A stretch of 64,000 nt of DNA from Parabacteroides faecis (lineage in GTDB: Bacteria; Bacteroidota; Bacteroidia; Bacteroidales; Tannerellaceae). The notes under the pieces are model-generated. The model did not search any database and was not told the DNA's origin. It saw only the letters and a list, made by a program, of their open reading frames with translations. Positions 1 through 64,000 of the stretch are shown one piece after another (the stretch's first letter is position 1; each line of letters begins with the position of its first letter). A program made the translations under genes and the position numbers. The DNA is taken from the NCBI RefSeq assembly GCF_014647375.1, contig NZ_BMPB01000004.1, forward strand, positions 62,001 to 126,000. Reading direction: 5' to 3'.

Positions 1-3000
1 AAACAGATTTGACTTATAAGATCAATGATCGTAACATCAACATTATCCGCAAAAACTATGCTATCCAACAACAAACCAAACGCATTACAGGTAAAGTTAT
101 TGACAGTAATGGCGAACCAATTATCGGAGCTAATGTGGTGGAGAAAGGTACTACTAATGGATCTATCACTGATCTTGAAGGTACCTTCAAGATCAGTGTG
201 GCATCAAATGCCACACTATCTATATCGTATATTGGATATAAATCAACAGATATAAAAATAGACACACGCAGTTCATATGAGATCATACTTAACGAAGACT
301 CTGAAGCATTGGACGAAATTGTTGTAATTGGCTACGGTACAGCGCGCAAGATTGACTTGACCGGTTCAACATCTTCTTTAGGTGGTGATAAACTTAGAAT
401 GAAAAGTACACCCCAACTTTCCAGCCAGCTACAAGGACAAATGGCCGGTGTACAGATCACACGTTCCAGCGGTGACCCATCAGCCGGAGCAACCATCCGT
501 GTGCGCGGTATTACGACCATGTCAACTAATGATCCATTGGTAATCGTGGACGGTGTACCAGGAACTCTTACAGATATCGCTCCTGAAGATGTAAAAGACA
601 TCCAAGTATTGAAAGACGCTGCTTCAGCAGCTATTTATGGTTCACGTGCAGCTGCCGGTGTTATTTTGGTTACAACCAAACGTGCCAAAAATAAGGAATT
701 CCATCTTTCATATAATGGAGAATATGGCATCAATACACCAACAACCAAACCTAAATTTGCCAATGCAGTACAATGGATGAAAGGACTTAACGAATTAGCA
801 TTCAATGATGGAGCTTCTTCTCCTCATTCATTGTATTCGGAAGATGTAATCAACAACTATGCACAACTGCGCGCCGAGGATCCTGATCGCTATGCAGACA
901 CAGATTTTATGGATTTAGGTCTAAAAAGTAGCACACATCACCAACGTCATTCTCTCTCACTTAGTGGTGGTACCGATAAGTTGAAAACGAACTTCAGCTT
1001 TAACTATTATGATTCAGAAGCTCTTATTAATACAAAAAACTATGAACGTTTTAACATCCGAACTAATAATGACTATACAATCAATAGCTGGATCCATGCA
1101 AATGTAGACTTGAACCTGCTTTATTCTAATGCAACTGAACCACATGCTAGTATCGGTGAACTGATGGAGCGTGCACCAATCTATAATGCTTACTGGTCAG
1201 ACGGACGCTTTGCCGATGGTAAAGATGGTGATAACCCTATTGCTCAGCGTGAATTAAGTGGATCAATGAAAAAGCAAAACTATCGGGTTGGTGGAAAATT
1301 GCAATTAGATCTTACTCCTATAGAAGGACTGACTCTAACAGCAATCGTTGCCCCTCAATACTCTTTCTATAAGGGAAAAGATCATAAAAAAAGGTATGAG
1401 GTCTACCGGATTACTGGTGATCCGATTCCCGGAACCTTTTATTCTTCAACCAGTCTTAGCGAAAGTCGTAACGATAATCATAGTTTAACAAAGCAGTTTT
1501 ACGCAAACTATAAACTACAATTAAAACGCCATTCTATCGGACTAATGGCCGGTTACGAAGATTATTCTTACAAATGGGAAGAAGAAGGTGCTTCACGTAC
1601 TAACTATAGTTTGGTAAATTTCCCTTATTTGAATTTAGGTCCTGAAGATTATCAATTTAATAGTGGAAAAGCTGGACATAATGCCTATCGTTCGTTCTTC
1701 GGTCGTATCATGTACTCATGGGCGGATCGCTATATACTACAAGCTAATATCCGTTCCGATGGCTCCTCCCGTTTTGCTGATGGTCATCGTTGGGGTACGT
1801 TCCCATCTGTCAGCGCTGGATGGGTCATCTCTGAAGAGCCCTGGTTTAATAAGAGTGTTATCGATTTACTAAAACTACGTGGTTCTATCGGACAATTAGG
1901 AAATGAACGTATTGGTTCAGAATTCCCATATCAAGCCAAATTGACATTCGGTACAGGTTTTATACCTAATGCTTCTACTGGAGTTTCCGATGTTGTACAG
2001 ACAGCGTACCAGACAGATTACGCATTCAAAAACCTGACATGGGAAACTACTACTACTTATGGTATTGGTGCAGATATAACTTTGTTGAACAACAGACTAC
2101 GTGGTTCAATTGATTACTATTACAAAAAGACAACAGATATGTTAATGGAAGTAGGATTTCCTTCCTATTTCGGTTATAATGCACCACAAAACAATGCAGC
2201 CGACATGAACACACGAGGTTGGGATCTTGAACTATCATGGAGTGACCAAATTAACGACTTCCGTTACGGCGTAAGTTTCAACCTATCCGATTATCGTTCA
2301 AAAATGGGATACATGGCAGATAGACAGAAAATCGACGATAACAAGATTATTGAAGAAGGTTCCTACTATAATGAATGGTATGGTTACAAAAGTATGGGAA
2401 TTATCTTAAACGAAGCAGCCATGTTAGACGAAAATGGTAATAAGATTCCCGTTCTGACCAACAATGATAAAGCCGGTAATATTCGTTACCAAGACATTGA
2501 TGGTGATGGTAAAATTACTGCATCTAACGACCGTGTACGTTTAGGTAACTCTCTGCCAGAAATGCAATACGGCGGCTCTCTTTGGGCTGAATGGAAAGGA
2601 ATTGATTTCAATTTATCATTCCAAGGTATCGGGCATCAATTATCTTATTGGTCATGGCCTGGTACACCATTCAATTACCAAGCATACGCCTGCCCGCTGA
2701 ATCTAATCGAAAGCCATTGGAACCCAACAGCTACAGACGCAGAAAACGCTAATGCGAAATATCCAAAGTTAACAACCAATAGTGCTAATATTTATGCCAA
2801 AAGCGACTTTTATCTTTTCAACGGAGCTTATATGCGTATCAAAAACATTACATTAGGGTACACACTTCCGTCTGAAATCACAAAGAAGTTCTTTGTCAAT
2901 AAATTGCGAGTCTATTTCAGCGCAAACGATTTACCTGCTTTCTCTAAATATCCCGAAGGATATGATCCAGAATGGAATCGTAGCGGTGATTTGCTCTTAT

Positions 3001-3035
3001 CTTCTTATATTTTTGGTTTGAATGTCTCATTTTAA
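1..3035 (+). CDS. SusC/RagA-type TonB-dependent outer-membrane transporter (5' end outside window)
   Basis: This is the outer-membrane barrel of a SusCD nutrient importer, which takes up oligomers with the SusD lipoprotein encoded next door and is powered by TonB-ExbBD. The frame is open to the left edge. The first residues (TDLTYKINDRNINI) look like the end of an STN domain, so the TTG at position 9 is not a real start and the gene begins upstream. Next comes a carboxypeptidase-regulatory-like domain (ITGKVIDSNGEPIIGANV), a TonB-box-like segment (EALDEIVVIGYG), a plug domain (DPLVIVDGVPG, then LKDAASAAIYGSRAAAGVI) and a long beta-rich barrel ending in aromatic Phe (GLNVSF), as expected for a Bam substrate. 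SusD follows after 15 nt. The substrate cannot be deduced, because no glycoside hydrolase is visible in the window. Composition is AT-rich, like the next two genes. Confidence 0.95.
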   Translation, partial: TDLTYKINDRNINIIRKNYAIQQQTKRITGKVIDSNGEPIIGANVVEKGTTNGSITDLEGTFKISVASNATLSISYIGYKSTDIKIDTRSSYEIILNEDSEALDEIVVIGYGTARKIDLTGSTSSLGGDKLRMKSTPQLSSQLQGQMAGVQITRSSGDPSAGATIRVRGITTMSTNDPLVIVDGVPGTLTDIAPEDVKDIQVLKDAASAAIYGSRAAAGVILVTTKRAKNKEFHLSYNGEYGINTPTTKPKFANAVQWMKGLNELAFNDGASSPHSLYSEDVINNYAQLRAEDPDRYADTDFMDLGLKSSTHHQRHSLSLSGGTDKLKTNFSFNYYDSEALINTKNYERFNIRTNNDYTINSWIHANVDLNLLYSNATEPHASIGELMERAPIYNAYWSDGRFADGKDGDNPIAQRELSGSMKKQNYRVGGKLQLDLTPIEGLTLTAIVAPQYSFYKGKDHKKRYEVYRITGDPIPGTFYSSTSLSESRNDNHSLTKQFYANYKLQLKRHSIGLMAGYEDYSYKWEEEGASRTNYSLVNFPYLNLGPEDYQFNSGKAGHNAYRSFFGRIMYSWADRYILQANIRSDGSSRFADGHRWGTFPSVSAGWVISEEPWFNKSVIDLLKLRGSIGQLGNERIGSEFPYQAKLTFGTGFIPNASTGVSDVVQTAYQTDYAFKNLTWETTTTYGIGADITLLNNRLRGSIDYYYKKTTDMLMEVGFPSYFGYNAPQNNAADMNTRGWDLELSWSDQINDFRYGVSFNLSDYRSKMGYMADRQKIDDNKIIEEGSYYNEWYGYKSMGIILNEAAMLDENGNKIPVLTNNDKAGNIRYQDIDGDGKITASNDRVRLGNSLPEMQYGGSLWAEWKGIDFNLSFQGIGHQLSYWSWPGTPFNYQAYACPLNLIESHWNPTATDAENANAKYPKLTTNSANIYAKSDFYLFNGAYMRIKNITLGYTLPSEITKKFFVNKLRVYFSANDLPAFSKYPEGYDPEWNRSGDLLLSSYIFGLNVSF

Positions 3036-3050
3036 ATAAAGAATCTTATT

Positions 3051-4889
3051 ATGAATAGAATAAGTAAATATATATTTACCGGAATAATAGCACTAAATAT
3101 GGCCTCTTGTGCCGACCTCGATCTAAATCCATTATCAGAGGGAGCTAGTGAAAATTGGTATCACGATGAAACCGAAATAGAAATGGCACTCAATGACTTA
3201 TGGCGACCTGATTTCTTTCCTATCGATGGAATGGAATGGGACGATGACATTCTAAATCGTGATGGCTCTAACGAAATCACATTAGGAACAGTAACATCCC
3301 AATGGGGAACATCCTCTACTCGTTGGACATCTCATTACAAATCGATTGTACGTGCTTTAAAAATAATCCAAGCATTAGATGATGGAACTGCAAACGGATT
3401 GACGGAAGAGAAAATCAATCAATACAAAGGAGAAGCATACTTCATGACTGGATTTGCTTATTGTGCATTAGCTACTTATTATGGAGATTGCGTTTTAAAT
3501 AAAGGCATGACATTAGAAGAAGCATATAAAGCTGTTCGCTCACCTAAAAGTGAAGTGTTAGCCTATGCTTTTGAATGTTTAGATAAAGCCGTTGAATATT
3601 TGCCAACATCTTATACGGGGCAACAAAGGCCAACCAAAGGAGCTGCCCTCGGTTTTAAAGCTCGCTTTGCACTTTTTCATGAAGATTGGAAAACAGCTAT
3701 TCAGGCAGCTGAAGAATGTATGAATTTAGAAGTTTATCAACTACATGACAATTACAGTGAACTTTTTAAAGCAAACAGTTCCCCTGAACTTATGTTCTAT
3801 TTTAAAGGAGATTTAACTTTAAAAAAAGGATATGGCTTTTTTGGTGATGTTGGTAGCTATGTTATCCGTAAAATAGGTGGCACTACAAGCAGAAGTCCGT
3901 CTCTGGAACTATTCTGTTCCTATACATGCATAGATGGTCTACCTATAGATAAATCCCCACTCTATAATTCAAAAGATCCTTTTGCAAATCGTGACCCACG
4001 TCTAGCGATGACTATTCAACCATTTAAAACTAAATATTCTGCTGATTATGTTGAATATGAGCAATCAAAAGTAGACGGAACATTTAAAGAAAAATATCCA
4101 GACTACATTACGTTAGGTTATGAATACAACCCTAATCCTTATGCAAATAAAGTATACGAAGTCTCATCTGGACAGATGGTAATCAGCACAGATTCGAAGG
4201 CATCCAACCAACATTCAGCATACAATGGATTACTCCTGCGTAAATTTGTAAAAGACAATTGGAAAGATTTTAAAAATTACGGTAGAGTCTCGGATAACTG
4301 TTATCCTTACTTACGCTATGCAGAAGTATTAATGACCTATATCGAAGCTAAAAATGAATTAGGTGAATGTACACAAGAAGATTTGGATAAGACTATCAAT
4401 TTAATACGTGAACGTGCCTATCGGGGTAGTGGAATTACTTATCCCCGTGTTAAAGTTGCATCACAAGAAGCCTTACGAAAAATCATTTGTATGGAACGTC
4501 GTTCAGAATTTGCATTCGAAGGAATTCGTTATCGTGATTTGCTCCGTTGGCGTATCGCCGAAAAATCACATAACAAACCAATGTACTATCTTTCACGTGC
4601 TTGGTCCAACTCTGCCAATTGGAATGGTTTGACTGGCAGCGAGTCGAATATTGAGTTGTCTGCTGATTTCATGGTTTTACTAAAAAATTGGGATAAAGGT
4701 AATTATCCAATCGGCGGTATACCTGTAATTGACAAAGACGGTCTACCCGACCTCTCTCCTATGGAAACAGCTGGATATATCACTACATTCTATAAAATGT
4801 CATTTGATCCGAAAAAAAATTATCTATGGCCTATCCCTGCCAACGATATTTTAGTTAATGACAAATTAACACAGAACGAGGGTTATTAA
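3051..4889 (+). CDS. SusD/RagB-family nutrient-binding lipoprotein
   Basis: This is the cell-surface lid of the SusCD importer. The N-terminus is a lipoprotein signal with lipobox MASC, giving the lipidated cysteine at residue 20. The rest has the SusD pattern: an N-terminal TPR-like helical part (KGEAYFMTGFAYCALATYYGD), the segment YPYLRYAEVLMTYIEAKNELG and the family-typical RRSEFAFEGIRYRDLLRW near residues 485-502, ending in a region that reads FDPKKNYLWPIPANDI. At 612 aa the length is normal. It starts 15 nt after susC and is surely co-transcribed with it. A hairpin with a T-rich tail follows the stop, so transcription may end or weaken there before the oxidoreductase genes. Confidence 0.95.
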   Translation: MNRISKYIFTGIIALNMASCADLDLNPLSEGASENWYHDETEIEMALNDLWRPDFFPIDGMEWDDDILNRDGSNEITLGTVTSQWGTSSTRWTSHYKSIVRALKIIQALDDGTANGLTEEKINQYKGEAYFMTGFAYCALATYYGDCVLNKGMTLEEAYKAVRSPKSEVLAYAFECLDKAVEYLPTSYTGQQRPTKGAALGFKARFALFHEDWKTAIQAAEECMNLEVYQLHDNYSELFKANSSPELMFYFKGDLTLKKGYGFFGDVGSYVIRKIGGTTSRSPSLELFCSYTCIDGLPIDKSPLYNSKDPFANRDPRLAMTIQPFKTKYSADYVEYEQSKVDGTFKEKYPDYITLGYEYNPNPYANKVYEVSSGQMVISTDSKASNQHSAYNGLLLRKFVKDNWKDFKNYGRVSDNCYPYLRYAEVLMTYIEAKNELGECTQEDLDKTINLIRERAYRGSGITYPRVKVASQEALRKIICMERRSEFAFEGIRYRDLLRWRIAEKSHNKPMYYLSRAWSNSANWNGLTGSESNIELSADFMVLLKNWDKGNYPIGGIPVIDKDGLPDLSPMETAGYITTFYKMSFDPKKNYLWPIPANDILVNDKLTQNEGY

Positions 4890-4911
4890 TCAATACATTC
4901 GAACTATTTTT

Positions 4912-4971
4912 ATACCTTGGCTATAATAGCAATCTTTACAAAAGATATTGTTCAGATTATAGCCGAGGTAT
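4912..4971 (+). terminator. Hairpin terminator after susD
   Basis: Arms at 4912-4927 and 4956-4971 pair over 16 positions with a single G-T wobble. The 28-nt loop is long. A T-rich stretch (TTAATTTTTAATTTTA) follows. It lies between susD and the first oxidoreductase gene, so it may separate or attenuate the two halves of the locus. Confidence 0.65.
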
Positions 4972-5026
4972 TTAATTTTTAATTTTATTCTGCACACAGT
5001 AAAACACTATCATATATTCATCACTC

Positions 5027-6418
5027 ATGAAAAGAAGAAATTTTATCCATAATCTAAGCTCTTTAGGATTAGCCTCTGTTACTTTTGGAGCTTCCGTCAC
5101 TGCAAAAGCAATGGAAACACCGAAAGAACATTATTCATTCGGTAAACTTAAAATTCCCTGTTCCAATGAATATGAGGTCATTGTTGTCGGAGGTGGTCCT
5201 TCTGGATGTGCTGCTGCCACAGCTGCTGCACGCGAAGGTGCTAAAACGTTATTGATAGAGGGAACTGGAGCCCTCGGCGGTATGGGAACTTCTGGATTGT
5301 TAAATGCTTGGTGTCCCTTTACTGATGGCAAACAAATAATCTATAAAGGTATCGCAGAAAAAGTTTTTACCGAATCAAAAAAAGGGGTACCTCATATCCG
5401 TTACAACGATTGGGTTCCCATCAACGGAGAATATCTGAAAATAGTGTATGATGATTTAGTAACTTCTGCTGGTGTTACAGTTCTGTTCTTCTCCAGTATG
5501 GCCGCCGTTGAAATGAAACGAAAAGGAGTCGTCGATGCGATCTTTGTGGCTAATAAATCCGGTTTATCAGCGTATAAAGCAAACGTTTTTATCGATTGTA
5601 CAGGAGATGGAGATCTGGCAGCACGAGCTGGTGCTGATTTTGTAATGGGAGATAAAGCTGGTGCTGTACAAGAAGGAACGCTATGTTTTACAGTCGGGAA
5701 TATTGACCCATATGAATTTTCTTTGATCGGTAACAATGTCCTCAGCACAAACAAGAAAAGTCCGATCCATTCAATTTTTGGGAATCCGAAATATCCATTG
5801 GTAAAGGATAAACACATGAACGACAAGATCATTGGACCGGGATTTTTAGGATTCAATGCCGGTCACGTAACAGTCGACAGTACTGATCCACGCTCTCTGA
5901 GTGATGCTATGATAAAAGGACGAAAATTAGTCCGTCAACTGCATGAAGGATTAGTAGAGTTTGCTCCTAAACCTTTCGCTGCTTCATTTTTAGCAAGTAC
6001 AGCCAACTTAATGGGAATCAGAGAAAGTCGCCGAATCAAATGCGATTATACATTCACCGTAGATGATTGGCTGGCTCGTCGTGAATTTGAAGATGGAATC
6101 GGTAGGAATTGTTACTATATCGATGTACATAAAGAAAATGCGAATCACTACCCTCGTTACAAAAAAGGTGAATCACATGGAATTCCATTCCGCTGCTTGA
6201 CTCCGATCGGTCTTAAAAACGTTATGGTAGCAGGTCGATGCATTTCAACAGATTCATACGCACACGGCAGCCTGCGTGTGATGCCGCCTTCATTAGTAAC
6301 AGGTGAAGCCGCCGGAATTGCAGCAGGACAAATTTGCAAGTCGCAATCACCAGATGTTCATAATGTAGATATTCAGCGATTAAGAAAACGTTTACAAGAA
6401 GTAGGGCAATTAATTTAA
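5027..6418 (+). CDS. Exported FAD-dependent oxidoreductase (FAD_oxidored / PF12831-like)
   Basis: 463-aa flavoprotein. The N-terminus MKRRNFIHN followed by a mildly hydrophobic stretch looks like a Tat signal, fitting export of a folded FAD enzyme. After the signal comes a Rossmann FAD-binding motif (EVIVVGGGPSGCAAATAAAREG, G-x-G-x-x-G present, near residues 50-70), then GALGGMGTSG, and a second conserved segment near the C-terminus (GLKNVMVAGRCISTDSYAHGS, then TGEAAGIAAGQ) that normally contacts FAD. The family is common in Bacteroidetes polysaccharide-locus neighbourhoods, often with unknown substrate. Two more members of the family follow directly, the three together forming a cassette downstream of SusCD. 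The true substrate is unknown; oxidation of a sugar or a related small molecule is only an inference from context. Confidence 0.85.
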   Translation: MKRRNFIHNLSSLGLASVTFGASVTAKAMETPKEHYSFGKLKIPCSNEYEVIVVGGGPSGCAAATAAAREGAKTLLIEGTGALGGMGTSGLLNAWCPFTDGKQIIYKGIAEKVFTESKKGVPHIRYNDWVPINGEYLKIVYDDLVTSAGVTVLFFSSMAAVEMKRKGVVDAIFVANKSGLSAYKANVFIDCTGDGDLAARAGADFVMGDKAGAVQEGTLCFTVGNIDPYEFSLIGNNVLSTNKKSPIHSIFGNPKYPLVKDKHMNDKIIGPGFLGFNAGHVTVDSTDPRSLSDAMIKGRKLVRQLHEGLVEFAPKPFAASFLASTANLMGIRESRRIKCDYTFTVDDWLARREFEDGIGRNCYYIDVHKENANHYPRYKKGESHGIPFRCLTPIGLKNVMVAGRCISTDSYAHGSLRVMPPSLVTGEAAGIAAGQICKSQSPDVHNVDIQRLRKRLQEVGQLI

Positions 6419-6485
6419 GAAACGATTCATTCGTCTTCATCTCTTTTATGCAATTCTTCCATTTTAATTCTTAAATAATAAAACC

Positions 6486-9400
6486 ATGATTACACGTAGA
6501 GATTTTTTTAAAATAGCAGCAGCAAGTGGAGCTTTAGCTTCTGTCGGACAAATTGTAGAAGCAAAGTCAACAATACAATCAGCCGTTCCCGACGAAGGAT
6601 TCTGCCATGAAGGGGCGCGTAAGATTCCGGTGATTGCAGAGGTAGACCTTGTGGTCGCGGGCGGAAGTTCGCGGGCAATTGCCGCGGCTGCTGCCGCAGC
6701 GAAAACGGGTAGCCGGGTTTATTTAGTTGGTTACATGCCTTATTTGGGTGAAGACATATGCGGCTCACATCTCTACGAACGGGAAGCAGAAGAAAAATTG
6801 CAGACGGCACTTGCACGCAAGCTCTTTCCGGGGAAAAATTTCCCGACCCCGCTGCATATAAAGAAAACATTGGAAGACGAATTGATCGACAACAATGTCC
6901 AGTTCCTTTACAGCAGTTATGTAACGAATGTACTGACGGACCCGTCCGGAAAACCTGCGGGAGTCGTGATCGCGAACCGTTCGGGCAGACAGGCCATCCG
7001 TTGTAAAGCGATTATCGATGCGACACACAATGCTTCCGTTGCAGGACTATTAGGAGCGGAACGTAAACCTTTTACCGCAGGTACGCAGGAATTCTGCTAT
7101 ACCGTAGTAGGAAATACCAAAAAAGAAGCACCGGAAATTATCCTGGCCGAAGGATTATCCCAGCCCATTAAGGTTGGCGAGAAAAGCTATCCGGTCACCC
7201 GCTATACATTCCGTTTACCGCTCAAAGACGACTCGTATGCATCACTGGCCGAGGTCGAACAGATCATCCGCAGCCGGACATGGGATATCGAGCAGGTCGA
7301 TAGCTCGGATCTGCTCTGGTATATTCCGAAACAAACGATTGACAGCGAGAAAGCATATAACGGGAATCCGGTTTCCTTGCGCAAGTTACCAATGCAAGCG
7401 TTTAAATCAAAAAATATAGCAAACCTGTGGGTACTCGGTCCCTGTGCCGAAATACCAAGAGAACTGGCAACCCAAGTGATGCGTCCCGTTCCAGCTTTAT
7501 TCATAGGAGAGATGATGGGAGAAATGGTTGCCGGACAGATAAAGGATATACCCGTACCGGCTCAGGTCACTGTCCGTCAACTCAAAGTAAATGCTTCGAA
7601 CTACGGACAAACGGGCGAACTGCTTTCCCCGCTCCGTCCGTCTCTGCAAAAGGGATTCGTCGACTCTCCGTCAGGCGCACTCCCGATTTTAGGCAGCTAC
7701 GACGTTATTGTGATGGGAGGTGGCACAGCAGGTGCTTCCGCAGGAATATCCGCAGCCAAACAGGGAGCCAATACATTGGTATTGGAATACTTGCACGGGC
7801 TTGGAGGATTAAGCACACTGGGTATGATCGGAGTCTATTGGGACGGGTTCCGGGGCGGATATACCGCTCATATAGACAAGAGTGTCCTGGCAATGGCACC
7901 CAAAGACCACCCAAGACAACCCAAAGGGGAAGGCCGCTTCCCCGCCGACTGGAAGATGGAATGGCATCGTAAAGAACTGCTACAGGCAGGAGGCAAACTC
8001 TGGTTCGGTGTGATGGGATGCGGGGCTTTGACAGAAGGAAACCAGGTAAAAGGAGTCGTAGTCGCCACCCCCTTCGGGCGAGGTGTCATCCTATCCAAAA
8101 TATTGATAGACAGCACAGGAAGTGCAGACATAGCTATTGCCGCCGGTGCATCATTCGATTATACAGGTAAAAAAACAATCGCCGTACAAGGTGCGGGAAC
8201 CGGCAAATGGGCACCGGGTGACTATTACAACAATAACGATTGGTTATTCGTTGACGACACAGATATCCTGGATGTCTCACGCGCTTTCGTCCAAGCCAAG
8301 ACAAAACTGCAAGGACAATACGATCTGGTCAAAATCCCTCAAACACGCGAACGTCGGCGGGTGATCGGAGACTACATCATATCGGTATACGACGTGATAA
8401 ACCATCGCCGCTATCCCGACACGATTTCTTATCACAAAAGCTCGTTCGATACACATGGCATGATCATAGACCCGCTCTTCATCCTGAACCCACCGGAAAA
8501 ACGGCATATGATCTACGACGCAGATGTTCCGCTGCGCAGTCTTCTGCCTAAGGGATTGGAAGGGATTCTGACAACCGGCCTGGGAGCAAGTGCGCACCGG
8601 GATGCCATGCCGGTGATCCGTATGCAGCCCTGCCTGCAAAACCAGGGATATGCAGTCGGCTACCTTTCCGCCCTATGTGTCAAAGAAAATAAATCTCCGC
8701 GCAAGATAGATATCAAAAAGGTGCAGCGTCACCTGGTCGAGATCGGGAATTTGCCGCAACGGGTGCTGACGGATAAGGAGTTTAAAGGGTTCAGTAATTC
8801 CGAGATGAAGAAGGCTATCGCCAGTGTGACGGATAATTATAAAGGGCTCGAAATATTGTTGACCGATCCCGAACGTTGCATACAGCTCGCCGGCAAACAA
8901 ATCGCCGGAGCCACTATGCCGGAAGAGAGAGTGATCCTTGCCAGCATCCTCTGTATCTTAGGACAAGGGAAACACGCTTCGGTACTGGCTGAAGCTATCC
9001 GCCAATATAAAGACTGGGACGAGGGCTGGCACTACACCGGGATGGGACAATTCGGGATGTGTCTCAGCCGCTTGGACGCCCTTATCACCGCGTTGGGATA
9101 CTCTCGCGAAACATCCGTCCTTCCCACCGTACTGGAAAAGGCAAAGAAGTTGGAACCGGAAGACTATCTTTCTCATTTCCGTGCCATCGCTATGGCCACG
9201 GAAGCAATAGGCAGCCGAGAAGCGGTTCCCCAACTGGCAACCATGCTGACGACACCGGGTGTACGGGGGCATTCGATCCTTTCCTACACCGAAGCGCGCA
9301 GCAAAGCCGTTCCCGATCTCAACGACACATCTACCCGTAACCTCGCGTTGAAGGAATTGCATTTGGCAAGAGCCCTTTACCTATGCGGCGACCAGGACGG

Positions 9401-9488
9401 TATCGGGGAAGAAGTACTCCGCCGGTATGCCAACGGCCTGCAAGGCCACTATGCACGTTACGCACAAGAAATATTAAACAGTAAATAG
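6486..9488 (+). CDS. Tat-exported double-FAD-domain oxidoreductase with helical C-terminal tail
   Basis: A 1000-aa protein that appears to be two FAD_oxidored (PF12831-like) modules in one chain. The N-terminus MITRRDFFKIAAASGALAS is a classical Tat signal. The first module starts near residue 55 with a degenerate nucleotide-binding loop (VVAGGSSRAIAA: two of the usual glycines replaced by Ser and Ala). The second starts near residue 408 with an intact one (VIVMGGGTAGASAGISAAKQG) and a normal LGGLSTLGMIG follow-up. The last ~200 residues, from about 800, are helical and repeat-like (EERVILASILCILGQG, REAVPQLATMLTTPG), resembling HEAT repeats. The first ~110 nt are AT-rich like the upstream genes; from about 6600 onwards the gene is distinctly GC-rich. 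The stop is 6 nt before the next oxidoreductase. Substrate unknown. Confidence 0.82.
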   Translation: MITRRDFFKIAAASGALASVGQIVEAKSTIQSAVPDEGFCHEGARKIPVIAEVDLVVAGGSSRAIAAAAAAAKTGSRVYLVGYMPYLGEDICGSHLYEREAEEKLQTALARKLFPGKNFPTPLHIKKTLEDELIDNNVQFLYSSYVTNVLTDPSGKPAGVVIANRSGRQAIRCKAIIDATHNASVAGLLGAERKPFTAGTQEFCYTVVGNTKKEAPEIILAEGLSQPIKVGEKSYPVTRYTFRLPLKDDSYASLAEVEQIIRSRTWDIEQVDSSDLLWYIPKQTIDSEKAYNGNPVSLRKLPMQAFKSKNIANLWVLGPCAEIPRELATQVMRPVPALFIGEMMGEMVAGQIKDIPVPAQVTVRQLKVNASNYGQTGELLSPLRPSLQKGFVDSPSGALPILGSYDVIVMGGGTAGASAGISAAKQGANTLVLEYLHGLGGLSTLGMIGVYWDGFRGGYTAHIDKSVLAMAPKDHPRQPKGEGRFPADWKMEWHRKELLQAGGKLWFGVMGCGALTEGNQVKGVVVATPFGRGVILSKILIDSTGSADIAIAAGASFDYTGKKTIAVQGAGTGKWAPGDYYNNNDWLFVDDTDILDVSRAFVQAKTKLQGQYDLVKIPQTRERRRVIGDYIISVYDVINHRRYPDTISYHKSSFDTHGMIIDPLFILNPPEKRHMIYDADVPLRSLLPKGLEGILTTGLGASAHRDAMPVIRMQPCLQNQGYAVGYLSALCVKENKSPRKIDIKKVQRHLVEIGNLPQRVLTDKEFKGFSNSEMKKAIASVTDNYKGLEILLTDPERCIQLAGKQIAGATMPEERVILASILCILGQGKHASVLAEAIRQYKDWDEGWHYTGMGQFGMCLSRLDALITALGYSRETSVLPTVLEKAKKLEPEDYLSHFRAIAMATEAIGSREAVPQLATMLTTPGVRGHSILSYTEARSKAVPDLNDTSTRNLALKELHLARALYLCGDQDGIGEEVLRRYANGLQGHYARYAQEILNSK

Positions 9489-9494
9489 CAATTT

Positions 9495-11357
9495 ATGAGA
9501 AAGAAAACACTTGTATTCTCCCTCCTTTTAGCCTGTGCGACCGCTTTTGGCCAGTCGTCCTACGACCTGGTGATCGTCGGGGGTAATCCCGGAGGGATCA
9601 TGGCAGCTATCTCTGCCGCCCGGATGGGGAAAAAATCAGTGATACTCGAACGTACCCGCTATGTCGGCGGACTTCCCGCCAACGGACTCGGAGCAACCGA
9701 CATCGCTACCCGTGCCGCAACGACCGGCCTGTTCCGTGAGTTTGTGGACGCAGTGAAGCAACACTATATCGACACCTACGGTCCTGCTTCCGAGCAGGTG
9801 AAAGTATGCAGCGACGGTTATCATTTCGAACCCTACGTCGGAGCACGCATCTTCCAGAAGATGCTCGACGGACAGAAGGACAAGATCACGGTCCTGATCA
9901 TGCGTCAGTTCGATGCCGAAGATGAAAACATAGTCATGCGCAATAACCGCATCGAAAAGATCCGCATCCTGAACCGGGAAACCGGAGAGATGGAGGAATA
10001 TACCGGTTCGGTATTCCTGGATGCCACCTACGAAGGTGACCTCGGAGCCGCTGCCAGCGTTCCTTTCCGCGTAGGGCGCGAAGGGAAAGACGAGTTCGGC
10101 GAACCTGGAGCCGGACGCGTCTACAAATATTGGGGCGGTCCGGAAGGGGATGGCAGCACGTTCAAGAAAGACAATGCCGTGCAGTCCTACAATTACCGCC
10201 TCTGTCTGACCAACAATCCGGAGAATCGCGTGCCCTTCACCAAGCCGGCCCGTTACAATCGCGAAGATTATGCCTCCATCGTGGAAGATGTCTGGACCGG
10301 ACGCAACACGGATGTCGCCATGCAACGCGTGACATCCGAAATGATGGAAGAGAACCGGAAGCATATCAAGGCCGGCAACCCCTCCAAACTTCCGGGTGAC
10401 AAATGGGGGATCGCCAAGATTACCAATATCGTCCATGTCCCGAATATGAAGACGGACGCCAATAACCAGCACGGCGTGTTCGTTTCCACCGACCTGCCTG
10501 AGGAGAACTGGCCCTGGCCCACTTCTTCGTGGGAATGGCGCGACAAGTTCGCCCAACGTCTGCGTGAATATACCGAAGGTCTTTTCTGGTTCGTCCAAAA
10601 CGATCCCGAACTGCCCACCCACTTCCGCAAAGCGGCAAAAGAATGGGGCCTTTCGAAAGACGAATATGTGGACAACGGGCATTTCCCACGCCAGGTCTAC
10701 GTTCGTGAGGGCCGTCGTTTTGAAGGCGCATATTTCTTTACCGCCAACGATGCCATTCCGGTAACGATCGGTAGCCGCCCACCCATCCACGAAAGCAGCA
10801 TAACGGCCAGCCATTATGCGCTGGATTCGCATGCGGTGCGGAAAAGAGAAAAAGGAAGGGCGCATCTGGACGGCTTCTTGAGCTATCCGTCGGCAGTATA
10901 TACAGTCCCCTATGGCGTGATGGTCCCGAAAGAGGTGGACAACCTTCTGTTGCCCGTCCCGGTTTTGGGTTCGCATATCGGATTTTCCACCCTGCGCATG
11001 GAGCCCTGCTGGATGGCGATGGGACAGGCCGCCGGTATCGCTTCAGCCCTTTCGATCGACGGAAAGGTAAAGGTGCAGAACATCGACCTCTCCCGCCTGC
11101 AGGACAAGCTAATCGACCAGAAAGTGACGCTTATGTATTTCAAGGATGTGGATTACACGAGTCCTCACTTTCGCATGGTGCAGTATTTGGGACTGCGAGG
11201 TTACCTCCCCGAATGGACTGCACGTTTGCAGGAGCCGGTGGATGCAGCGACTCTGGCCGCCTGGAAAAAACTGAGCGGAACGGACCTGCCGGGCATAGAA
11301 GCCGGGAAGACGACAAGATTAGCGGCTTTGGATATGATTTATCGGAAAATAAAATAA
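9495..11357 (+). CDS. Exported FAD-dependent oxidoreductase (FAD_oxidored family)
   Basis: 620-aa flavoprotein, third of the tandem set. It has a Sec-type signal (MRKKTLVFSLLLACATAFG) rather than the Tat signals of its two neighbours. An intact FAD loop follows at once (YDLVIVGGNPGGIMAAISAARMG, residues ~24-45), then YVGGLPANGLGATD, and a C-terminal FAD-contact segment (LRMEPCWMAMGQAAGIAS). The family often carries misleading 'xanthan lyase' labels in databases; nothing here looks like a lyase. It begins 6 nt after the preceding gene, so the two are translated from one message. Composition is GC-rich compared with the susC-susD part of the locus. The reaction and substrate are not known. A Sec-exported flavoprotein would need FAD outside the cytoplasm, so the signal type is worth noting. 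Confidence 0.85.
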   Translation: MRKKTLVFSLLLACATAFGQSSYDLVIVGGNPGGIMAAISAARMGKKSVILERTRYVGGLPANGLGATDIATRAATTGLFREFVDAVKQHYIDTYGPASEQVKVCSDGYHFEPYVGARIFQKMLDGQKDKITVLIMRQFDAEDENIVMRNNRIEKIRILNRETGEMEEYTGSVFLDATYEGDLGAAASVPFRVGREGKDEFGEPGAGRVYKYWGGPEGDGSTFKKDNAVQSYNYRLCLTNNPENRVPFTKPARYNREDYASIVEDVWTGRNTDVAMQRVTSEMMEENRKHIKAGNPSKLPGDKWGIAKITNIVHVPNMKTDANNQHGVFVSTDLPEENWPWPTSSWEWRDKFAQRLREYTEGLFWFVQNDPELPTHFRKAAKEWGLSKDEYVDNGHFPRQVYVREGRRFEGAYFFTANDAIPVTIGSRPPIHESSITASHYALDSHAVRKREKGRAHLDGFLSYPSAVYTVPYGVMVPKEVDNLLLPVPVLGSHIGFSTLRMEPCWMAMGQAAGIASALSIDGKVKVQNIDLSRLQDKLIDQKVTLMYFKDVDYTSPHFRMVQYLGLRGYLPEWTARLQEPVDAATLAAWKKLSGTDLPGIEAGKTTRLAALDMIYRKIK

Positions 11358-11393
11358 TCTAAAAGGAAGTGTGTCAAAACCATCTATGGATAT

Positions 11394-11428
11394 AAAAAAA
11401 GTCCGTTAATCATTCGACTAACGGACTT
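11394..11428 (-). terminator. Terminator of the tRNA-Val operon
   Basis: Inverted repeat with 10-nt arms at 11399-11408 and 11419-11428 (AAGTCCGTTA / TAACGGACTT). On the minus strand it is followed by a run of T (A-run at 11394-11400 on the plus strand). It lies just downstream of the last tRNA-Val gene. Confidence 0.85.
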
Positions 11429-11437
11429 CTCTTTTAG

Positions 11438-11512
11438 TGGGCGTTGACGGATTCGAACCGCCGACCCTCTGCTTGTAAGGCAGATGCTCTGAACCAGCTG
11501 AGCTAAACGCCC
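11438..11512 (-). tRNA. tRNA-Val(TAC), third of three in transcription order
   Basis: 75 nt. The minus strand starts GGGCGTT, pairs with AACGCCC at the 3' end and has discriminator A. The anticodon loop CTTACAA gives anticodon TAC (valine, GTA-type codons), and the T-arm contains GGTTCGAATCC. No CCA is encoded. It is identical to the two copies upstream, and the spacers are also similar, indicating tandem duplication. Confidence 0.97.
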
Positions 11513-11540
11513 GAATTGAAATCAAATTGGTATAAAAGAG

Positions 11541-11615
11541 TGGGCGTTGACGGATTCGAACCGCCGACCCTCTGCTTGTAAGGCAGATGCTCTGAACCAG
11601 CTGAGCTAAACGCCC
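11541..11615 (-). tRNA. tRNA-Val(TAC), second of three in transcription order
   Basis: 75 nt, same sequence as its neighbours: acceptor arm GGGCGTT/AACGCCC, anticodon TAC in loop CTTACAA, discriminator A, no encoded CCA. It is separated from the next copy by a 28-nt spacer. Confidence 0.97.
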
Positions 11616-11642
11616 AAGTTGAAATCAATTGGATATGAAAGG

Positions 11643-11717
11643 TGGGCGTTGACGGATTCGAACCGCCGACCCTCTGCTTGTAAGGCAGATGCTCTGAACC
11701 AGCTGAGCTAAACGCCC
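11643..11717 (-). tRNA. tRNA-Val(TAC), promoter-proximal copy
   Basis: 75 nt, identical to the other two copies, anticodon TAC. It lies closest to the minus-strand promoter at 11766-11796, so the three tRNAs form one transcription unit ending in the hairpin at 11394-11428. Confidence 0.97.
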
Positions 11718-11765
11718 TTTCATTACTTCAGTAAGTTTTGTACGCCTTATCTCTCTAAAGCGCTG

Positions 11766-11796
11766 CAAAGATACGGCTTTTTTTATTACCTCCAAA
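11766..11796 (-). promoter_or_regulatory. Bacteroidetes-type promoter of the tRNA-Val operon
   Basis: On the minus strand the -7 element TATCTTTG (11766-11773) is preceded by TTTG (11793-11796) with exactly 19 nt between them, the textbook -33/-7 spacing of Bacteroides sigma-ABfr promoters. The first tRNA starts about 49 nt downstream of the -7 box. Confidence 0.85.
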
Positions 11797-11856
11797 TGTT
11801 TCTATGAAAAAGTTGAAAAAAAATTCATTACTACCATTTAATCTGAAGAAATGTAG

Positions 11857-11864
11857 TAACTTTG
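11857..11864 (+). promoter_or_regulatory. -7 promoter element for purB
   Basis: TAACTTTG matches TAnnTTTG. A clear TTTG at -33 is missing. It lies 84 nt before the purB start, back to back with the tRNA promoter, leaving only a short AT-rich stretch between the divergent units. Confidence 0.6.
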
Positions 11865-11948
11865 CATCTCTATATTATTAATGTATATAAGTATTCGATA
11901 TCGTAGGTATATCGCCCGGACACTAAGGGATATAGGTGTATAAACTAA

Positions 11949-13298
11949 ATGAGTATGGTATTTTCAACACTAACTGCCATATCGCCCGTAGATGGGCGGT
12001 ATAGAAATAAAGCCGAGAACCTGGCGGCTTACTTCTCAGAATATGCACTTATCAAATATAGAGTGCGAGTAGAAATAGAGTATTTTATTACTCTGGCTGA
12101 GTATCTTCCACAGCTGAATAGCCTGGCTACAGTGGAGAATAAAGAAGCGTTGCGTAAAATTTATCAGGAGTTCAGTCTGGAGGACGCAACCCGTATTAAG
12201 GAGATCGAGAGCGTAACTAACCATGATGTAAAAGCTGTTGAATATTTTATCAAAGAAAAATTTGATCTGCTGGCTTTACAGGATTATAAAGAGTTTATTC
12301 ATTTCGGGTTGACTTCGCAGGATATTAATAATACTTCCGTTCCATTGTCTATCAAAGATGCTTTGGATGAAGTTTATTATCCGGGGATTCAAGAAGTGAT
12401 CGACATGTTGAAAAAGTATGCTGAGGACTGGAGCGATGTTTCTATGCTGGCAAAGACGCACGGACAACCGGCTTCTCCTACCCGTTTGGGAAAAGAGATT
12501 ATGGTATTTGTATATCGTCTGGAACAGCAGGTGGCTTTATTGAAGGCAATTCCTGTTTCTGCCAAGTTTGGCGGTGCGACAGGTAACTTTAATGCACACC
12601 ATGTTGCTTATCCGCAGTACGACTGGAAAGCATTCGGAAATAAGTTCGTGAATGAAGTTCTGGGGTTGAGCCGTGAGGAATGGACTACACAGATTTCCAA
12701 TTATGATAATCTGGCAGCTATTTTTGATGGTTTGAAACGGGTTAATACTATTTTGATCGACCTGAACCGTGACTTTTGGCAGTATATCTCTATGGAATAC
12801 TTCAAGCAAAAGATCAAAGCGGGTGAAGTCGGTTCATCGGCAATGCCTCACAAGGTGAATCCGATCGATTTTGAAAATGCAGAAGGTAACCTGGGAATGG
12901 CGAATGCAATCCTGGCACACCTGGCTACGAAGTTGCCGATCTCCCGTTTGCAGAGGGATTTGACAGATTCTACCGTATTGCGTAACGTCGGTGTGCCTTT
13001 GGCCCATATCGAAATCGCATTCAAAAGCTTAACAAAAGGGTTGGGTAAGTTGTTATTGAATGAGAACGCCTTGTACCGGGATCTGGATAATTGCTGGGCT
13101 GTCGTTGCTGAAGGTATTCAGACGATTTTGCGTCGCGAAGGATATCCGAAGCCGTATGAAGCCTTGAAAGCCTTAACCCGGACAAATGAAGGAATCACTG
13201 AAAAATCAATCAGTGACTTTATTGAAACGCTGCAGGTTAGTGATGTAGTGAAAGCTGAATTAAAGGCGATTACGCCGCATAATTATACAGGTATTTAG
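11949..13298 (+). CDS. purB: Adenylosuccinate lyase
   Basis: Catalyses two fumarate-releasing steps of purine synthesis (SAICAR to AICAR, adenylosuccinate to AMP) in the cytoplasm. At 449 aa it is like the E. coli-type enzyme. Conserved parts are visible: the HGQPASPT segment with catalytic His171 and the fumarase/aspartase superfamily signature SSAMPHKVNPIDFEN (residues ~296-310), whose flexible loop carries the catalytic Ser. GGATGNFNAHH (208-218) is also typical. The ATG at 11949 is used; a second ATG two codons later is possible. rluB follows after 62 nt in the same direction, so co-transcription is likely. Confidence 0.96.
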   Translation: MSMVFSTLTAISPVDGRYRNKAENLAAYFSEYALIKYRVRVEIEYFITLAEYLPQLNSLATVENKEALRKIYQEFSLEDATRIKEIESVTNHDVKAVEYFIKEKFDLLALQDYKEFIHFGLTSQDINNTSVPLSIKDALDEVYYPGIQEVIDMLKKYAEDWSDVSMLAKTHGQPASPTRLGKEIMVFVYRLEQQVALLKAIPVSAKFGGATGNFNAHHVAYPQYDWKAFGNKFVNEVLGLSREEWTTQISNYDNLAAIFDGLKRVNTILIDLNRDFWQYISMEYFKQKIKAGEVGSSAMPHKVNPIDFENAEGNLGMANAILAHLATKLPISRLQRDLTDSTVLRNVGVPLAHIEIAFKSLTKGLGKLLLNENALYRDLDNCWAVVAEGIQTILRREGYPKPYEALKALTRTNEGITEKSISDFIETLQVSDVVKAELKAITPHNYTGI

Positions 13299-13360
13299 TG
13301 TGAAGAAAATAGTGTAGCCGTGAGGTTACCAATTAGTTAATTATTTATTAATTTACAACA

Positions 13361-14848
13361 ATGAGCACAGAAGAAAGAGAAGAATCTCAACCGCGTCCTA
13401 GAAAGGTGATACCAAGTATCAGACGGGAAAACACAGATCAGGAAGGTGAAAGAAGACCTTACAATCAAGGTTACAGCAGACCTGAGGGAAACAACTATGA
13501 ACGGAGACCATATAACCAATCAAGCCGGGATGACCGCGGTGGTTATAATTCTTATGGTGATAACCGCTCTTCTTACGGAGACCGTCCGAGTCGTCCTCGG
13601 ACGTATGACAACCGTGAAGGGGGTTATAATAGCAGACCTTCTTATAACAACCGTGACAACAATCGTGGTGGTTATGGTAATTCAAATCGTGAAGGAGGTT
13701 ACAATTCAAATCGCGAAGGGGGTTATAACAGCCGTCCTTCTTATGGTAACAATCGCCCTTCTTACGGTAATGACCGTTCGTATGGTGGTGGCGATCGTCC
13801 TTTTAACCGTCCTTCTCGTCCTAACTATGACGAAAGACCGGGCAGAGCCTATTCTGCTTCTCCGGAAGGTGAAGCTGGAGGCGACGGCATGAAGAAAAGA
13901 AGACCGAGAGTAGGAGACACACGTGTCAATTCTTACGACTCTCGTGATAATCGTGGCGGTGGCCGTCCTTCATACGGTAATAATAACCGTGGAGGTGGTT
14001 ACGGAAACAACGGAGGATATGGAAACAGACGTCCGGGTGGCCCGCAACGCCGTACGAACGATTACAACCCGAATGCCAAATACAACTTCCAGAAACAGTT
14101 GAAGTATAAGGAAGTATTGGCTGACCCTAACGAACCGATCCGTCTGAACAAATTCTTGTCTAATGCAGGTGTTTGCTCACGTCGTGAAGCTGACGAATTT
14201 ATTACAGCTGGTGCTGTAAAAGTAAATGATGTAGCGGTTACTGAATTGGGTACGAAAATTACCCGTCAGGATAAGGTTGAATTCAACGGTAAACCTGTGC
14301 AGATCGAAAGCAAGGTATATATCGTACTGAATAAACCGAAAAACTGTGTGACTACATCTGATGATCCTCAGGAACGTCTTACCGTTATGGATCTGGTGAA
14401 AAATGCTTGCCAGGAACGTATTTACCCGGTAGGCCGCCTGGACCGTAACACAACCGGTGTATTGCTTCTTACTAATGATGGTGACCTGGCTTCGAAGCTG
14501 ACTCACCCGTCATTCAAGAAAAAGAAGATCTATCACGTTTGGTTGGATAAGAACGTTTCTATCGAAGACATGGAAAAGATTGCTAACGGACTGGAACTGG
14601 AAGACGGTGAAATCCATGCAGATGCAATCAGCTATGCCAGTGAAGACGATAAGAGCCAGGTGGGTATTGAAATCCACTCGGGACGTAACCGTATCGTACG
14701 TCGTATCTTCGAATCGCTGGGATATCATGTAACGAAACTGGATCGTGTATACTTTGCCGGACTGACTAAAAAGATGCTCGGACGTGGAAAATGGCGTTAT
14801 CTGAACGAACGTGAAGTTAACGCACTCCGGATGGGTGCTTTTGAATAA
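13361..14848 (+). CDS. rluB: RluB/RsuA-type rRNA pseudouridine synthase with long Arg/Gly/Asn/Tyr-rich N-terminus
   Basis: Converts a uridine in rRNA to pseudouridine, probably in 23S rRNA if it is a true RluB. The catalytic half is standard: an S4 RNA-binding domain from about residue 257 (IRLNKFLSNAGVCSRREADEFI) and a pseudouridine synthase domain with GRLDRNTTG, whose Asp (~361) is the catalytic residue. What is unusual in general terms is the first ~240 residues: a low-complexity tail rich in Arg, Gly, Asn, Tyr, Ser and Asp, with repeats such as NREGGYNS and RPSYGNN. That makes the protein 495 aa against ~250-300 aa for a minimal family member. Such tails are known on Bacteroidetes homologues and probably bind RNA. 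A hairpin terminator lies between it and asnS. Confidence 0.92.
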   Translation: MSTEEREESQPRPRKVIPSIRRENTDQEGERRPYNQGYSRPEGNNYERRPYNQSSRDDRGGYNSYGDNRSSYGDRPSRPRTYDNREGGYNSRPSYNNRDNNRGGYGNSNREGGYNSNREGGYNSRPSYGNNRPSYGNDRSYGGGDRPFNRPSRPNYDERPGRAYSASPEGEAGGDGMKKRRPRVGDTRVNSYDSRDNRGGGRPSYGNNNRGGGYGNNGGYGNRRPGGPQRRTNDYNPNAKYNFQKQLKYKEVLADPNEPIRLNKFLSNAGVCSRREADEFITAGAVKVNDVAVTELGTKITRQDKVEFNGKPVQIESKVYIVLNKPKNCVTTSDDPQERLTVMDLVKNACQERIYPVGRLDRNTTGVLLLTNDGDLASKLTHPSFKKKKIYHVWLDKNVSIEDMEKIANGLELEDGEIHADAISYASEDDKSQVGIEIHSGRNRIVRRIFESLGYHVTKLDRVYFAGLTKKMLGRGKWRYLNEREVNALRMGAFE

Positions 14849-14852
14849 TATT

Positions 14853-14884
14853 AAGATTAGCCGGTAGTCAATACCGGCTATCTT
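14853..14884 (+). terminator. Terminator after rluB
   Basis: Stem TAGCCGGTA (14858-14866) / TACCGGCTA (14872-14880), extended by AAGAT/TCTT flanks, followed by TTGTTTTG. It sits between the rluB stop and the asnS start and may only partly stop transcription. Confidence 0.7.
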
Positions 14885-14915
14885 GTTTTGATTATCTAAG
14901 AATAAACATATAAAC

Positions 14916-16322
14916 ATGGAAACAATTACTAGAACAAAAATTGTAGATGTACTGAAAAGCGAAGCTTACGGTACGACCGTTAATGTGAAGGGGTGGGTTC
15001 GTACCCGCCGTGGTAGTAAACAGGTTAGCTTTATCGCGCTGAATGACGGTTCTACAATAAATAATGTTCAGATCGTTGTGGATGTGGAAAAATTGGGTGA
15101 AGAGTTCCTTAAACCGATTACTACCGGTGCTTGTATCAGTGTGAACGGTGAATTGGTAAAGTCACAGGGACAGGGCCAGAATGTGGAGATCCAGGCAACT
15201 GAAATTCAGATTTACGGTACTGCCGATCCTGCTACTTATCCGTTGCAGAAGAAAGGCCATTCACTGGAATTTCTTCGTGAGATAGCTCATTTGCGTCCGC
15301 GTACCAATACCTTTGGTGCTGTGTTCCGTATTCGCCATAATATGGCGATTGCTATTCACAAGTTCTTTCATGAAAGAGGTTTCTTCTATTTCCATACGCC
15401 GATCATTACAGCTTCCGATTGCGAAGGTGCCGGACAGATGTTTCAGGTAACGACAATGAATCTGTATGATTTGAAGAAGGACGAGAACGGTTCGATCATT
15501 TATGAGGATGATTTCTTTGGCAAACAGGCGAGCCTGACGGTTTCAGGTCAGCTGGAGGGTGAATTGGCTGCCATGTCTTTAGGTTCGATTTATACTTTCG
15601 GACCGACATTCCGTGCCGAAAACTCCAATACTCCGCGTCATTTGGCTGAGTTCTGGATGATTGAGCCGGAGGTTGCTTTCAATGAAATCGCAGAGAATAT
15701 GCAACTGGCTGAAGATTTTATCAAGTATTGCGTGCAGTGGGCTTTGGATAACTGTATGGAAGATATCCAGTTCCTGAACAATATGTTTGATAAGGAATTG
15801 ATCGAACGTTTGCAGTTTATCCTGAAACATGACTTTATCCGCCTGCCTTATACGGAAGGTGTTAAGATTCTGGAAGAGGCTGTTGCAAAAGGACATAAGT
15901 TCGAATTCCCTATTTTCTGGGGTGCAGACCTGGCTTCAGAGCATGAACGTTATCTGGTGGAAGAGCATTTCAAATGTCCGGTTATCCTGACTGATTATCC
16001 GAAAGAAATCAAATCTTTCTATATGAAGCAGAATGATGACGGAAAGACTGTTCGTGCTATGGACGTTTTGTTCCCGAAGATCGGTGAGATTATCGGTGGT
16101 TCACAGCGTGAAGAGGATTATGAGAAACTGACACGTCGTGCAAAAGAAATGGGTGTGCCTGAGAAAGATATCTGGTGGTATCTGGATACCCGCCGTTTCG
16201 GTACAGCGCCTCATTCTGGTTTCGGCTTAGGGTTTGAACGTCTGCTATTGTTTGTAACAGGTATGACAAACATTCGTGACGTGATTCCTTTCCCGAGAAC
16301 TCCGAAGAATGCAGAGTTCTAA
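14916..16322 (+). CDS. asnS: Asparaginyl-tRNA synthetase
   Basis: Charges tRNA-Asn with asparagine. The 468-aa length is the usual one. The N-terminal OB-fold anticodon-binding domain is visible ([24 protein letters not shown]). The class II catalytic domain follows, with motif 2 around [21 protein letters not shown] and motif 3 at [25 protein letters not shown] near the C-terminus. The Asn-type rather than Asp-type assignment rests on overall resemblance, in particular the N-terminal SFIALNDGS and the [10 protein letters not shown] region. It is preceded by a hairpin terminator of rluB and followed by a strong terminator shared with the convergent Lrp gene. Confidence 0.95.
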
Positions 16323-16355
16323 TAAAGTATTCCGGCAGTAGCCGGAAGCTTTCAT

Positions 16356-16402
16356 AAATAGAAAAAGGCTTTTGAATCAGATTCAAAAGCCTTTTTCTAT
16401 TT
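16356..16402. terminator. Bidirectional terminator between asnS and the Lrp gene
   Basis: A perfect 22-bp inverted repeat (16356-16377 with 16381-16402) with a 3-nt loop. It has an A-rich left flank and T-rich right flank, so it works for both converging genes. The last two bases of the right arm (16401-16402) are part of the Lrp gene's stop codon. A smaller hairpin (TCCGGC/GCCGGA, 16331-16346) lies just upstream on the asnS side. Confidence 0.92.
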
Positions 16403-16871
16403 ATTCGTCATCCAGATCGATCGGTATCTGTCTCTTAAATGCTTCTTTAAAGGAGATCAGAGATTCTGTCCGTGCCAAGCCCAACGGCTGTAGTTTGTTG
16501 TGGATAATGCTTAGCAGATGCTGGTTGTTCTTTGCATATATTTTGATGAACAGATCATATTGTCCGGTTGTATAGTGGCATTCCACTACTTCCGGTATTT
16601 TCTTCAATGCTTCTGTTACAGTAGGAAATTGTCCCGGTGATTTTAGGAATAGCCCCATATAAGCACAGGTTTCGTAACCAACTTTTGTATTATCTACGAT
16701 GAATTCCGACCCTTTGATAACACCGAGATTGGTGAGTTTTTGTATTCTCTGGTGTATAGCGGCTCCTGAAACATTGCACTCTCTGGCAACTTCAAGGAAA
16801 GGCATGCGAGCATTCCCTATGATTAGCTTCAATATTTTTTCGTCCAATTCATCCAGTTGATGGTGTGCCAT
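16401..16871 (-). CDS. Lrp/AsnC-family transcriptional regulator
   Basis: 156-aa DNA-binding protein. The N-terminal winged helix-turn-helix is clear (LDELDEKILKLIIGNARMP, then VARECNVSGAAIHQRIQKL with the recognition helix), followed by the ligand-binding RAM/AsnC domain (YMGLFLKSPGQFPTVTEALKKIPEVVECHYTTGQYDLFIKIYAKN). Such proteins form dimers to octamers and respond to amino acids; the ligand here is unknown. A minus-strand -7 element TATATTTG (plus-strand coordinates 16922-16929) lies about 50 nt upstream of the start. The stop codon overlaps the terminator stem shared with asnS. Neighbouring genes do not reveal its targets. Confidence 0.92.
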   Translation of the reverse strand: MAHHQLDELDEKILKLIIGNARMPFLEVARECNVSGAAIHQRIQKLTNLGVIKGSEFIVDNTKVGYETCAYMGLFLKSPGQFPTVTEALKKIPEVVECHYTTGQYDLFIKIYAKNNQHLLSIIHNKLQPLGLARTESLISFKEAFKRQIPIDLDDE

Positions 16872-16879
16872 AATTTCTG

Positions 16880-16929
16880 TATATTTGTATTTCTGTTATT
16901 CTATATAATTACAATTACATACAAATATA
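16880..16929. promoter_or_regulatory. Divergent -7 elements between the Lrp and GNAT genes
   Basis: Plus strand: TATATTTG at 16880-16887, pointing towards the acetyltransferase. Minus strand: TATATTTG at 16922-16929, pointing towards the Lrp gene. The two face each other, so the transcripts would overlap by a few tens of bases. Neither has a convincing TTTG at -33, so confidence is limited. Confidence 0.4.
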
Positions 16930-17016
16930 ATCAAACTATAATAATTAGACGATATAATTCGTTCAATTATTTTATTTCGTAAGTTTTCTTTTATTAATCT
17001 ATCAATTTATAAGAGT

Positions 17017-17568
17017 ATGAGTTCAAGTGCAGTAATCGAATGCAGGATGGTGAAAGATTTTTCCGATCCTTTATTGGATAAAGTAGAAAAAACATATAAT
17101 GATTCCTTTCCGGAAGCCGAGCGACGGGCGTTTTCCCTGGTGAGAGAATTGGTAAAGGAGGAACCCCGCTTCACCGTTTACACATTATTTAAAGATGGGG
17201 TATATGCCGGTTTTATTACAGCCTGGCGTTTTGCGGCATTTATATATGTGGAACATTTTGCTATCGATGCTTCCGCCCGTAACGGTGGAATAGGTGGGGA
17301 GTCTATGAAGCAGTTTATGGCGCTTTGCGGCGCTCCTGTTGTTTTGGAGGTGGAAATACCTGCCGACGAGATGAGTAAGCGCAGAATCGGCTTTTATGAG
17401 CGTCTGGGGTATGTGTTGGATAACCATGTTTATTTCCAACCTCCGTATCGCCCGGGAGAATCCTTGTTGGAAATGCGGTTAATGACTCACGGGCAGATCG
17501 ACTTGAGCAAGTCGTTTGAGGAGGTGAAAGATAATCTTTACCGGTATGTGTATGGTGTTCAGGAATAG
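17017..17568 (+). CDS. GNAT-family N-acetyltransferase
   Basis: 183-aa cytoplasmic acetyltransferase of the Gcn5-related superfamily. The fold is suggested by the central strand VYAGFITAWRFAAFIYVEHFAIDASARNGGIGG. The last part, ARNGGIGGESM, is the acetyl-CoA pyrophosphate-binding loop (R-x-G-G-I-G-G). A later RRIGFYERLGYVL matches the usual FYE-x-x-GF motif. The substrate cannot be predicted from sequence alone. It stands alone, in the opposite direction to the Lrp gene, and ends at a terminator shared with the convergent exbBD operon. Confidence 0.85.
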   Translation: MSSSAVIECRMVKDFSDPLLDKVEKTYNDSFPEAERRAFSLVRELVKEEPRFTVYTLFKDGVYAGFITAWRFAAFIYVEHFAIDASARNGGIGGESMKQFMALCGAPVVLEVEIPADEMSKRRIGFYERLGYVLDNHVYFQPPYRPGESLLEMRLMTHGQIDLSKSFEEVKDNLYRYVYGVQE

Positions 17569-17587
17569 AAGGTGAATTTAATCCAAT

Positions 17588-17620
17588 AAAAAAGGCAGAA
17601 CGTTTAGTCCTGCCTTTTTT
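17588..17620. terminator. Bidirectional terminator between GNAT and exbBD genes
   Basis: Arms AAAAAAGGCAG (17588-17598) and CTGCCTTTTTT (17610-17620) form an 11-bp stem with an 11-nt loop. A and T tracts on either side let it serve both converging units. Confidence 0.9.
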
Positions 17621-17637
17621 GTTTATTATTGAATTAA

Positions 17638-18105
17638 TTAGTCAACACTTTGTCTTGCTGAATAACTAATCTTCAATGCGTATGCTTCACGAAGCGCCTG
17701 TTTTACGTCTGTGATAACACCCATCTTCGTCTCTTTGTCGGCTTTGATGGATACAGTCATAAATGGCTGATCTTCCTCTTTCATACTTGACTTTTCCTGT
17801 GCGATGTAATCTTGAATCTCGTCAATGTCCGCGATTTGATCGTTTAACTGTACACGAGTTTCAGAACCCATCTTTGCTCTTAATTCCTGTGTTGGTTTAC
17901 CTACATAAATGAATGTTACCAAAGATTTCTTTTCCAGTTTCTGAAGCTCAGTAGCCTGAGGTGCCTGGAAAACTACTTTTAGAGTAACTTCACGCATAGA
18001 TGTTACCATCATGATAAAGAACAAGAAGGCAAATACCAAGTCAGGTAATGATGAGGTATTTAATTCGGGCATTTCTCTTCCGCCCGCTTTACTAAATTTT
18101 CCCAT
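17638..18105 (-). CDS. ExbD/TolR-family energy-transducing protein (second ExbD)
   Basis: 155 aa. A single N-terminal membrane helix (LPDLVFAFLFFIMMVTSMRE) is followed by a periplasmic ExbD-type domain. The membrane helix of ExbD proteins normally carries a proton-relay Asp; here LPDLVFAF supplies one at its start. Together with ExbB it forms the proton-driven motor that energises TonB. The start codon overlaps the stop of the upstream exbD by one base (TAATG), so translation is coupled. It is the last gene of the four-gene operon. Bacteroidetes commonly have two ExbD paralogues side by side. Confidence 0.9.
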   Translation of the reverse strand: MGKFSKAGGREMPELNTSSLPDLVFAFLFFIMMVTSMREVTLKVVFQAPQATELQKLEKKSLVTFIYVGKPTQELRAKMGSETRVQLNDQIADIDEIQDYIAQEKSSMKEEDQPFMTVSIKADKETKMGVITDVKQALREAYALKISYSARQSVD

Positions 18106-18698
18106 TATTTTTTGCCTCCATAATTTTTAGGTTCTGCTTCTGATATCTTTTGAGGATAAATCATCTGCACAGCCTTTTGTTGGTCTTCATCCAAATCAGC
18201 GAAAGCTTTGCCAAATTTCTTTTTAGAAACCTCGTCTCTCAGTTCGTTATAGGCTCCAGCCAATTCGTTCTGAACGTCGATGTAAGCCTGATATTCGGTA
18301 CCACGGTCGTTCTGCAAAGAGATAACATGATTTTTTGTTACCATCTGCTTTCCGAAGTAAGGTACGTCCACTTCAGTCTTTTCGGGCATATGCTCGTCGT
18401 TATAAGGATTTTCAATGAAAGTTCTAACCTTTTCTCTCAGTTGCTTAATATCAATGAATTCATTATTACAGAGAATCTGGTTGTTACTGTTGATCAGTAC
18501 GACCAGGATATTTCTCTTTTTGATATCCATCTCTTCATTTTTTTTCTGATCTTTGGGTACAGGAGGCGGCAAACGTCTTGCCAAACCTTTATCTGTGTCC
18601 ATTGAAGTAGTAATAAGGAAGAAGATAAGCAACATGAAAGCAATATCGGCTGAAGAAGTCGCATTCATTGCGGGCACTTTTCTTTTCTTTTTTGCCAT
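18105..18698 (-). CDS. ExbD/TolR-family energy-transducing protein (first ExbD)
   Basis: 197 aa. The N-terminus MAKKKRKVPAMNATSSADIAFMLLIFFLITTSMD holds one membrane helix with an Asp (SADIAF) at the position expected for the proton-relay residue. The periplasmic part is longer than in its neighbour. It works with ExbB and TonB at the inner membrane to drive SusC-type receptors. It sits 36 nt after the small membrane protein gene and overlaps the second exbD by one base. Confidence 0.9.
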   Translation of the reverse strand: MAKKKRKVPAMNATSSADIAFMLLIFFLITTSMDTDKGLARRLPPPVPKDQKKNEEMDIKKRNILVVLINSNNQILCNNEFIDIKQLREKVRTFIENPYNDEHMPEKTEVDVPYFGKQMVTKNHVISLQNDRGTEYQAYIDVQNELAGAYNELRDEVSKKKFGKAFADLDEDQQKAVQMIYPQKISEAEPKNYGGKK

Positions 18699-18734
18699 AT
18701 CACTTTTTTTGTTTTATCGGATTCGTTATTACTA

Positions 18735-19208
18735 TTATCTATTAAGCATTCTTTTTACAGAACCGGCAGCAACAGCAATGATGATTAAAATCATCAAAAT
18801 AGCTGAAGAATAAATCCACATGTCTGTAACTTTCAACCAGAAAGGAATATTGTATTCCTGTGAGTCAGCATTCAAACCTTTCAAAGGTGTTGCGTCACCC
18901 ATAGAATAAGTAATGAACATCATTGCAGCGAAGAAAATGATAACAATGAATGATGCCAATGCTGATTTCGGACTGGTTTTCAATAATGACGTAAATTGCC
19001 AAAGAGCAAATATAACTGTACTAACAATTGTAATGAAAAACAATACAGTTGTCCAGTTAAGCAATAAGCCTGTATAGATAGGCTCTTTCATTTCAACAGA
19101 AGGGTCAACGACGCCTCCTGCGTAGAACATACCCAATACAACAAGACTGATAATAGAGGTAATCAGTAATGTCCAGCTGGATACTTTTCTTATTTTAGTA
19201 ACTGCCAT
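18735..19208 (-). CDS. Four-helix membrane protein of the exbBD operon
   Basis: 157 aa, with four predicted membrane helices: LLITSIISLVVLGMFYAG, WTTVLFFITIVSTVIFALW, ALASFIVIIFFAAMMFITY and YSSAILMILIIIAVAAGSV. I do not recognise a named family. A protein of this size and topology between exbB and exbD is a recurrent feature of Bacteroidales operons, so a role as an accessory subunit of the ExbBD motor is a reasonable inference. It lies 9 nt downstream of exbB. Confidence 0.8.
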   Translation of the reverse strand: MAVTKIRKVSSWTLLITSIISLVVLGMFYAGGVVDPSVEMKEPIYTGLLLNWTTVLFFITIVSTVIFALWQFTSLLKTSPKSALASFIVIIFFAAMMFITYSMGDATPLKGLNADSQEYNIPFWLKVTDMWIYSSAILMILIIIAVAAGSVKRMLNR

Positions 19209-19217
19209 AAGTCTGAA

Positions 19218-19955
19218 TTATTTTTTGAATTTAAGGTTGTATTTGATAACCATGTCGATCAAAGAAATAGAAGCATCTTCCATCTGGTTCAGGATAGCTT
19301 CCAGTTTGCTCAACAAATAGTTATAGAATACCTGAAGGATCAAAGCTACAACAAGACCACCTACAGTTGTGATCAAAGCCACTTTCATACCACCGGCAAC
19401 AACCGTCGGGCTGATATCACCAACCTGTTCGATTTTGTCGAACGCCATAACCATACCTACTACAGTACCCAAGAATCCTAATGACGGAGCCATAGCGATA
19501 AACAATGTGATCCATGACATGTTCTTTTCCAAAAGACCACCCTGTACACCACCGTAAGAAACGATAGATTTTTCAACAACATCAATACCCTGATCGATTC
19601 TCATCAAACCCTGGTAAGCGATAGATGCGATAGGACCTCTAGTATCACGAGCGATAGCTTTTGCGCCTTCTACATCACCTTTATCAAGGGCATCTTCAAT
19701 ACCTTTTAATAATTTGCTTGCATTAGTTTCAGCTAAGTTCAGATAAATAATTCTTTCAAGGCAGAAAGCCAAACCGAAAATCAAAGCGATAGCAACCAAA
19801 CTCATGAAGTCGGCACCACCTTCAATAAACTTAACTTTTAAAGCCTGATACATGCCACCTTCAACAACTTGTTCAGTAGCGTCCTGAGCGAATGCCACAG
19901 TAGAAGTTCCAAGGGCGCAAATACCCAAGAATGTTTTTGCAAAATACTTTTTCAT
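19218..19955 (-). CDS. exbB: ExbB/TolQ/MotA-family proton channel
   Basis: 245 aa. The motor's stator-like channel: three membrane helices (LVAIALIFGLAFCLERII; WITLFIAMAPSLGFLGTVVGMVMAF; VALITTVGGLVVALILQVFYNYLL), with the conserved AP-x-LG-x-LGTV-x-GM signature in the second and GLVVA in the third. The N-terminus MKKYFAKTFLGICALGTSTVAFAQ resembles a cleavable signal, seen in some Bacteroidetes ExbB proteins. It is first gene of the operon exbB / membrane protein / exbD / exbD. TonB is encoded 2.2 kb further on the same strand but in its own unit. Confidence 0.93.
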   Translation of the reverse strand: MKKYFAKTFLGICALGTSTVAFAQDATEQVVEGGMYQALKVKFIEGGADFMSLVAIALIFGLAFCLERIIYLNLAETNASKLLKGIEDALDKGDVEGAKAIARDTRGPIASIAYQGLMRIDQGIDVVEKSIVSYGGVQGGLLEKNMSWITLFIAMAPSLGFLGTVVGMVMAFDKIEQVGDISPTVVAGGMKVALITTVGGLVVALILQVFYNYLLSKLEAILNQMEDASISLIDMVIKYNLKFKK

Positions 19956-20035
19956 TGTGTGTTTAATTTTTAAGATTAATAATTCTCTTATTTGTTTTTA
20001 TTTTTGTTGTTAATAAATTCCCCATGGTACTTATG

Positions 20036-20123
20036 CGGAGAGAGCGGGATTCGAACCCGCGATACACTTTAGGCGTATACACGCTTTCCAGGCGTGCCTC
20101 TTCAACCACTCGAGCATCTCTCC
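20036..20123 (-). tRNA. tRNA-Ser(GGA)
   Basis: 88 nt with the long variable arm of serine tRNAs. Acceptor arm GGAGAGA/TCTCTCC, discriminator G, anticodon loop CTGGAAA giving anticodon GGA, T-arm GGTTCGAATCC. No CCA is encoded. It lies between tatD and exbB on the same strand. Confidence 0.97.
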
Positions 20124-20273
20124 AATTTTCAGCCTTTGTCTCCTCTAAAACGAGCGCAAAATACGAAAAAAATCCCATATGCAAACGTTTCAGTGCACAA
20201 ATCTAAAGTTTTTGCTTGACATATACACAATATCTGACGTAATAAATTTTGCTTCCGACCTGAAATTTTGAAA

Positions 20274-21059
20274 CTAAGCCTTTTTATTTGGAATTTTGAA
20301 TAAATCCAATGCATTTTTTCTTGTAATTTCTACGGTTTCATCAAGCGGAAGGCCGAATGTGTCCGCTACCTTCTCAGCCGTTTTCCATATGTATACAGGC
20401 TCGTTTCGTCTACCTCTGTAAGGTACCGGAGCCAGGTATGGAGCGTCGGTTTCCAGTACGATGTGATTGATGTCACTGCATTTGATCGTATCTGAAAGTT
20501 TGGAGTTTTTGAATGTAATGACTCCGTTAATTCCCAGTTTGAATTGTTCTAATTTTTTTATTTCTTCCAGATCATCTATGGTACCGGTGAAACTGTGGAA
20601 AACGCCTTTTAATTTGTCTGCACCGACTTTATGGATGCTATCCAATACCTCCGGATAAGCTTCACGGGTATGGATCGCTACCGGCAGATCCAGGTCGATG
20701 CTCCATTTTAGCTGCTCCTCAAAGACTATTTTTTGTTCTTTCAGGTAGGTTTTATCCCAGTATAGGTCGATCCCGATCTCTCCGATACCACAATAAGGTC
20801 GTTTTCCCAGATAAGATTCTGTTATTTTTAGATTCTCTGTGTAATGTTCGTCCACGCTGGTCGGATGCAAGCCCATCATCGGATAGGCAAAATCCGGAAA
20901 ACGGTCGCACAAATCGTGCATCCGTTCAATGGTGGCGACATCTACGTTGGGGAGCAGGATGGTGTCGATGCCTGATTCCCGGGCAATATGAACCAACTCC
21001 TCCTGTTCCGGGTCGAACTCTTCCAGGTACAGATGGTTATGCGTATCTATGAGTTTCAT
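20274..21059 (-). CDS. tatD: TatD-family metal-dependent hydrolase
   Basis: 261-aa TIM-barrel nuclease/hydrolase. Metal ligands are recognisable: IDTHNHL at the N-terminus (His7, His9), GEIGIDLYW with the bridging Glu, AIHTREAYPEV, VFHSFTG, and LETDAPYLAPVPYRG with the last Asp. Family members act as 3'-5' DNA/RNA exonucleases in repair, or as D-aminoacyl-tRNA deacylase-like enzymes; the exact role in Bacteroidales is not established. The start codon is 2 nt after the stop of the polyprenyl synthetase gene, so both are one operon. Confidence 0.93.
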   Translation of the reverse strand: MKLIDTHNHLYLEEFDPEQEELVHIARESGIDTILLPNVDVATIERMHDLCDRFPDFAYPMMGLHPTSVDEHYTENLKITESYLGKRPYCGIGEIGIDLYWDKTYLKEQKIVFEEQLKWSIDLDLPVAIHTREAYPEVLDSIHKVGADKLKGVFHSFTGTIDDLEEIKKLEQFKLGINGVITFKNSKLSDTIKCSDINHIVLETDAPYLAPVPYRGRRNEPVYIWKTAEKVADTFGLPLDETVEITRKNALDLFKIPNKKA

Positions 21060-21061
21060 TT

Positions 21062-22036
21062 TTAAGACTGGCGGTACATTAAACGGTTACTTACATCTTT
21101 CAAAATGGTCAACTTCTCTGGGGTTACGTTGAGTCTCGATAAATGATCCATTGCCTTGTCGTAATATCCCTGCATTTTAACAGTGGTGATATCTTTCAGA
21201 TGTAATTCATTATATATGGCTGTGACTGCTTCGATTTTCTCTGCAGGAATGAATTGTGTTTTGCCGATCCAGTTGTTGAGGGTCGCTTTTTGTTCAGGTG
21301 AAGCCAATTCAAACGCATGTATCAATAAAAAAGTCTTTTTGTTGCAAGTGATATCACCGCCGATATTTTTACCGAATGTGGCAGTATCTCCGTACACATC
21401 CAATAAATCGTCCTGCAGTTGGAATGCGAGTCCGATGTTTATACCGAAATCATACAGATTGTCGGCATCTTCTTTGGATGCACCACCTATGATAGCTCCG
21501 ATTTTCAGGCTGCAGGCAAGTAAAACGGCTGTTTTTAACCGGATCATTTCAATGTATTCCGGTTCGGTTACGTCTGTCCGTGATTCAAATTCCATGTCAT
21601 ATTGTTGTCCTCCGCATATTTCAAGGGCAGTCTCGGTGAACAGGTCGAATACTTCTTTTAAGCAGGAGGGTTCTGTTTTTCCTATCAACTGATAAGCCGC
21701 GATCAGCATGGCATCTCCGGAAAGGATGGCCGTATTGTCATTCCATACTTTGTGGACGGTAGGCTTGTTTCTTCTTTTGTCAGCTCTATCCATCAGGTCG
21801 TCATGAAGCAGTGTGAAATTATGGAACACTTCAATACCCAATGCAGGATAGATGACATTGTCAATATTTTCCTGATACAGATTACAGGCCATTAAAGCGA
21901 GTGCCGGACGGATCCTTTTTCCTCCCAACGATAGGATATATTCAATCGGGTCATATAAACTTTTAGGAGGATATTCAAAACTCAGTTGTGAAATCTCATG
22001 TTCTACTTTTTGTAGGATCTCGTTGAAGGATAACAT
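21062..22036 (-). CDS. Trans-isoprenyl diphosphate synthase (polyprenyl synthetase)
   Basis: 324 aa. It extends an allylic diphosphate with isopentenyl diphosphate to make the prenyl chain for quinones or other lipids. Both Asp-rich motifs are present: first DDLMD (79-83) followed by RADKRRNKPTVH, second DDLLD (209-213) in FQLQDDLLDVYGD. The GGKRIRPAL segment (38-46) binds IPP. Product length cannot be fixed from sequence; a Phe sits five residues before the first motif, which may limit chain length. It is co-transcribed with tatD, and a terminator separates it from tonB. ispH, the last enzyme of the non-mevalonate pathway supplying its substrates, lies 2.7 kb away but in a different unit. 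Confidence 0.9.
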   Translation of the reverse strand: MLSFNEILQKVEHEISQLSFEYPPKSLYDPIEYILSLGGKRIRPALALMACNLYQENIDNVIYPALGIEVFHNFTLLHDDLMDRADKRRNKPTVHKVWNDNTAILSGDAMLIAAYQLIGKTEPSCLKEVFDLFTETALEICGGQQYDMEFESRTDVTEPEYIEMIRLKTAVLLACSLKIGAIIGGASKEDADNLYDFGINIGLAFQLQDDLLDVYGDTATFGKNIGGDITCNKKTFLLIHAFELASPEQKATLNNWIGKTQFIPAEKIEAVTAIYNELHLKDITTVKMQGYYDKAMDHLSRLNVTPEKLTILKDVSNRLMYRQS

Positions 22037-22066
22037 ATAAATATTGAATTAGGAATGAGACGAAAT

Positions 22067-22099
22067 AAAAAAGGCTGCAAATCTACAGCAGCCTTTTTT
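22067..22099 (-). terminator. Terminator of tonB
   Basis: Arms AAAAAAGGCTGC (22067-22078) and GCAGCCTTTTTT (22088-22099), a perfect 12-bp stem with a 9-nt loop and T-run on the minus strand. It lies directly downstream of the tonB stop. Confidence 0.9.
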
Positions 22100-22116
22100 A
22101 GTATGTTTAAAAATAA

Positions 22117-22806
22117 TTATTGCAATCTGAAAGTAACGGGTACGGTATATTTAACACGTACAGGTTTACCTCTCTGCTTACCAGGAGACCATTTCGGCAT
22201 GGTGTTGATCACACGGAGAGCTTCTTTATCCAAAGAAGGGTCTACACCACGGATTACTTCTGCGTCAACGATTGAACCGTCTTTGTTAACAACGAATGAA
22301 CAAGTAACACGACCTTGGATACCGTTTTCCTGTGCAATAACCGGATATTTGATGGATTTAGCAAGGAACTGCAATAAAGCACCCTGTCCACCCGGGAATT
22401 CCGGCATTGTTTCTACAACGGTAAAGATCTGTTGAGCAGATTCTTCTTCTTCTTCAACGACTGCAGGAGCTACATAGGCTTCTACCTGTGCAGAACTCTG
22501 GTCGTCCTCAGATGAGATGATATCCACTTGGTCCAATTCCACGTCATCGTCCACAATGTTCAGCTGTTCTACGGTAGCCGGTGCTGGTGGAGGAGGTGGA
22601 GGAGGAGGCGTGTCCTCCGGTCTTGTAATTTCAATTTCTTCTTCAGCGATGATATCAGCTACGCCTTCATTTTTGACTACCTGAATATCACGGGTTCCCC
22701 ATTCAAACCCAACGAACAAAACGGCCAAACCAACAACCATACCCATCAGGATACCGAGTGTTTTGCCACCTTCTAAGTCCGCTTTCGGTGATTTCTTAAC
22801 TTCCAT
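22117..22806 (-). CDS. tonB: Energy transducer TonB
   Basis: 229 aa from the chosen start (MEVKKSPKADLEGG). An ATG 16 codons upstream (22854) would lie above the predicted transcription start, so the shorter form is preferred. Parts: a short cytoplasmic tail, one membrane helix (LGILMGMVVGLAVLFVGFEW), a Glu-rich stretch, a poly-Pro run (PPPPPPPPAPA), an acidic linker and a C-terminal TonB domain (MPEFPGGQGALLQFLAKSIKYP, then GIQGRVTCSFVVNKDGSI and ALRVINTMPKWSPGKQRGKPV). The periplasm-spanning protein passes energy from ExbBD to outer-membrane receptors such as the SusC at the left end. It is transcribed alone. Confidence 0.95.
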   Translation of the reverse strand: MEVKKSPKADLEGGKTLGILMGMVVGLAVLFVGFEWGTRDIQVVKNEGVADIIAEEEIEITRPEDTPPPPPPPPAPATVEQLNIVDDDVELDQVDIISSEDDQSSAQVEAYVAPAVVEEEEESAQQIFTVVETMPEFPGGQGALLQFLAKSIKYPVIAQENGIQGRVTCSFVVNKDGSIVDAEVIRGVDPSLDKEALRVINTMPKWSPGKQRGKPVRVKYTVPVTFRLQ

Positions 22807-22843
22807 ACTTCTATAATGTTTAAAGATGTGTTTTCCTATGCTG

Positions 22844-22851
22844 CAAAAATA
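22844..22851 (-). promoter_or_regulatory. -7 promoter element of tonB
   Basis: On the minus strand TATTTTTG followed by C, a good TAnnTTTG match, 38 nt upstream of the chosen tonB start. It decides the start codon, because the alternative ATG at 22854 would be upstream of the transcript. Confidence 0.65.
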
Positions 22852-22996
22852 CAAATTATTTTATATCCTGGTTGAAAAAGGGAAAAATACTTCTATATTT
22901 TCACTTTTTTTTGAACCAAAATAAAAATAACTGTGTTTATATACCTTTTTTCGGTTTTTTCCGTTTCTCTTTATGGAATATATTATAACTGCATTT

Positions 22997-23004
22997 TATC
23001 TTTG
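22997..23004 (+). promoter_or_regulatory. -7 promoter element of porQ
   Basis: TATCTTTG matches TAnnTTTG exactly. A TTTA lies near the -33 position. It is 22 nt before the porQ start, so the leader is very short. Confidence 0.65.
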
Positions 23005-23025
23005 TACGCATTTTGTTAAGAAAAT

Positions 23026-24027
23026 ATGAGACATACATTAATTATATTGTTCTTTTCTTTCGTTTTACAATCGGTCGCGGCTCAATCCGGAGATCAGGTA
23101 TTTGAATTTTTAACTTTACCTTCTTCTGCCCGGGCTAATGCTTTGGGAGGGCATACCGTGTCGCTGGTAGAGCGGGATCCGTCCCTTATCTTTCATAACC
23201 CGGCTCTGCTCGGCGGTGAAATGGACGGAATGATCAATCTGGACTATATGAACTATATCGCAGATATCAATGTGGGAAGCGCTTTGTTCACCAAAGCATT
23301 CCGCGAACGTGGTGCATGGGGGGCCGGAGTCCATTATTTCCATAACGGGAAATTTAAAGGGATGGATGAAAACAATCAGTCGACAGGCGATTTTACTGCG
23401 AACGATATCGCATTGAACGGTTTCTTTTCCTATGATCTGTCCGAACGCTGGCGGGGGGGAATTTCCATGAAGTTCCTTTATTCCAATTATGATACCTATA
23501 CGTCATTGGGATTATGCTTCGATGCCGGATTAAGTTACTATAATTCGGAAAAAGAATTTTCATTCGGTGTCGTATTGAAAAATATCGGAGCCCAGTTGAA
23601 GCCCTATTATGAGGACCGGCAAAAAATGCCGTGGGATATCCAGATGGGTATTTCCAAAAAGATGAATCACGCCCCTTTGCGTTTGTCGCTGACAGCCATG
23701 TATCTGAATCGTTGGAAATTCGATTATATAGATAATGCCGATAAAGATTACGAAGGTGATAATTTTGCCAAAGCATTATTCAAGCATCTGGTGATCGGTA
23801 TCGATTATATACCTAGCGAAAATTTCTGGATTGGCGTCGGTTTCAATCCGAAGACAAAGATGGATATGAAATTGCAGGGAGGCGGAAGCGGTCTGGCCGG
23901 TTTTTCCGCCGGTGCCGGAGTCAAAATAAAAATGTTTGATGTCGGTGTCTCTTTCGCAAAATACCATCCGTCGGCTATGTCGATGATGGTGAGTGTTTCG
24001 ACGACATTGGCCGATTTTAAACCTTAG
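23026..24027 (+). CDS. porQ: Type IX secretion system protein PorQ
   Basis: 333-aa outer-membrane beta-barrel with a Sec signal (MRHTLIILFFSFVLQSVAAQ). The sequence begins SGDQVFEFLTLPSSARANALGGHTVSLVERDPSLIFHNPALL, typical of the PorV/PorQ family of FadL-like barrels, and continues as alternating amphipathic strands. In Porphyromonas gingivalis PorQ is needed for type IX secretion. Its neighbours, cmk and ispH, are housekeeping genes, and this order is one I associate with porQ loci in Bacteroidales. porE (56.6-58.6 kb) and several C-terminal sorting-domain proteins in the same window support a working type IX system. Confidence 0.85.
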   Translation: MRHTLIILFFSFVLQSVAAQSGDQVFEFLTLPSSARANALGGHTVSLVERDPSLIFHNPALLGGEMDGMINLDYMNYIADINVGSALFTKAFRERGAWGAGVHYFHNGKFKGMDENNQSTGDFTANDIALNGFFSYDLSERWRGGISMKFLYSNYDTYTSLGLCFDAGLSYYNSEKEFSFGVVLKNIGAQLKPYYEDRQKMPWDIQMGISKKMNHAPLRLSLTAMYLNRWKFDYIDNADKDYEGDNFAKALFKHLVIGIDYIPSENFWIGVGFNPKTKMDMKLQGGGSGLAGFSAGAGVKIKMFDVGVSFAKYHPSAMSMMVSVSTTLADFKP

Positions 24028-24048
24028 GAAATATAAATAACGATAAGC

Positions 24049-24738
24049 ATGAAAAAGATAGTAATTGCAATAGATGGTGTTTCTTCCACGGGAAAAAGCA
24101 CTATGGCAAAAGATTTGGCAAAAGAAATAGGTTATACATATATCGATACGGGTGCCATGTATCGCGCCGTTACACTATATTGTATCCAGCATAATTTGTT
24201 TAAAGACGGTCGGATAGATGAAGAGAAACTTCAGGCATCGATGGGGGATATCCATATATCACTCCGTTTTAATCCGGAAACCGGCCGTCCGGACACTTAC
24301 CTGAATGGGGTAAAGGTTGAAAAGGAGATCCGGGGGATGGAAGTTGCCAAATGGGTCAGTCCGGTGGCTACTTTAGGATTTGTCCGCCGTGCACTGGTTG
24401 CCATGCAGCAGGAAATGGGGAAAGAAAAAGGGATTATCATGGATGGCCGGGATATCGGTACGGTAGTATTCCCTGATGCCGAATTGAAGATTTACGTAAC
24501 GGCCAGTCCGGAAGTTCGTGCACAACGTCGTCTGGATGAATTGAAAGCCAAAGGCGAAGCGGCTTCTTTTGAAGAAGTACTGGATAATGTGAAAACACGT
24601 GACCATATAGATTCCACCCGTAAAGAGAGTCCGTTGCGTCAGGCGGATGATGCTGTCGTACTGGATAACTCGGACATGACTATCGCTGAACAAAAGGCAT
24701 GGCTTCTTGTTCAATATAATAAAGCTGCTGCCGAATAA
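24049..24738 (+). CDS. cmk: Cytidylate kinase
   Basis: Phosphorylates CMP and dCMP with ATP in nucleotide salvage and RNA turnover. At 229 aa it is a normal length. The P-loop is GVSSTGKST (10-18); it is followed by [13 protein letters not shown], a CMP-binding region, and by [29 protein letters not shown], the conserved GRDIGT motif and LID start. It begins 21 nt after porQ and is followed by ispH, all in one direction. Confidence 0.95.
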
Positions 24739-24768
24739 GATGGTAGAAACAATAGGTTATTTTTAAGA

Positions 24769-25641
24769 ATGATTGAAGTCGAAATAGATAAAGGTTCAGG
24801 GTTTTGTTTTGGAGTGGTTACAGCTATCGAAAGTGCTGAACGTGAATTGGACAATACCGATATATTGTATTGTCTGGGAGATATCGTGCATAACAGCCTG
24901 GAGGTGGAACGGCTTCGGGAACAAGGATTGCGGACTATCGGGCATGATGAATTTTCTACACTGAAAGGAAAGAAAGTCTTGCTTCGTGCACATGGCGAAC
25001 CTCCCTCCACTTATGAGATTGCAAAGCAGAATAATATAACGATTGTAGATGCTACCTGTCCGGTGGTGCTTCAGTTGCAGAAAAAGATACATAAATGTTA
25101 CCAGGCAACCCGTGAAAATAATACCCAGCTGGTGATATATGGTAAAAAAGGTCATGCAGAGGTGAATGGGTTGGTCGGACAGACGGAGGGTACAGCCATC
25201 GTGATCGAAAAGATTGAAGATCTGGACCGCCTGGATTTCAGCCGTGATATCTGTCTCTTTTCCCAGACAACGAAGTCGTTGGACGGATTCCGTAAGATCG
25301 TGGAAGAGATATATCAGCGAAAGGCGGAAGGTACCCGTTTTGAATATTACGATACGATTTGTCGCCAGGTGGCAAACCGTTTACCGAATATAAAAGCATT
25401 TGCATCCAGCCATGACTGGGTCTATTTTGTAGCAGGCAAAAAGAGTTCAAACGGTAAGATGCTGTTAGAAGAATGCCGGAAAGCGAATCCAAATACCATT
25501 TTCATTTCGGAGGTGAAAGAGATCACTGAGCCGCTCCCTGCCGGTGTCCGCCGTGTAGGGGTTTGCGGAGCTACATCGACCCCGAAATGGTTGATGGAAG
25601 AGGTGGCAATCCGTATCCGGGAACTGAATGCAGACCGCTGA
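24769..25641 (+). CDS. ispH: 4-hydroxy-3-methylbut-2-enyl diphosphate reductase
   Basis: Last step of the non-mevalonate isoprenoid pathway: an iron-sulfur enzyme that reduces HMBPP to IPP and DMAPP. All three cluster cysteines are present: Cys13 (GFCFGV), Cys97 (DATCPVV) and Cys198 (YDTICRQ). The HMBPP-binding histidines are His41 (DIVHNSLEV) and His75 (RAHGEPPS). 290 aa is slightly short but usual for Bacteroidetes. The reading frame starts 30 nt after cmk. The product feeds polyprenyl synthases such as the one at 21-22 kb. Confidence 0.96.
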   Translation: MIEVEIDKGSGFCFGVVTAIESAERELDNTDILYCLGDIVHNSLEVERLREQGLRTIGHDEFSTLKGKKVLLRAHGEPPSTYEIAKQNNITIVDATCPVVLQLQKKIHKCYQATRENNTQLVIYGKKGHAEVNGLVGQTEGTAIVIEKIEDLDRLDFSRDICLFSQTTKSLDGFRKIVEEIYQRKAEGTRFEYYDTICRQVANRLPNIKAFASSHDWVYFVAGKKSSNGKMLLEECRKANPNTIFISEVKEITEPLPAGVRRVGVCGATSTPKWLMEEVAIRIRELNADR

Positions 25642-25702
25642 TCAGACGGTTAAGATTTCATGAAGTTTAAGGAAAAATGAAAGATTGTTGGCAAATAATT
25701 AT

Positions 25703-25710
25703 TATTTTTG
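25703..25710 (+). promoter_or_regulatory. -7 promoter element of pfkA
   Basis: TATTTTTG followed by CC, 28 nt before the pfkA start. No good TTTG is seen at -33. It suggests that pfkA has its own transcript. Confidence 0.55.
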
Positions 25711-25737
25711 CCGCGAATAATTTAAAATAAAGACGAT

Positions 25738-26718
25738 ATGTCTACTATTAAATGTATTGGCATTTTAACGTCCGGAGGTGATGCTCCCGGAATGAACGCT
25801 GCCATCCGTGCAGTGACGCGTTCCGCTATCTATAACGGGATGAGAGTTAAAGGTATTTTCCGAGGATACAGAGGGTTGATTACAGGTGAGATTGAAGAAT
25901 TCAAAACACAGAATGTAAGTAACATCATCCAGCGTGGTGGAACAATATTGAAAACCGCTCGTTGTATGGAGTTCAAAACTCCCGAAGGCCGTAAGCAGGC
26001 ATACGACAAGTTGGTGGAAGAGGGGATCGACGCCCTGATCGCTATCGGTGGTGACGGAACATTGACCGGTGCACGTATTTTTGCACAGGAATTCAATTAC
26101 CCGATCGTCGGAGTTCCGGGTACGATCGATAATGACCTGTATGGTACGGATGTAACGATCGGTTATGACACGGCCCTGAACACAATTATGGAATGTGTGG
26201 ATAAGATCCGCGATACGGCCACTTCCCACGATCGCCTTTTCTTTATCGAAGTGATGGGACGTGATGCCGGTTTCCTTGCACTGAACGGTGCTATAGCCTC
26301 CGGCGCAGAAGCGGCTATCATTCCGGAGATTTCTATGGAAAAAGACCAGTTGGCGGAAATGATCGAAAACGGATTCCGCAAATCAAAGAACAGTAGTATC
26401 GTATTGGTGGCAGAAAGTGAAGTGACCGGCGGAGCTATGGGGGTTGCCGAACGTGTGAAAACAGAATATCCGCAATTCGATGTACGTGTATCTATCTTGG
26501 GGCACTTGCAGCGTGGTGGTTCTCCTACGGCTCAGGATCGTATCCTGGCAACCCGTATGGGAGTCGGTGCGGTCGATGCTTTGCTGGATGACCAGCGTAA
26601 TGTCATGATGGGTATCCAGAATGACCAGATCGTATATGTCCCATTCTCGAAAGCCATCAAGAATGACAAACCGATCAACCGTGATTTGCTGAATACACTG
26701 CGTGTGTCTTCTATTTGA
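25738..26718 (+). CDS. pfkA: ATP-dependent 6-phosphofructokinase
   Basis: Commits fructose 6-phosphate to glycolysis. At 326 aa it has bacterial PFK length. [14 protein letters not shown] (13-26) forms the nucleotide-binding start. Gly107 in GGDGTLTG and Gly128 in PGTIDND mark it as ATP-dependent rather than pyrophosphate-dependent, which usually has Asp and Lys at these sites. Asp131 is the catalytic base. Later motifs [10 protein letters not shown] and [15 protein letters not shown] bind the sugar phosphate. It has its own -7 element and a terminator behind it. Confidence 0.96.
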
Positions 26719-26742
26719 TCCGGACTGACGAAAGAATATGAA

Positions 26743-26776
26743 AAAGCCCGTCGAATCGTTTGATTTGACGGGCTTT
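26743..26776. terminator. Bidirectional terminator between pfkA and meaB
   Basis: Stem of 15 positions, 26743-26757 with 26762-26776 (AAAGCCCGTC... / ...GACGGGCTTT), one G-T pair, 4-nt loop, A-rich left and T-rich right flank. It serves pfkA and the convergent meaB unit. Confidence 0.9.
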
Positions 26777-26798
26777 CTTTTTTATTATTCGGTAGATC

Positions 26799-27896
26799 TT
26801 ATTTCTTCGATAAGTTTTCGAGGAACAGATCCATCATCCTTTTGGCTGCAACGAACGAGCTGATCTCGTTATTCAGCACCTGCTGTTCCGTCTGTATCAG
26901 CATACCTTCTACAGCCGGATTATGATAGAATGTTTCCCGTAATGTATCGTTGATACTTTCGTACATCCAATACTTGGCCTGTTCATTTCGTTTGAAGTTG
27001 AAATAACCGTTCTTTTTGGTGAACTCCATGTACTCGCCGACCATATCCCAGATTTCTTTGATGCCTAAGTTGTAGTAACCCGAATAAGTCAATACTTTGG
27101 GGAACCATCCTGAATCGGCAGGTGGAAAAAGATGTAGCGCATTCCTGAACTGGGCAGCGGCCAGTTTGGCTTTTTCGATATTATCGCCGTCAGCCTTATT
27201 GATAATAATGCCGTCAGCCATTTCCATGATACCGCGTTTAATCCCTTGTAACTCGTCTCCTGTTCCTGCCAGCTGAATAAGAAGGAAGAAATCGACCATC
27301 GAATGAACGGCCGTTTCGCTTTGTCCGACACCGACTGTTTCCACAAATACAGTGTCGAAACCGGCAGCTTCACACAACACGATCGTTTCACGTGTTTTAC
27401 GTGCCACACCACCCAAGGATCCTGCGGATGGGGAAGGACGGATAAAAGCATTCTTTTCGCGTGATAAAGCCTCCATGCGGGTCTTGTCCCCCAGGATACT
27501 GCCTTTGGAACGTTCGCTGCTCGGATCGATAGCCAGTACGGCGAGTTTGCGCCCTTCCTTGATAAGGTGCATACCAAAAACATCGATAGAGGTACTTTTT
27601 CCGGCACCAGGAACACCGGTAATACCGATACGGACCGATTTGCCTGCAAACGGAAGACATTTTTCAATAATCTCCTGTGCCAGTTGCTGGTGTTCATATT
27701 TAGCACTCTCGACCAGCGTAACCGCCTGGCTGAGGATTGTTATATTTCCTTTCAGTATCCCTTCGACAAACTCGGAAGGGGTATATTCTTTACGTTGAAG
27801 TCTTTTTTTGAGGTAGGGGTTTACAGTCGGTACATCGGCTACTCCCTTGTTTACCTTTAATCCTCTGTAAAGATCGTCGTTTTCGGGATGTTCCAT
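26799..27896 (-). CDS. meaB: Methylmalonyl-CoA mutase-associated GTPase MeaB
   Basis: 365-aa G3E-type P-loop GTPase that escorts and protects the B12-dependent methylmalonyl-CoA mutase. Walker A is GVPGAGKST (94-102), followed by VLAIDPSSERSKGSILGDKTRM, a hallmark of MeaB/ArgK. Later come the switch region FVETVGVGQSE and the guanine-specificity motif INKADGDN. The mutase genes are not in this window. In Bacteroidales the mutase functions in propionate and succinate metabolism. Here meaB is the last gene of a unit behind two DUF1573 genes, with only 6 nt to the preceding stop. Confidence 0.95.
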   Translation of the reverse strand: MEHPENDDLYRGLKVNKGVADVPTVNPYLKKRLQRKEYTPSEFVEGILKGNITILSQAVTLVESAKYEHQQLAQEIIEKCLPFAGKSVRIGITGVPGAGKSTSIDVFGMHLIKEGRKLAVLAIDPSSERSKGSILGDKTRMEALSREKNAFIRPSPSAGSLGGVARKTRETIVLCEAAGFDTVFVETVGVGQSETAVHSMVDFFLLIQLAGTGDELQGIKRGIMEMADGIIINKADGDNIEKAKLAAAQFRNALHLFPPADSGWFPKVLTYSGYYNLGIKEIWDMVGEYMEFTKKNGYFNFKRNEQAKYWMYESINDTLRETFYHNPAVEGMLIQTEQQVLNNEISSFVAAKRMMDLFLENLSKK

Positions 27897-27902
27897 ATCT
27901 TT

Positions 27903-29009
27903 TTATTTTTCTGCTGTTACCTTTACGAGGCGAACAGGACCGTTCGGGTCATTACATACTATATTTACCAGTGCTTCCAGTTTCGTCTTTATTTCTTTCG
28001 GACGAACTGATATCTTGAATGTAGCCGTTGTTCCCGGTTTTAATTCTTTCTTTCCTCCTGAAATATCGATCCGTTCATCATCGCAAGTGAAACTATGTAT
28101 GATAAGCGGGGATTTTCCGGTATTCGTTACTTCTACAGTGCCGGTCACTTTGCCTCCGATCAGCGGAATGAACCCGCCTTTTTCCGGTAGCTTACCGAAA
28201 TCGAGCAATGTTCCTGACAATTGGGCAACCGGAGCCTGTGCCTTTTCTGCAGCAGTCAGTTTACCGAAGTTGTCGATAATATTGGCCGCTACATGTATCT
28301 TTCCGTCGACTTCGTTTTTCTGTCCGATACTTTCGATTGTCAAAGGTATTTCTGTCGTAACCCTACCTTTTCTTTTTACTGCTTTGGCATCGAATAACAG
28401 AGTAATTTCCCCCACTTCGTCCGGAGCCAGTTGGGTCGGGCGAATCTCGACGGTCAGGTAATGAGGCACTTTGCCCTGACGGATCGTCAGAGTAGTCTTT
28501 CCTTCATTCTTGACATTGATCTTTTCTCCCAGTGTTTCGTCGGGACGAACGCTGCTGTACAGTATTGTTTTAGTCTGCATCTTCAGGTCGCCTATCGAAT
28601 AAGGGAAGATCATAAGCGGTATAAGCGGTTTCGGTGTCACGTTTCCTTTGATTGCCAGCGTGTAGCTGCCTTTCTTTCCATTGCTGAATATGGATACCGT
28701 CTTGTAGAACGGACCGGGGCGGCCTTTGGGATTGTAGGTAACCTTGACATTTCCGGTTTTTCCCGGAGCGATCGGCTCTTTTGTCCATTCAGGCTGTGTA
28801 CAACCGCAAGAAGCAGTAACACGGGTGATGACGAGCGGGCCATCTCCCGTGTTCTTTATTTCAAAAGTATGACTTGCCGGTCCGTCAGCTTCGGCAATTG
28901 TTCCGAAGTTGTACGTCAGTTCGTCTGCACTTATCTGGGCTCCATTCTGTGCAGCTATATGCGCCGTGAACAGGAATATGCTGCAAAGAATAAAGCTCAG
29001 TCTTTTCAT
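27903..29009 (-). CDS. DUF1573-domain exported protein (long form)
   Basis: 368 aa from MKRLSFILC (an ATG three codons upstream, 29018, is the alternative). A Sec signal (LSFILCSIFLFTAHIAAQ) is followed by Ig-like DUF1573 modules. The first has YNFGTIAEADGPASHTFEIKN and a Cys pair in TASCGCTQPEW. Two further Ig-like segments fill the rest (GQKNEVDGKIHVAANI; TVEVTNTGKSPLIIHSFTCDD). The function is unknown; proteins of this type are periplasmic or surface-exposed. The first module is very similar to the short neighbour at 29048-29425, pointing to duplication. It is co-transcribed with it and with meaB. Confidence 0.85.
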   Translation of the reverse strand: MKRLSFILCSIFLFTAHIAAQNGAQISADELTYNFGTIAEADGPASHTFEIKNTGDGPLVITRVTASCGCTQPEWTKEPIAPGKTGNVKVTYNPKGRPGPFYKTVSIFSNGKKGSYTLAIKGNVTPKPLIPLMIFPYSIGDLKMQTKTILYSSVRPDETLGEKINVKNEGKTTLTIRQGKVPHYLTVEIRPTQLAPDEVGEITLLFDAKAVKRKGRVTTEIPLTIESIGQKNEVDGKIHVAANIIDNFGKLTAAEKAQAPVAQLSGTLLDFGKLPEKGGFIPLIGGKVTGTVEVTNTGKSPLIIHSFTCDDERIDISGGKKELKPGTTATFKISVRPKEIKTKLEALVNIVCNDPNGPVRLVKVTAEK

Positions 29010-29047
29010 ATTCAGCATTCTTTGTTTTTAGTTTAGCTTGTTGAAAA

Positions 29048-29425
29048 TCAAATAACCTCTCCTCTGATCGTCAGGATAAAACTTCCGGTCTTTCCGTTGC
29101 TGTAAACAGAAATCGTTTTAGAAAACGGTCCCGGACGTCCTTTCGGATCGTATGTTATCTTGATATCTCCGCTCTGTCCCGGAGCGATCGGTTCTTTTGT
29201 CCATTCCGGAGTCGTACATCCGCAGGAAGCGATAACGCGGGTAATAACCAACGGAGCATCTCCCGTGTTTTTAACGGCAAATGTCGCAGTGACTTTTCCG
29301 TCTGCTTCTTTTATCTGTCCAAAGTCATGAGAGGTTTCTTCAGCTGTAATAACAGCTTTTTTCTGAGCTGAAGCCATTCCTGTTGCAAGCAGGATCGCCA
29401 TAAAAATAAAAATAATCTGTTTCAT
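29048..29425 (-). CDS. DUF1573-domain exported protein (single module)
   Basis: 125 aa: a signal peptide (MKQIIFIFMAILLATGMASAQ) and one DUF1573 Ig-like module. The segment ASCGCTTPEWTKEPIAPGQ and the following KGRPGPF-x-KT pattern match the first module of the downstream long protein almost residue for residue. The gene pair therefore looks like a tandem duplication in which one copy was extended or shortened. A minus-strand TATCTTTG (29457-29464) upstream should drive this gene, the long DUF1573 gene and meaB. Function unknown. Confidence 0.85.
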   Translation of the reverse strand: MKQIIFIFMAILLATGMASAQKKAVITAEETSHDFGQIKEADGKVTATFAVKNTGDAPLVITRVIASCGCTTPEWTKEPIAPGQSGDIKITYDPKGRPGPFSKTISVYSNGKTGSFILTIRGEVI

Positions 29426-29456
29426 TTTACATCTTATTTAGCTATTGTTTATGTCA

Positions 29457-29464
29457 CAAAGATA
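29457..29464 (-). promoter_or_regulatory. -7 promoter element of the DUF1573-meaB unit
   Basis: TATCTTTG on the minus strand, 31 nt before the start of the short DUF1573 gene. There is no clear TTTG at -33. Confidence 0.6.
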
Positions 29465-29472
29465 GGGATTTA

Positions 29473-29585
29473 GAATTGAAAATGGAGAATTGAAAATTGA
29501 AAATTGTTAACGGGCGAAATCTAAACTACTTTTCCCCTTGATATTCTTCCTCTGATTTTCAATTCTCCATTTTCTATTTTCAATT
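29473..29585. repeat. Interspersed-type inverted repeat, downstream of the macroglobulin gene
   Basis: Left arm around 29473-29500 contains GAATTGAAAATGGAGAATTG and AAAATTG variants; right arm 29555-29585 contains its complement (CAATTCTCCATTTTC, then TATTTTCAATT), with about 20 consecutive complementary bases. It is built of short AATTGAAAA units. The right arm covers the last codon and the TGA stop of the large macroglobulin-like gene. I recall such elements as frequent between genes in Bacteroidales; here it may also stop transcription. Confidence 0.7.
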
Positions 29586-32500
29586 AACCGTCAGTGTTTC
29601 CCCTTCCGTATGAGATATGAATTCGGGTGCGTACAGACATTGGATTGTACTGATTCCTCCGGCATATTCACCTGTACGGGAAACGTAAACCGGATATTCG
29701 ATCACGAAGGTTCCGGCCGGTAAGCGGTTGAAAAAGAAATTTTCGGAAACATCTGTCGGTGACTGGTAATAAGCCACTCCGTCTCTGAACTTTGTACCGG
29801 AAACCTGGCTGGCAGGTTCGAAACAACCGGCTCGCAGGTCTTTCAGGAAGACATAATCCATTTCACGGTCGGTACGAATGGTCAGGCGTACGACCACCTT
29901 GTCACCCGGCTGGAGTTTTCCGTTCTCCACCGGAGTGATCTGCAGACCGCTACCGCTGTTGCTTTCAATGAATAATTTCTTTTCAACGTTGAGTACACCT
30001 GTCTGTTTTTCTACTTTGTCGATGTTTTCAAAGTATTGTTCATAGACAGCTCCCCAGGCAGGTGCATTTCCTTCCTTCCGAATGGAAATGGAATTTCTTT
30101 CGGATGAAATTTCTTTTTCATCCAGTACAACCTTCAGATAACCTGTTGCTGTTTCTCCTTCGGCAGTACTGTATGTTTTATCGCCCCAGGTAACGGTGCA
30201 GGTATTGTTATCGTTCAGCCAGTCACTTCCGGTCAGTACCAATGCGTAGATGGCATTCAGCGTAGCAGGAACAGATTCCCAGTTTTGGGTACGTTTCTGG
30301 TTCAGCAACCATTGTTTCATACGGTCGGTGTCTTTGGAATCGGGTGATAATGTATTGAATACCTTCATCAGTAAACAATGTGTTTCGATCGGAGAGATGA
30401 AATAGTTGTTTCCTCTCCGGTTGTTAGCCCAATACATACCCTGTTCGGTTGTAGTGGTTGCTGTTTTACGCAACCAGGCCAGGATGGTATTTGTGACCTC
30501 TTTTTTACCGTTGCGGTACATTAGCAGAGCTATTTCTCCCTTTCCGTAGAGTGATTGTTCGTTCCAGGTCTTTTCAGCCTGTGTCGTGTAGAAACGGATC
30601 GCTTCACGGGCATCTCCCAATTCAGGAATATCGCGGTAAGAACTACGGACGTACAGGAATTCCAGTTGTAAAGCGTTCGGCACGCTGCTCTGCCATTTCT
30701 TGTTGTTCTTTTGCAAGGACTCATAGTCGGACTGCATCTGTTTGTCCAGATATTTAAGAGCCTTCATCTGCATTTCTTTCTCCTGTTGTCCATATTGTAC
30801 GGCACTCATCTCGACCAGTTGAGACATTCCTTTCAGGATAGAAAGCGTGATCTCCCGGCTTGCCGGGAAACCTTTGAACCAACTCCATCCGCCGTCTTCG
30901 TTCTGTAGTTTCAACAGTTGTTGCAATGCTACTTCACGTTGCTGGGCGGCACGGTTCATGTCGAACAGGAGTGACAGACGTTGTTTTTGTTCCGTTTCAT
31001 TTTCTGCAGCCAATACCCATGGTGTTTCTTCCAATAGGATATTCTTCAGTTCCTGGTTTTTCTGCAGGTTTGAATAAAGCGTGGAGGCTGTTCCGCCTTG
31101 TGCTTTCCATTGGCTGATCACTTTTTGAATGCGCGGATTGGCTGTGGCAATATAATTAGCCAGCGTATTGCTGTAATAGGAGGCAAACCAGGAAATAATG
31201 TTATCGTTTGCCGGTTGTGTAAGCGTTGGTAATGCCTGTACGGCGTACCATATCGGATTACCGGTCAACTCCAGTGTCATTCTGAACGGGTTACGGCTGC
31301 CTGCTGCTTTTGATCCGGACAGGCGGATTTGTTTTTCCCCGTTTTCCATCAGATAGAACGGAGTACTTTCCGTTACCAGTATCTGGTTGGACAGAACCGG
31401 GATCAGATGTTGTTCCCCGTCACTTCCTGATTCGGAATCAGCTACGATACGGCAACCGATCAGATTGGTAGTCTCCGGTACGCGGAAGGTCCATGAGGCG
31501 GTCGTAATACTGTCGGCAGACAATGTGAACGGCCTCTGCGATTTGGTCAGGCAGATAACCGGCTGGTCTGTGGCAGGATCGAACAGCTCGAGGCTGACAC
31601 GTCCGGAGATGGATGCCTTGGAATTGTTGATCACCTGCGTGCTGACAGATACTTCATCTCCCTGTCGCATGAAACGGGGTAGGTTCGGAACGACCATCAA
31701 CGGTTTACTACTGATTACTTCTTTTGTCAGCAGGCCGTATTTCATATCTACCGTATTGGCCAATGCCTGGAATTTCCAGGTCGTATTGCTTTCCGGCAAT
31801 GTGAACTGTACCATGACGTCTCCTTCTTCATTGGTCAGTAATGACGGATAGAAGAAGGCTGTTTCGTTGAAGTTTTCACGTACCGGGAGTTGAGGCTGTG
31901 CTTGTACGGGTTTCGCTTCCGCTTTGTCCCATGCAGCGTCAGATAAACTGAATAACATTTCGCCGGATTCTTCAACTTCATCGTCTACGATGTTTGCATT
32001 TCCGGTAATGGACGCTGCATCATTGCTTCTGTAGCCGACAACTTGTGCCTCGGCGGCCATTGGGGCGGCTGCCGACTTCATCATTATACCTGATCCGTAA
32101 GCTCTCTGCTGTCTGTAACTCAATACACCCTGCCAGTCCAGGCGGTCATACTGATAGTCCGGAACTGAAATGAAGTCAGGTTCTCCTGATTTGTACGACG
32201 ATTTATCGTCCAGGCTGATACCATTGTTGAATGCCGGGGCATTCAGATAAACGGACCTTTGCGGGTCGAAGTTCCATTTGAATGTGCCGTACGGCAATAT
32301 CTTATCCAGGGAAGCATCATACATGCTGGCAAGCATTTCTGCCATAGCAGGTACGGAGTCGGTATCCAGTATTCTGAATTTCCATGTTTCCCGGTTGCCG
32401 GGCAGCAGGCGGTCACGGAAAGTGATCGGTTTGATCGTTAACCGGAGATCAGGTTGCTGACGCTTTATCTCTGACTGGGTTCTGTATAACTTACCTTTTT

Positions 32501-35258
32501 TGATAAAGGTAAAAGTTGCCACGATACCATCTCCGTAACTTTCATTGAATGGGATACGGAAGAGGTGGTTCTCGTTACTCAATACCACATACTTACGTGA
32601 GAGACATTGACCGTTCCGGAATAATTCGTATAGTACATGCGCATCCTTATCGGAAGTGCCGAACAGTATCTTTGCCTCTTCACCCGGCAGACAACTGGTC
32701 TTCTCGTTCAGCAACCAGACATGCTTGAATACCGGCGGCTTTTTGTCGCGCAAACTATACAGGATGAAATCCTGTTCTGTTGTAGCCGGACGTCCTTTCG
32801 AATCTTTTGCTTCTATCTTGATGCGGTAACGTCCGGATTCCAGTTTCCGGAATACATCTCTATCTATCTGCTTGCCGGAGGTGAAATTTCCGCTGGCAAC
32901 CTGTTTCCCGACTTTGTAATCTATGAATTCATAATCGGAATATGTTTCCTTGTTCTCATCTTGCAGTTTGTTTATTGTGTAAGTACCATCTAGCGTAACC
33001 TGTTCTCTGTTCAGGGTTTGGGCAGAGATGACAACATCTGCCGAATCTTTATCGAACTCTCCTTGAATATTGGTTGTCAGGATGATACTTGTTTTTCCGA
33101 CTGTTATTGTCGAACTTGCTTCTTGAGTTTCTCCATTGCTGTCGGTCAATGTAACCGAGATCAGGTAGGGTTGGTAGTTACCGGATTCTTCCGGTCGGAA
33201 GTCGAATGAGAATGTGCCGTCACTGTTCACTGTTGTTCGGCCTTCCGCCACCTGTTCGTATGAATTATTGATGGGGAAGTAACCGCGCAATAACAGAGGC
33301 TGCTTGGTGATTCGATAGGTCACTTCACCGCTTTGCAGCGAAACGCCCGAGAATGTTTCAGCTTTTCCCCGGATGGTTACCAGGTCGCCGAAAGATATTT
33401 CATCTTTGACGGGAAGTATATTCACCTGGAATGTCGGACGTTTATATTCTTCGACACGGATATTCGTACTGGCATAATCGGTAGATAGCGTGAATGTGCC
33501 GTTCAGTGTTTGCTGCGGTAAGGTAAATTCACCGTTGAAAGAGCCGAACTTATTTGTCTTGAATTCTTTGGTCGCCACTTCTTTCCAGTTGGCATCCCGA
33601 AGGATTACTTTGAACGTCTCGCCTTCAAGAGCGTGAGGTTTGCTTGTTTCGTTTGTGTATGCAATACCTTTGAAATAAAGGGTTTGTCCCGGACGGTAAA
33701 GTCCGCGGTCTGTGAATAAAGCCAGTTGCGGGCGGGTGGTCCGGTTGACTTGCCGTTCCCCGTTCGGATAAACCATTGTCAACATTGTCTGGGCATCTCC
33801 CTGGCGGCTCACCCGGTAAGCCATCAGGTCACCTTTGCGTGAGAATATGGCGATACCGTCTTTATCCGTTTTTACGGTTCCTTGCTGTTGCATTTCACGG
33901 CGTTTGCCTGAATAATAAGTAACGGTAGCGTCAGTTATCGGTTTTCCGCTTAAAAAGTCGGTAACCAATACTTCCGTATTCCCATTTTGCATGTTGCGTG
34001 AGATGGATGCCAGGCGGCTGACTTCAAACAGATTGTTCGTTTTTATATTGCTTTCCGGTACGGTAATGATGCATTCATATAATCCTATTTGATCCATCGG
34101 GATCACAAGACTGGTATCCAGCTGCGTATACGTATTGGGAGCTGTTAAGGAGAATGTCACTTCTTTAACCAGTGCACCGGGCTTGGTGGCGGTATCTCTG
34201 TCGTCATAAAAAAGGGTCTGTTGCGGAGTTTTCAGACTTTTGTATATACGGGCGGTGATCTGCGGGATATTCCGGAAATTCAATTTGAGTGTCAGGTCTT
34301 TTCCCGGATATACGGTATTGGCCGTATTCACCTGTAAGATCGGATTTTGCATATCTGCCAGCCTGTTTTTGATCAGGCCTATCCGTTCGTAATTGGGAAA
34401 ACGGGCGATTGTCTCTTTACAAAGTTTATATTCGATAGTTCTCACGGAATCCATATTAATACCGGCTGTGAACCCGAACAATCCGCTGTTCAGCTTGGCT
34501 TCGACAATTTCTACGGAATAGTCTTTGTTTCCGTAAATAGCCAGCAGGCTATCCAGCGAAGCGCTATATTCTTCTCTTGCTTTTTCCGAATAGCGGGAAG
34601 TGTATTGAAAGCGAAGATAATCCAGATTGGCGAGCATAGCTGCTTTTCTGTCCGGCTGTGTATTCAGATACGTGATAAGTTCTTTATATATATCGGCGGA
34701 AGGAGCAATGTCCAGTGCCCGGAATGCGAGAAAATCATATAATGTAGGGCGTAGGACAGGCGTGTCCTTTCCGGTTTCCAGAATAGCATCGAATGCCGAG
34801 ACCGGTGTATCCTGTAATAGCTTGGCTGGTTCGAGTGAAGCAGTCAGTTCTTCTTTTATCTTTTGGGTGAAAAGATTGGAAGTCCATTCGCGGATATCTT
34901 CCGGGGCATAACCTGCCAGGTCGGTACGTTGGCTGATCTTCCAGCGGTTCATGGTATAATAATGATTATACATTTCGGCAATCATCGAATGGAGTACGGC
35001 TGTCGAGGCGGGATCTTTGCATTCGGCCGCATAGTTTTCTACTTCCTTGATCAGTTCCGGGAAATCATCTTCATTCACGTCCAGCTGTTCTTTCATCCGG
35101 CTGATCAATGCTTTGATCAGTTGCGGTGTATTCTTACCTTGAATGGCTTCGGTAATCATTTTGCTTTCATTTTTCGATTGTGCCGCTGTTGTATACATGA
35201 TAGCTGCTGACAAACAGCAGAGTATCAATGCGGAAACAATAATAGCTTTTATCTTCAT
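29580..35258 (-). CDS. Alpha-2-macroglobulin-like giant exported protein without thioester motif
   Basis: 1892 aa from the start MKIKAIIVSALILCCLS (an in-frame ATG 17 codons upstream gives a poor signal). Bacterial alpha-2-macroglobulins are periplasmic, multi-domain proteins thought to trap proteases. The centre has MG-type beta domains (ALFTDRGLYRPGQTLYFKGIAYTNE is a classic MG2 signature), then SNTTWKFQALANTVDMKYG and PRFMRQGDEVSVSTQVIN (typical of the A2M family), then a helical thioester-type domain (GGWSWFKGFPASREITLSILKG; TEQGMYWAN). Where thioester-containing relatives carry C-x-E-Q, this protein reads LTQPANDNIISWF, so the Cys is absent. It would not bind targets covalently. It is a single gene, downstream of the folA terminator. 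Confidence 0.9.
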   Translation of the reverse strand: MKIKAIIVSALILCCLSAAIMYTTAAQSKNESKMITEAIQGKNTPQLIKALISRMKEQLDVNEDDFPELIKEVENYAAECKDPASTAVLHSMIAEMYNHYYTMNRWKISQRTDLAGYAPEDIREWTSNLFTQKIKEELTASLEPAKLLQDTPVSAFDAILETGKDTPVLRPTLYDFLAFRALDIAPSADIYKELITYLNTQPDRKAAMLANLDYLRFQYTSRYSEKAREEYSASLDSLLAIYGNKDYSVEIVEAKLNSGLFGFTAGINMDSVRTIEYKLCKETIARFPNYERIGLIKNRLADMQNPILQVNTANTVYPGKDLTLKLNFRNIPQITARIYKSLKTPQQTLFYDDRDTATKPGALVKEVTFSLTAPNTYTQLDTSLVIPMDQIGLYECIITVPESNIKTNNLFEVSRLASISRNMQNGNTEVLVTDFLSGKPITDATVTYYSGKRREMQQQGTVKTDKDGIAIFSRKGDLMAYRVSRQGDAQTMLTMVYPNGERQVNRTTRPQLALFTDRGLYRPGQTLYFKGIAYTNETSKPHALEGETFKVILRDANWKEVATKEFKTNKFGSFNGEFTLPQQTLNGTFTLSTDYASTNIRVEEYKRPTFQVNILPVKDEISFGDLVTIRGKAETFSGVSLQSGEVTYRITKQPLLLRGYFPINNSYEQVAEGRTTVNSDGTFSFDFRPEESGNYQPYLISVTLTDSNGETQEASSTITVGKTSIILTTNIQGEFDKDSADVVISAQTLNREQVTLDGTYTINKLQDENKETYSDYEFIDYKVGKQVASGNFTSGKQIDRDVFRKLESGRYRIKIEAKDSKGRPATTEQDFILYSLRDKKPPVFKHVWLLNEKTSCLPGEEAKILFGTSDKDAHVLYELFRNGQCLSRKYVVLSNENHLFRIPFNESYGDGIVATFTFIKKGKLYRTQSEIKRQQPDLRLTIKPITFRDRLLPGNRETWKFRILDTDSVPAMAEMLASMYDASLDKILPYGTFKWNFDPQRSVYLNAPAFNNGISLDDKSSYKSGEPDFISVPDYQYDRLDWQGVLSYRQQRAYGSGIMMKSAAAPMAAEAQVVGYRSNDAASITGNANIVDDEVEESGEMLFSLSDAAWDKAEAKPVQAQPQLPVRENFNETAFFYPSLLTNEEGDVMVQFTLPESNTTWKFQALANTVDMKYGLLTKEVISSKPLMVVPNLPRFMRQGDEVSVSTQVINNSKASISGRVSLELFDPATDQPVICLTKSQRPFTLSADSITTASWTFRVPETTNLIGCRIVADSESGSDGEQHLIPVLSNQILVTESTPFYLMENGEKQIRLSGSKAAGSRNPFRMTLELTGNPIWYAVQALPTLTQPANDNIISWFASYYSNTLANYIATANPRIQKVISQWKAQGGTASTLYSNLQKNQELKNILLEETPWVLAAENETEQKQRLSLLFDMNRAAQQREVALQQLLKLQNEDGGWSWFKGFPASREITLSILKGMSQLVEMSAVQYGQQEKEMQMKALKYLDKQMQSDYESLQKNNKKWQSSVPNALQLEFLYVRSSYRDIPELGDAREAIRFYTTQAEKTWNEQSLYGKGEIALLMYRNGKKEVTNTILAWLRKTATTTTEQGMYWANNRRGNNYFISPIETHCLLMKVFNTLSPDSKDTDRMKQWLLNQKRTQNWESVPATLNAIYALVLTGSDWLNDNNTCTVTWGDKTYSTAEGETATGYLKVVLDEKEISSERNSISIRKEGNAPAWGAVYEQYFENIDKVEKQTGVLNVEKKLFIESNSGSGLQITPVENGKLQPGDKVVVRLTIRTDREMDYVFLKDLRAGCFEPASQVSGTKFRDGVAYYQSPTDVSENFFFNRLPAGTFVIEYPVYVSRTGEYAGGISTIQCLYAPEFISHTEGETLTVN

Positions 35259-35387
35259 ATCTGTAATGGGTTTACATGTTAAACAACGTTCTTTGCTATA
35301 TAGATACAAAGAAAGGGTAAAAAGATGTAAACCTATTGTTAATAAGGTGTAATAATGGAGGCTGTCAGGTGGAGGTTAAAAAAGAAC

Positions 35388-35444
35388 ATGGATTCATATA
35401 GTACAATGCATATTATCAAAGATTATGCTACTATATGAATCCAT
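35388..35444 (-). terminator. Terminator of the thyA-folA operon
   Basis: A perfect 16-bp outer stem (35388-35403 with 35429-35444) with an inner GCATA/TATGC stem. On the minus strand it is followed by TTCTTTTTTAACC. It lies downstream of folA and upstream of the macroglobulin gene. Confidence 0.88.
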
Positions 35445-35466
35445 GAACCCGAAATACGGGATAAAA

Positions 35467-35964
35467 TTATTTTTTACGGACGTAAGTCAGGAAGGTATAT
35501 GGATAAGCATGTTTAGCGTCGGCAGGAAATTCCTGGCGTTCCACTTCTTCCCACATATCCCAGTTTACGACAGGGAAAAATGTGTCGGCATCCTTAAACT
35601 CTCCATGTACGCGTGTGATGTACATCCTGTCTGCGATGCGTAATGCCTGGCGGTAAACCAAAGCGCCGCCGAGGATGAATATTTCATCTTCTTTTTCGCA
35701 GATATCCAATGCAGCGCCCATTGATTCGCAGGCAAAGCAGTTTACAAAACCTGCTTCCGGCAAGGTTGTCAGGACTACATTCTTCCGGTTGGGAAGCGGT
35801 CCTTTGGGCAGAGATTCGAATGTTTTACGTCCCATGATCACGGCATGGCCGGTGGTCAAATCTTTGAAACGTCTCATATCGGCAGGCAGACGCCATAACA
35901 ACTTGTTGTTTTTACCAATCGCGTTGTTCTCTGCAATTGCGGCAATGATTGAAATTGTACTCAT
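35467..35964 (-). CDS. folA: Dihydrofolate reductase
   Basis: 165 aa. Reduces dihydrofolate to tetrahydrofolate with NADPH. N-terminal ISIIAAIAENNAIGKNNKLLWRLPADMRRFKDLT contains the active-site Asp29; VIMGRKTFESLPKGPLPNRKNVVLT is the NADPH-binding segment, and IFILGGALVYRQAL a further conserved motif. It lies 55 nt after thyA and shares its transcript, a functional pair because ThyA produces dihydrofolate that FolA recycles. Confidence 0.96.
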   Translation of the reverse strand: MSTISIIAAIAENNAIGKNNKLLWRLPADMRRFKDLTTGHAVIMGRKTFESLPKGPLPNRKNVVLTTLPEAGFVNCFACESMGAALDICEKEDEIFILGGALVYRQALRIADRMYITRVHGEFKDADTFFPVVNWDMWEEVERQEFPADAKHAYPYTFLTYVRKK

Positions 35965-36019
35965 AAACTTATCGATTTATTAGTCATGTTTATATTCCGA
36001 ATTAAATAAGTATCACCGT

Positions 36020-36814
36020 TTATACGGCCACTTCTCCTTTTATATGGGGATGCGGGTCATAACCGGTCAGGTTGAAATCTTCGTATTTGAAATCGAAGAT
36101 GCTTTTTACATCCGGATTAATCTCCATCCGGGGGAGAGGACGCGGTTCGCGGGTAAGCTGTAGTTTTACCTGTTCAATATGATTGCTGTAAATATGGGCA
36201 TCGCCCAGCGTATGAACGAAATCTCCGGCTTTCAGTCCTGTAACCTGTGCCATCATCTGCAATAGCAGTGCGTAAGAAGCTATATTGAAAGGTACACCCA
36301 GGAATATGTCGGCACTGCGCTGATACAATTGTAGGCTCAGGCGTCCGTTCGCCACATAAAACTGAAAAAATGCATGACACGGAGGAAGGTTCATGTTTTC
36401 AAGGTCACCCACATTCCAGGCACTGACAATGATCCGTCGGGAATCCGGATTATGTTTGATCGTTTCGACTGCTTCACTGATCTGATCGATGGAACCTCCT
36501 TTGTAATCCGGCCACGAGCGCCATTGGAATCCATAGATATGTCCCAGGTTTCCGTCAGGGTCCGCCCATTCGTTCCAGATACGCACGCCATGTTCCTGTA
36601 AATACTTCGCATTGGTATCTCCCTGCAGGAACCAGAGCAGTTCGTATATGATCGACTTCAGATGCAGCTTCTTCGTTGTAAGCAGAGGAAATCCCTCTTC
36701 CATATTGAATCGCATTTGATGGCCGAAAACACTTTGTGTACCGGTCCCGGTACGGTCTTCCTTCCTGACACCTTCGGCTAATACGCGATCCAGCAATTCT
36801 AAGTATTGTTTCAT
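36020..36814 (-). CDS. thyA: Thymidylate synthase
   Basis: 264 aa, the length of the E. coli enzyme. It methylates dUMP to dTMP using methylene-tetrahydrofolate. The nucleophile Cys146 lies in [28 protein letters not shown], the phosphate-binding Arg region [10 protein letters not shown] and the C-terminal segment [14 protein letters not shown] are all intact. It forms an operon with folA. Confidence 0.97.
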
Positions 36815-36835
36815 TTTTATCTCTCTAGTAGCTTA

Positions 36836-36866
36836 CAAAAATACGAAAGGGATTTGTATTAAACAA
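36836..36866 (-). promoter_or_regulatory. Promoter of thyA-folA
   Basis: TATTTTTG on the minus strand (36836-36843), 22 nt before thyA. A GTTG-like -33 element follows at about 20 nt spacing. This makes a distant origin of the thyA transcript unnecessary. Confidence 0.6.
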
Positions 36867-36869
36867 CAG

Positions 36870-37271
36870 GTAAGTTTTAAAATGGAGTTTTCCCTGTTTA
36901 CAAATTGTAAAAAGATATGCGTCTTTGATTAGCTAAATGATACGTTAAAAAATATTAGTCGCCAGGGTAATTCAATTTATACGGCATACTAATCTGATTT
37001 ACCCGGTATAGTAGTGACAAAATGATAATCGGGGAGTGGAGGACACGTGTGAGTACTACATTTATATAAAAGCTGAAAATTTTTAATTATGCAGTTTGGA
37101 AGTATGGATAATTTTGGATATATATTTATTAATATTAAAGTACACGTACGTTAGTTTTATGGTCTTCCAACCCTTGGGAGTTTAATGCAAAATACTTATT
37201 TAATAAATGATCTGAATTCTTTGTATGTAATGAATTGCAGGGCGTGAGGTCTGATTTTCAATGACTAAAAA
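36870..37271. other. AT-rich non-coding stretch upstream of the invertible segment
   Basis: About 400 bases without a credible gene. I see a near match to the Bacteroides inversion-site core at 37142-37151 (ACACGTACGT) but no inverted partner, and a weak 6-bp GGGTAA/TTACCC pair (36965-37005 region). Nothing else is recognised. Confidence 0.5.
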
Positions 37272-37456
37272 AAACGTTCCTTTTTTTCTTGCAGCAAAAA
37301 TACGCATTCCTTTTGAACCTGCAATTCTTTTCAGAACTTTTTTCACTTTTCTATCTGCTTTCTTATCAGTACAATACGAAAACAGGGACAAAATACCCGC
37401 TTCCTGTTACAAAAGTAAAAGAATCCTAAACGCATGACTAGAAAAAAGGAACGTTT
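37272..37456. repeat. Candidate invertible promoter segment bounded by inverted repeats
   Basis: Left arm AAACGTTCCTTTTTTTC (37272-37288) and right arm GAAAAAAGGAACGTTT (37441-37456) are inverted copies that differ only in the length of the T run. The spacer is 152 bp. Their core AAACGTTCCT matches 9 of 10 positions of the ARACGTWCGT motif I recall for Bacteroides sites inverted by Mpi-type serine recombinases. The spacer holds a consensus-like promoter facing left, away from the giant gene at 37635, and no consensus promoter facing right. Inversion would place that promoter about 200 nt upstream of the 1714-aa gene. The recombinase is not in the window. Confidence 0.6.
37295..37325 (-). promoter_or_regulatory. 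Minus-strand promoter inside the candidate invertible segment
   Basis: TATTTTTG followed by C (37295-37302) with ATTG (37322-37325) exactly 19 nt upstream on the minus strand, a 3-of-4 match to the -33 element. In this orientation transcription would leave the segment leftwards, with no gene nearby except the distant, independently promoted thyA. Confidence 0.6.
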
Positions 37457-37634
37457 AAACTCGTCAAATCGGTAATCGACGGGTAAAAAAGATGCCCTGA
37501 TACAGGCATTTAGCAGTTCCCCTAAAATGCTTTTTCTTGTGTCCTACGGGGTTAGGTAGCTGAAATGAGCTAAATGAGAGAGATTTTATCGAAATGATTA
37601 TAGATTATAATTTTATTAATTAAATGTTTTACGT
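37457..37634 (+). promoter_or_regulatory. Leader region of the 1714-aa surface protein gene
   Basis: 178 nt between the right inverted repeat and the start codon. It contains a small hairpin (ATGCC...GGCAT, 37492-37509) and a CCCC/GGGG-containing stretch (about 37518-37552), but no TAnnTTTG on the plus strand. It therefore appears to be an untranslated leader that needs a promoter from the invertible segment. Confidence 0.45.
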
Positions 37635-40600
37635 ATGAGAAAAAGTACTTTGGTAAAAGGCGGGTCGGCCGCTCTTTTATGTGCTATGGCTTTTTATGGC
37701 TTGTCTCCGATGCTGAATGCAGCAGACCCGGACTATGCCAATATTAAGGCTAAGTGGTATGAAACAGTGGACTCTGAAAGTGCGTGGGAAAATGAGGCTG
37801 GTCTGGTAAGTGGCCCGACTCATTTGAAACCGATCGACAAGGTGAACGTTCACGATCATTGGGAAGCAAATTCGACTTCTTATGGCAACTATGAGTCGTT
37901 GATCGACTTCACAAAGATGAATGCAGGTTTGATGAACGGTGTTTTTGTAACCTTCTTCAATCTGGATGCAAGTGATGCTCCTAACTATCTGAAGCCTTTC
38001 ACCGGAAAGTATCTGGAGATGGCTTATTCGGATATTAAGAATCACGAAGAAATGAATACGGCCGAATATCTGAAATTTACAGATGACAAAGGCAATACCG
38101 GATTAGGTATTTATCAGAACCAGACTGCCAGTTCACGTGTAGACTTCCTGTATAGCACAAAAGGCTTGACAGGTGTTGAAAGCGTTGAAATGGATATTCG
38201 TGCTTTTGGTAATACGGACCTGGTAAACCGTAAGATCGACTGGACATATGATGTATATGTTTATGATCTGTCAGGAGAATTTGTAGGTCAGATGGTTAGC
38301 GACCGTGCAGTTTTCACAGCTAATAACCATGAAATAGCAACAGCCCATACGCATCATATTAAAGCGCATGTTTCTGATGCCGATAATACGAATCCTAATT
38401 CATGGCAGCAGGGATCTTTGGACAACAAGATGATTATTGTTATGTTCAGAGGTGCTAAATCACTTGCTGATGATGCAGTTGAATCTACAGGTTCAAAGAA
38501 CACAGAACCGTTGACAGTATTCACAAATGCAAGATTGGCGTTCAATCGTCCGGATGTTGCTTTCGGTGCTGCAAATACAAAGATATTTGAAGCTGGTGCC
38601 GGACGTAATACTTCTTGCGCTACCGATACATTGACAACAACAGTAGATCTGTGGAATACATTGTATGAGAACAGCAAGTCAAATAATGAGTATACTGCAA
38701 CTTTCGGTGGTGCAGATCGTGATGTTCTGGCTCTTATTGATCAAACTCAGGCTCAGAACTCAAAAGAAGAATTGGCATATTACGAATTGAACGTGGAGTA
38801 TCCGTTTATCGTTGATAAGATGGAAATCTCCCAGAAAGACGATATGTCGAAAGTTCAGGGTTGGGTATCTATGGATGAACTGACAGCTGGTCCAGCTTAC
38901 AAAGTTGTTATAAAAGGTACACCGGGCAAAGATAAGAAAGTTACTTATCTGATCCCTCGTGAATTCTTCGTTCAGACAGATGCTACCGATGATCGCGATT
39001 GCAAATCAAGCGCTCGTTTCACTTATTACTTTGCTCCGCAGGAAGTAAAAGCATTCGAAAAATCTAACTATATCTGGTCTACTATCACAGCTGAAGCTTC
39101 TGATACAGCTCGTTATGCACTTCAGGCTACTTCTGTTCCTGAATATAACGAATTGAACGATCTGTTCTTCGACGAATATCTGGATTTCAAGACTGCAAAA
39201 GTTAGCTTCAAGAATCTGCCTTATTTCAACTCATTCGACAATGGTCGTACAATGGATGAAATGCATTATGGTGAATTGCTGCTGGTTAACCGCACAAAAG
39301 CGCCGAAGCATTCAACCGATCGTTATGATGACGATGTAAATATCAAGGGTTGGAAGATCGTCTTCATTAATGATCAGAATAAGAAAGACTCTACTTATGT
39401 GCCGGGTCGTTACTTGCCGATGTCTGTTTACGGACATAGCTATACTGACTATGCTGCATGGTTGGAAGAACATGGTTGTCCGGAATGCTGTATCGAAGAT
39501 GAACCGGAAGAAATCGGTTCTTATGTTGAAAATCTTCCTGTAATCGACTGTTCAGGTAATATCTATCCGAACATCGTTAGCGTAAATGCTATCTTTAAAT
39601 ATCATCGTGGTGATGTGAATATTGGTGACGACGAGTCTAAGTATGTAAATGAAACATATACTATTAATCCGGCTCTGACTTACGATGCTTCTATCGCAAG
39701 ATATTTTGAAAATGAAGATGTATTGAAAGGTACAACTTATACTTACACTGGACAGGATCTGATGGATAAGGTTGGTGGTGCAGTTTATTCAGGCCCGATC
39801 AAGATCTTCGGTAACAATACATTCGTATGGTTCCAGGATACTGACCAGTCTCTGTTAAGCCACGCTATGGGCGTTCTTAGCTCTGAATTCCTGAAATATT
39901 TCGAACGTATCGACCGTAAAGACTTCTTCTTCGCTCCTTACGACGAATGGGATAACTACAAATATGAGTCAAGACCTCACACTGTTAAGATCTTCGCAAC
40001 AGGTTTGAAACCTGATGTTGCTGGTGGTACAGTTGCTTCTATCAAGGTCTTCAAAGAAAAGTTCTCTAAAACTGAAAGCTTTGACGATGCAGTTTATCAT
40101 ACAAATGCGTTCATGTTCACTGGTGAAAGCCTTGATTTCGCAAAAGTATATGTGAAGAAAGGTAATCAGGAAAAACCGATCGAAGAATACGACGGATACC
40201 AGTGGGGTAAATTTATCGGTATGAGCACAGGTGATACTTTGATTTACAAAGTTGACCTGGATAACGACTACGCTGTACAGTACTTGGAAGAAAACGGTCT
40301 TGATATGACTGTTAAATATGTACCTTACAACGACGTGAACCTGCTTCCGATCGCTAAAGAATATTGGGATTATTGCTGCTTCGAAGGTACGCCTAACGTA
40401 TTCAACCACGTAGCTCAGTTCGGTGTAACTACATCCAACAAGAAGGGTTGGAACGAGTTCTATACATTCGGTACTACTGACAGAGGTTTGACTACTACAA
40501 TGAACGCTGATAAGATCATCGGTTCATATACAAGCTTCTATTCATTCCTGACTCAGCAGTTCGGTTCTTGCAACGACTGCGGTGGCGGTAACATTCCTAA

Positions 40601-42779
40601 CTATAGTGGTTACGGTGGATATGTATCAGAATCCGGAACTAACTGGGTTCCTGCTCCTAACTTGATCTATAACGAAATGTTCCGTAAGGATTACAAAACT
40701 CGTTATGTAAATACTTGCTATCCGGTGCGCGACGGTCAGTTCATTATCTCTGGTTTGAACATTGTTGAACCGGTTGATATGGATGTATTCTCTAACAAGA
40801 AAGGTGCTTTCGATTATGAAGTAACAGTTCTTGCCGACCTGAATGGTATACCTTATGGTAAAGTTGATACAGTTGGTACTACAGTTCAGATCTCTCCGAA
40901 CAAATACGGTGAAGTATTGGCTCTTGTTTCTGCTAAGTTCGATCCGAAAGATCGCGATGGTATTGCAATGACTATCGATACAATCACAAGTGGTTCAGAA
41001 AAGGGTATGTGGGCTCGCTACTATGCGAAAGACTCTATCCGTCTGGCTCCGCAACAGCATGGTGCTGATGTTGAAAGATGGAACCGTGTATACTTCTTCG
41101 ACTTGGATGATTACAAACATAATCTGTCATTTGAAGATGAAAAGTGGAAACACTTCGGTATTTGGGCTCCTTACGGAATCAATATCAACGATACATTGAC
41201 TGCAACTATCAAGGGTGACGTGAAAGTTCCTGAAGTATGGTTCAGCTCGGATGCTGCAGGTAAGAACAAGATCAATGCATTCCAGTTCGGTGTTGTCAAT
41301 GGTGGCGCATCTAAAGATTCTGTATTCTATATCCAGGGTCGTGACCTGCCTCATTACGGTACTACTGTAAAAGATACAGATCCTAAGGTAGAACAGGAAA
41401 TCAACTTGTTGAGCGCTTCTGACTTGTTCACATTCGGAACAAACAAAGCTAAAGAAGTGAAACTGTTCATCCGTGAGAAATCCATGGAACTGGCTGGTAC
41501 GGTAGAAGATGCTCCTTATATCTATAAGGGTGCTGCAGGCGAACTGGTTAAGAATGTTCTTCGTGGTGACGTAGCTGCTCAGATCGCTGTTCGTGCTACT
41601 CCGAATGTAGAAGATCTGTGTGACGTAGAAAATGCACTGTCTCTGGCAGCTGTATGTGACGTTCAGCAGAATCTGCCGCTGGCATTCACTGCCGGTCTTG
41701 AAATGCCGTATATCAAAGATATGGAACCGGGTGATGTTGGTGGTAGCGATGCTCGCATCAAATGGACAGCAACTCCGGGTGCTCAGTACTATCAGGTAGC
41801 TGTAGGTCGCTTCACTCCGAAGTTCACTTCAGAAGATGTATTCATGTCTGAAGTACGTGCTGACGATGCAAGCAAGACTATCTGGGTTGAATTGTTCAAC
41901 GCAACAGGCGATGTTATCCACCGTGATAATAAAGTTAACTACTGGTTGGAAGTAACTAAAGAATATACTGATGCTGCAGGTAAACCTCAGAAAGAGATAA
42001 CTAAGGTAAGTGTAGACAACTTCGAACTGCAAGGTAATACGCAACCGATCGACAGAAACTGGGGTTATGCTCCGATTGCCCACCAGATGGACAACATGGA
42101 ACTGACTACAGACATCACGAAGCCGGTTAAATATACTATCCGTTTGATGGAAGGATTCCAGACTGACGAACACCAGATCGACATTTATCTGTTCGATACT
42201 CCTGCAACATGGATGGTAAGAAAGCCGGTTCAGGGTATGCCTATCAACGGTGGTGAGTTCAACACTGGTGACTGGAGAACTGAAGTAGGTTCATTGCCTA
42301 CAGCTTATTACGAATGGCAGGATGATGTCAACTTCGACGGTGAAGAATCGTTCAAGGTTACTGCAACATCCACGTCGATAGCTGTTCATAACCTGATCCC
42401 GCAGACAGCTTACACTGCACGTGTACGTGCATTCAATGAGTGTGTAGGTGGTGAGGAAATGATTCCGTCGGAAGACTTCTATGACTTCGCTACATCTAAG
42501 ACTGCTACCTCTACTGGTGACATCTACTTCGATGAAGCAGAAGAACATAATCCGGTTTCTAACGAATCTATCAATACAACTGACGTAACAGTTCTGGGTG
42601 GCCAGGGTAAGGTTACGATCCTGAATGCTACTAACAAGAAAGTTGTTATCAGCAATGTATTGGGTCAGACTATTGCTAACACGACCATTACTTCTGACAA
42701 TGTTACATTCAACGCTCCTTCCGGAATCGTGGTTGTAGCTCTTGAAGACGGAACAATTGTGAAAGCAGTCGTTAAGTAA
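37635..42779 (+). CDS. Giant secreted surface protein with DUF6383-like type IX C-terminal domain (1714 aa)
   Basis: A Sec signal (MRKSTLVKGGSAALLCAMAFYGLSPMLNA) opens a long protein of beta-rich, mostly unrecognised sequence. Residues ~1355-1460 (DARIKWTATPGAQYYQVAVG) and ~1560-1625 (SIAVHNLIPQTAYTARVRAFNE) look like fibronectin type III domains. The last ~75 residues (GGQGKVTILNATNKKVVISN, ending IVVVALEDGTIVKAVVK) match the DUF6383/type IX sorting-domain pattern, so the protein is probably exported by the PorE/PorQ system and anchored on the surface. Several Cys clusters (GCPECC, YCCFEG, SCNDCGG) may form disulfides. No enzyme motif is seen. Likely role: surface-layer or adhesin component; this is inference. 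No forward promoter is visible directly upstream; the candidate invertible segment lies 178 nt away. Strong terminator downstream. Confidence 0.8.
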   Translation: MRKSTLVKGGSAALLCAMAFYGLSPMLNAADPDYANIKAKWYETVDSESAWENEAGLVSGPTHLKPIDKVNVHDHWEANSTSYGNYESLIDFTKMNAGLMNGVFVTFFNLDASDAPNYLKPFTGKYLEMAYSDIKNHEEMNTAEYLKFTDDKGNTGLGIYQNQTASSRVDFLYSTKGLTGVESVEMDIRAFGNTDLVNRKIDWTYDVYVYDLSGEFVGQMVSDRAVFTANNHEIATAHTHHIKAHVSDADNTNPNSWQQGSLDNKMIIVMFRGAKSLADDAVESTGSKNTEPLTVFTNARLAFNRPDVAFGAANTKIFEAGAGRNTSCATDTLTTTVDLWNTLYENSKSNNEYTATFGGADRDVLALIDQTQAQNSKEELAYYELNVEYPFIVDKMEISQKDDMSKVQGWVSMDELTAGPAYKVVIKGTPGKDKKVTYLIPREFFVQTDATDDRDCKSSARFTYYFAPQEVKAFEKSNYIWSTITAEASDTARYALQATSVPEYNELNDLFFDEYLDFKTAKVSFKNLPYFNSFDNGRTMDEMHYGELLLVNRTKAPKHSTDRYDDDVNIKGWKIVFINDQNKKDSTYVPGRYLPMSVYGHSYTDYAAWLEEHGCPECCIEDEPEEIGSYVENLPVIDCSGNIYPNIVSVNAIFKYHRGDVNIGDDESKYVNETYTINPALTYDASIARYFENEDVLKGTTYTYTGQDLMDKVGGAVYSGPIKIFGNNTFVWFQDTDQSLLSHAMGVLSSEFLKYFERIDRKDFFFAPYDEWDNYKYESRPHTVKIFATGLKPDVAGGTVASIKVFKEKFSKTESFDDAVYHTNAFMFTGESLDFAKVYVKKGNQEKPIEEYDGYQWGKFIGMSTGDTLIYKVDLDNDYAVQYLEENGLDMTVKYVPYNDVNLLPIAKEYWDYCCFEGTPNVFNHVAQFGVTTSNKKGWNEFYTFGTTDRGLTTTMNADKIIGSYTSFYSFLTQQFGSCNDCGGGNIPNYSGYGGYVSESGTNWVPAPNLIYNEMFRKDYKTRYVNTCYPVRDGQFIISGLNIVEPVDMDVFSNKKGAFDYEVTVLADLNGIPYGKVDTVGTTVQISPNKYGEVLALVSAKFDPKDRDGIAMTIDTITSGSEKGMWARYYAKDSIRLAPQQHGADVERWNRVYFFDLDDYKHNLSFEDEKWKHFGIWAPYGININDTLTATIKGDVKVPEVWFSSDAAGKNKINAFQFGVVNGGASKDSVFYIQGRDLPHYGTTVKDTDPKVEQEINLLSASDLFTFGTNKAKEVKLFIREKSMELAGTVEDAPYIYKGAAGELVKNVLRGDVAAQIAVRATPNVEDLCDVENALSLAAVCDVQQNLPLAFTAGLEMPYIKDMEPGDVGGSDARIKWTATPGAQYYQVAVGRFTPKFTSEDVFMSEVRADDASKTIWVELFNATGDVIHRDNKVNYWLEVTKEYTDAAGKPQKEITKVSVDNFELQGNTQPIDRNWGYAPIAHQMDNMELTTDITKPVKYTIRLMEGFQTDEHQIDIYLFDTPATWMVRKPVQGMPINGGEFNTGDWRTEVGSLPTAYYEWQDDVNFDGEESFKVTATSTSIAVHNLIPQTAYTARVRAFNECVGGEEMIPSEDFYDFATSKTATSTGDIYFDEAEEHNPVSNESINTTDVTVLGGQGKVTILNATNKKVVISNVLGQTIANTTITSDNVTFNAPSGIVVVALEDGTIVKAVVK

Positions 42780-42850
42780 AAGAATGAATAACTATTGATA
42801 TAAAGAAGTTTATAATCAATAATTTAATTTCTAATAGCCGCGTGGCGGAT

Positions 42851-42878
42851 GTAGAGGCGTTGCTTGCAACGTCTCTAC
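42851..42878. repeat. REP-like palindrome
   Basis: Arms GTAGAGGCGTTGC (42851-42863) and GCAACGTCTCTAC (42866-42878), a 13-bp stem with one G-T pair and a 2-nt loop. The GTAGAG-x-CGTTGC type of palindrome is familiar as an interspersed repeat in many bacteria. Confidence 0.75.
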
Positions 42879-42977
42879 CTGACACCAACTAACCTGCGAA
42901 GGCGAAAATGCGGGTATTAATACTAAAGTAATGAAATATAAATTCTTCCGCCTTAGCTCTGTGAAGAATGAAAGCGG

Positions 42978-43016
42978 ATACAAACCCTGGCGGAGTTTAT
43001 TTGTCAGGGTTTGTAT
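42978..43016 (+). terminator. Terminator after the 1714-aa surface protein gene
   Basis: Perfect 12-bp stem ATACAAACCCTG (42978-42989) / CAGGGTTTGTAT (43005-43016), 15-nt loop, followed by TATTTTAATTAACTT. Confidence 0.8.
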
Positions 43017-43088
43017 TATTTTAATTAACTTGATTATAAGCACTTACTATCTATTGATTGAAGTATAAACAAAATAAAATAATGGCGT

Positions 43089-46000
43089 ATGAAAAAAGTA
43101 TACTTGATCGATGTGAGTAGGCGACTACTTATATTCGTGCTTCTGTTGGGAGGGTATATTACACAGGCGATTGCAGCAGACATTTATGTCCCCGTGAAAG
43201 ATGTCTTGTCTTATTATGAAGGAACCAGTGAGGCAAATGCAGAACAGCTAAAATCCCATATCCAAAGTTTAATACAGGATGTCGTAGACCAGAGTGGCGA
43301 ATCGGCAACTGTTTCAGATGTCACCGTCAGAGGTGGCGGAAGTGCACATACCGGCGATCTGGTTGCCGGCAGTTATAATTATACCTTTAATATAACCGCA
43401 TCTTCCGGAACATTTAACTTTTTCCGGGCGATCGACCAGAATCCTATAACTCCCAATCGGGTCGATGGACCTACAGGAGGGGCTGTGACTGTTACCGTGC
43501 CCTTGGCGATCGAGATCAAAGCTCGTCAGGCTGTCGGTAATTTGAAGTTCCCGGCTAACTGGGGAAATTATGTGTATGGTACATCTGTCAGCAACCTGTA
43601 TACCAAAATACAGGTGCTCGATATGCCCGGAGTTTCATTTAATGATGCTTCGGTTTTTCTGGTTAAAGACGGTGCTTCTGTCCAATATACCGGAAGTAAC
43701 CTGTTGGAGGCCGGAAAGTATGACGTGGTCGTGACATTTCCACCGACCGGTCAGTTCGCTTATGAACCGACTTTGGCCAATTGTACAAAGCAAGAGACCG
43801 GTTCTTATATTTCTACAAAACAATTGGTTGTAAAAGAGAAACCTATCGATAATACGGTATTCCCCGTATTTGCCGAAAAGGTGGGAGGACTGGGAGAACT
43901 GGATCCGGCTTCCAATATCAATCTGAACCGGATCAAAAGACTGATCACAAACAATATCAGTTCTTCGGATGATTTTATTTCCGAAATAAAAGTGTATTCA
44001 AACAGTAATTTCACCAATGAAGTGACCTCTGGTCCGTTATCCCCCGGTGCTGTATATAGTTACCGTGTGGTGTTGTTGCCTAATTATGGTGAAGGAAGTA
44101 ATGTTTCTGCCGGTGTAGGCGGAGCCAGTATTTCTTTGAACACTGCACAGTGGAGTTACGATATTGCCAATGCAATAGCCATAGGAAAGAATACGCTGCC
44201 GGTTAAATTACCAGATTTTCTATCGAGTCCGATCCGCATCGGTGATTATAACGACAACACAGCAGTGGCTACAATGCTGAAAAGACTGATCCAGGATATT
44301 AATCCGGATATGGTAGACCAGGGGCTTGTTCCTCAGATAGAAGTAACCGGAGGTACAGTTTCATCCGGCATGGCCGATAATACCCAACTCGGATATAAAG
44401 TAACGGTTCAAGGTGATTTGTCCCAGACTAATCTGAATTTTGTTACGGATGGAAATGTGTCGAGTGCCAATCTGGTGGTGAATGGAAATGTTTGTACATT
44501 TAACAATTCTCTGTTGTTTGTAACGACATTGCCTACTACTCACTCTTTGGCTTATCCGGGCAACTATCAGATCAATTACGAAAAAGAGATGCTTCCGAAA
44601 GCGGTCATCCGTCGTATCAAGAGCGACTTGCTGGTACGCAATGCAGGTGTCCTGGGGAACGAAACATTCAGTGTGCGTCTGATCAATAATGATCTGAGCA
44701 ATAAGAATGCGATCGCAGAAACAGACGATTCGTTCGGTTATAAGATTATTATCAATAAGAGTGCGACGCTGCAGGAAATTGAAACTCCTGCAAATCCACG
44801 TATCAATGTAGTGAATAAAGAAACGACTATTGAAATAACTTATTCGAGAAGCATCGCTATCGTTCCTCGTCCGACTATCGATTTCACATTCGGTGAATAT
44901 ACCGTTCAATATGTGAAGGATATGACTCGTGATCAGCTTGCAGAAAAGGTACGCGAATATATCTATCTGGCTAATCCGTTTGTGGCCGAGTATATAGCGA
45001 ATGTACAGATCACTAATACCCGTATCAGGGAAAATATGGGAACAGCAACATATCGCGTGACGTTAAGCTCCGATCTGGATGTTCTCTTCTCAGAGGTATT
45101 TGTGAACGGACAGCAGTATAATTCAACGACATTCGAAGGTATTGTAAATATTACTCCGCGTCCGATCGCAAAAGTGAAACTTTACAAGTATGAGTTCAAG
45201 AAAGAAGGTGCTTCCAATGATATGATCGAGAAAGCGATCCTGGCTGACCTGCTTTTGAAGAATCCGGATATGAAGGGAGCTTATATCTCCAGTCTGACGT
45301 TAGTTCCGACAATGAGTAGAGACGTTTATTCTTATACGGTTGTATTCAGTCCGAATGATAATATACAGAAGATAGAGTTTACGAATGAAGATGGCGGTAT
45401 TGTTATCCCGATAGAACTCTTTGGTTATACAACAGCTACTTATGCCCGTTCGGTACGGTTAACGGACAACGGTCAGTCGCTGGCGGAATATCCGTTGCCG
45501 GTCAATGTGCAACTGCCATTGTGGGAACGTCCGTTCGGAGAGACTGCCGATGAATATGCGGAGGCTTTATTGAATGATTTCAGACTGACTCCGGGTGCGG
45601 AACGTGTTACTGTTCCTAACCTGAATAACTGGGGTGTGAAGGCTTACCTGATCAACAACGAAACTTCTACAGGAAATCTTCCGGTACGCATTGCCGGTGA
45701 AAGCTATCCGCAGGTATCCGACCTGTATGGATATGAAGTGGTTGCTGGTGCCAATACGCAATTCTCAGAGTATTATACATTAAATTATACGGCTCCGTCC
45801 AGTATCCATCTGACAGTGAACGGTAATGACGCGATCGCGAAACTGGCTCTCCGTATCATGAAGGCCAAATGTACACTCACTTTACCGCAGGTCGACGTGA
45901 CTTACAAGGATATCAACACAAAAGTCGCTCTGCTGGATTCTGTGAAGAAAGCAGTTCTGGAAGATCCTACCAATCAGAAATTCTTCGAGCTGGTGGCTAA

Positions 46001-49000
46001 GACCGGTGTTAAACCGTTGAAAAGCTTCACTGTAGCAATCAATAATGTGGTAGAAGAAGGTACGGTTCCGGTCAATACATATACTTATTCGGTTATATTC
46101 GTTCAGAAAGTGACGGATAATATTGAAATAAGTGAAACAGGAGCTAAGACTCTGGTCGTGAACAAAGCTCCGGTAGAGTTCGTATTCCCGACCGATATTT
46201 TCTACCGTTACGGAAAGCGTAAGGTGGCCATCGAAGCCGATATCCTTAGTCAGTTCCTGGCTGCAAACGAAGGCTTGTTGAGCAGCTATGGTTGTTTCGA
46301 AAATCCGGCAGATTTGTTCCAGGTTATGCTGACTACCGCTGATTGTACGGCTGAAGCAACCGAAACAATGCCTAAGAATGGTGACTACGGCTATATGGTG
46401 AAGGTTCTTGATCCGGCCTTGTTGCCGAACTTCCTGCTTGTCGATCAGTTTGGTAGTGATTTCCACAATGTACAGAACTCTGTACAGATCGGCCAGCGTA
46501 AACTGACGATCACTTTGCCTACTTATCTGGCTGCAACAGCCGAAGAAGGAAGTGCTGCGAAAGCTGCATTTATTTTCGGTAAAGCGACAAAAGCACAGAT
46601 TGTTCAGCAGATTTACGATGATATCGTTGCTTTAAACGGTAGCAAGATTAAGAGCGATTATACATTGGTTGTTGATTTGATTACAACAAAGGCACAGCTG
46701 GATAAACAGAATCCTGTGATCGGTGATTATAGTTATACGATTGACCTTACATCCGCAGATTATACATTCGTTTATGAAATAGAAGGTGCAGAAGTGGATG
46801 AAACGGATGAGGTAACTGCAGTTAACGCTGTGAAGGTGATTGCTCCGGGTATTGTAATAACATTCAACGAAGAACAATTGAAAGGTGTTTGGAGTATTGT
46901 CAATGCGGCTCCTGTATATGAGCTGGCAGATTTGGCATTGGTGGCTGATGATTATGGATTCGGCTTTGTCTCTTTGAAAGAAGATCCGGAAAATCCGACG
47001 GCTGCGATGACTAAAGATCGCTGGAATGCTTTGTTCAAAAACAACAAACTGCATTGGGCGTTGTATCGTAACAATAAACTTCAGTTCCATGGTAATACCT
47101 TAAACAGTGTATTGGTCGATTCTATCAGGAATAATGTTACACAGGGTACTTACAAGCTTCGTATCATAGATGCTTCTACCTTGAAGGCGGCTATCGGAAA
47201 CTTCGAGATCCAGTTGGATACAGATCTGGCGACTTTGAAAGTGACTCCGGCTACCGTAGAGATAAAAGCTGGTAAAGAGGTTTATACGAAAGTATATGGT
47301 ACGGAAGTAACAAAAGATACCGACCTGAGTACTAAGTTAACATTCGTGGCAGAACCGAAGTTGAATAAAGCGAAATTGTTAGCCGAAAAGAATGTGATCG
47401 ATTTGTTCGAAACAATCCTGCCGGTTGACGAAAATGTCTATAAAGCAGATGCACCGGTAGGTGATTATCAGATCCGTGCAGTAGATGCGATGGTGAAAGA
47501 TATGTTGACTCCGGTTATCGGTGTTAAGTTCGCAGCAAGCGAAACAGAAGCCAAAGTAACGGTGACTCCGGCTCCGTTGGCAGCTGAAGATTTGATCTTA
47601 ACCATCTCGGTAACCCGTGAATATGGTGAAGATGCAACCGATGCAGACGTATATGCTGATGTGGCAGGCGACCTGTCCGATACATTCCGTACTGAGATAC
47701 TTGAGTTGTTGAACGGTGAAAAGGTAAACCGTACGAGCTGGCTGGATTTGTCCGGTGTTAATAAGAAGACAGACGTAGGTACATACGAACTGCGCTTTAC
47801 TTCTTCGGCTGTTGCTCAGATCGCAGCGTTGCTTCCGAACTTCAATATATCGGGTGCTACTCTTGTGAATGCCGGACTGACAGTGACGAAAGCACCGTTG
47901 ATCGTTCGCGCATGCAGTTACAACCGTGCATACGGTGCAGGTAATCCTGAACTTGAAATCGAATATATCGGTTTGAAGAATAACGAATATGAAAACCTGG
48001 CTGATGTATTCTCGGTAATGCCGAAAGTGGCAACAGATGCTAAATCTGATTCACGTGGTTCTTATGATATCTACTTCACGGTAGAAGGAGAAGCCCGTAA
48101 CTATGCAGTGACTCACGAAAACGGTGTCTTGTCGATCGATAAGATCCGTCGTACGATCATCTGGCCGGAAGATCAGCGCAATCTGGTGATCCCGGTAGGT
48201 GAAACAGTAGAGTTGTCTGCTTATCTGAAATCGGAAGCTGACGGTAAACCGTCTATCTACGATATCCGTTATGAGTTGTCAGGCAACGATCGCGAACGCG
48301 TGATCCTGTCTGAAGTATCGAGAGGTGTTTATGCCGTAACCGGAAATGTACGCACGGAAGGTGACAACTTTGTAACCATTACCGTATTTGCCGACGGCGA
48401 CGATACATATGAAGAGTCGATCCCTGTAACGGGTACTATCAAAGTGGTTGCTCCGGAAGGAGATGCCGCGAAGGTGAATGTGATCGTTTCCAACGTAACC
48501 AGCATTTACGACGGTTCTCCGAGAGCTGTAAGCGTGAAGGTGACAGATGTGGAAACCGGCGAAGCTGTGAAAGATTTCAGTATCTATTACGAAGGTGACC
48601 AGTTGGGATCGGTTCCGACCTATTATCCTTCTACACAGGATGCTCCGGTGGATGCAGGTGTATATACCGTAACGGTAAAAGCTACGCTTGGTTCGGTTAC
48701 TTATTCTTACACAGCTAAGAACAAGATGGTGATCGCTCCGAAGCCGGTTGTTGTAACAGCCCGTAACTTCGATATAAAGTATGGTGATGCAATGCCTGCT
48801 TATGCAAATGCTTACGATTATAACAAGAATGACTTCCTGAATGGTGAAGACTTCAAGGTCGGCCAGGCTCCGGTGGTTCGCCTCGTAGCATACAGCGGCA
48901 AGGCAGGTTCGTATAAGCTGACTCCGTATTCTGCACAGGACTTCGGTGGCAACTATGTGATCACGTATGTATCCGGTCTGTTGAATGTAAGCAAAGCTGC

Positions 49001-49766
49001 CGTGACTATCCAGGCCGATAATAAAGAGTCTGTTTACGGTAAAGAACAGGAAGAACTGACTTATACTGCTACAGGTTTCGTGAATGGTGAAACGTTGAAA
49101 GACCTCGGTTTTGCTCCGCGTATCAGTTCTACTATAACAAGAACATCTGATGCGGGAACTTATCCGATCACATTCTCTGATAATTATACATCCGATAACT
49201 ACGAAGTTTCTTATATAGACGGCAAGTACAATCTGCTGGCTGCTTCGCAGAAAATCAGTTGGAACCCTGAAAGCGTAATAGACGTAGAAGGTGGCGACGT
49301 GATCCTTACAGCGACTGCTTCAAGTAAACTTCCGGTTACATTCAATTCGTCTAACGACGTTGTTGCTTATGTGAACCAGATTGGAGACGCATGGATCCTG
49401 ACTCCGGTTACTTCCGGTACGGTAACGGTTACAGCTATGCAGCATGGTAACAAGAACTATAATGCTGCTGAACCTGTGGTAGTAACCTTCCTGGTAGACG
49501 ATGAATATCTGTCTGTCGATAATGAAAAGATCACAGTAACTGATCATATCGAAGTTTATCCGAGACTGTTTACTCACTCTGTGACAGTTGCTGCTCCGTC
49601 TGAGATCAAACAAGTAGAATTACTATTGATGAACGGAACGGTGCAGAAAGTTATTCGCAAACCGGGATCTGTTATTGATCTGTCATCATTTGGATCAGGT
49701 ATTTATCTGCTCAATGTGACATTGGAAGACGGAACATTCAAATCTGTGAAGATCATTAAGAAGTAA
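43089..49766 (+). CDS. Giant repeat-rich secreted protein with MBG domains and type IX sorting domain (2225 aa)
   Basis: A Sec signal (RRLLIFVLLLGGYITQAIAA) is followed by about eleven repeats of 100-130 residues between residues ~30 and ~1250. Repeat starts are near 32, 153, 258, 371, 481, 590, 691, 806, 930, 1030 and 1139. Each has a beta start (e.g. FPTDIFYRYG, RPTIDFTFGEYTV), a helix of the A-x-x-I-x-x-D-L/I-L type, an N-P or similar turn, and a closing G-x-Y-x-Y-x-V strand. I do not recognise this repeat. Residues ~1390-2060 carry MBG-type domains, with the motif K-x-x-Y-G-x-x-x-P (AYGAGNPELEIEY, IKYGDAMPAYANAY, SVYGKEQEELTYTATGF). The C-terminus (VYPRLFTHSVTV, IDLSSFGSGIYLLNV, SVKIIKK) is a type IX type A sorting domain. 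It lies 19 nt before the next cargo gene. Function unknown; a stalk-like surface structure is likely. Confidence 0.8.
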   Translation: MKKVYLIDVSRRLLIFVLLLGGYITQAIAADIYVPVKDVLSYYEGTSEANAEQLKSHIQSLIQDVVDQSGESATVSDVTVRGGGSAHTGDLVAGSYNYTFNITASSGTFNFFRAIDQNPITPNRVDGPTGGAVTVTVPLAIEIKARQAVGNLKFPANWGNYVYGTSVSNLYTKIQVLDMPGVSFNDASVFLVKDGASVQYTGSNLLEAGKYDVVVTFPPTGQFAYEPTLANCTKQETGSYISTKQLVVKEKPIDNTVFPVFAEKVGGLGELDPASNINLNRIKRLITNNISSSDDFISEIKVYSNSNFTNEVTSGPLSPGAVYSYRVVLLPNYGEGSNVSAGVGGASISLNTAQWSYDIANAIAIGKNTLPVKLPDFLSSPIRIGDYNDNTAVATMLKRLIQDINPDMVDQGLVPQIEVTGGTVSSGMADNTQLGYKVTVQGDLSQTNLNFVTDGNVSSANLVVNGNVCTFNNSLLFVTTLPTTHSLAYPGNYQINYEKEMLPKAVIRRIKSDLLVRNAGVLGNETFSVRLINNDLSNKNAIAETDDSFGYKIIINKSATLQEIETPANPRINVVNKETTIEITYSRSIAIVPRPTIDFTFGEYTVQYVKDMTRDQLAEKVREYIYLANPFVAEYIANVQITNTRIRENMGTATYRVTLSSDLDVLFSEVFVNGQQYNSTTFEGIVNITPRPIAKVKLYKYEFKKEGASNDMIEKAILADLLLKNPDMKGAYISSLTLVPTMSRDVYSYTVVFSPNDNIQKIEFTNEDGGIVIPIELFGYTTATYARSVRLTDNGQSLAEYPLPVNVQLPLWERPFGETADEYAEALLNDFRLTPGAERVTVPNLNNWGVKAYLINNETSTGNLPVRIAGESYPQVSDLYGYEVVAGANTQFSEYYTLNYTAPSSIHLTVNGNDAIAKLALRIMKAKCTLTLPQVDVTYKDINTKVALLDSVKKAVLEDPTNQKFFELVAKTGVKPLKSFTVAINNVVEEGTVPVNTYTYSVIFVQKVTDNIEISETGAKTLVVNKAPVEFVFPTDIFYRYGKRKVAIEADILSQFLAANEGLLSSYGCFENPADLFQVMLTTADCTAEATETMPKNGDYGYMVKVLDPALLPNFLLVDQFGSDFHNVQNSVQIGQRKLTITLPTYLAATAEEGSAAKAAFIFGKATKAQIVQQIYDDIVALNGSKIKSDYTLVVDLITTKAQLDKQNPVIGDYSYTIDLTSADYTFVYEIEGAEVDETDEVTAVNAVKVIAPGIVITFNEEQLKGVWSIVNAAPVYELADLALVADDYGFGFVSLKEDPENPTAAMTKDRWNALFKNNKLHWALYRNNKLQFHGNTLNSVLVDSIRNNVTQGTYKLRIIDASTLKAAIGNFEIQLDTDLATLKVTPATVEIKAGKEVYTKVYGTEVTKDTDLSTKLTFVAEPKLNKAKLLAEKNVIDLFETILPVDENVYKADAPVGDYQIRAVDAMVKDMLTPVIGVKFAASETEAKVTVTPAPLAAEDLILTISVTREYGEDATDADVYADVAGDLSDTFRTEILELLNGEKVNRTSWLDLSGVNKKTDVGTYELRFTSSAVAQIAALLPNFNISGATLVNAGLTVTKAPLIVRACSYNRAYGAGNPELEIEYIGLKNNEYENLADVFSVMPKVATDAKSDSRGSYDIYFTVEGEARNYAVTHENGVLSIDKIRRTIIWPEDQRNLVIPVGETVELSAYLKSEADGKPSIYDIRYELSGNDRERVILSEVSRGVYAVTGNVRTEGDNFVTITVFADGDDTYEESIPVTGTIKVVAPEGDAAKVNVIVSNVTSIYDGSPRAVSVKVTDVETGEAVKDFSIYYEGDQLGSVPTYYPSTQDAPVDAGVYTVTVKATLGSVTYSYTAKNKMVIAPKPVVVTARNFDIKYGDAMPAYANAYDYNKNDFLNGEDFKVGQAPVVRLVAYSGKAGSYKLTPYSAQDFGGNYVITYVSGLLNVSKAAVTIQADNKESVYGKEQEELTYTATGFVNGETLKDLGFAPRISSTITRTSDAGTYPITFSDNYTSDNYEVSYIDGKYNLLAASQKISWNPESVIDVEGGDVILTATASSKLPVTFNSSNDVVAYVNQIGDAWILTPVTSGTVTVTAMQHGNKNYNAAEPVVVTFLVDDEYLSVDNEKITVTDHIEVYPRLFTHSVTVAAPSEIKQVELLLMNGTVQKVIRKPGSVIDLSSFGSGIYLLNVTLEDGTFKSVKIIKK

Positions 49767-49785
49767 CCTGTAAAACTAATTTAGT

Positions 49786-52700
49786 ATGAAGAAATATATT
49801 AAATCAATATTAACATCGAGGAAGCAGCTTATGCTGCTTCCCCTGATGCTCGTTTCAGGCGGTATCATGCAGGCACAGACAGCTGTTCCTGATACTATAT
49901 ATGTGAGTTTCAATGCCAATACACCGTTAGCGATGACCTATGGTCAGGAACTGGGAACGGTGGCAGGAGGTATTAGCGGGGCCAGTTTCAACTACTTCTA
50001 TGTGAATGGAGATGGAAGTGTACATGGTAATATCGGAGAAGGAGTAACATTTAAAGCTCCGACGCAGGCTCTTGATGTCCTGAAGTTTTCAGCAACGCCA
50101 ACAGTTAGCGGAGGGGAAACGCTGGGTTTTGTTGCGAATAATCTGACTGGTTATTTTCAATATGCAAATTCAAGCAATGTCGTGTTCTTCGTCAGTAACC
50201 GGGAAGGTACATTTACAAGTATGCCTCTTACGGTGAATCCCGCTGAGTTAAATATTGCGGCTAAGGATACCAGCCGTTTCTATGGAGATGAGAATCCGGT
50301 AACGCCCTGGTCTACCAAAGACTTTGTGTTCGACGGATTTGTAAATGGAGATACGGAAGCCATTTTCACCAATTCACAGGTGAATATGTTGCCGACTGTC
50401 TCTTATTCTGCTGCCGATAAAAGTTCGGCTCCCGGAACTTATGTGATCGAACTGACCGGTGGTCAGGCGGCCAACTATTCACTGAATTTGCTGGTTTGGT
50501 CTGATACCTGGCAGGAAGGCAGAGGTTTGCTGACTGTTAACAAAGCTCCTCTTACACTGGCTGTACCCGACAGTGTCCGTTTATACGATGACGCTAATAT
50601 CGGAACTATTCCGGCTGGCGAACTTGTTATAACGGCTGGCGAGTTGAAGAATGAGCAGACTCTGGAAGGCTTGTTTGAAGGGGATAATCTGGCTGTCGTT
50701 CATACGGCTGTTTCAGCTGCGGTAAATAAACCTAAAAGCGATGTTGGTACATACAGCTATGAGCTGACGGAAGCTGCGACCACTCAGGTTACATGGAGAT
50801 TGTCTAATTATGATATCCAGGCAATTGCTGCCGGAAAGTATGAAGTGAAGAAAGATACGATCACCATTACGGTCTTTGATGCGTATCAGGCAGTAACTAT
50901 AGAGGCTAAATCTGTCAATGTCATGCAGAAAATCTATGGTGAAGCGAATCCGGACGGATACTTCTGGCTGAAAAAGAGAGCGGAGAAACCTGCTGCGACA
51001 GCTCCTTCCTATGCTTTCTCTAAAGTAGCTGAGGCGGTGAATTATATTTCTGCAACGGCTGAAGGCGATAAAGGTTTCAAGGTTGCTCCACTTGCCGGAT
51101 ATTATGATTACGAAGGTAAGAAAGCAACTGAAAAGACAGAGGTGAATCTGAAACGTGAAAAGCCGAATCAGAAAGAGGACAGCCTGTATGTTGCCAAAGT
51201 GGATAATATCGACAAGGTTTCTTCTCTGAACTATGCGTTCAAGACTGTCGACGGTTCATTCCTGATCAACCAGCGTCAACTGGCTATCTGGAAAGTGATT
51301 GTAGACCGCGTATACGGTGAAGCCGATAAGGACACGACCTGGACATTCGAACCGAACGATGCCGACAAGAAACGTGGTCTGGCTATCTTTGATGCCAAAT
51401 ATCAGACAACAAGTACTCCTGACGATATTATCGACTTTATGCCGAAAGTAGTCGTTAAGCCAGTTGCTGCCGATAACACCCTGCATGCAGGATCTTATAA
51501 CGATACTTTGCAGATTAAGGTAGTTACGGAAGACAAGTCTGTTCAACCTCCGTTCGTGGCGAAAGATCGTAATTATAAGTTGCTTATGAATACATTGGTT
51601 CCGGGTACTAAAACGAACGACAGCGTTCGTCTGGAAGTGGCGAAAGCACCGCTGATCATCCGTCTGGATACGATCAAGAGAGCTTATGCTTCGGCCGATC
51701 CTGAATTTAACAAAGCAGAGGTTCAGAAAGAATTCATTTCTTATGAAGGTTTCAAACTGGACGAATCGGCGAACAATCTGGATTCAACGGCGACGGTAAC
51801 TGTCGGTAACCGTATCAAGAACCTGGTTATCAATAACCGTCCGGAAGGTATCCTGCCGGTAGGCACATACGAACTGACGGGTATTACCGCTATTAATGAG
51901 GAAAATCCGAATTATGAAATTACAATTGTAGGAAAAGCCCGTTATCAGATTTATCCGGATAACAGCTATGTCATGGTTTGGACTCCGATACAGAACGAAT
52001 TGATCGTAGGCGACCTTGTACGGTTGAATGCTGTAGTAAAACAGGGGACGACTGTAATTGCCGAAGGTTCTCAGATCACTTACGAATCTTCCAATCCGGC
52101 TCTGATCCAGGTTGAAAAGGTAGAAAGTATCTGGTATCTGCGTGCAAAAGACCTGACCGGTGACGAAGGTGTTACAATCACTGCCCGTTACAATGCAGAA
52201 TCCGGACAGGAGGAAGCTCTGAAATCGGAAGTATTTAAAGTAGTACGTCTGAAGAACGAAGCTGATTACAATGTCGTTCTGGGCAATATGGTATTCGATT
52301 ACGACGGTACGCCGAAAGCAGCCGATGTACAATTGACAGACCTGAAAGGTATCACGACATATAATCCGATCATTACTTACGACGGCGATCCTGATCTGCC
52401 GGTTGAAGCGGGTATCTATAACATCTCTATCTTTGTGAAACATAATGGTTCCGACCTGCTTGTCCGCAAGGAAAAGATGCAGATCAAACCGCGCGAAGTA
52501 TATGTGAAGCCGAAAGATGCGTTGATCTCTTATGGTGAAGAGTTACCGGCAACATTCGAATATACTTATTCCGGATTTATCGGCAGCGACGATTTCAGGG
52601 CAGCAACTGCTCCTGTTGTAAAAGTCGCCGGTACGATTACCGGAGCCGGTAACTATACATTATATGTAGAAGGCGGTGATCCGGGTACAAACTATACAGT

Positions 52701-53493
52701 AGTAGGAGGTACGGGAACACTTACCGTTTCGAAAGCCATTCTGACAATCAAGGCGGGCACGGTCAATATCGTTTACGGTGATGAAATTCCTGAACTGACA
52801 CCTGCATACGAAGGTTTTGTCGGTAGTGATAATCCGGATGTATTGAACTTCCTGTATACTGTGAAGACGAATGTGAAACCTGTCAATGCCGGTACTTACG
52901 ACCTGATTATCGACTGTCTGAGTTCAGATGAAGATAATTATGCCGTTACTTTGGTGCCTGGAAAACTGACAATAGCCAAAGCGGCTGCCGGTCTTCAGTA
53001 TTCTGTAGAATCGACAACTGTCATGGTAGGTGATTCTGTTCTGTTGTATGCAAGCTGCGAATCTCCGGCTAAGATTTCTTATGCTGCCGAATCGATCCAG
53101 ATTGCAGGTTTGCGTGAACATGCGGAAGGTGTACATGTGATCGGTAAGAGTGAAGGCATAAGTAAGGTTTACATCACTATACCGGAGTCGACCAACCATT
53201 TGGCACATCGCGATTCTGTAATCTTCAATGTGAAACTAGGTTCAGTAGGTAATGAATCTATCACTTTGCAGGGTGTCGGCCTGTATCCTACGATCGTAGA
53301 GTATAATGCGACAGTTGTATCTGAAACTCCGGTGGAAGCGATCTATGTAGTCGATGCAGCCGGTAAGCTCCGGAAACTTATTAAGAATCCGGAACAGGTG
53401 ATCGACCTGAGCCAGTTGCGTAGCGGTTATTATCTGGTACGTATCGTTTTGACAAATGGCGAAGCGAAGACGGTTCGGATCATAAAGAAGTAG
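49786..53493 (+). CDS. MBG-domain secreted protein with type IX sorting domain (1235 aa)
   Basis: Signal peptide MKKYIKSILTSRKQLMLLPLMLVSGGIMQAQ. MBG-type modules are recognisable near residue 155 (FYGDENPVTPWSTKDFVFDGF), 901 (ISYGEELPATFEYTYSGFIG) and 986 (IVYGDEIPELTPAYEGFVG), each ending in a Y-x-x-x-x-x-G-x-L-x-I strand; the regions in between look related but more divergent. The end (GLYPTIVEYNATVV, IDLSQLRSGYYLVRIV, TVRIIKK) is a type IX sorting domain similar to that of the previous gene. The two genes are separated by 19 nt, so they are surely expressed together. A terminator follows. No enzyme motif; probably a surface or adhesive structure. Confidence 0.85.
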   Translation: MKKYIKSILTSRKQLMLLPLMLVSGGIMQAQTAVPDTIYVSFNANTPLAMTYGQELGTVAGGISGASFNYFYVNGDGSVHGNIGEGVTFKAPTQALDVLKFSATPTVSGGETLGFVANNLTGYFQYANSSNVVFFVSNREGTFTSMPLTVNPAELNIAAKDTSRFYGDENPVTPWSTKDFVFDGFVNGDTEAIFTNSQVNMLPTVSYSAADKSSAPGTYVIELTGGQAANYSLNLLVWSDTWQEGRGLLTVNKAPLTLAVPDSVRLYDDANIGTIPAGELVITAGELKNEQTLEGLFEGDNLAVVHTAVSAAVNKPKSDVGTYSYELTEAATTQVTWRLSNYDIQAIAAGKYEVKKDTITITVFDAYQAVTIEAKSVNVMQKIYGEANPDGYFWLKKRAEKPAATAPSYAFSKVAEAVNYISATAEGDKGFKVAPLAGYYDYEGKKATEKTEVNLKREKPNQKEDSLYVAKVDNIDKVSSLNYAFKTVDGSFLINQRQLAIWKVIVDRVYGEADKDTTWTFEPNDADKKRGLAIFDAKYQTTSTPDDIIDFMPKVVVKPVAADNTLHAGSYNDTLQIKVVTEDKSVQPPFVAKDRNYKLLMNTLVPGTKTNDSVRLEVAKAPLIIRLDTIKRAYASADPEFNKAEVQKEFISYEGFKLDESANNLDSTATVTVGNRIKNLVINNRPEGILPVGTYELTGITAINEENPNYEITIVGKARYQIYPDNSYVMVWTPIQNELIVGDLVRLNAVVKQGTTVIAEGSQITYESSNPALIQVEKVESIWYLRAKDLTGDEGVTITARYNAESGQEEALKSEVFKVVRLKNEADYNVVLGNMVFDYDGTPKAADVQLTDLKGITTYNPIITYDGDPDLPVEAGIYNISIFVKHNGSDLLVRKEKMQIKPREVYVKPKDALISYGEELPATFEYTYSGFIGSDDFRAATAPVVKVAGTITGAGNYTLYVEGGDPGTNYTVVGGTGTLTVSKAILTIKAGTVNIVYGDEIPELTPAYEGFVGSDNPDVLNFLYTVKTNVKPVNAGTYDLIIDCLSSDEDNYAVTLVPGKLTIAKAAAGLQYSVESTTVMVGDSVLLYASCESPAKISYAAESIQIAGLREHAEGVHVIGKSEGISKVYITIPESTNHLAHRDSVIFNVKLGSVGNESITLQGVGLYPTIVEYNATVVSETPVEAIYVVDAAGKLRKLIKNPEQVIDLSQLRSGYYLVRIVLTNGEAKTVRIIKK

Positions 53494-53569
53494 TTTTGTA
53501 TTGATGACATATGTCTTTTCACTGGCGAATGCAGATTCACCGGTAAAGAGATAATATAGATAAAAAGAG

Positions 53570-53600
53570 AAGCCTTCCGGATGAATATTCGGAGGGCTTT
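53570..53600 (+). terminator. Terminator after the MBG-protein genes
   Basis: Arms AGCCTTCCG (53571-53579) and CGGAGGGCT (53590-53598), one G-T pair, followed by TTTTATATATTT. Confidence 0.8.
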
Positions 53601-53602
53601 TA

Positions 53603-53610
53603 TATATTTG
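53603..53610 (+). promoter_or_regulatory. -7 promoter element of the 323-aa secreted protein gene
   Basis: TATATTTG, 30 nt before the start codon, directly after the terminator of the giant genes. This suggests that the 323-aa gene is not controlled by the upstream switch. Confidence 0.55.
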
Positions 53611-53639
53611 TAGTATAAATCACTATAAAACAAAGTATT

Positions 53640-54611
53640 ATGAGGAAAAATCTACTAAGGCTTTTATGTTGTATTTTGATTATTAACAGCTCTGCGTTTT
53701 GTTGCTATCTCAGTGCCCAATCCATTCCGAATGGTGATTTCTCTGCAGAGTGGGAGACTGGTTATAATGGAGTCGGTAAGCAGCCGGCCGGATGGAAAGC
53801 TTCGAATGTCAGTCAGATGGGGGTAAAGAAAGAATTGGTAACCCGTAGTTCTGATGGTTCTGTTCTGTTAACCAATCAGTTTGTCGGTTTGTTCGGGATG
53901 GGCTCGAATGCGCCGGCTTATATCTCTTTAGGTACTCCGTGGGTATATGCCAATATCTCGGATATCTCCAAAAGTGACGGAGGTACGACGGGAGGAATAG
54001 AATTTACCCATCGTCCGGATTCGATAGTCGGCGTGTTCAAACGTAAAGCAGTGTCGGAAGAGACTGCCTGGATTGTTCTTTATCTGTGGAAAGGAACAGT
54101 CGTATCTTCCAGTCCTGATGATAAAGAATTGATCGACAACGAGAAAGATGTGCTGGCGGAGAACGGTTCCGTTACCCTGATCGGTAAAGCCGAATATGAA
54201 ATAAAAGGCGAACTGTCCGACTGGACACGTATTTCTGTGCCGATCGATTATTATTCTGATGAGATACCCGAAAAGATGAATATAACACTTTCGGGAGCAG
54301 ATTACCGTAACCGTAGTAAGATAAAAGAGAATAACACCCTGTCGGTACAGCGTGTTGATCTGGTATATAAAGATCCGGTATCGACGGAAAAAATTAGTTT
54401 GCCTGCCGGTAGTCTGTCTATTGTGGATAATATCTTGTATTTGGACGGCAATTACAATAACCTGGCAGTCTACGCAATGGATGGAAAACTGGTCTTTCAC
54501 TCTCGTTATCCGGGAGAAACAGTCTCCTTGTCATCTCTTTCTATGGGTGTCTATACCTTGAGAATCGAAGGAAGAGAGGGAGTGCAAACGATGAAGTTCC
54601 GGATTCGTTAA
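53640..54611 (+). CDS. Secreted PCMD-like domain protein with type IX-like C-terminus (323 aa)
   Basis: Signal peptide (LLCCILIINSSAFCCYLSAQ). The start of the mature protein, SIPNGDFSAEWE, followed by GKQPAGWKASN, is characteristic of the 'putative carbohydrate metabolism' (PCMD) domain, a beta-sandwich found in Bacteroidetes surface proteins. The C-terminal part (SLSIVDNILYLDGNYNNLAVY, VSLSSLSMGVYTLRIEG, ending MKFRIR) resembles a type IX sorting domain. It has its own -7 element, so it may be expressed independently of the giant neighbours. Function unknown, probably carbohydrate-binding. Confidence 0.7.
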   Translation: MRKNLLRLLCCILIINSSAFCCYLSAQSIPNGDFSAEWETGYNGVGKQPAGWKASNVSQMGVKKELVTRSSDGSVLLTNQFVGLFGMGSNAPAYISLGTPWVYANISDISKSDGGTTGGIEFTHRPDSIVGVFKRKAVSEETAWIVLYLWKGTVVSSSPDDKELIDNEKDVLAENGSVTLIGKAEYEIKGELSDWTRISVPIDYYSDEIPEKMNITLSGADYRNRSKIKENNTLSVQRVDLVYKDPVSTEKISLPAGSLSIVDNILYLDGNYNNLAVYAMDGKLVFHSRYPGETVSLSSLSMGVYTLRIEGREGVQTMKFRIR

Positions 54612-54658
54612 AAGATATTATTATTCGGTGTAGGGAGGATATTCTGGTCAGAATGGTG

Positions 54659-54666
54659 TATATTTG
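54659..54666 (+). promoter_or_regulatory. -7 promoter element of the aldose 1-epimerase gene
   Basis: TATATTTG followed by CCC, 39 nt before the start codon. No clear TTTG at -33. Confidence 0.55.
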
Positions 54667-54704
54667 CCCCATATCCAACAAACACTTTAATTTATCAATT
54701 TGAA

Positions 54705-55829
54705 ATGAAAAGACTGTGTATGGCTGTTATGGCAATGTGTTTATTGTTGTCATGCGGCGAAAAAAAAGAAGAGGCTACAATTTCCGGTTTAATGAAGTCT
54801 GATTTCGTATCGGAAGTGGAGGGAAAGCCTACCGCCTTGTATGTGTTGAAGAATAAAAATGGGGCAGAAGCTTGCGTTACTAACTACGGTGGACGACTGG
54901 TATCCGTAATGGTCCCTGATAAGAATGGCAAAATGACGGATGTCGTGCTGGGATATGACAATATCAACCAGTATGTGCAGTCGGACGGTAATTACGGAGC
55001 TTTGATCGGACGTTATGGAAACCGTATCAACCAGGCTAAATTCACGTTGGACGACACGGAATATACGTTGCCAAAGAATGACGGCATGCATTGCCTGCAT
55101 GGTGGTCCTCAGGGATATCATGCCCGTATGTGGGATGCTAAACAGCTGAACGACCAGTCTTTGGAGCTGACTTATCTTTCGAAAGACGGCGAAGCCGGTT
55201 TCCCGGGAAATCTGAATATCAAAGTAACTTATACATTGACGGATGATAATGCTGTCGATATCAAATATGAAGCAACGACGGACAAGAAAACGGTTGTGAA
55301 CCTGACAAACCATAGTTATTTCAATCTTTCCGGCGTTCCCGGTTCCAATGTGTTGGATCAGTTGGTTATGATCAATGCGGATAACTATACGCCGGTTGAC
55401 AGCACCCTGATCCCTGTAGGTATCAGCCCTGTTGCTGAAACTCCGCTGGATCTGCGTACTCCGGTCGCTATCGGCAAGCAGATCAACGACCCGTTCCAGC
55501 AGCTACAGTTCGGTCATGGTTATGACCTGAACTGGGTACTGAATACAAACGGTGACAAGAATGTACTGGCAGCTAAGGCTTACTCTCCGACTAGCGGTAT
55601 CGCTCTGGAAGTATATACCAACGAACCGGGTATCCAGTTTTATACCGGAAACTTTATGGATGGAAAAGATACCGGCAAGCACGGCGTGACTTATCCGCAT
55701 CGCGGGGCTTTCTGTCTGGAGACACAGCATTACCCGGATACGCCTAATCATCCGGACTTCCCGAGTGTCGTTCTTAACCCGGGAGAAAAGTATACCAGCG
55801 AATGTATTTATAAATTTACTGTAGAATGA
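54705..55829 (+). CDS. galM: Lipoprotein aldose 1-epimerase (mutarotase)
   Basis: 374 aa. Interconverts alpha and beta anomers of hexoses. The N-terminus MKRLCMAVMAMCLLLSCGEK ends in a lipobox, so the enzyme is membrane-anchored in the periplasm or on the surface rather than cytoplasmic. Conserved sites: NYGGRLVSVMVPDKNG, GRYGNRINQAKF, GMHCLHGG, the catalytic His in NLTNHSYFNLSG and the catalytic Glu in FCLETQHYPDTPNH. The last segment is typical of the galactose mutarotase family. It stands in its own unit with a promoter and terminator. Confidence 0.93.
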   Translation: MKRLCMAVMAMCLLLSCGEKKEEATISGLMKSDFVSEVEGKPTALYVLKNKNGAEACVTNYGGRLVSVMVPDKNGKMTDVVLGYDNINQYVQSDGNYGALIGRYGNRINQAKFTLDDTEYTLPKNDGMHCLHGGPQGYHARMWDAKQLNDQSLELTYLSKDGEAGFPGNLNIKVTYTLTDDNAVDIKYEATTDKKTVVNLTNHSYFNLSGVPGSNVLDQLVMINADNYTPVDSTLIPVGISPVAETPLDLRTPVAIGKQINDPFQQLQFGHGYDLNWVLNTNGDKNVLAAKAYSPTSGIALEVYTNEPGIQFYTGNFMDGKDTGKHGVTYPHRGAFCLETQHYPDTPNHPDFPSVVLNPGEKYTSECIYKFTVE

Positions 55830-55873
55830 TTCCGGTTGATTAACAACCGAGATCGCTATTTTGCTATAAAAGG

Positions 55874-55898
55874 AAGGCTACCTATTACAGGTGGCCTT
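55874..55898 (+). terminator. Terminator of the aldose 1-epimerase gene
   Basis: Stem AAGGCTACCT (55874-55883) / AGGTGGCCTT (55889-55898) with one T-G pair, 5-nt loop, followed by TTTTTCTTG. Confidence 0.85.
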
Positions 55899-55948
55899 TT
55901 TTTCTTGTTAATAATTCTTTGCAAAGAATATATATTATTGCTTTTAGC

Positions 55949-55956
55949 TATCTTTG
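55949..55956 (+). promoter_or_regulatory. -7 promoter element upstream of the structured leader
   Basis: TATCTTTG followed by TCCC, a perfect TAnnTTTG match but without TTTG at the right spacing. The transcript would start near 55963, about 300 nt before the next coding start. Confidence 0.55.
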
Positions 55957-56130
55957 TCCCGTTCAACAGATGAATGGCCCTTTGAGTTTCGGCTACTCAT
56001 TTGCTGAGTGACATATAAGCGTTTAAGATATTATCTTTGGAACTGAAAATCGCCAAGTTTCTAGTCGAACGAAGATGATAGACAACTGAACGCTCACGCT
56101 TGTTATATATACTCCTGTATATACAATAGG

Positions 56131-56212
56131 GCGTGGGCTGTTGTCTTATTATTTGTTCGATGGGTGTTTGGCGATACCTCAGTTCCGAATAATGGATTAA
56201 CAGTTCCCACGC
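56131..56212 (+). ncRNA. Candidate structured 5' leader (unnamed RNA motif)
   Basis: Outer stem GCGTGGG-CTGTT (56131-56142) with AACAG-TT-CCCACGC (56199-56212), 12 bp with a 2-nt bulge. An ATTATT/AATAAT stem (56148-56153 / 56188-56193) and a short GGT/ACC stem are nested inside. It lies in the ~300-nt leader downstream of the TATCTTTG at 55949 and 54 nt before the small helical protein gene. It could be a cis-acting regulator, or simply an inverted repeat. I do not recognise a known riboswitch class. An 80-codon minus-strand frame (55997-56239) crosses the same stretch. Confidence 0.4.
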
Positions 56213-56266
56213 TTCTTTATTATATAAAATGCCAAACAAGGGAAACAGGGCGGCTTGATCTACTAT

Positions 56267-56626
56267 ATGAATCCTAAAGAAAGAGAACGGATTGCTGTTT
56301 GCCGGGTTTTACTGGATATTGCAGAGGGAATGGATGGCTACACACCCGTATCTGATTGTCCGCATTTTCAACAGTTACAGAATAAGATCCTTTTGACGGA
56401 GCAGGATTTTGAGAAGGCACGGGAAACAGCTGTCCTGGAAAGCCTGGTTATTCTGAAAGGGGCACATTACAACGTCAAGATGATGCTGGCATTGACCGTG
56501 TGCGATCTGTATTCCGAATATATGGTTACTCCGCTTAACTGTCGTCTGGCTTTCGAAACATTGATGAGTGCTATAGACTGGCCCATCTCCTTTTCCGAAG
56601 TGTTGGCGAAAAGCAAAACGGAATAA
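56267..56626 (+). CDS. Small helical protein of unknown function (119 aa)
   Basis: An in-frame TTG at 56255 would add four residues; the ATG at 56267 is preferred. The protein is predicted all-helical, soluble and without a signal peptide. The stretch LKGAHYNVKMMLALTVCDLYSEYMVTPLNCRLAFETLMSAI vaguely resembles a TerB-like helical fold, but I cannot support a name. No catalytic motif is visible. It ends only 8 nt before the end of the convergent porE gene. A ~300-nt leader with a structured segment precedes it. Confidence 0.65.
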   Translation: MNPKERERIAVCRVLLDIAEGMDGYTPVSDCPHFQQLQNKILLTEQDFEKARETAVLESLVILKGAHYNVKMMLALTVCDLYSEYMVTPLNCRLAFETLMSAIDWPISFSEVLAKSKTE

Positions 56627-56634
56627 CGATACCT

Positions 56635-58629
56635 TTAGAACAGGTTATAGTTTGTTCTGAGTACTTTAAATTCTGTACGGCGGTTTATCTGGTCAGCCAT
56701 TTCCTGTTGTTCGGGAGTCAGCGTCAGGATAAACTCTTCCGTCAGTATATCCCCCTCCTTCAGGAAGTCGAAGCTTTTAGCCATTTTCTTATTGATCACC
56801 TTCGGTACGCTTTCACCGTATCCTTTGGCTTCCAGACGTTCTTTGTCGATGCCTCCGGCAATCAGATAATCCACTACCGACTGGGCACGGCGTTGTGCCA
56901 GGCGTTCGTTATACTGGTCGCTGCCTTTGCGGTCGGTATGTGCTCCCAGCTCGATTGTCACGTTCGGGTTATCGTTCAACATCTTGATCATTTCATCCAG
57001 TGCCTTTTGCGATTCGGGGCGCAGGGTTGCCTTATCGAAATCGTAGAAGATATTTTCGATAACGACCGGTTTGCTGATCGGGGAGAGATAGAAGTCTACG
57101 ATATAAGTCTCGTTCTTCTCTTCCGGTCCGGTTCTCAGTTCGAAATTCTGGTTGAGGTAACCGCGGGCACTAGCCATCATGACGTAACGGATATCGCGTT
57201 CCAGTTCCACCCGGTAAGTACCGTCTTTCTTCGCCAGAACCTTTTCGTTCAGACCGTCTTTACCGACAATACGGACCGTTGCATCCTCGATCGGATTTTC
57301 ATCCACGTCGAAGACAATACCTTCGATAAATATAGTTATAATAGGAAGTTCGAACGAGTATAGGTGATCATAACCGCGTGCATCGTTACGGTTAGAACTG
57401 AAAAATCCTTTTTCCTTGTTCCCCTCGAAGGTAATACCAAAATCGTCTCCCATCGAGTTGATCGGTGCTTTCAGGTTCTCGACATGCCATTTGCCGGTGC
57501 TGTCCTGGGTCGCTTTGAAAAGGTCAAGGCCGCCCATCCCCGGATGTCCGTTAGAAGCAAAGTAGAGCGTGACGGAGTCGCGTACGTATGGGAACATCTC
57601 GTCGCCGGGAGTATTGATCTCCGGTCCCAGGTTTTCCATCGGACCGAAGTCATTGCCTACAAGACGGGAACGGAAAATATCTTTTCCTCCGAAACCTCCC
57701 ACAGCATCGGATACATAATAAAGGTATTTCCCGTCAGGAGAAATGGCCGGATGACCTAAAGCTGTCACTGAGTCTTTCACAATACTGGCACGTGTCCCTT
57801 TACCCCATTTGGCGCTGCTGCGGGTAGATACGTAAATTTCAGAAGTACGCGGTCCCTCCGGGTCTTGTGCGCAATAGGTGTAATACATCGTGTTTCCGTC
57901 TTTTGAGAAAGAAGGAGTTCCTTCGTCAAATTCGGTATTCACTTCATCTTCCAGTTCGACAGGAGCAAGCCAGTTGCCTTGTTCATCTTGCTTGACCAGG
58001 AAAAAGTCGTTGTTCCTGATGCCGGTGATAGCACTGACCGTCTCATCCTTGTCTTTGTTTGCCCCTTTAGGTGTACGGGAAGAGGTGAAATAAAGCTGGT
58101 CGTATTTGTCGCCGTATAACATCGGGCTGAAGTCACCGCGGCGGGAATTGAATTTTTCCATCCGCTTAACGATGTAACGGCTCGGATTCTGTTTCCATTG
58201 CGGAGCCAGTTCGCTCCCTTTGATACCATTGAGGGCCAGTTTGCTTTCCGGGTTTCGTTGCAGGAAATCATTGTAGTAACGTATAGCTTCTGTATATCTG
58301 CCGGTTTTCTGGTACATCTGTCCCAGGCGCAGGCTTACGATGCTGTCGGGATATTCGTAACGCAATGCGTTCATATAAGCGCTGGTCGCTCTCGGTGTAT
58401 TATTAATGAGACGGTTACATTCTGCCATCCGGTAAGCGATATACCCGCGTAAGTCTCTTTTCTGAGGAGATGTTTTCGTATAAACCTTCCGATAGATAGC
58501 TGCTGCCTCAAAGTATTCGCCGATCCGCTGCTTCTCTTCCGCATCGCTCAGCTTGGCTGATTTGCAGGAAAACAACAGTAAAGCGGTTAAAAACAGTAAT
58601 ATATAGGGAGTAATCTTCTTATTCATCAC
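56635..58629 (-). CDS. porE: Type IX secretion system lipoprotein PorE (TPR, beta-propeller, CRD, OmpA domains)
   Basis: 664 aa with the domain order of Porphyromonas PorE. A lipobox (LLLFSCKSA, Cys22) opens the protein. TPR-like repeats follow (residues ~30-135; YQKTGRYTEAIRYYNDFLQRNPES). A PD40/WD40-type beta-propeller comes next (~165-430: MYYTYCAQDPEGPRTSEIYVS, HPAISPDGKYLYYVSDAVGG, LYFASNGHPGMGGLDLF). A carboxypeptidase-regulatory-like fold spans ~435-520 (IEGIVFDVDENPIEDATVRIVGKDG). The C-terminal OmpA domain (IFYDFDKATLRPESQKAL, then HTDRKGSDQYNERLAQRRA) binds peptidoglycan. PorE is thought to anchor the secretion machine to the cell wall. Together with porQ and the sorting-domain proteins it shows that the host has a type IX system. 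Confidence 0.88.
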   Translation of the reverse strand: MMNKKITPYILLFLTALLLFSCKSAKLSDAEEKQRIGEYFEAAAIYRKVYTKTSPQKRDLRGYIAYRMAECNRLINNTPRATSAYMNALRYEYPDSIVSLRLGQMYQKTGRYTEAIRYYNDFLQRNPESKLALNGIKGSELAPQWKQNPSRYIVKRMEKFNSRRGDFSPMLYGDKYDQLYFTSSRTPKGANKDKDETVSAITGIRNNDFFLVKQDEQGNWLAPVELEDEVNTEFDEGTPSFSKDGNTMYYTYCAQDPEGPRTSEIYVSTRSSAKWGKGTRASIVKDSVTALGHPAISPDGKYLYYVSDAVGGFGGKDIFRSRLVGNDFGPMENLGPEINTPGDEMFPYVRDSVTLYFASNGHPGMGGLDLFKATQDSTGKWHVENLKAPINSMGDDFGITFEGNKEKGFFSSNRNDARGYDHLYSFELPIITIFIEGIVFDVDENPIEDATVRIVGKDGLNEKVLAKKDGTYRVELERDIRYVMMASARGYLNQNFELRTGPEEKNETYIVDFYLSPISKPVVIENIFYDFDKATLRPESQKALDEMIKMLNDNPNVTIELGAHTDRKGSDQYNERLAQRRAQSVVDYLIAGGIDKERLEAKGYGESVPKVINKKMAKSFDFLKEGDILTEEFILTLTPEQQEMADQINRRTEFKVLRTNYNLF

Positions 58630-58697
58630 CGGATAATCTTTATACTATGTAATAACGAATGGATTGAAAGGATATTGCCTGAACCGTATATTCATTA

Positions 58698-59915
58698 TTA
58701 TAATAATAGCGAGCTATCCCCGTAACTCAAGAATCGGAAATCATGTCCCAACGCATAGTTATATATATTCATCCAATCCCCTTTCACGAAAGCTGAGATA
58801 AGTAGGAGCAAGGTGCTTTTGGGTTGGTGGAAGTTGGTCACGATGCCTTTTACAATCTTGAACTCATAGCCGGGGGCAATGATGATCTGGGTAGCCGTAA
58901 TCAGGGTGTTCAATTGATGTTTATCCAGATAGTCGAGTATGTTCTGCAGGGCTTCTGCGGTTGTCAACCGGTTGTTGCTTTCCTCGTACGGCATCCATTG
59001 TTTGACGACCAACTCTTCGGAAGTCGCTTCCGGATTGGTGGCAAGTGTCGTACCGATATAATAAAGGCTTTCGAGCGTGCGGACGGAAGTTGTCCCTACG
59101 GCGATAATATGTCCTAGGTTCTGCATGACCCGTTCGATCGTGCTGCGGCGTACGGATATATATTCGGTATGCATTTCGTGCCCTTCGATCGTTTCGCTTT
59201 TGACCGGTTTGAATGTTCCGGCTCCGACATGCAGTGTCAACTCTTCACGGCCGAAACCTTTGGCATCCAGATCTGCCAGCACTTCCGGGGTAAAATGAAG
59301 CCCTGCCGTCGGTGCGGCAACCGAACCCTTGATTTTTGAATAAACAGTCTGATACGTCTTCAGGTCGCTCTCTTCTGTTTTCCGGTGCAGATAAGGAGGT
59401 ATGGGAAGCTCGCCCGCAGCATCCAGTACTTCAGCAAAGCTGAAACCTCCGCTCCAGCTGAACCTGATCTGGTGTGTCTCTCCGTAGCTTTGTACTTTCT
59501 CGGCAGACAGTCTGACAGTCTGACCTGCAACGGTTATCTCGCGTGAAAGAACAGGCTCTTTCCATTTCTTCGCATTCCCGATCAGGCAAATCCAGTTACA
59601 TGCTTCTGTTTCCTGAAAGATAAGTTCATAATCATGTGGCACAGCAGGATCAAGACAGAATACTTCGATCTGTGCTCCTGTCGCACGCTGAAATAATAAC
59701 CGTGCCTGGATGACGCGGGTATTGTTGAATACCATCAGTGAACCTTCCGGCAGATAATCGGTAATATGCTTGAAAACGCTTTCGCCTACTTTTCCGTCCC
59801 GGTAAAGTAATAATTTGGATTCATCCCGTTTGGGCAGGGGAAACTTTGCTATTCGTTCATCAGGTAACGAATAGTTATAATCTTCGATACTTATCTGTTG
59901 AGTTTTTGTAACCAT
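58698..59915 (-). CDS. queA: S-adenosylmethionine:tRNA ribosyltransferase-isomerase
   Basis: 405 aa from ATG at 59915 (MVTKTQQISIEDYNYSLPDERIAKFPLPKRD). The open frame extends further upstream, but that part crosses the divergent promoter region and does not resemble QueA. The enzyme transfers the ribosyl part of SAM to preQ1 in tRNA, making epoxyqueuosine. Typical motifs: SLPDERIAKFPLPKRDESKLL, MVFNNTRVIQARLLF, SVAAPTAGLHFT, ELTLHVGAGTFKPV, and NFHQPKSTLLLLISAF near the end. Usual length is ~345 aa; the additional residues are common in Bacteroidetes. It is divergent from the DUF2027 gene. Confidence 0.94.
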   Translation of the reverse strand: MVTKTQQISIEDYNYSLPDERIAKFPLPKRDESKLLLYRDGKVGESVFKHITDYLPEGSLMVFNNTRVIQARLLFQRATGAQIEVFCLDPAVPHDYELIFQETEACNWICLIGNAKKWKEPVLSREITVAGQTVRLSAEKVQSYGETHQIRFSWSGGFSFAEVLDAAGELPIPPYLHRKTEESDLKTYQTVYSKIKGSVAAPTAGLHFTPEVLADLDAKGFGREELTLHVGAGTFKPVKSETIEGHEMHTEYISVRRSTIERVMQNLGHIIAVGTTSVRTLESLYYIGTTLATNPEATSEELVVKQWMPYEESNNRLTTAEALQNILDYLDKHQLNTLITATQIIIAPGYEFKIVKGIVTNFHQPKSTLLLLISAFVKGDWMNIYNYALGHDFRFLSYGDSSLLL

Positions 59916-59956
59916 TGCTATCTCTGTTTTCGGATACGTTCTTATCGAACCGGCTG

Positions 59957-59995
59957 CAAAAGTACTACAAATGTGTGGGAAATGTATTACTTTTG
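59957..59995. promoter_or_regulatory. Divergent promoters of queA and the DUF2027/Smr gene
   Basis: Minus strand TACTTTTG (plus-strand 59957-59964) towards queA; plus strand TACTTTTG (59988-59995) towards the DUF2027 gene. Their positions indicate transcripts that start inside the longer upstream open frames, supporting the shorter starts chosen for both genes. Confidence 0.55.
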
Positions 59996-60020
59996 TGTTC
60001 ATAACACTAATAATAAAACG

Positions 60021-61094
60021 ATGAATACTGTAAAAGTCGGAGATAAAGTCCGTTTCCTGAATACCACAGGAGGCGGAATCGTACGTAGTTTTAAAGGGAA
60101 GGATCAGGTACTGGTAGAGGATGAAGACGGTTTTGAAGTCCCCGCACTGATCCGCGAATGCGTAGTGGTAGGTGGAGAAAATGAAATGCAGGTACATAGC
60201 TCGAACCGTCCGAAATCACAACCGCAGGTCCAGGTTCAACAATCTGCCCCCAAACCACAGCCGAAGCCTGAAGAAGTGAAGATCGAGGAAACTGCCGAAG
60301 GAGAACGGATGAATATCTATCTGGCTTATCTTCCCCTCGAACCGACCAAGGTGATGCAGCAGAGCGGTTATGAAACTTACTTCATCAATGACAGTAACTA
60401 CTATCTGCTCTTTAATTATATGAACCGCCATAACAATAGCTGGATCAGCCGCTATAATGGCCTGATAGAACCGAATACGAAAATCTTCCTGGAAGAGTTT
60501 GGCAAAGAAGATCTGAATGACCTTGAACGTATCTGCGTGCAGTTGATCGCTTTCAAGAAAGATAAGCCTTATTCCCTGAAGAATTCCATCTCTGTAGAGC
60601 TGCATCTTGATACGGTGAAGTTCTACAAGCAGCATTGTTTTATGGAAAATGACTTCTTCGAAGAAGATGCAATGGTTTATCCAATTGTCCGTAACGATGT
60701 TCCGGAGAGGGAACTGCTTGTTTCCGCTGCAGATTTAAAGGAAGCAATGTATCAGAAAGTCCAGGAAGAACGTCATGCGCCGCAGCCTATCGTAAAGAAG
60801 AAGTCTGACACTGCTGTGCTGGAAGTCGATCTGCATATAACTGAACTGCTGGATAATACAAATGGCCTGAGCAATGCGGATATGCTGACTTATCAGTTGG
60901 ATAAGTTCCACGAAGTATTGGGTAAGTATGCCAATCATAAAGGACAGAAGATTGTCTTCATCCACGGAAAAGGTGACGGCGTGCTTCGTAAGGCGATAGA
61001 AAAAGAACTGAAAACAAGATACAAACAGTATTATTATCAGGATGCTTCTTTCCGTGAGTATGGCTTTGGTGCTACTATGGTTACTATCAAGTAA
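60021..61094 (+). CDS. DUF2027-domain protein with C-terminal Smr domain
   Basis: 357 aa from ATG at 60021 (MNTVKVGDKVRFLN). The longer open frame from 59898 overlaps the queA start and the promoter region, so it is rejected. An N-terminal small beta domain (VGDKVRFLNTTGGGIVRSFKGKDQVLVEDEDGFEVPAL) is followed by a Pro/Gln/Lys-rich linker, a DUF2027 beta domain (~95-220: MNIYLAYLPLEPTKVMQQSGYETYFINDSNYYLLFNYM) and a C-terminal Smr domain (VDLHITELL, then IVFIHGKGDGVLRKAIEKEL). Smr domains are often nucleases or nucleic-acid binding, as in MutS2; here the HGKGDG loop is intact. The biological role is not known. Confidence 0.88.
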   Translation: MNTVKVGDKVRFLNTTGGGIVRSFKGKDQVLVEDEDGFEVPALIRECVVVGGENEMQVHSSNRPKSQPQVQVQQSAPKPQPKPEEVKIEETAEGERMNIYLAYLPLEPTKVMQQSGYETYFINDSNYYLLFNYMNRHNNSWISRYNGLIEPNTKIFLEEFGKEDLNDLERICVQLIAFKKDKPYSLKNSISVELHLDTVKFYKQHCFMENDFFEEDAMVYPIVRNDVPERELLVSAADLKEAMYQKVQEERHAPQPIVKKKSDTAVLEVDLHITELLDNTNGLSNADMLTYQLDKFHEVLGKYANHKGQKIVFIHGKGDGVLRKAIEKELKTRYKQYYYQDASFREYGFGATMVTIK

Positions 61095-61157
61095 GATCAG
61101 CTCCTGATATATAACGGATAAGTGCCGGATAAGTTATGTTACCCTTGCAGGAAAGTT

Positions 61158-61241
61158 GTTGCCGACGCCCTCGACAGCTTTGCCGACGTCGTCGACAATT
61201 TTGCTGACGCTGTCGACAATATTGCCGACAGTGTCGGCAAC
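61158..61241. repeat. Four tandem 21-nt palindromic units
   Basis: Units at 61158-61178, 61179-61199, 61200-61220 and 61221-61241, all of the form TTGCCGACG-x-x-GTCGACAA. The last is a perfect palindrome around AGT (TTGCCGAC-AGT-GTCGGCAA); the others are imperfect palindromes. The period is a multiple of three and no stop codon occurs in the frame starting at 61122. Confidence 0.85.
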
Positions 61242-61424
61242 AGTTTCCCTGCTGAAGAAAAACTGTTTTAAAAGGAGAGAGTCAAGAGAAAGTACGGAGT
61301 ATTTTTAAGGAGGCTCCTTCTTCCGAAGCAATCAGGAAAGGGAGATATGGTAAATATTCGGATTTAGAAAGATTTGAGCCAATGTTGCAATAATAGAAAA
61401 TATTGAACCCAAATGACAGGTTTT

Positions 61425-61502
61425 GTAGGGGCGGGGTTTACCCGCCCTATGCGACAATAATATAACAACCGATGGAGAAGGGCGGGCAGACCCCGCCCCT
61501 AC
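61425..61502. repeat. GC-rich inverted repeat upstream of the CYTH gene
   Basis: Left arm 61425-61447 (GTAGGGGCGGGGTTTACCC and CGCCC) and right arm 61480-61502 (its complement with two or three mismatches: GGGCGGGCAGACCCCGCCCCTAC region). The arms are 23 nt, the spacer 32 nt. It resembles the interspersed GC-rich hairpins often found in otherwise AT-rich Bacteroidales intergenic DNA. Confidence 0.8.
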
Positions 61503-61539
61503 CAACGACACTACATTCAATTCTGATAATAAATAAACT

Positions 61540-62022
61540 ATGGCAACCGAAATAGAAAGAAAATTTATTGTTAAAGGGGACTTCTCTAAAGATGTCTATA
61601 GCTCTCAGCGGATTGTGCAGGGATATATCTGTTCCCAACCCGGTCGTACGGTACGTGTTCGTATCCGTGGCGATAAAGGGTATCTGACTATTAAAGGTCC
61701 GTCGGACGATAAAGGGTTGAGCCGTTATGAGTTCGAACAGGAAATACCATTGACGGATGCAGAGCAATTGTTGAAACTCTGTGAGCCGGGTGCCATAGAT
61801 AAAGTACGTCATCTGATCCGTGCCGGACAACATACCTGGGAGGTCGATGTTTTTCACGGAGCCAACGAAGGACTGATCATGGCTGAAATAGAACTGGCCT
61901 CCGAAGACGAACCTTTCGAAAAACCGGAATGGATAGGAGAGGAAGTTAGTGGCGACCGCAGGTATTACAATTCGATGTTGACTAAAGAACCCTATACCGG
62001 GTGGGCGAAGAAACAATATTAA
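61540..62022 (+). CDS. CYTH-domain protein (triphosphate tunnel metalloenzyme family)
   Basis: 160 aa. The N-terminal EIERKF (Glu4, Glu6, Lys8) is the ExExK signature of the family, followed by RTVRVRIRGDKGYLTIKGP and a C-terminal VDVFHGANEGLIMAEIEL. These residues line a tunnel that binds triphosphates and Mg2+. Bacterial members are tripolyphosphatases or similar; the substrate here is not known. It sits behind a GC-rich intergenic repeat, and the S46 peptidase gene follows after 18 nt in the same direction. Confidence 0.9.
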   Translation: MATEIERKFIVKGDFSKDVYSSQRIVQGYICSQPGRTVRVRIRGDKGYLTIKGPSDDKGLSRYEFEQEIPLTDAEQLLKLCEPGAIDKVRHLIRAGQHTWEVDVFHGANEGLIMAEIELASEDEPFEKPEWIGEEVSGDRRYYNSMLTKEPYTGWAKKQY

Positions 62023-62040
62023 TTTAAACAATAAAACACC

Positions 62041-64000
62041 ATGAAGAAAATCTTATTATCTGTCCTGGCTGCCGCCTTATCGTTGCCTGCAATAGCGGAC
62101 GAGGGTATGTGGTTGCTTCCGTTGCTCAAGCAACAGAAGTTTCCCGAAATGCAGGCACTGGGACTTAAATTGCAGGACTATGATATATATAGTCCTGATT
62201 CTGCATCCCTGAAAGATGCTGTCGTCATTTTTGGCGGAGGCTGTACGGGTGAAATCGTCTCGCCGGACGGTCTGCTGCTGACTAACCACCATTGCGGATA
62301 TGGTCAGATCCAGCAGCACAGTACGCTGGAACATGATTACCTGACGGACGGTTTCTGGGCAGCTTCCCGCGACCAGGAATTACCGAATCCGGGCTTGACA
62401 GTCACGTTCATTGATAAAATAGAGGATGTCACCGATTATGTAAAGGCGGAACTGGCAAAAGATACCGATCCGAACAGCATGAATTTTCTCTCCCCAAAAT
62501 ACCTGAACGGACTGGCAAAAACCAGGGTCGGCGAGAAGTTCCTGCAGGATAACCCCGGGACGGATGTCGAGATCAAAGCATTCTACGGAGGTAACGTATA
62601 TTATATGTTCACGAAGAAAATCTATTCGGATATCCGATTGGTAGGTGCTCCTCCTTCATCTGTAGGTAAGTTCGGTGCCGATACCGACAACTGGATGTGG
62701 CCGCGTCATACCGGAGACTTCTCTGTATTCCGTGTATATGCCGATGTTAACGGTAATCCGGCAGAGTATTCTGAGTCGAACGTCCCGTTGCGTCCGAAGC
62801 GCTGGTTTAAAATCTCTATCAAGGGCGTTGAGGAAGACGATTATGCGATGATGATGGGTTTCCCCGGCCGTACCAATAAATATTATACCTCCTGGGAAGT
62901 CGCAGAACGCCGTGATATCGACAATACGGTCCGTATCAATATCCGTAATCTCCGCCAGGAAGTCATGTTGGATGAAATGTTGAAAGACCCTTCTGTCCGT
63001 ATTCAGTATGCTAGTAAATATGCCGGATCGACTAATGCCTATAAAAATGCGATCGGCAGTAACTGGGCGATTAAAAAGCGTAATTTCGAGCAGGTAAAGA
63101 AAGAGGAGCAAGACCTTTTGATTGCCTGGGCACAGAAGAATAACGAAGCAACCTATCCCGAAGCTTTGTCCACGTTGGAACAGATCGTTTCCGACCGTAA
63201 AGACCTGCGTTTTCGTAGCTGGATGTTGGATGAAGCGATCCTCCGCGGTATCGAGTTTACAAAGGTACCGGCGGAAGTACAATCCGTATGTAATGTCCTG
63301 AAAGGGAAAGACCGTAACGAACAGCAGAAGCAGATACGTTTGCTGGATATGTCTTATCACCGCTTTGCCGATAAAGACTATTCGCCGGAAGTAGACCGGA
63401 AGATAGCTAAGGTGATGTTGAAAGAATATCGCCGCCTGATACCAGCCAAGTCGCAACCAGCTTACTTTGCTTTGATCGATAAAAAATTCAAAGGTGATGT
63501 CGACCGCTTTGTCGATTATCTCTTCGAAAAGTCTATCTACGGAAGTGAAGAGAACTTTGAAAAGTTCAAAATACGTCCGTCTGTTAAGGTACTCGAGGAA
63601 GATCCCATGATTCTCTTTGCCAAATCGGTACAGGAAGAAAAGGCGAACCTGAATGCAGCATTGGCAGACTTTGACACCGGCTATGCCCTGGCACACCGGG
63701 AATATGTGAAAGGCCTGTTAGCCATGTATCAGGATAAAGCGAACTTTCCCGATGCCAATTTCTCCTTACGTCTGACTTACGGGCAAGTAAAAGGCTATCG
63801 TCCGAAGGATGCAGTCTATTATAACTGCCAGACCACTCTTGACGGTGTCATGGAAAAAGAGGATTCGACAAATTGGGAATTTGTTGTTCCGGGCCGTTTG
63901 AAGGCTTTGTATGAAGCTAAAGATTTCGGTCGTTATCAACTGGCTGACGGAAGAATGCCGGTAGCCTTCAGTGCGACGACACATACGACCGGAGGTAATT
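62041..64000 (+). CDS. S46-family dipeptidyl-peptidase (DPP7/DPP11 type), 3' end outside window
   Basis: 653 complete codons read to the window edge. A short signal peptide (MKKILLSVLAAALSLPAIA) is followed by ADEGMWLLPLLKQQ, typical of S46 peptidases. Two members of the catalytic triad are visible: His in TNHHCGYG (83/84) and Asp226 in RHTGDFSVFR. The last residues TTHTTGGN stop one codon before the expected catalytic Ser of the GGNSGSP motif. The enzyme releases dipeptides from peptides in the periplasm. Whether it prefers hydrophobic (DPP7) or acidic (DPP11) P1 residues depends on a position (Gly or Arg) shortly after the serine, outside the window. Starts 18 nt after the CYTH gene. Confidence 0.95.
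   Translation, partial: MKKILLSVLAAALSLPAIADEGMWLLPLLKQQKFPEMQALGLKLQDYDIYSPDSASLKDAVVIFGGGCTGEIVSPDGLLLTNHHCGYGQIQQHSTLEHDYLTDGFWAASRDQELPNPGLTVTFIDKIEDVTDYVKAELAKDTDPNSMNFLSPKYLNGLAKTRVGEKFLQDNPGTDVEIKAFYGGNVYYMFTKKIYSDIRLVGAPPSSVGKFGADTDNWMWPRHTGDFSVFRVYADVNGNPAEYSESNVPLRPKRWFKISIKGVEEDDYAMMMGFPGRTNKYYTSWEVAERRDIDNTVRINIRNLRQEVMLDEMLKDPSVRIQYASKYAGSTNAYKNAIGSNWAIKKRNFEQVKKEEQDLLIAWAQKNNEATYPEALSTLEQIVSDRKDLRFRSWMLDEAILRGIEFTKVPAEVQSVCNVLKGKDRNEQQKQIRLLDMSYHRFADKDYSPEVDRKIAKVMLKEYRRLIPAKSQPAYFALIDKKFKGDVDRFVDYLFEKSIYGSEENFEKFKIRPSVKVLEEDPMILFAKSVQEEKANLNAALADFDTGYALAHREYVKGLLAMYQDKANFPDANFSLRLTYGQVKGYRPKDAVYYNCQTTLDGVMEKEDSTNWEFVVPGRLKALYEAKDFGRYQLADGRMPVAFSATTHTTGGN

Follow-up and report, generated by a model that had tools for sequence, protein, structure and literature searches.

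Genes and repeats at the locus

The window, that is, the whole stretch of 64,000 nucleotides analysed here, corresponds to C4:62001-126000 of the Parabacteroides faecis draft genome (6.66 Mb in 33 contigs; genome label G000). Positions given without a contig are those of the window. At 37635..42779, on the plus strand, it encodes a predicted surface protein of 1714 residues with a C-terminal DUF6383 domain (PF19910), which has been described, in PG2216 of Porphyromonas gingivalis, as putatively targeting proteins for type 9 secretion (PMC9722745). The N-terminus of the protein looks like a signal peptide. The reading frame is intact in the window, and over its first ~640 codons the dN/dS ratio against three orthologs is 0.17-0.26, from which it follows that the gene is used.

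The left neighbour is the thymidylate synthase gene thyA (36020..36814, minus strand). Between it and the segment described below, ~95 bp at 36934-37029 are repeated at C25:1453-1549 (87%) and in relatives. To the right, genes of 2225, 1235 and 323 aa (43089-54611) carry type 9 secretion tails, two of them together with MBG repeats. A comparison of DUF6383 with the C-termini of these three gave a weak profile match (probability 28.5%).

Upstream of the 1714-aa gene, an inverted-repeat search finds two arms of 15 nt, 37272-37286 and 37442-37456, that are 100% complementary. The earlier note had drawn them as arms of 17 and 16 nt around a 152-bp spacer, which is the same structure with its inner ends left ragged. 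The inverted repeat is thereby confirmed, and its arms are not the product of chance. The dyads reach further than the arms: there are two 32-bp sites, each composed of an outer half, a crossover dinucleotide and an inner half. The left one (37262..37293, plus strand) reads TGACTAAAAAAAACG-TT-CCTTTTTTTCTTGCA, and the right one (37435..37466, plus strand), at a core-to-core distance of 173 bp, reads TGACTAGAAAAAAGG-AA-CGTTTAAACTCGTCA. In generalised form, the dyad containing the arm is approximately TGACTAGAAAAA-ACG-TT-CCT-TTTTTCTAGTCA; the inner half of the left site is worn, with CTTGCA in place of CTCGTCA. The predicted crossover dinucleotides, placed by the central-position identity in 79/79 arm pairs that is described below, are TT at 37277..37278 and AA at 37450..37451. 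They enclose an invertible segment of 171 bp (37279..37449), whose length and content match those of its paralogs.

In the genome, the 10-mer AAACGTTCCT has 46 occurrences, compared with 17 of the same pattern written backward as a control. It forms an inverted pair, the starts exactly 175 bp from each other, at five loci, the window locus included. The pattern ACGTTCC-N150-180-GGAACGT is found in five places, against one for its control. An Rfam search returned SNORA57 as the sole match; at 16.2 bits, far under the 40-bit gathering score, it was discarded.

The segment's only promoter match points away from the gene

The Bacteroides-type promoter has the consensus TTTG / TAnnTTTG. We scanned both strands for TTTG (at least 3 of 4 bases), a spacing of N18-21 and TAnnTTTG. 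The entire window holds 13 matches; between 37272 and 37640 there is a single one on either strand, ATTG-N19-TATTTTTG at 37295..37325, minus strand. It is directed away from the 1714-aa gene, as first noticed from the sequence, and the segment is drawn in the OFF orientation for this reason. A sigma-70 scan of 36700-37800 gives no match. A crossover at 37277-37278/37450-37451 would carry this promoter to 37403-37433, the position that had been forecast for it. The stretch between right arm and gene also contains a terminator-like hairpin on the minus strand (37492..37509), with similar sequence in three orthologs.

Upstream of the promoter, in the middle of the segment, lies the element TGATAAGAAAG (37358..37368, minus strand). 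It is invariant in the 12 segments of this genome introduced below, and is retained in two gene-facing relatives, as TGATAAGAAAG in the arm-less copy L068 and as GGATAAGAAAG in L069. It is probably a transcription factor site, perhaps for a shared regulator of the segment family.

Sibling switches in the same genome

A looser site search yields 75 + 77 matches, and its control 59 + 55; single matches must thus be mostly due to chance. Two single matches of AAACGTTCCT itself lie near two 305-aa frames that match tyrosine recombinases (G000:C3:185611 and C11:176969). Together with the DNA upstream of DUF6383 genes, the looser search led to a count of 12 such paired segments, which measure 180-185 bp with their arms. 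Besides the window copy, there are ten before DUF6383 genes and one before a decayed target; 11 of the 16 DUF6383 matches in the genome are preceded by an armed segment. The further core-bounded segments that the earlier note suggested looking for are thus present, and all 11 are OFF, making 12 of 12 armed copies in this assembly.

In nine of the 12, the exact motif ATTG-N19-TAnnTTTG faces away from the gene beside the inner arm; the other three have TAnnTTTG at that place, without TTG at the searched spacings. A gene-facing promoter pattern is found in none of these 12 armed segments. A second candidate promoter near the other arm, TTTG-N19-TAnnTTTG, is exact only in C1_181 and C10_269, and was not taken as the main promoter for this reason.

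Two more DUF6383 genes are preceded by relatives of the segment. L068 (G000:C4:142537-142640) has no arm pair and its promoter points towards the gene; L069 (C4:309 kb) is a degenerate element, gene-facing like L068. For the remaining three DUF6383 matches, no such element occurs in the 900 bp upstream. The segment before the decayed target, L017 (G000:C5:163626-163810), is a complete switch in front of a broken-looking gene: no long family frame follows, and a VapE-like gene lies downstream.

The family across the genus

We ran a sequence-only model of the segment on 39 genomes of the genus. It matches in 38 of them, weakly in some, with at least 14 matches in the window genome, at least 23 in G009, at least 21 in G038 and at least 19 in G013. 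From the matches listed, 103 segments were examined for orientation: 13 of 14 in the window genome, 21 of 23 in G009, 19 of 21 in G038, 16 of 19 in G013, 9 of 9 in both G012 and G015, 2 of 6 in G014, and one from each of 14 other genomes. Eighty-six are OFF and 11 are ON; six stand without a recognised family gene, among them two of the window genome, L014 (odd gene start; OFF) and the decayed L017.

Four of the 11 ON segments are armed: L212 in G038, L251 in G015, L169 in G019 and L168 in G027, the last with an atypical core. The other seven, 92-103 bp before their genes, have no arm pair by our stricter rule; one of them, L258, shows an imperfect pair under the looser rule. Altogether 24 of the 103 segments lack an arm pair by the stricter rule. 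The looser rule, applied to 22 of these, recovers a pair in 17 (that of L259 is probably chance) and none in five, all five ON. Six segments are without arms by two rules (L068, L167, L222, L223, L244 and L254), and all six point at the gene, which we call locked ON. This common direction fixes the polarity of the family and confirms the window copy as OFF. Arm-less locked-ON relatives are located ~38-43 kb from the window locus or its ortholog (L068, G009:C1:3681062 and G038:C7:783944).

Natural inversion is seen between sister species at two loci paralogous to that of the window. At the orthologous loci L212 (G038) and L236 (G013), the segment is 95.7% identical when one copy is inverted versus 66.7% in direct alignment, between flanks that are 99.3% and 91.9% identical. 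For L251 (G015) and L241 (G012), the segment reaches 87.4% inverted versus 61.9% direct, with flanks at 98.0% and 78.5%.

Measured from core to core, segment lengths fall into clusters around 163, 173 and 185 bp, in steps of about one helical turn. Over 17 distinct lengths, a vector test made post hoc and on related loci gives p 0.003; the clustering is only suggestive of a helical-turn spacing.

Orientation at the window's own locus

We consider it highly probable that the 171-bp segment is an Mpi-type invertible promoter for the 1714-aa DUF6383 gene, at present OFF; the interpretation of the earlier note largely holds. Five genomes were compared at the window's own locus (G000, G009, G038, G013 and G022, the last by a single alignment); the segment is OFF in each of them, and the inverted arrangement appears in none. 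Against its orthologs in the three species G009, G038 and G013, the window segment is 89.5-91.8% identical in direct alignment and 63.6-74.1% if turned. Compared between genomes, the orientation is found to differ at the two paralogous loci, not at this one.

The window copy could then be a relic, a segment of the family that flips no longer or very rarely and leaves its gene nearly silent. The uniform OFF state in 5/5 genomes fits such a relic, as does the worn inner half of the left site: its CTCGTCA end is lost in all four aligned species, so flipping here is maybe slower than at relatives. We nevertheless regard a relic as unlikely. The intact frame and the purifying selection over the first ~640 codons speak for a gene in use, and the segment, at 89.5-91.8% identity, is conserved better than its flanks: the left has 62-69%, and the right, for which this holds on average, 72-87%. 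Moreover, OFF is the rule of the family, with 86 of 97 assignable segments, so that an OFF state at the window locus is nothing special. As an invertible promoter, the window segment presumably still flips, with most cells keeping it OFF; the wear of the left site means that flipping at this locus may be slow or lost.

A predicted Mpi-type invertase, presumably acting in trans

The genome has four matches to PF00239. Three of them were scanned against NF009949, the NCBIfam model of the Mpi family; the fourth lies in a 621-aa frame. Of the three, only the recombinase at C13:214216-214815 passes, with 323 bits for a cut-off of 272, and is thus a candidate for the Mpi-like serine invertase that the earlier note proposed to look for; the remaining two, which are of similar small size, reach 188 and 185 bits, under the cut-off. 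Contigs C4, C5, C10 and C16, which carry 10 of the 12 segments, contain no PF00589 or PF00239 match, nor is there one within 150 kb of the two segments on C1. An enzyme that flips these segments would therefore have to act in trans. The genome combines 12 DUF6383-type segments, and ACG-NN-CGT pairs elsewhere, with one protein over the Mpi cut-off, on another contig.

Serine recombinases make a 2-bp staggered cut, and those two bases must match between the partners; for tyrosine recombinases, the whole spacer must match between paired sites. We chose arm pairs without use of the central two bases, which gave a pair in 79 of the 103 segments. In 79 of 79, the two partners share the central dinucleotide, and by it the pairs fall into seven kinds: TT 37, AT 20, TA 10, GT 4, AC 4, TC 2 and AA 2. 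Elsewhere in the 8-bp core, mismatches between partners do occur, at three positions and in 16, 8 and 2 pairs. The search pattern had fixed the G and C next to the dinucleotide, and the loci, being related, are not independent of one another; a further three positions, Ts on the inner side, are likewise free of differences within pairs, but hardly vary between them. Matching of this sort is the pattern expected from the 2-bp crossover of a serine recombinase. An earlier pair comparison, with 71/71 equal dinucleotides, was set aside because the choice of pairs had used the dinucleotide.

It is very improbable that a tyrosine recombinase of the Tsr/integrase type, with 12-bp arms and an 8-bp spacer, flips the segment instead. 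In favour of this, the site also fits the reading TGACTAGAAAAA-N8-TTTTTCTAGTCA, tyrosine-recombinase matches number 23 in the genome, and the capsule switches of P. distasonis use another repeat beside integrases, according to the accessible text of PMC12118408. Yet partners differ within this 8-bp spacer in some pairs and never at the central two bases, and the 12-8-12 site was rejected when whole-spacer identity failed in the pair comparison. No such recombinase occurs on the four contigs or in the C1 neighbourhoods named above, and the core resembles Mpi arms as printed in the accessible part of PMC8375218.

In the serine mechanism that we favour, a single trans-acting Mpi-type invertase (G000:C13:214216-214815) would pair the two inverted sites, cut at the central dinucleotide and invert what lies between them. 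As now oriented, the promoter would read away from the 1714-aa DUF6383 gene; after inversion, from ~37403-37433, it would transcribe the gene with a leader of ~195 nt. We infer that Mpi is the enzyme acting on these sites, and the ON state would presumably amount to surface display of the protein.

Some match to the invertase is present in 36 of the 39 genomes. Five have no close one (best below 49% identity): G022, G025, G029, G031 and G032. Among the matches listed, G025 has no segments, G029, G031 and G032 have one weak segment each, and G022 has at least 11, despite having only broken or distant relatives of the invertase. Co-occurrence of invertase and segments is thus mixed evidence, in genomes that differ in completeness.

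The invertase gene itself has an unpaired copy of the site, TGACGATAAAAAACGTTGGTTTTTACTAATCA, 58-90 bp upstream (G000:C13:214873-214904, L123), identical over 32 nt in G000, G013, G038 and G009. In 30 upstream regions of invertase genes, the site is identical in 4, degenerate in 6 and absent from 20. No convincing partner is found within the 9 kb read. The neighbouring DNA is also well conserved, so conservation of TGACGATAAAAAACGTTGGTTTTTACTAATCA proves little alone. The invertase may repress its own gene through this site.

Reach of the switch

The segment had been thought to drive a cluster of surface-protein genes, which is not borne out. A strong terminator-like hairpin with an 18-bp stem (42977..43017, plus strand) follows the 1714-aa gene and separates it from the 2225-aa gene, which is why we assign the switch to the former alone. 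This gap contains no Bacteroides-type promoter pattern, and a sigma-70 scan of it gives two weak matches, about the level of shuffled sequence. Control by the switch probably reaches only the 1714-aa gene, and read-through past the hairpin into the downstream genes may occur.

On the other side, the present orientation could feed thyA, in a two-way switch where OFF for the surface protein means ON for thymidylate synthesis. The gene, a minus-strand one, is separated from the left arm by 458 bp; a similar gene adjoins the locus on the left in G009, G038 and G013; and a scan of 36700-37800 finds no minus-strand terminator between segment and thyA. We give this arrangement little credence: a separate promoter-like match (first base of the -7 element at 36843) directly precedes the start of thyA, and the away side of the paralogs has various other neighbours. 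Finally, inverted repeats of at least 12 nt are common, with three others in 2 kb, but an origin by chance is refuted by the family, whose members have a fixed spacing, a conserved content and a common position ahead of paralogous genes, and can be dismissed.

Comparison with known systems

We file the window switch under a known kind, the Mpi-type invertible promoters, and not as a new one. In the parts of the sources available, Mpi of Bacteroides fragilis is a single serine invertase acting on at least thirteen scattered regions, seven of them polysaccharide loci (PMC5903667), with arms printed as ARACGTTCGTN (PMC8375218). The agreement of the core with the Mpi motif in 9 of 10 bases, claimed in the earlier note, stands, as AAACGTTCCT agrees with this printed arm to that extent; the form ARACGTWCGT given there differs from the printed one, and was not found in the literature searched, which lacks most subscription papers. 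The enzyme of the window genome passes the Mpi-family cut-off of NCBIfam. In contrast to the B. fragilis arms, the inner half-site in the window has CCT and not CGT, a misfit common to most switches of its own genome; arms in other members of the genus are AAACGTACGT or AAACGTTCGT. The targets also differ: the accessible text counts seven polysaccharide regions in B. fragilis, whereas those studied here are single large DUF6383 proteins.

Bacteroides intestinalis has PVR capsule promoters, on segments of 183-186 bp with arms GTTCGTTTAA. One PVR is mainly ON and the others mainly OFF in wild-type culture, and the species has at least two Mpi homologs (PMC8375218, accessible part). Capsule operons are driven there, a single surface protein here. 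The BT1927 S-layer of Bacteroides thetaiotaomicron, like our proposed target a phase-variable surface protein, is expressed in ~1/1000 cells in culture; its repeats, CCGTTACCTABVRAGTAAC, differ from ours and lie beside site-specific integrases (PMC12118408, accessible part).

No paper on a master DNA invertase of Parabacteroides turned up in the literature searched, where subscription papers are few and absence shows little. A family of phase-variable surface glycoproteins in Parabacteroides distasonis was reportedly described by Fletcher et al. in 2007. That the DUF6383 genes are this same family is our guess. Numerous inversion sites are mentioned for P. distasonis in the accessible part of PMC5903667, and the parts available of PMC11892184, PMC8748976, PMC3090145 and PMC12632263 hold nothing on a DUF6383 switch family.

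A possible silent repertoire of surface proteins

Through these data, the DUF6383 surface proteins, a large family spread over the genus, are connected with a single predicted invertase and a common site architecture. Given a precise crossover position, ordinary reads suffice to count ON states. The bias towards OFF, together with the locked-ON relatives, offers a testable picture of a gut commensal's reserve of surface proteins, perhaps directed against phage or immunity. In three larger-genome species where both loci are seen, a locked-ON relative occupies the matching chromosomal place. As a tentative and rather doubtful extension, the genus might keep a largely silent repertoire of ~10-20 OFF-biased Mpi switches per larger genome, next to an arm-less, locked-ON default at the matching place in those three species. 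Feedback of the invertase on its own site would set the bias; the default protein would be displayed and the others rarely added.

Elsewhere in the genome, eight inverted pairs of ACG-NN-CGT or a near form (L110, L111, L112, L113, L114, L115, L117 and L120), 142-176 bp apart, adjoin polysaccharide synthesis genes, a sigma factor, a TonB receptor, a glycosyltransferase, KdpA and others. They are possible further targets of the same invertase.
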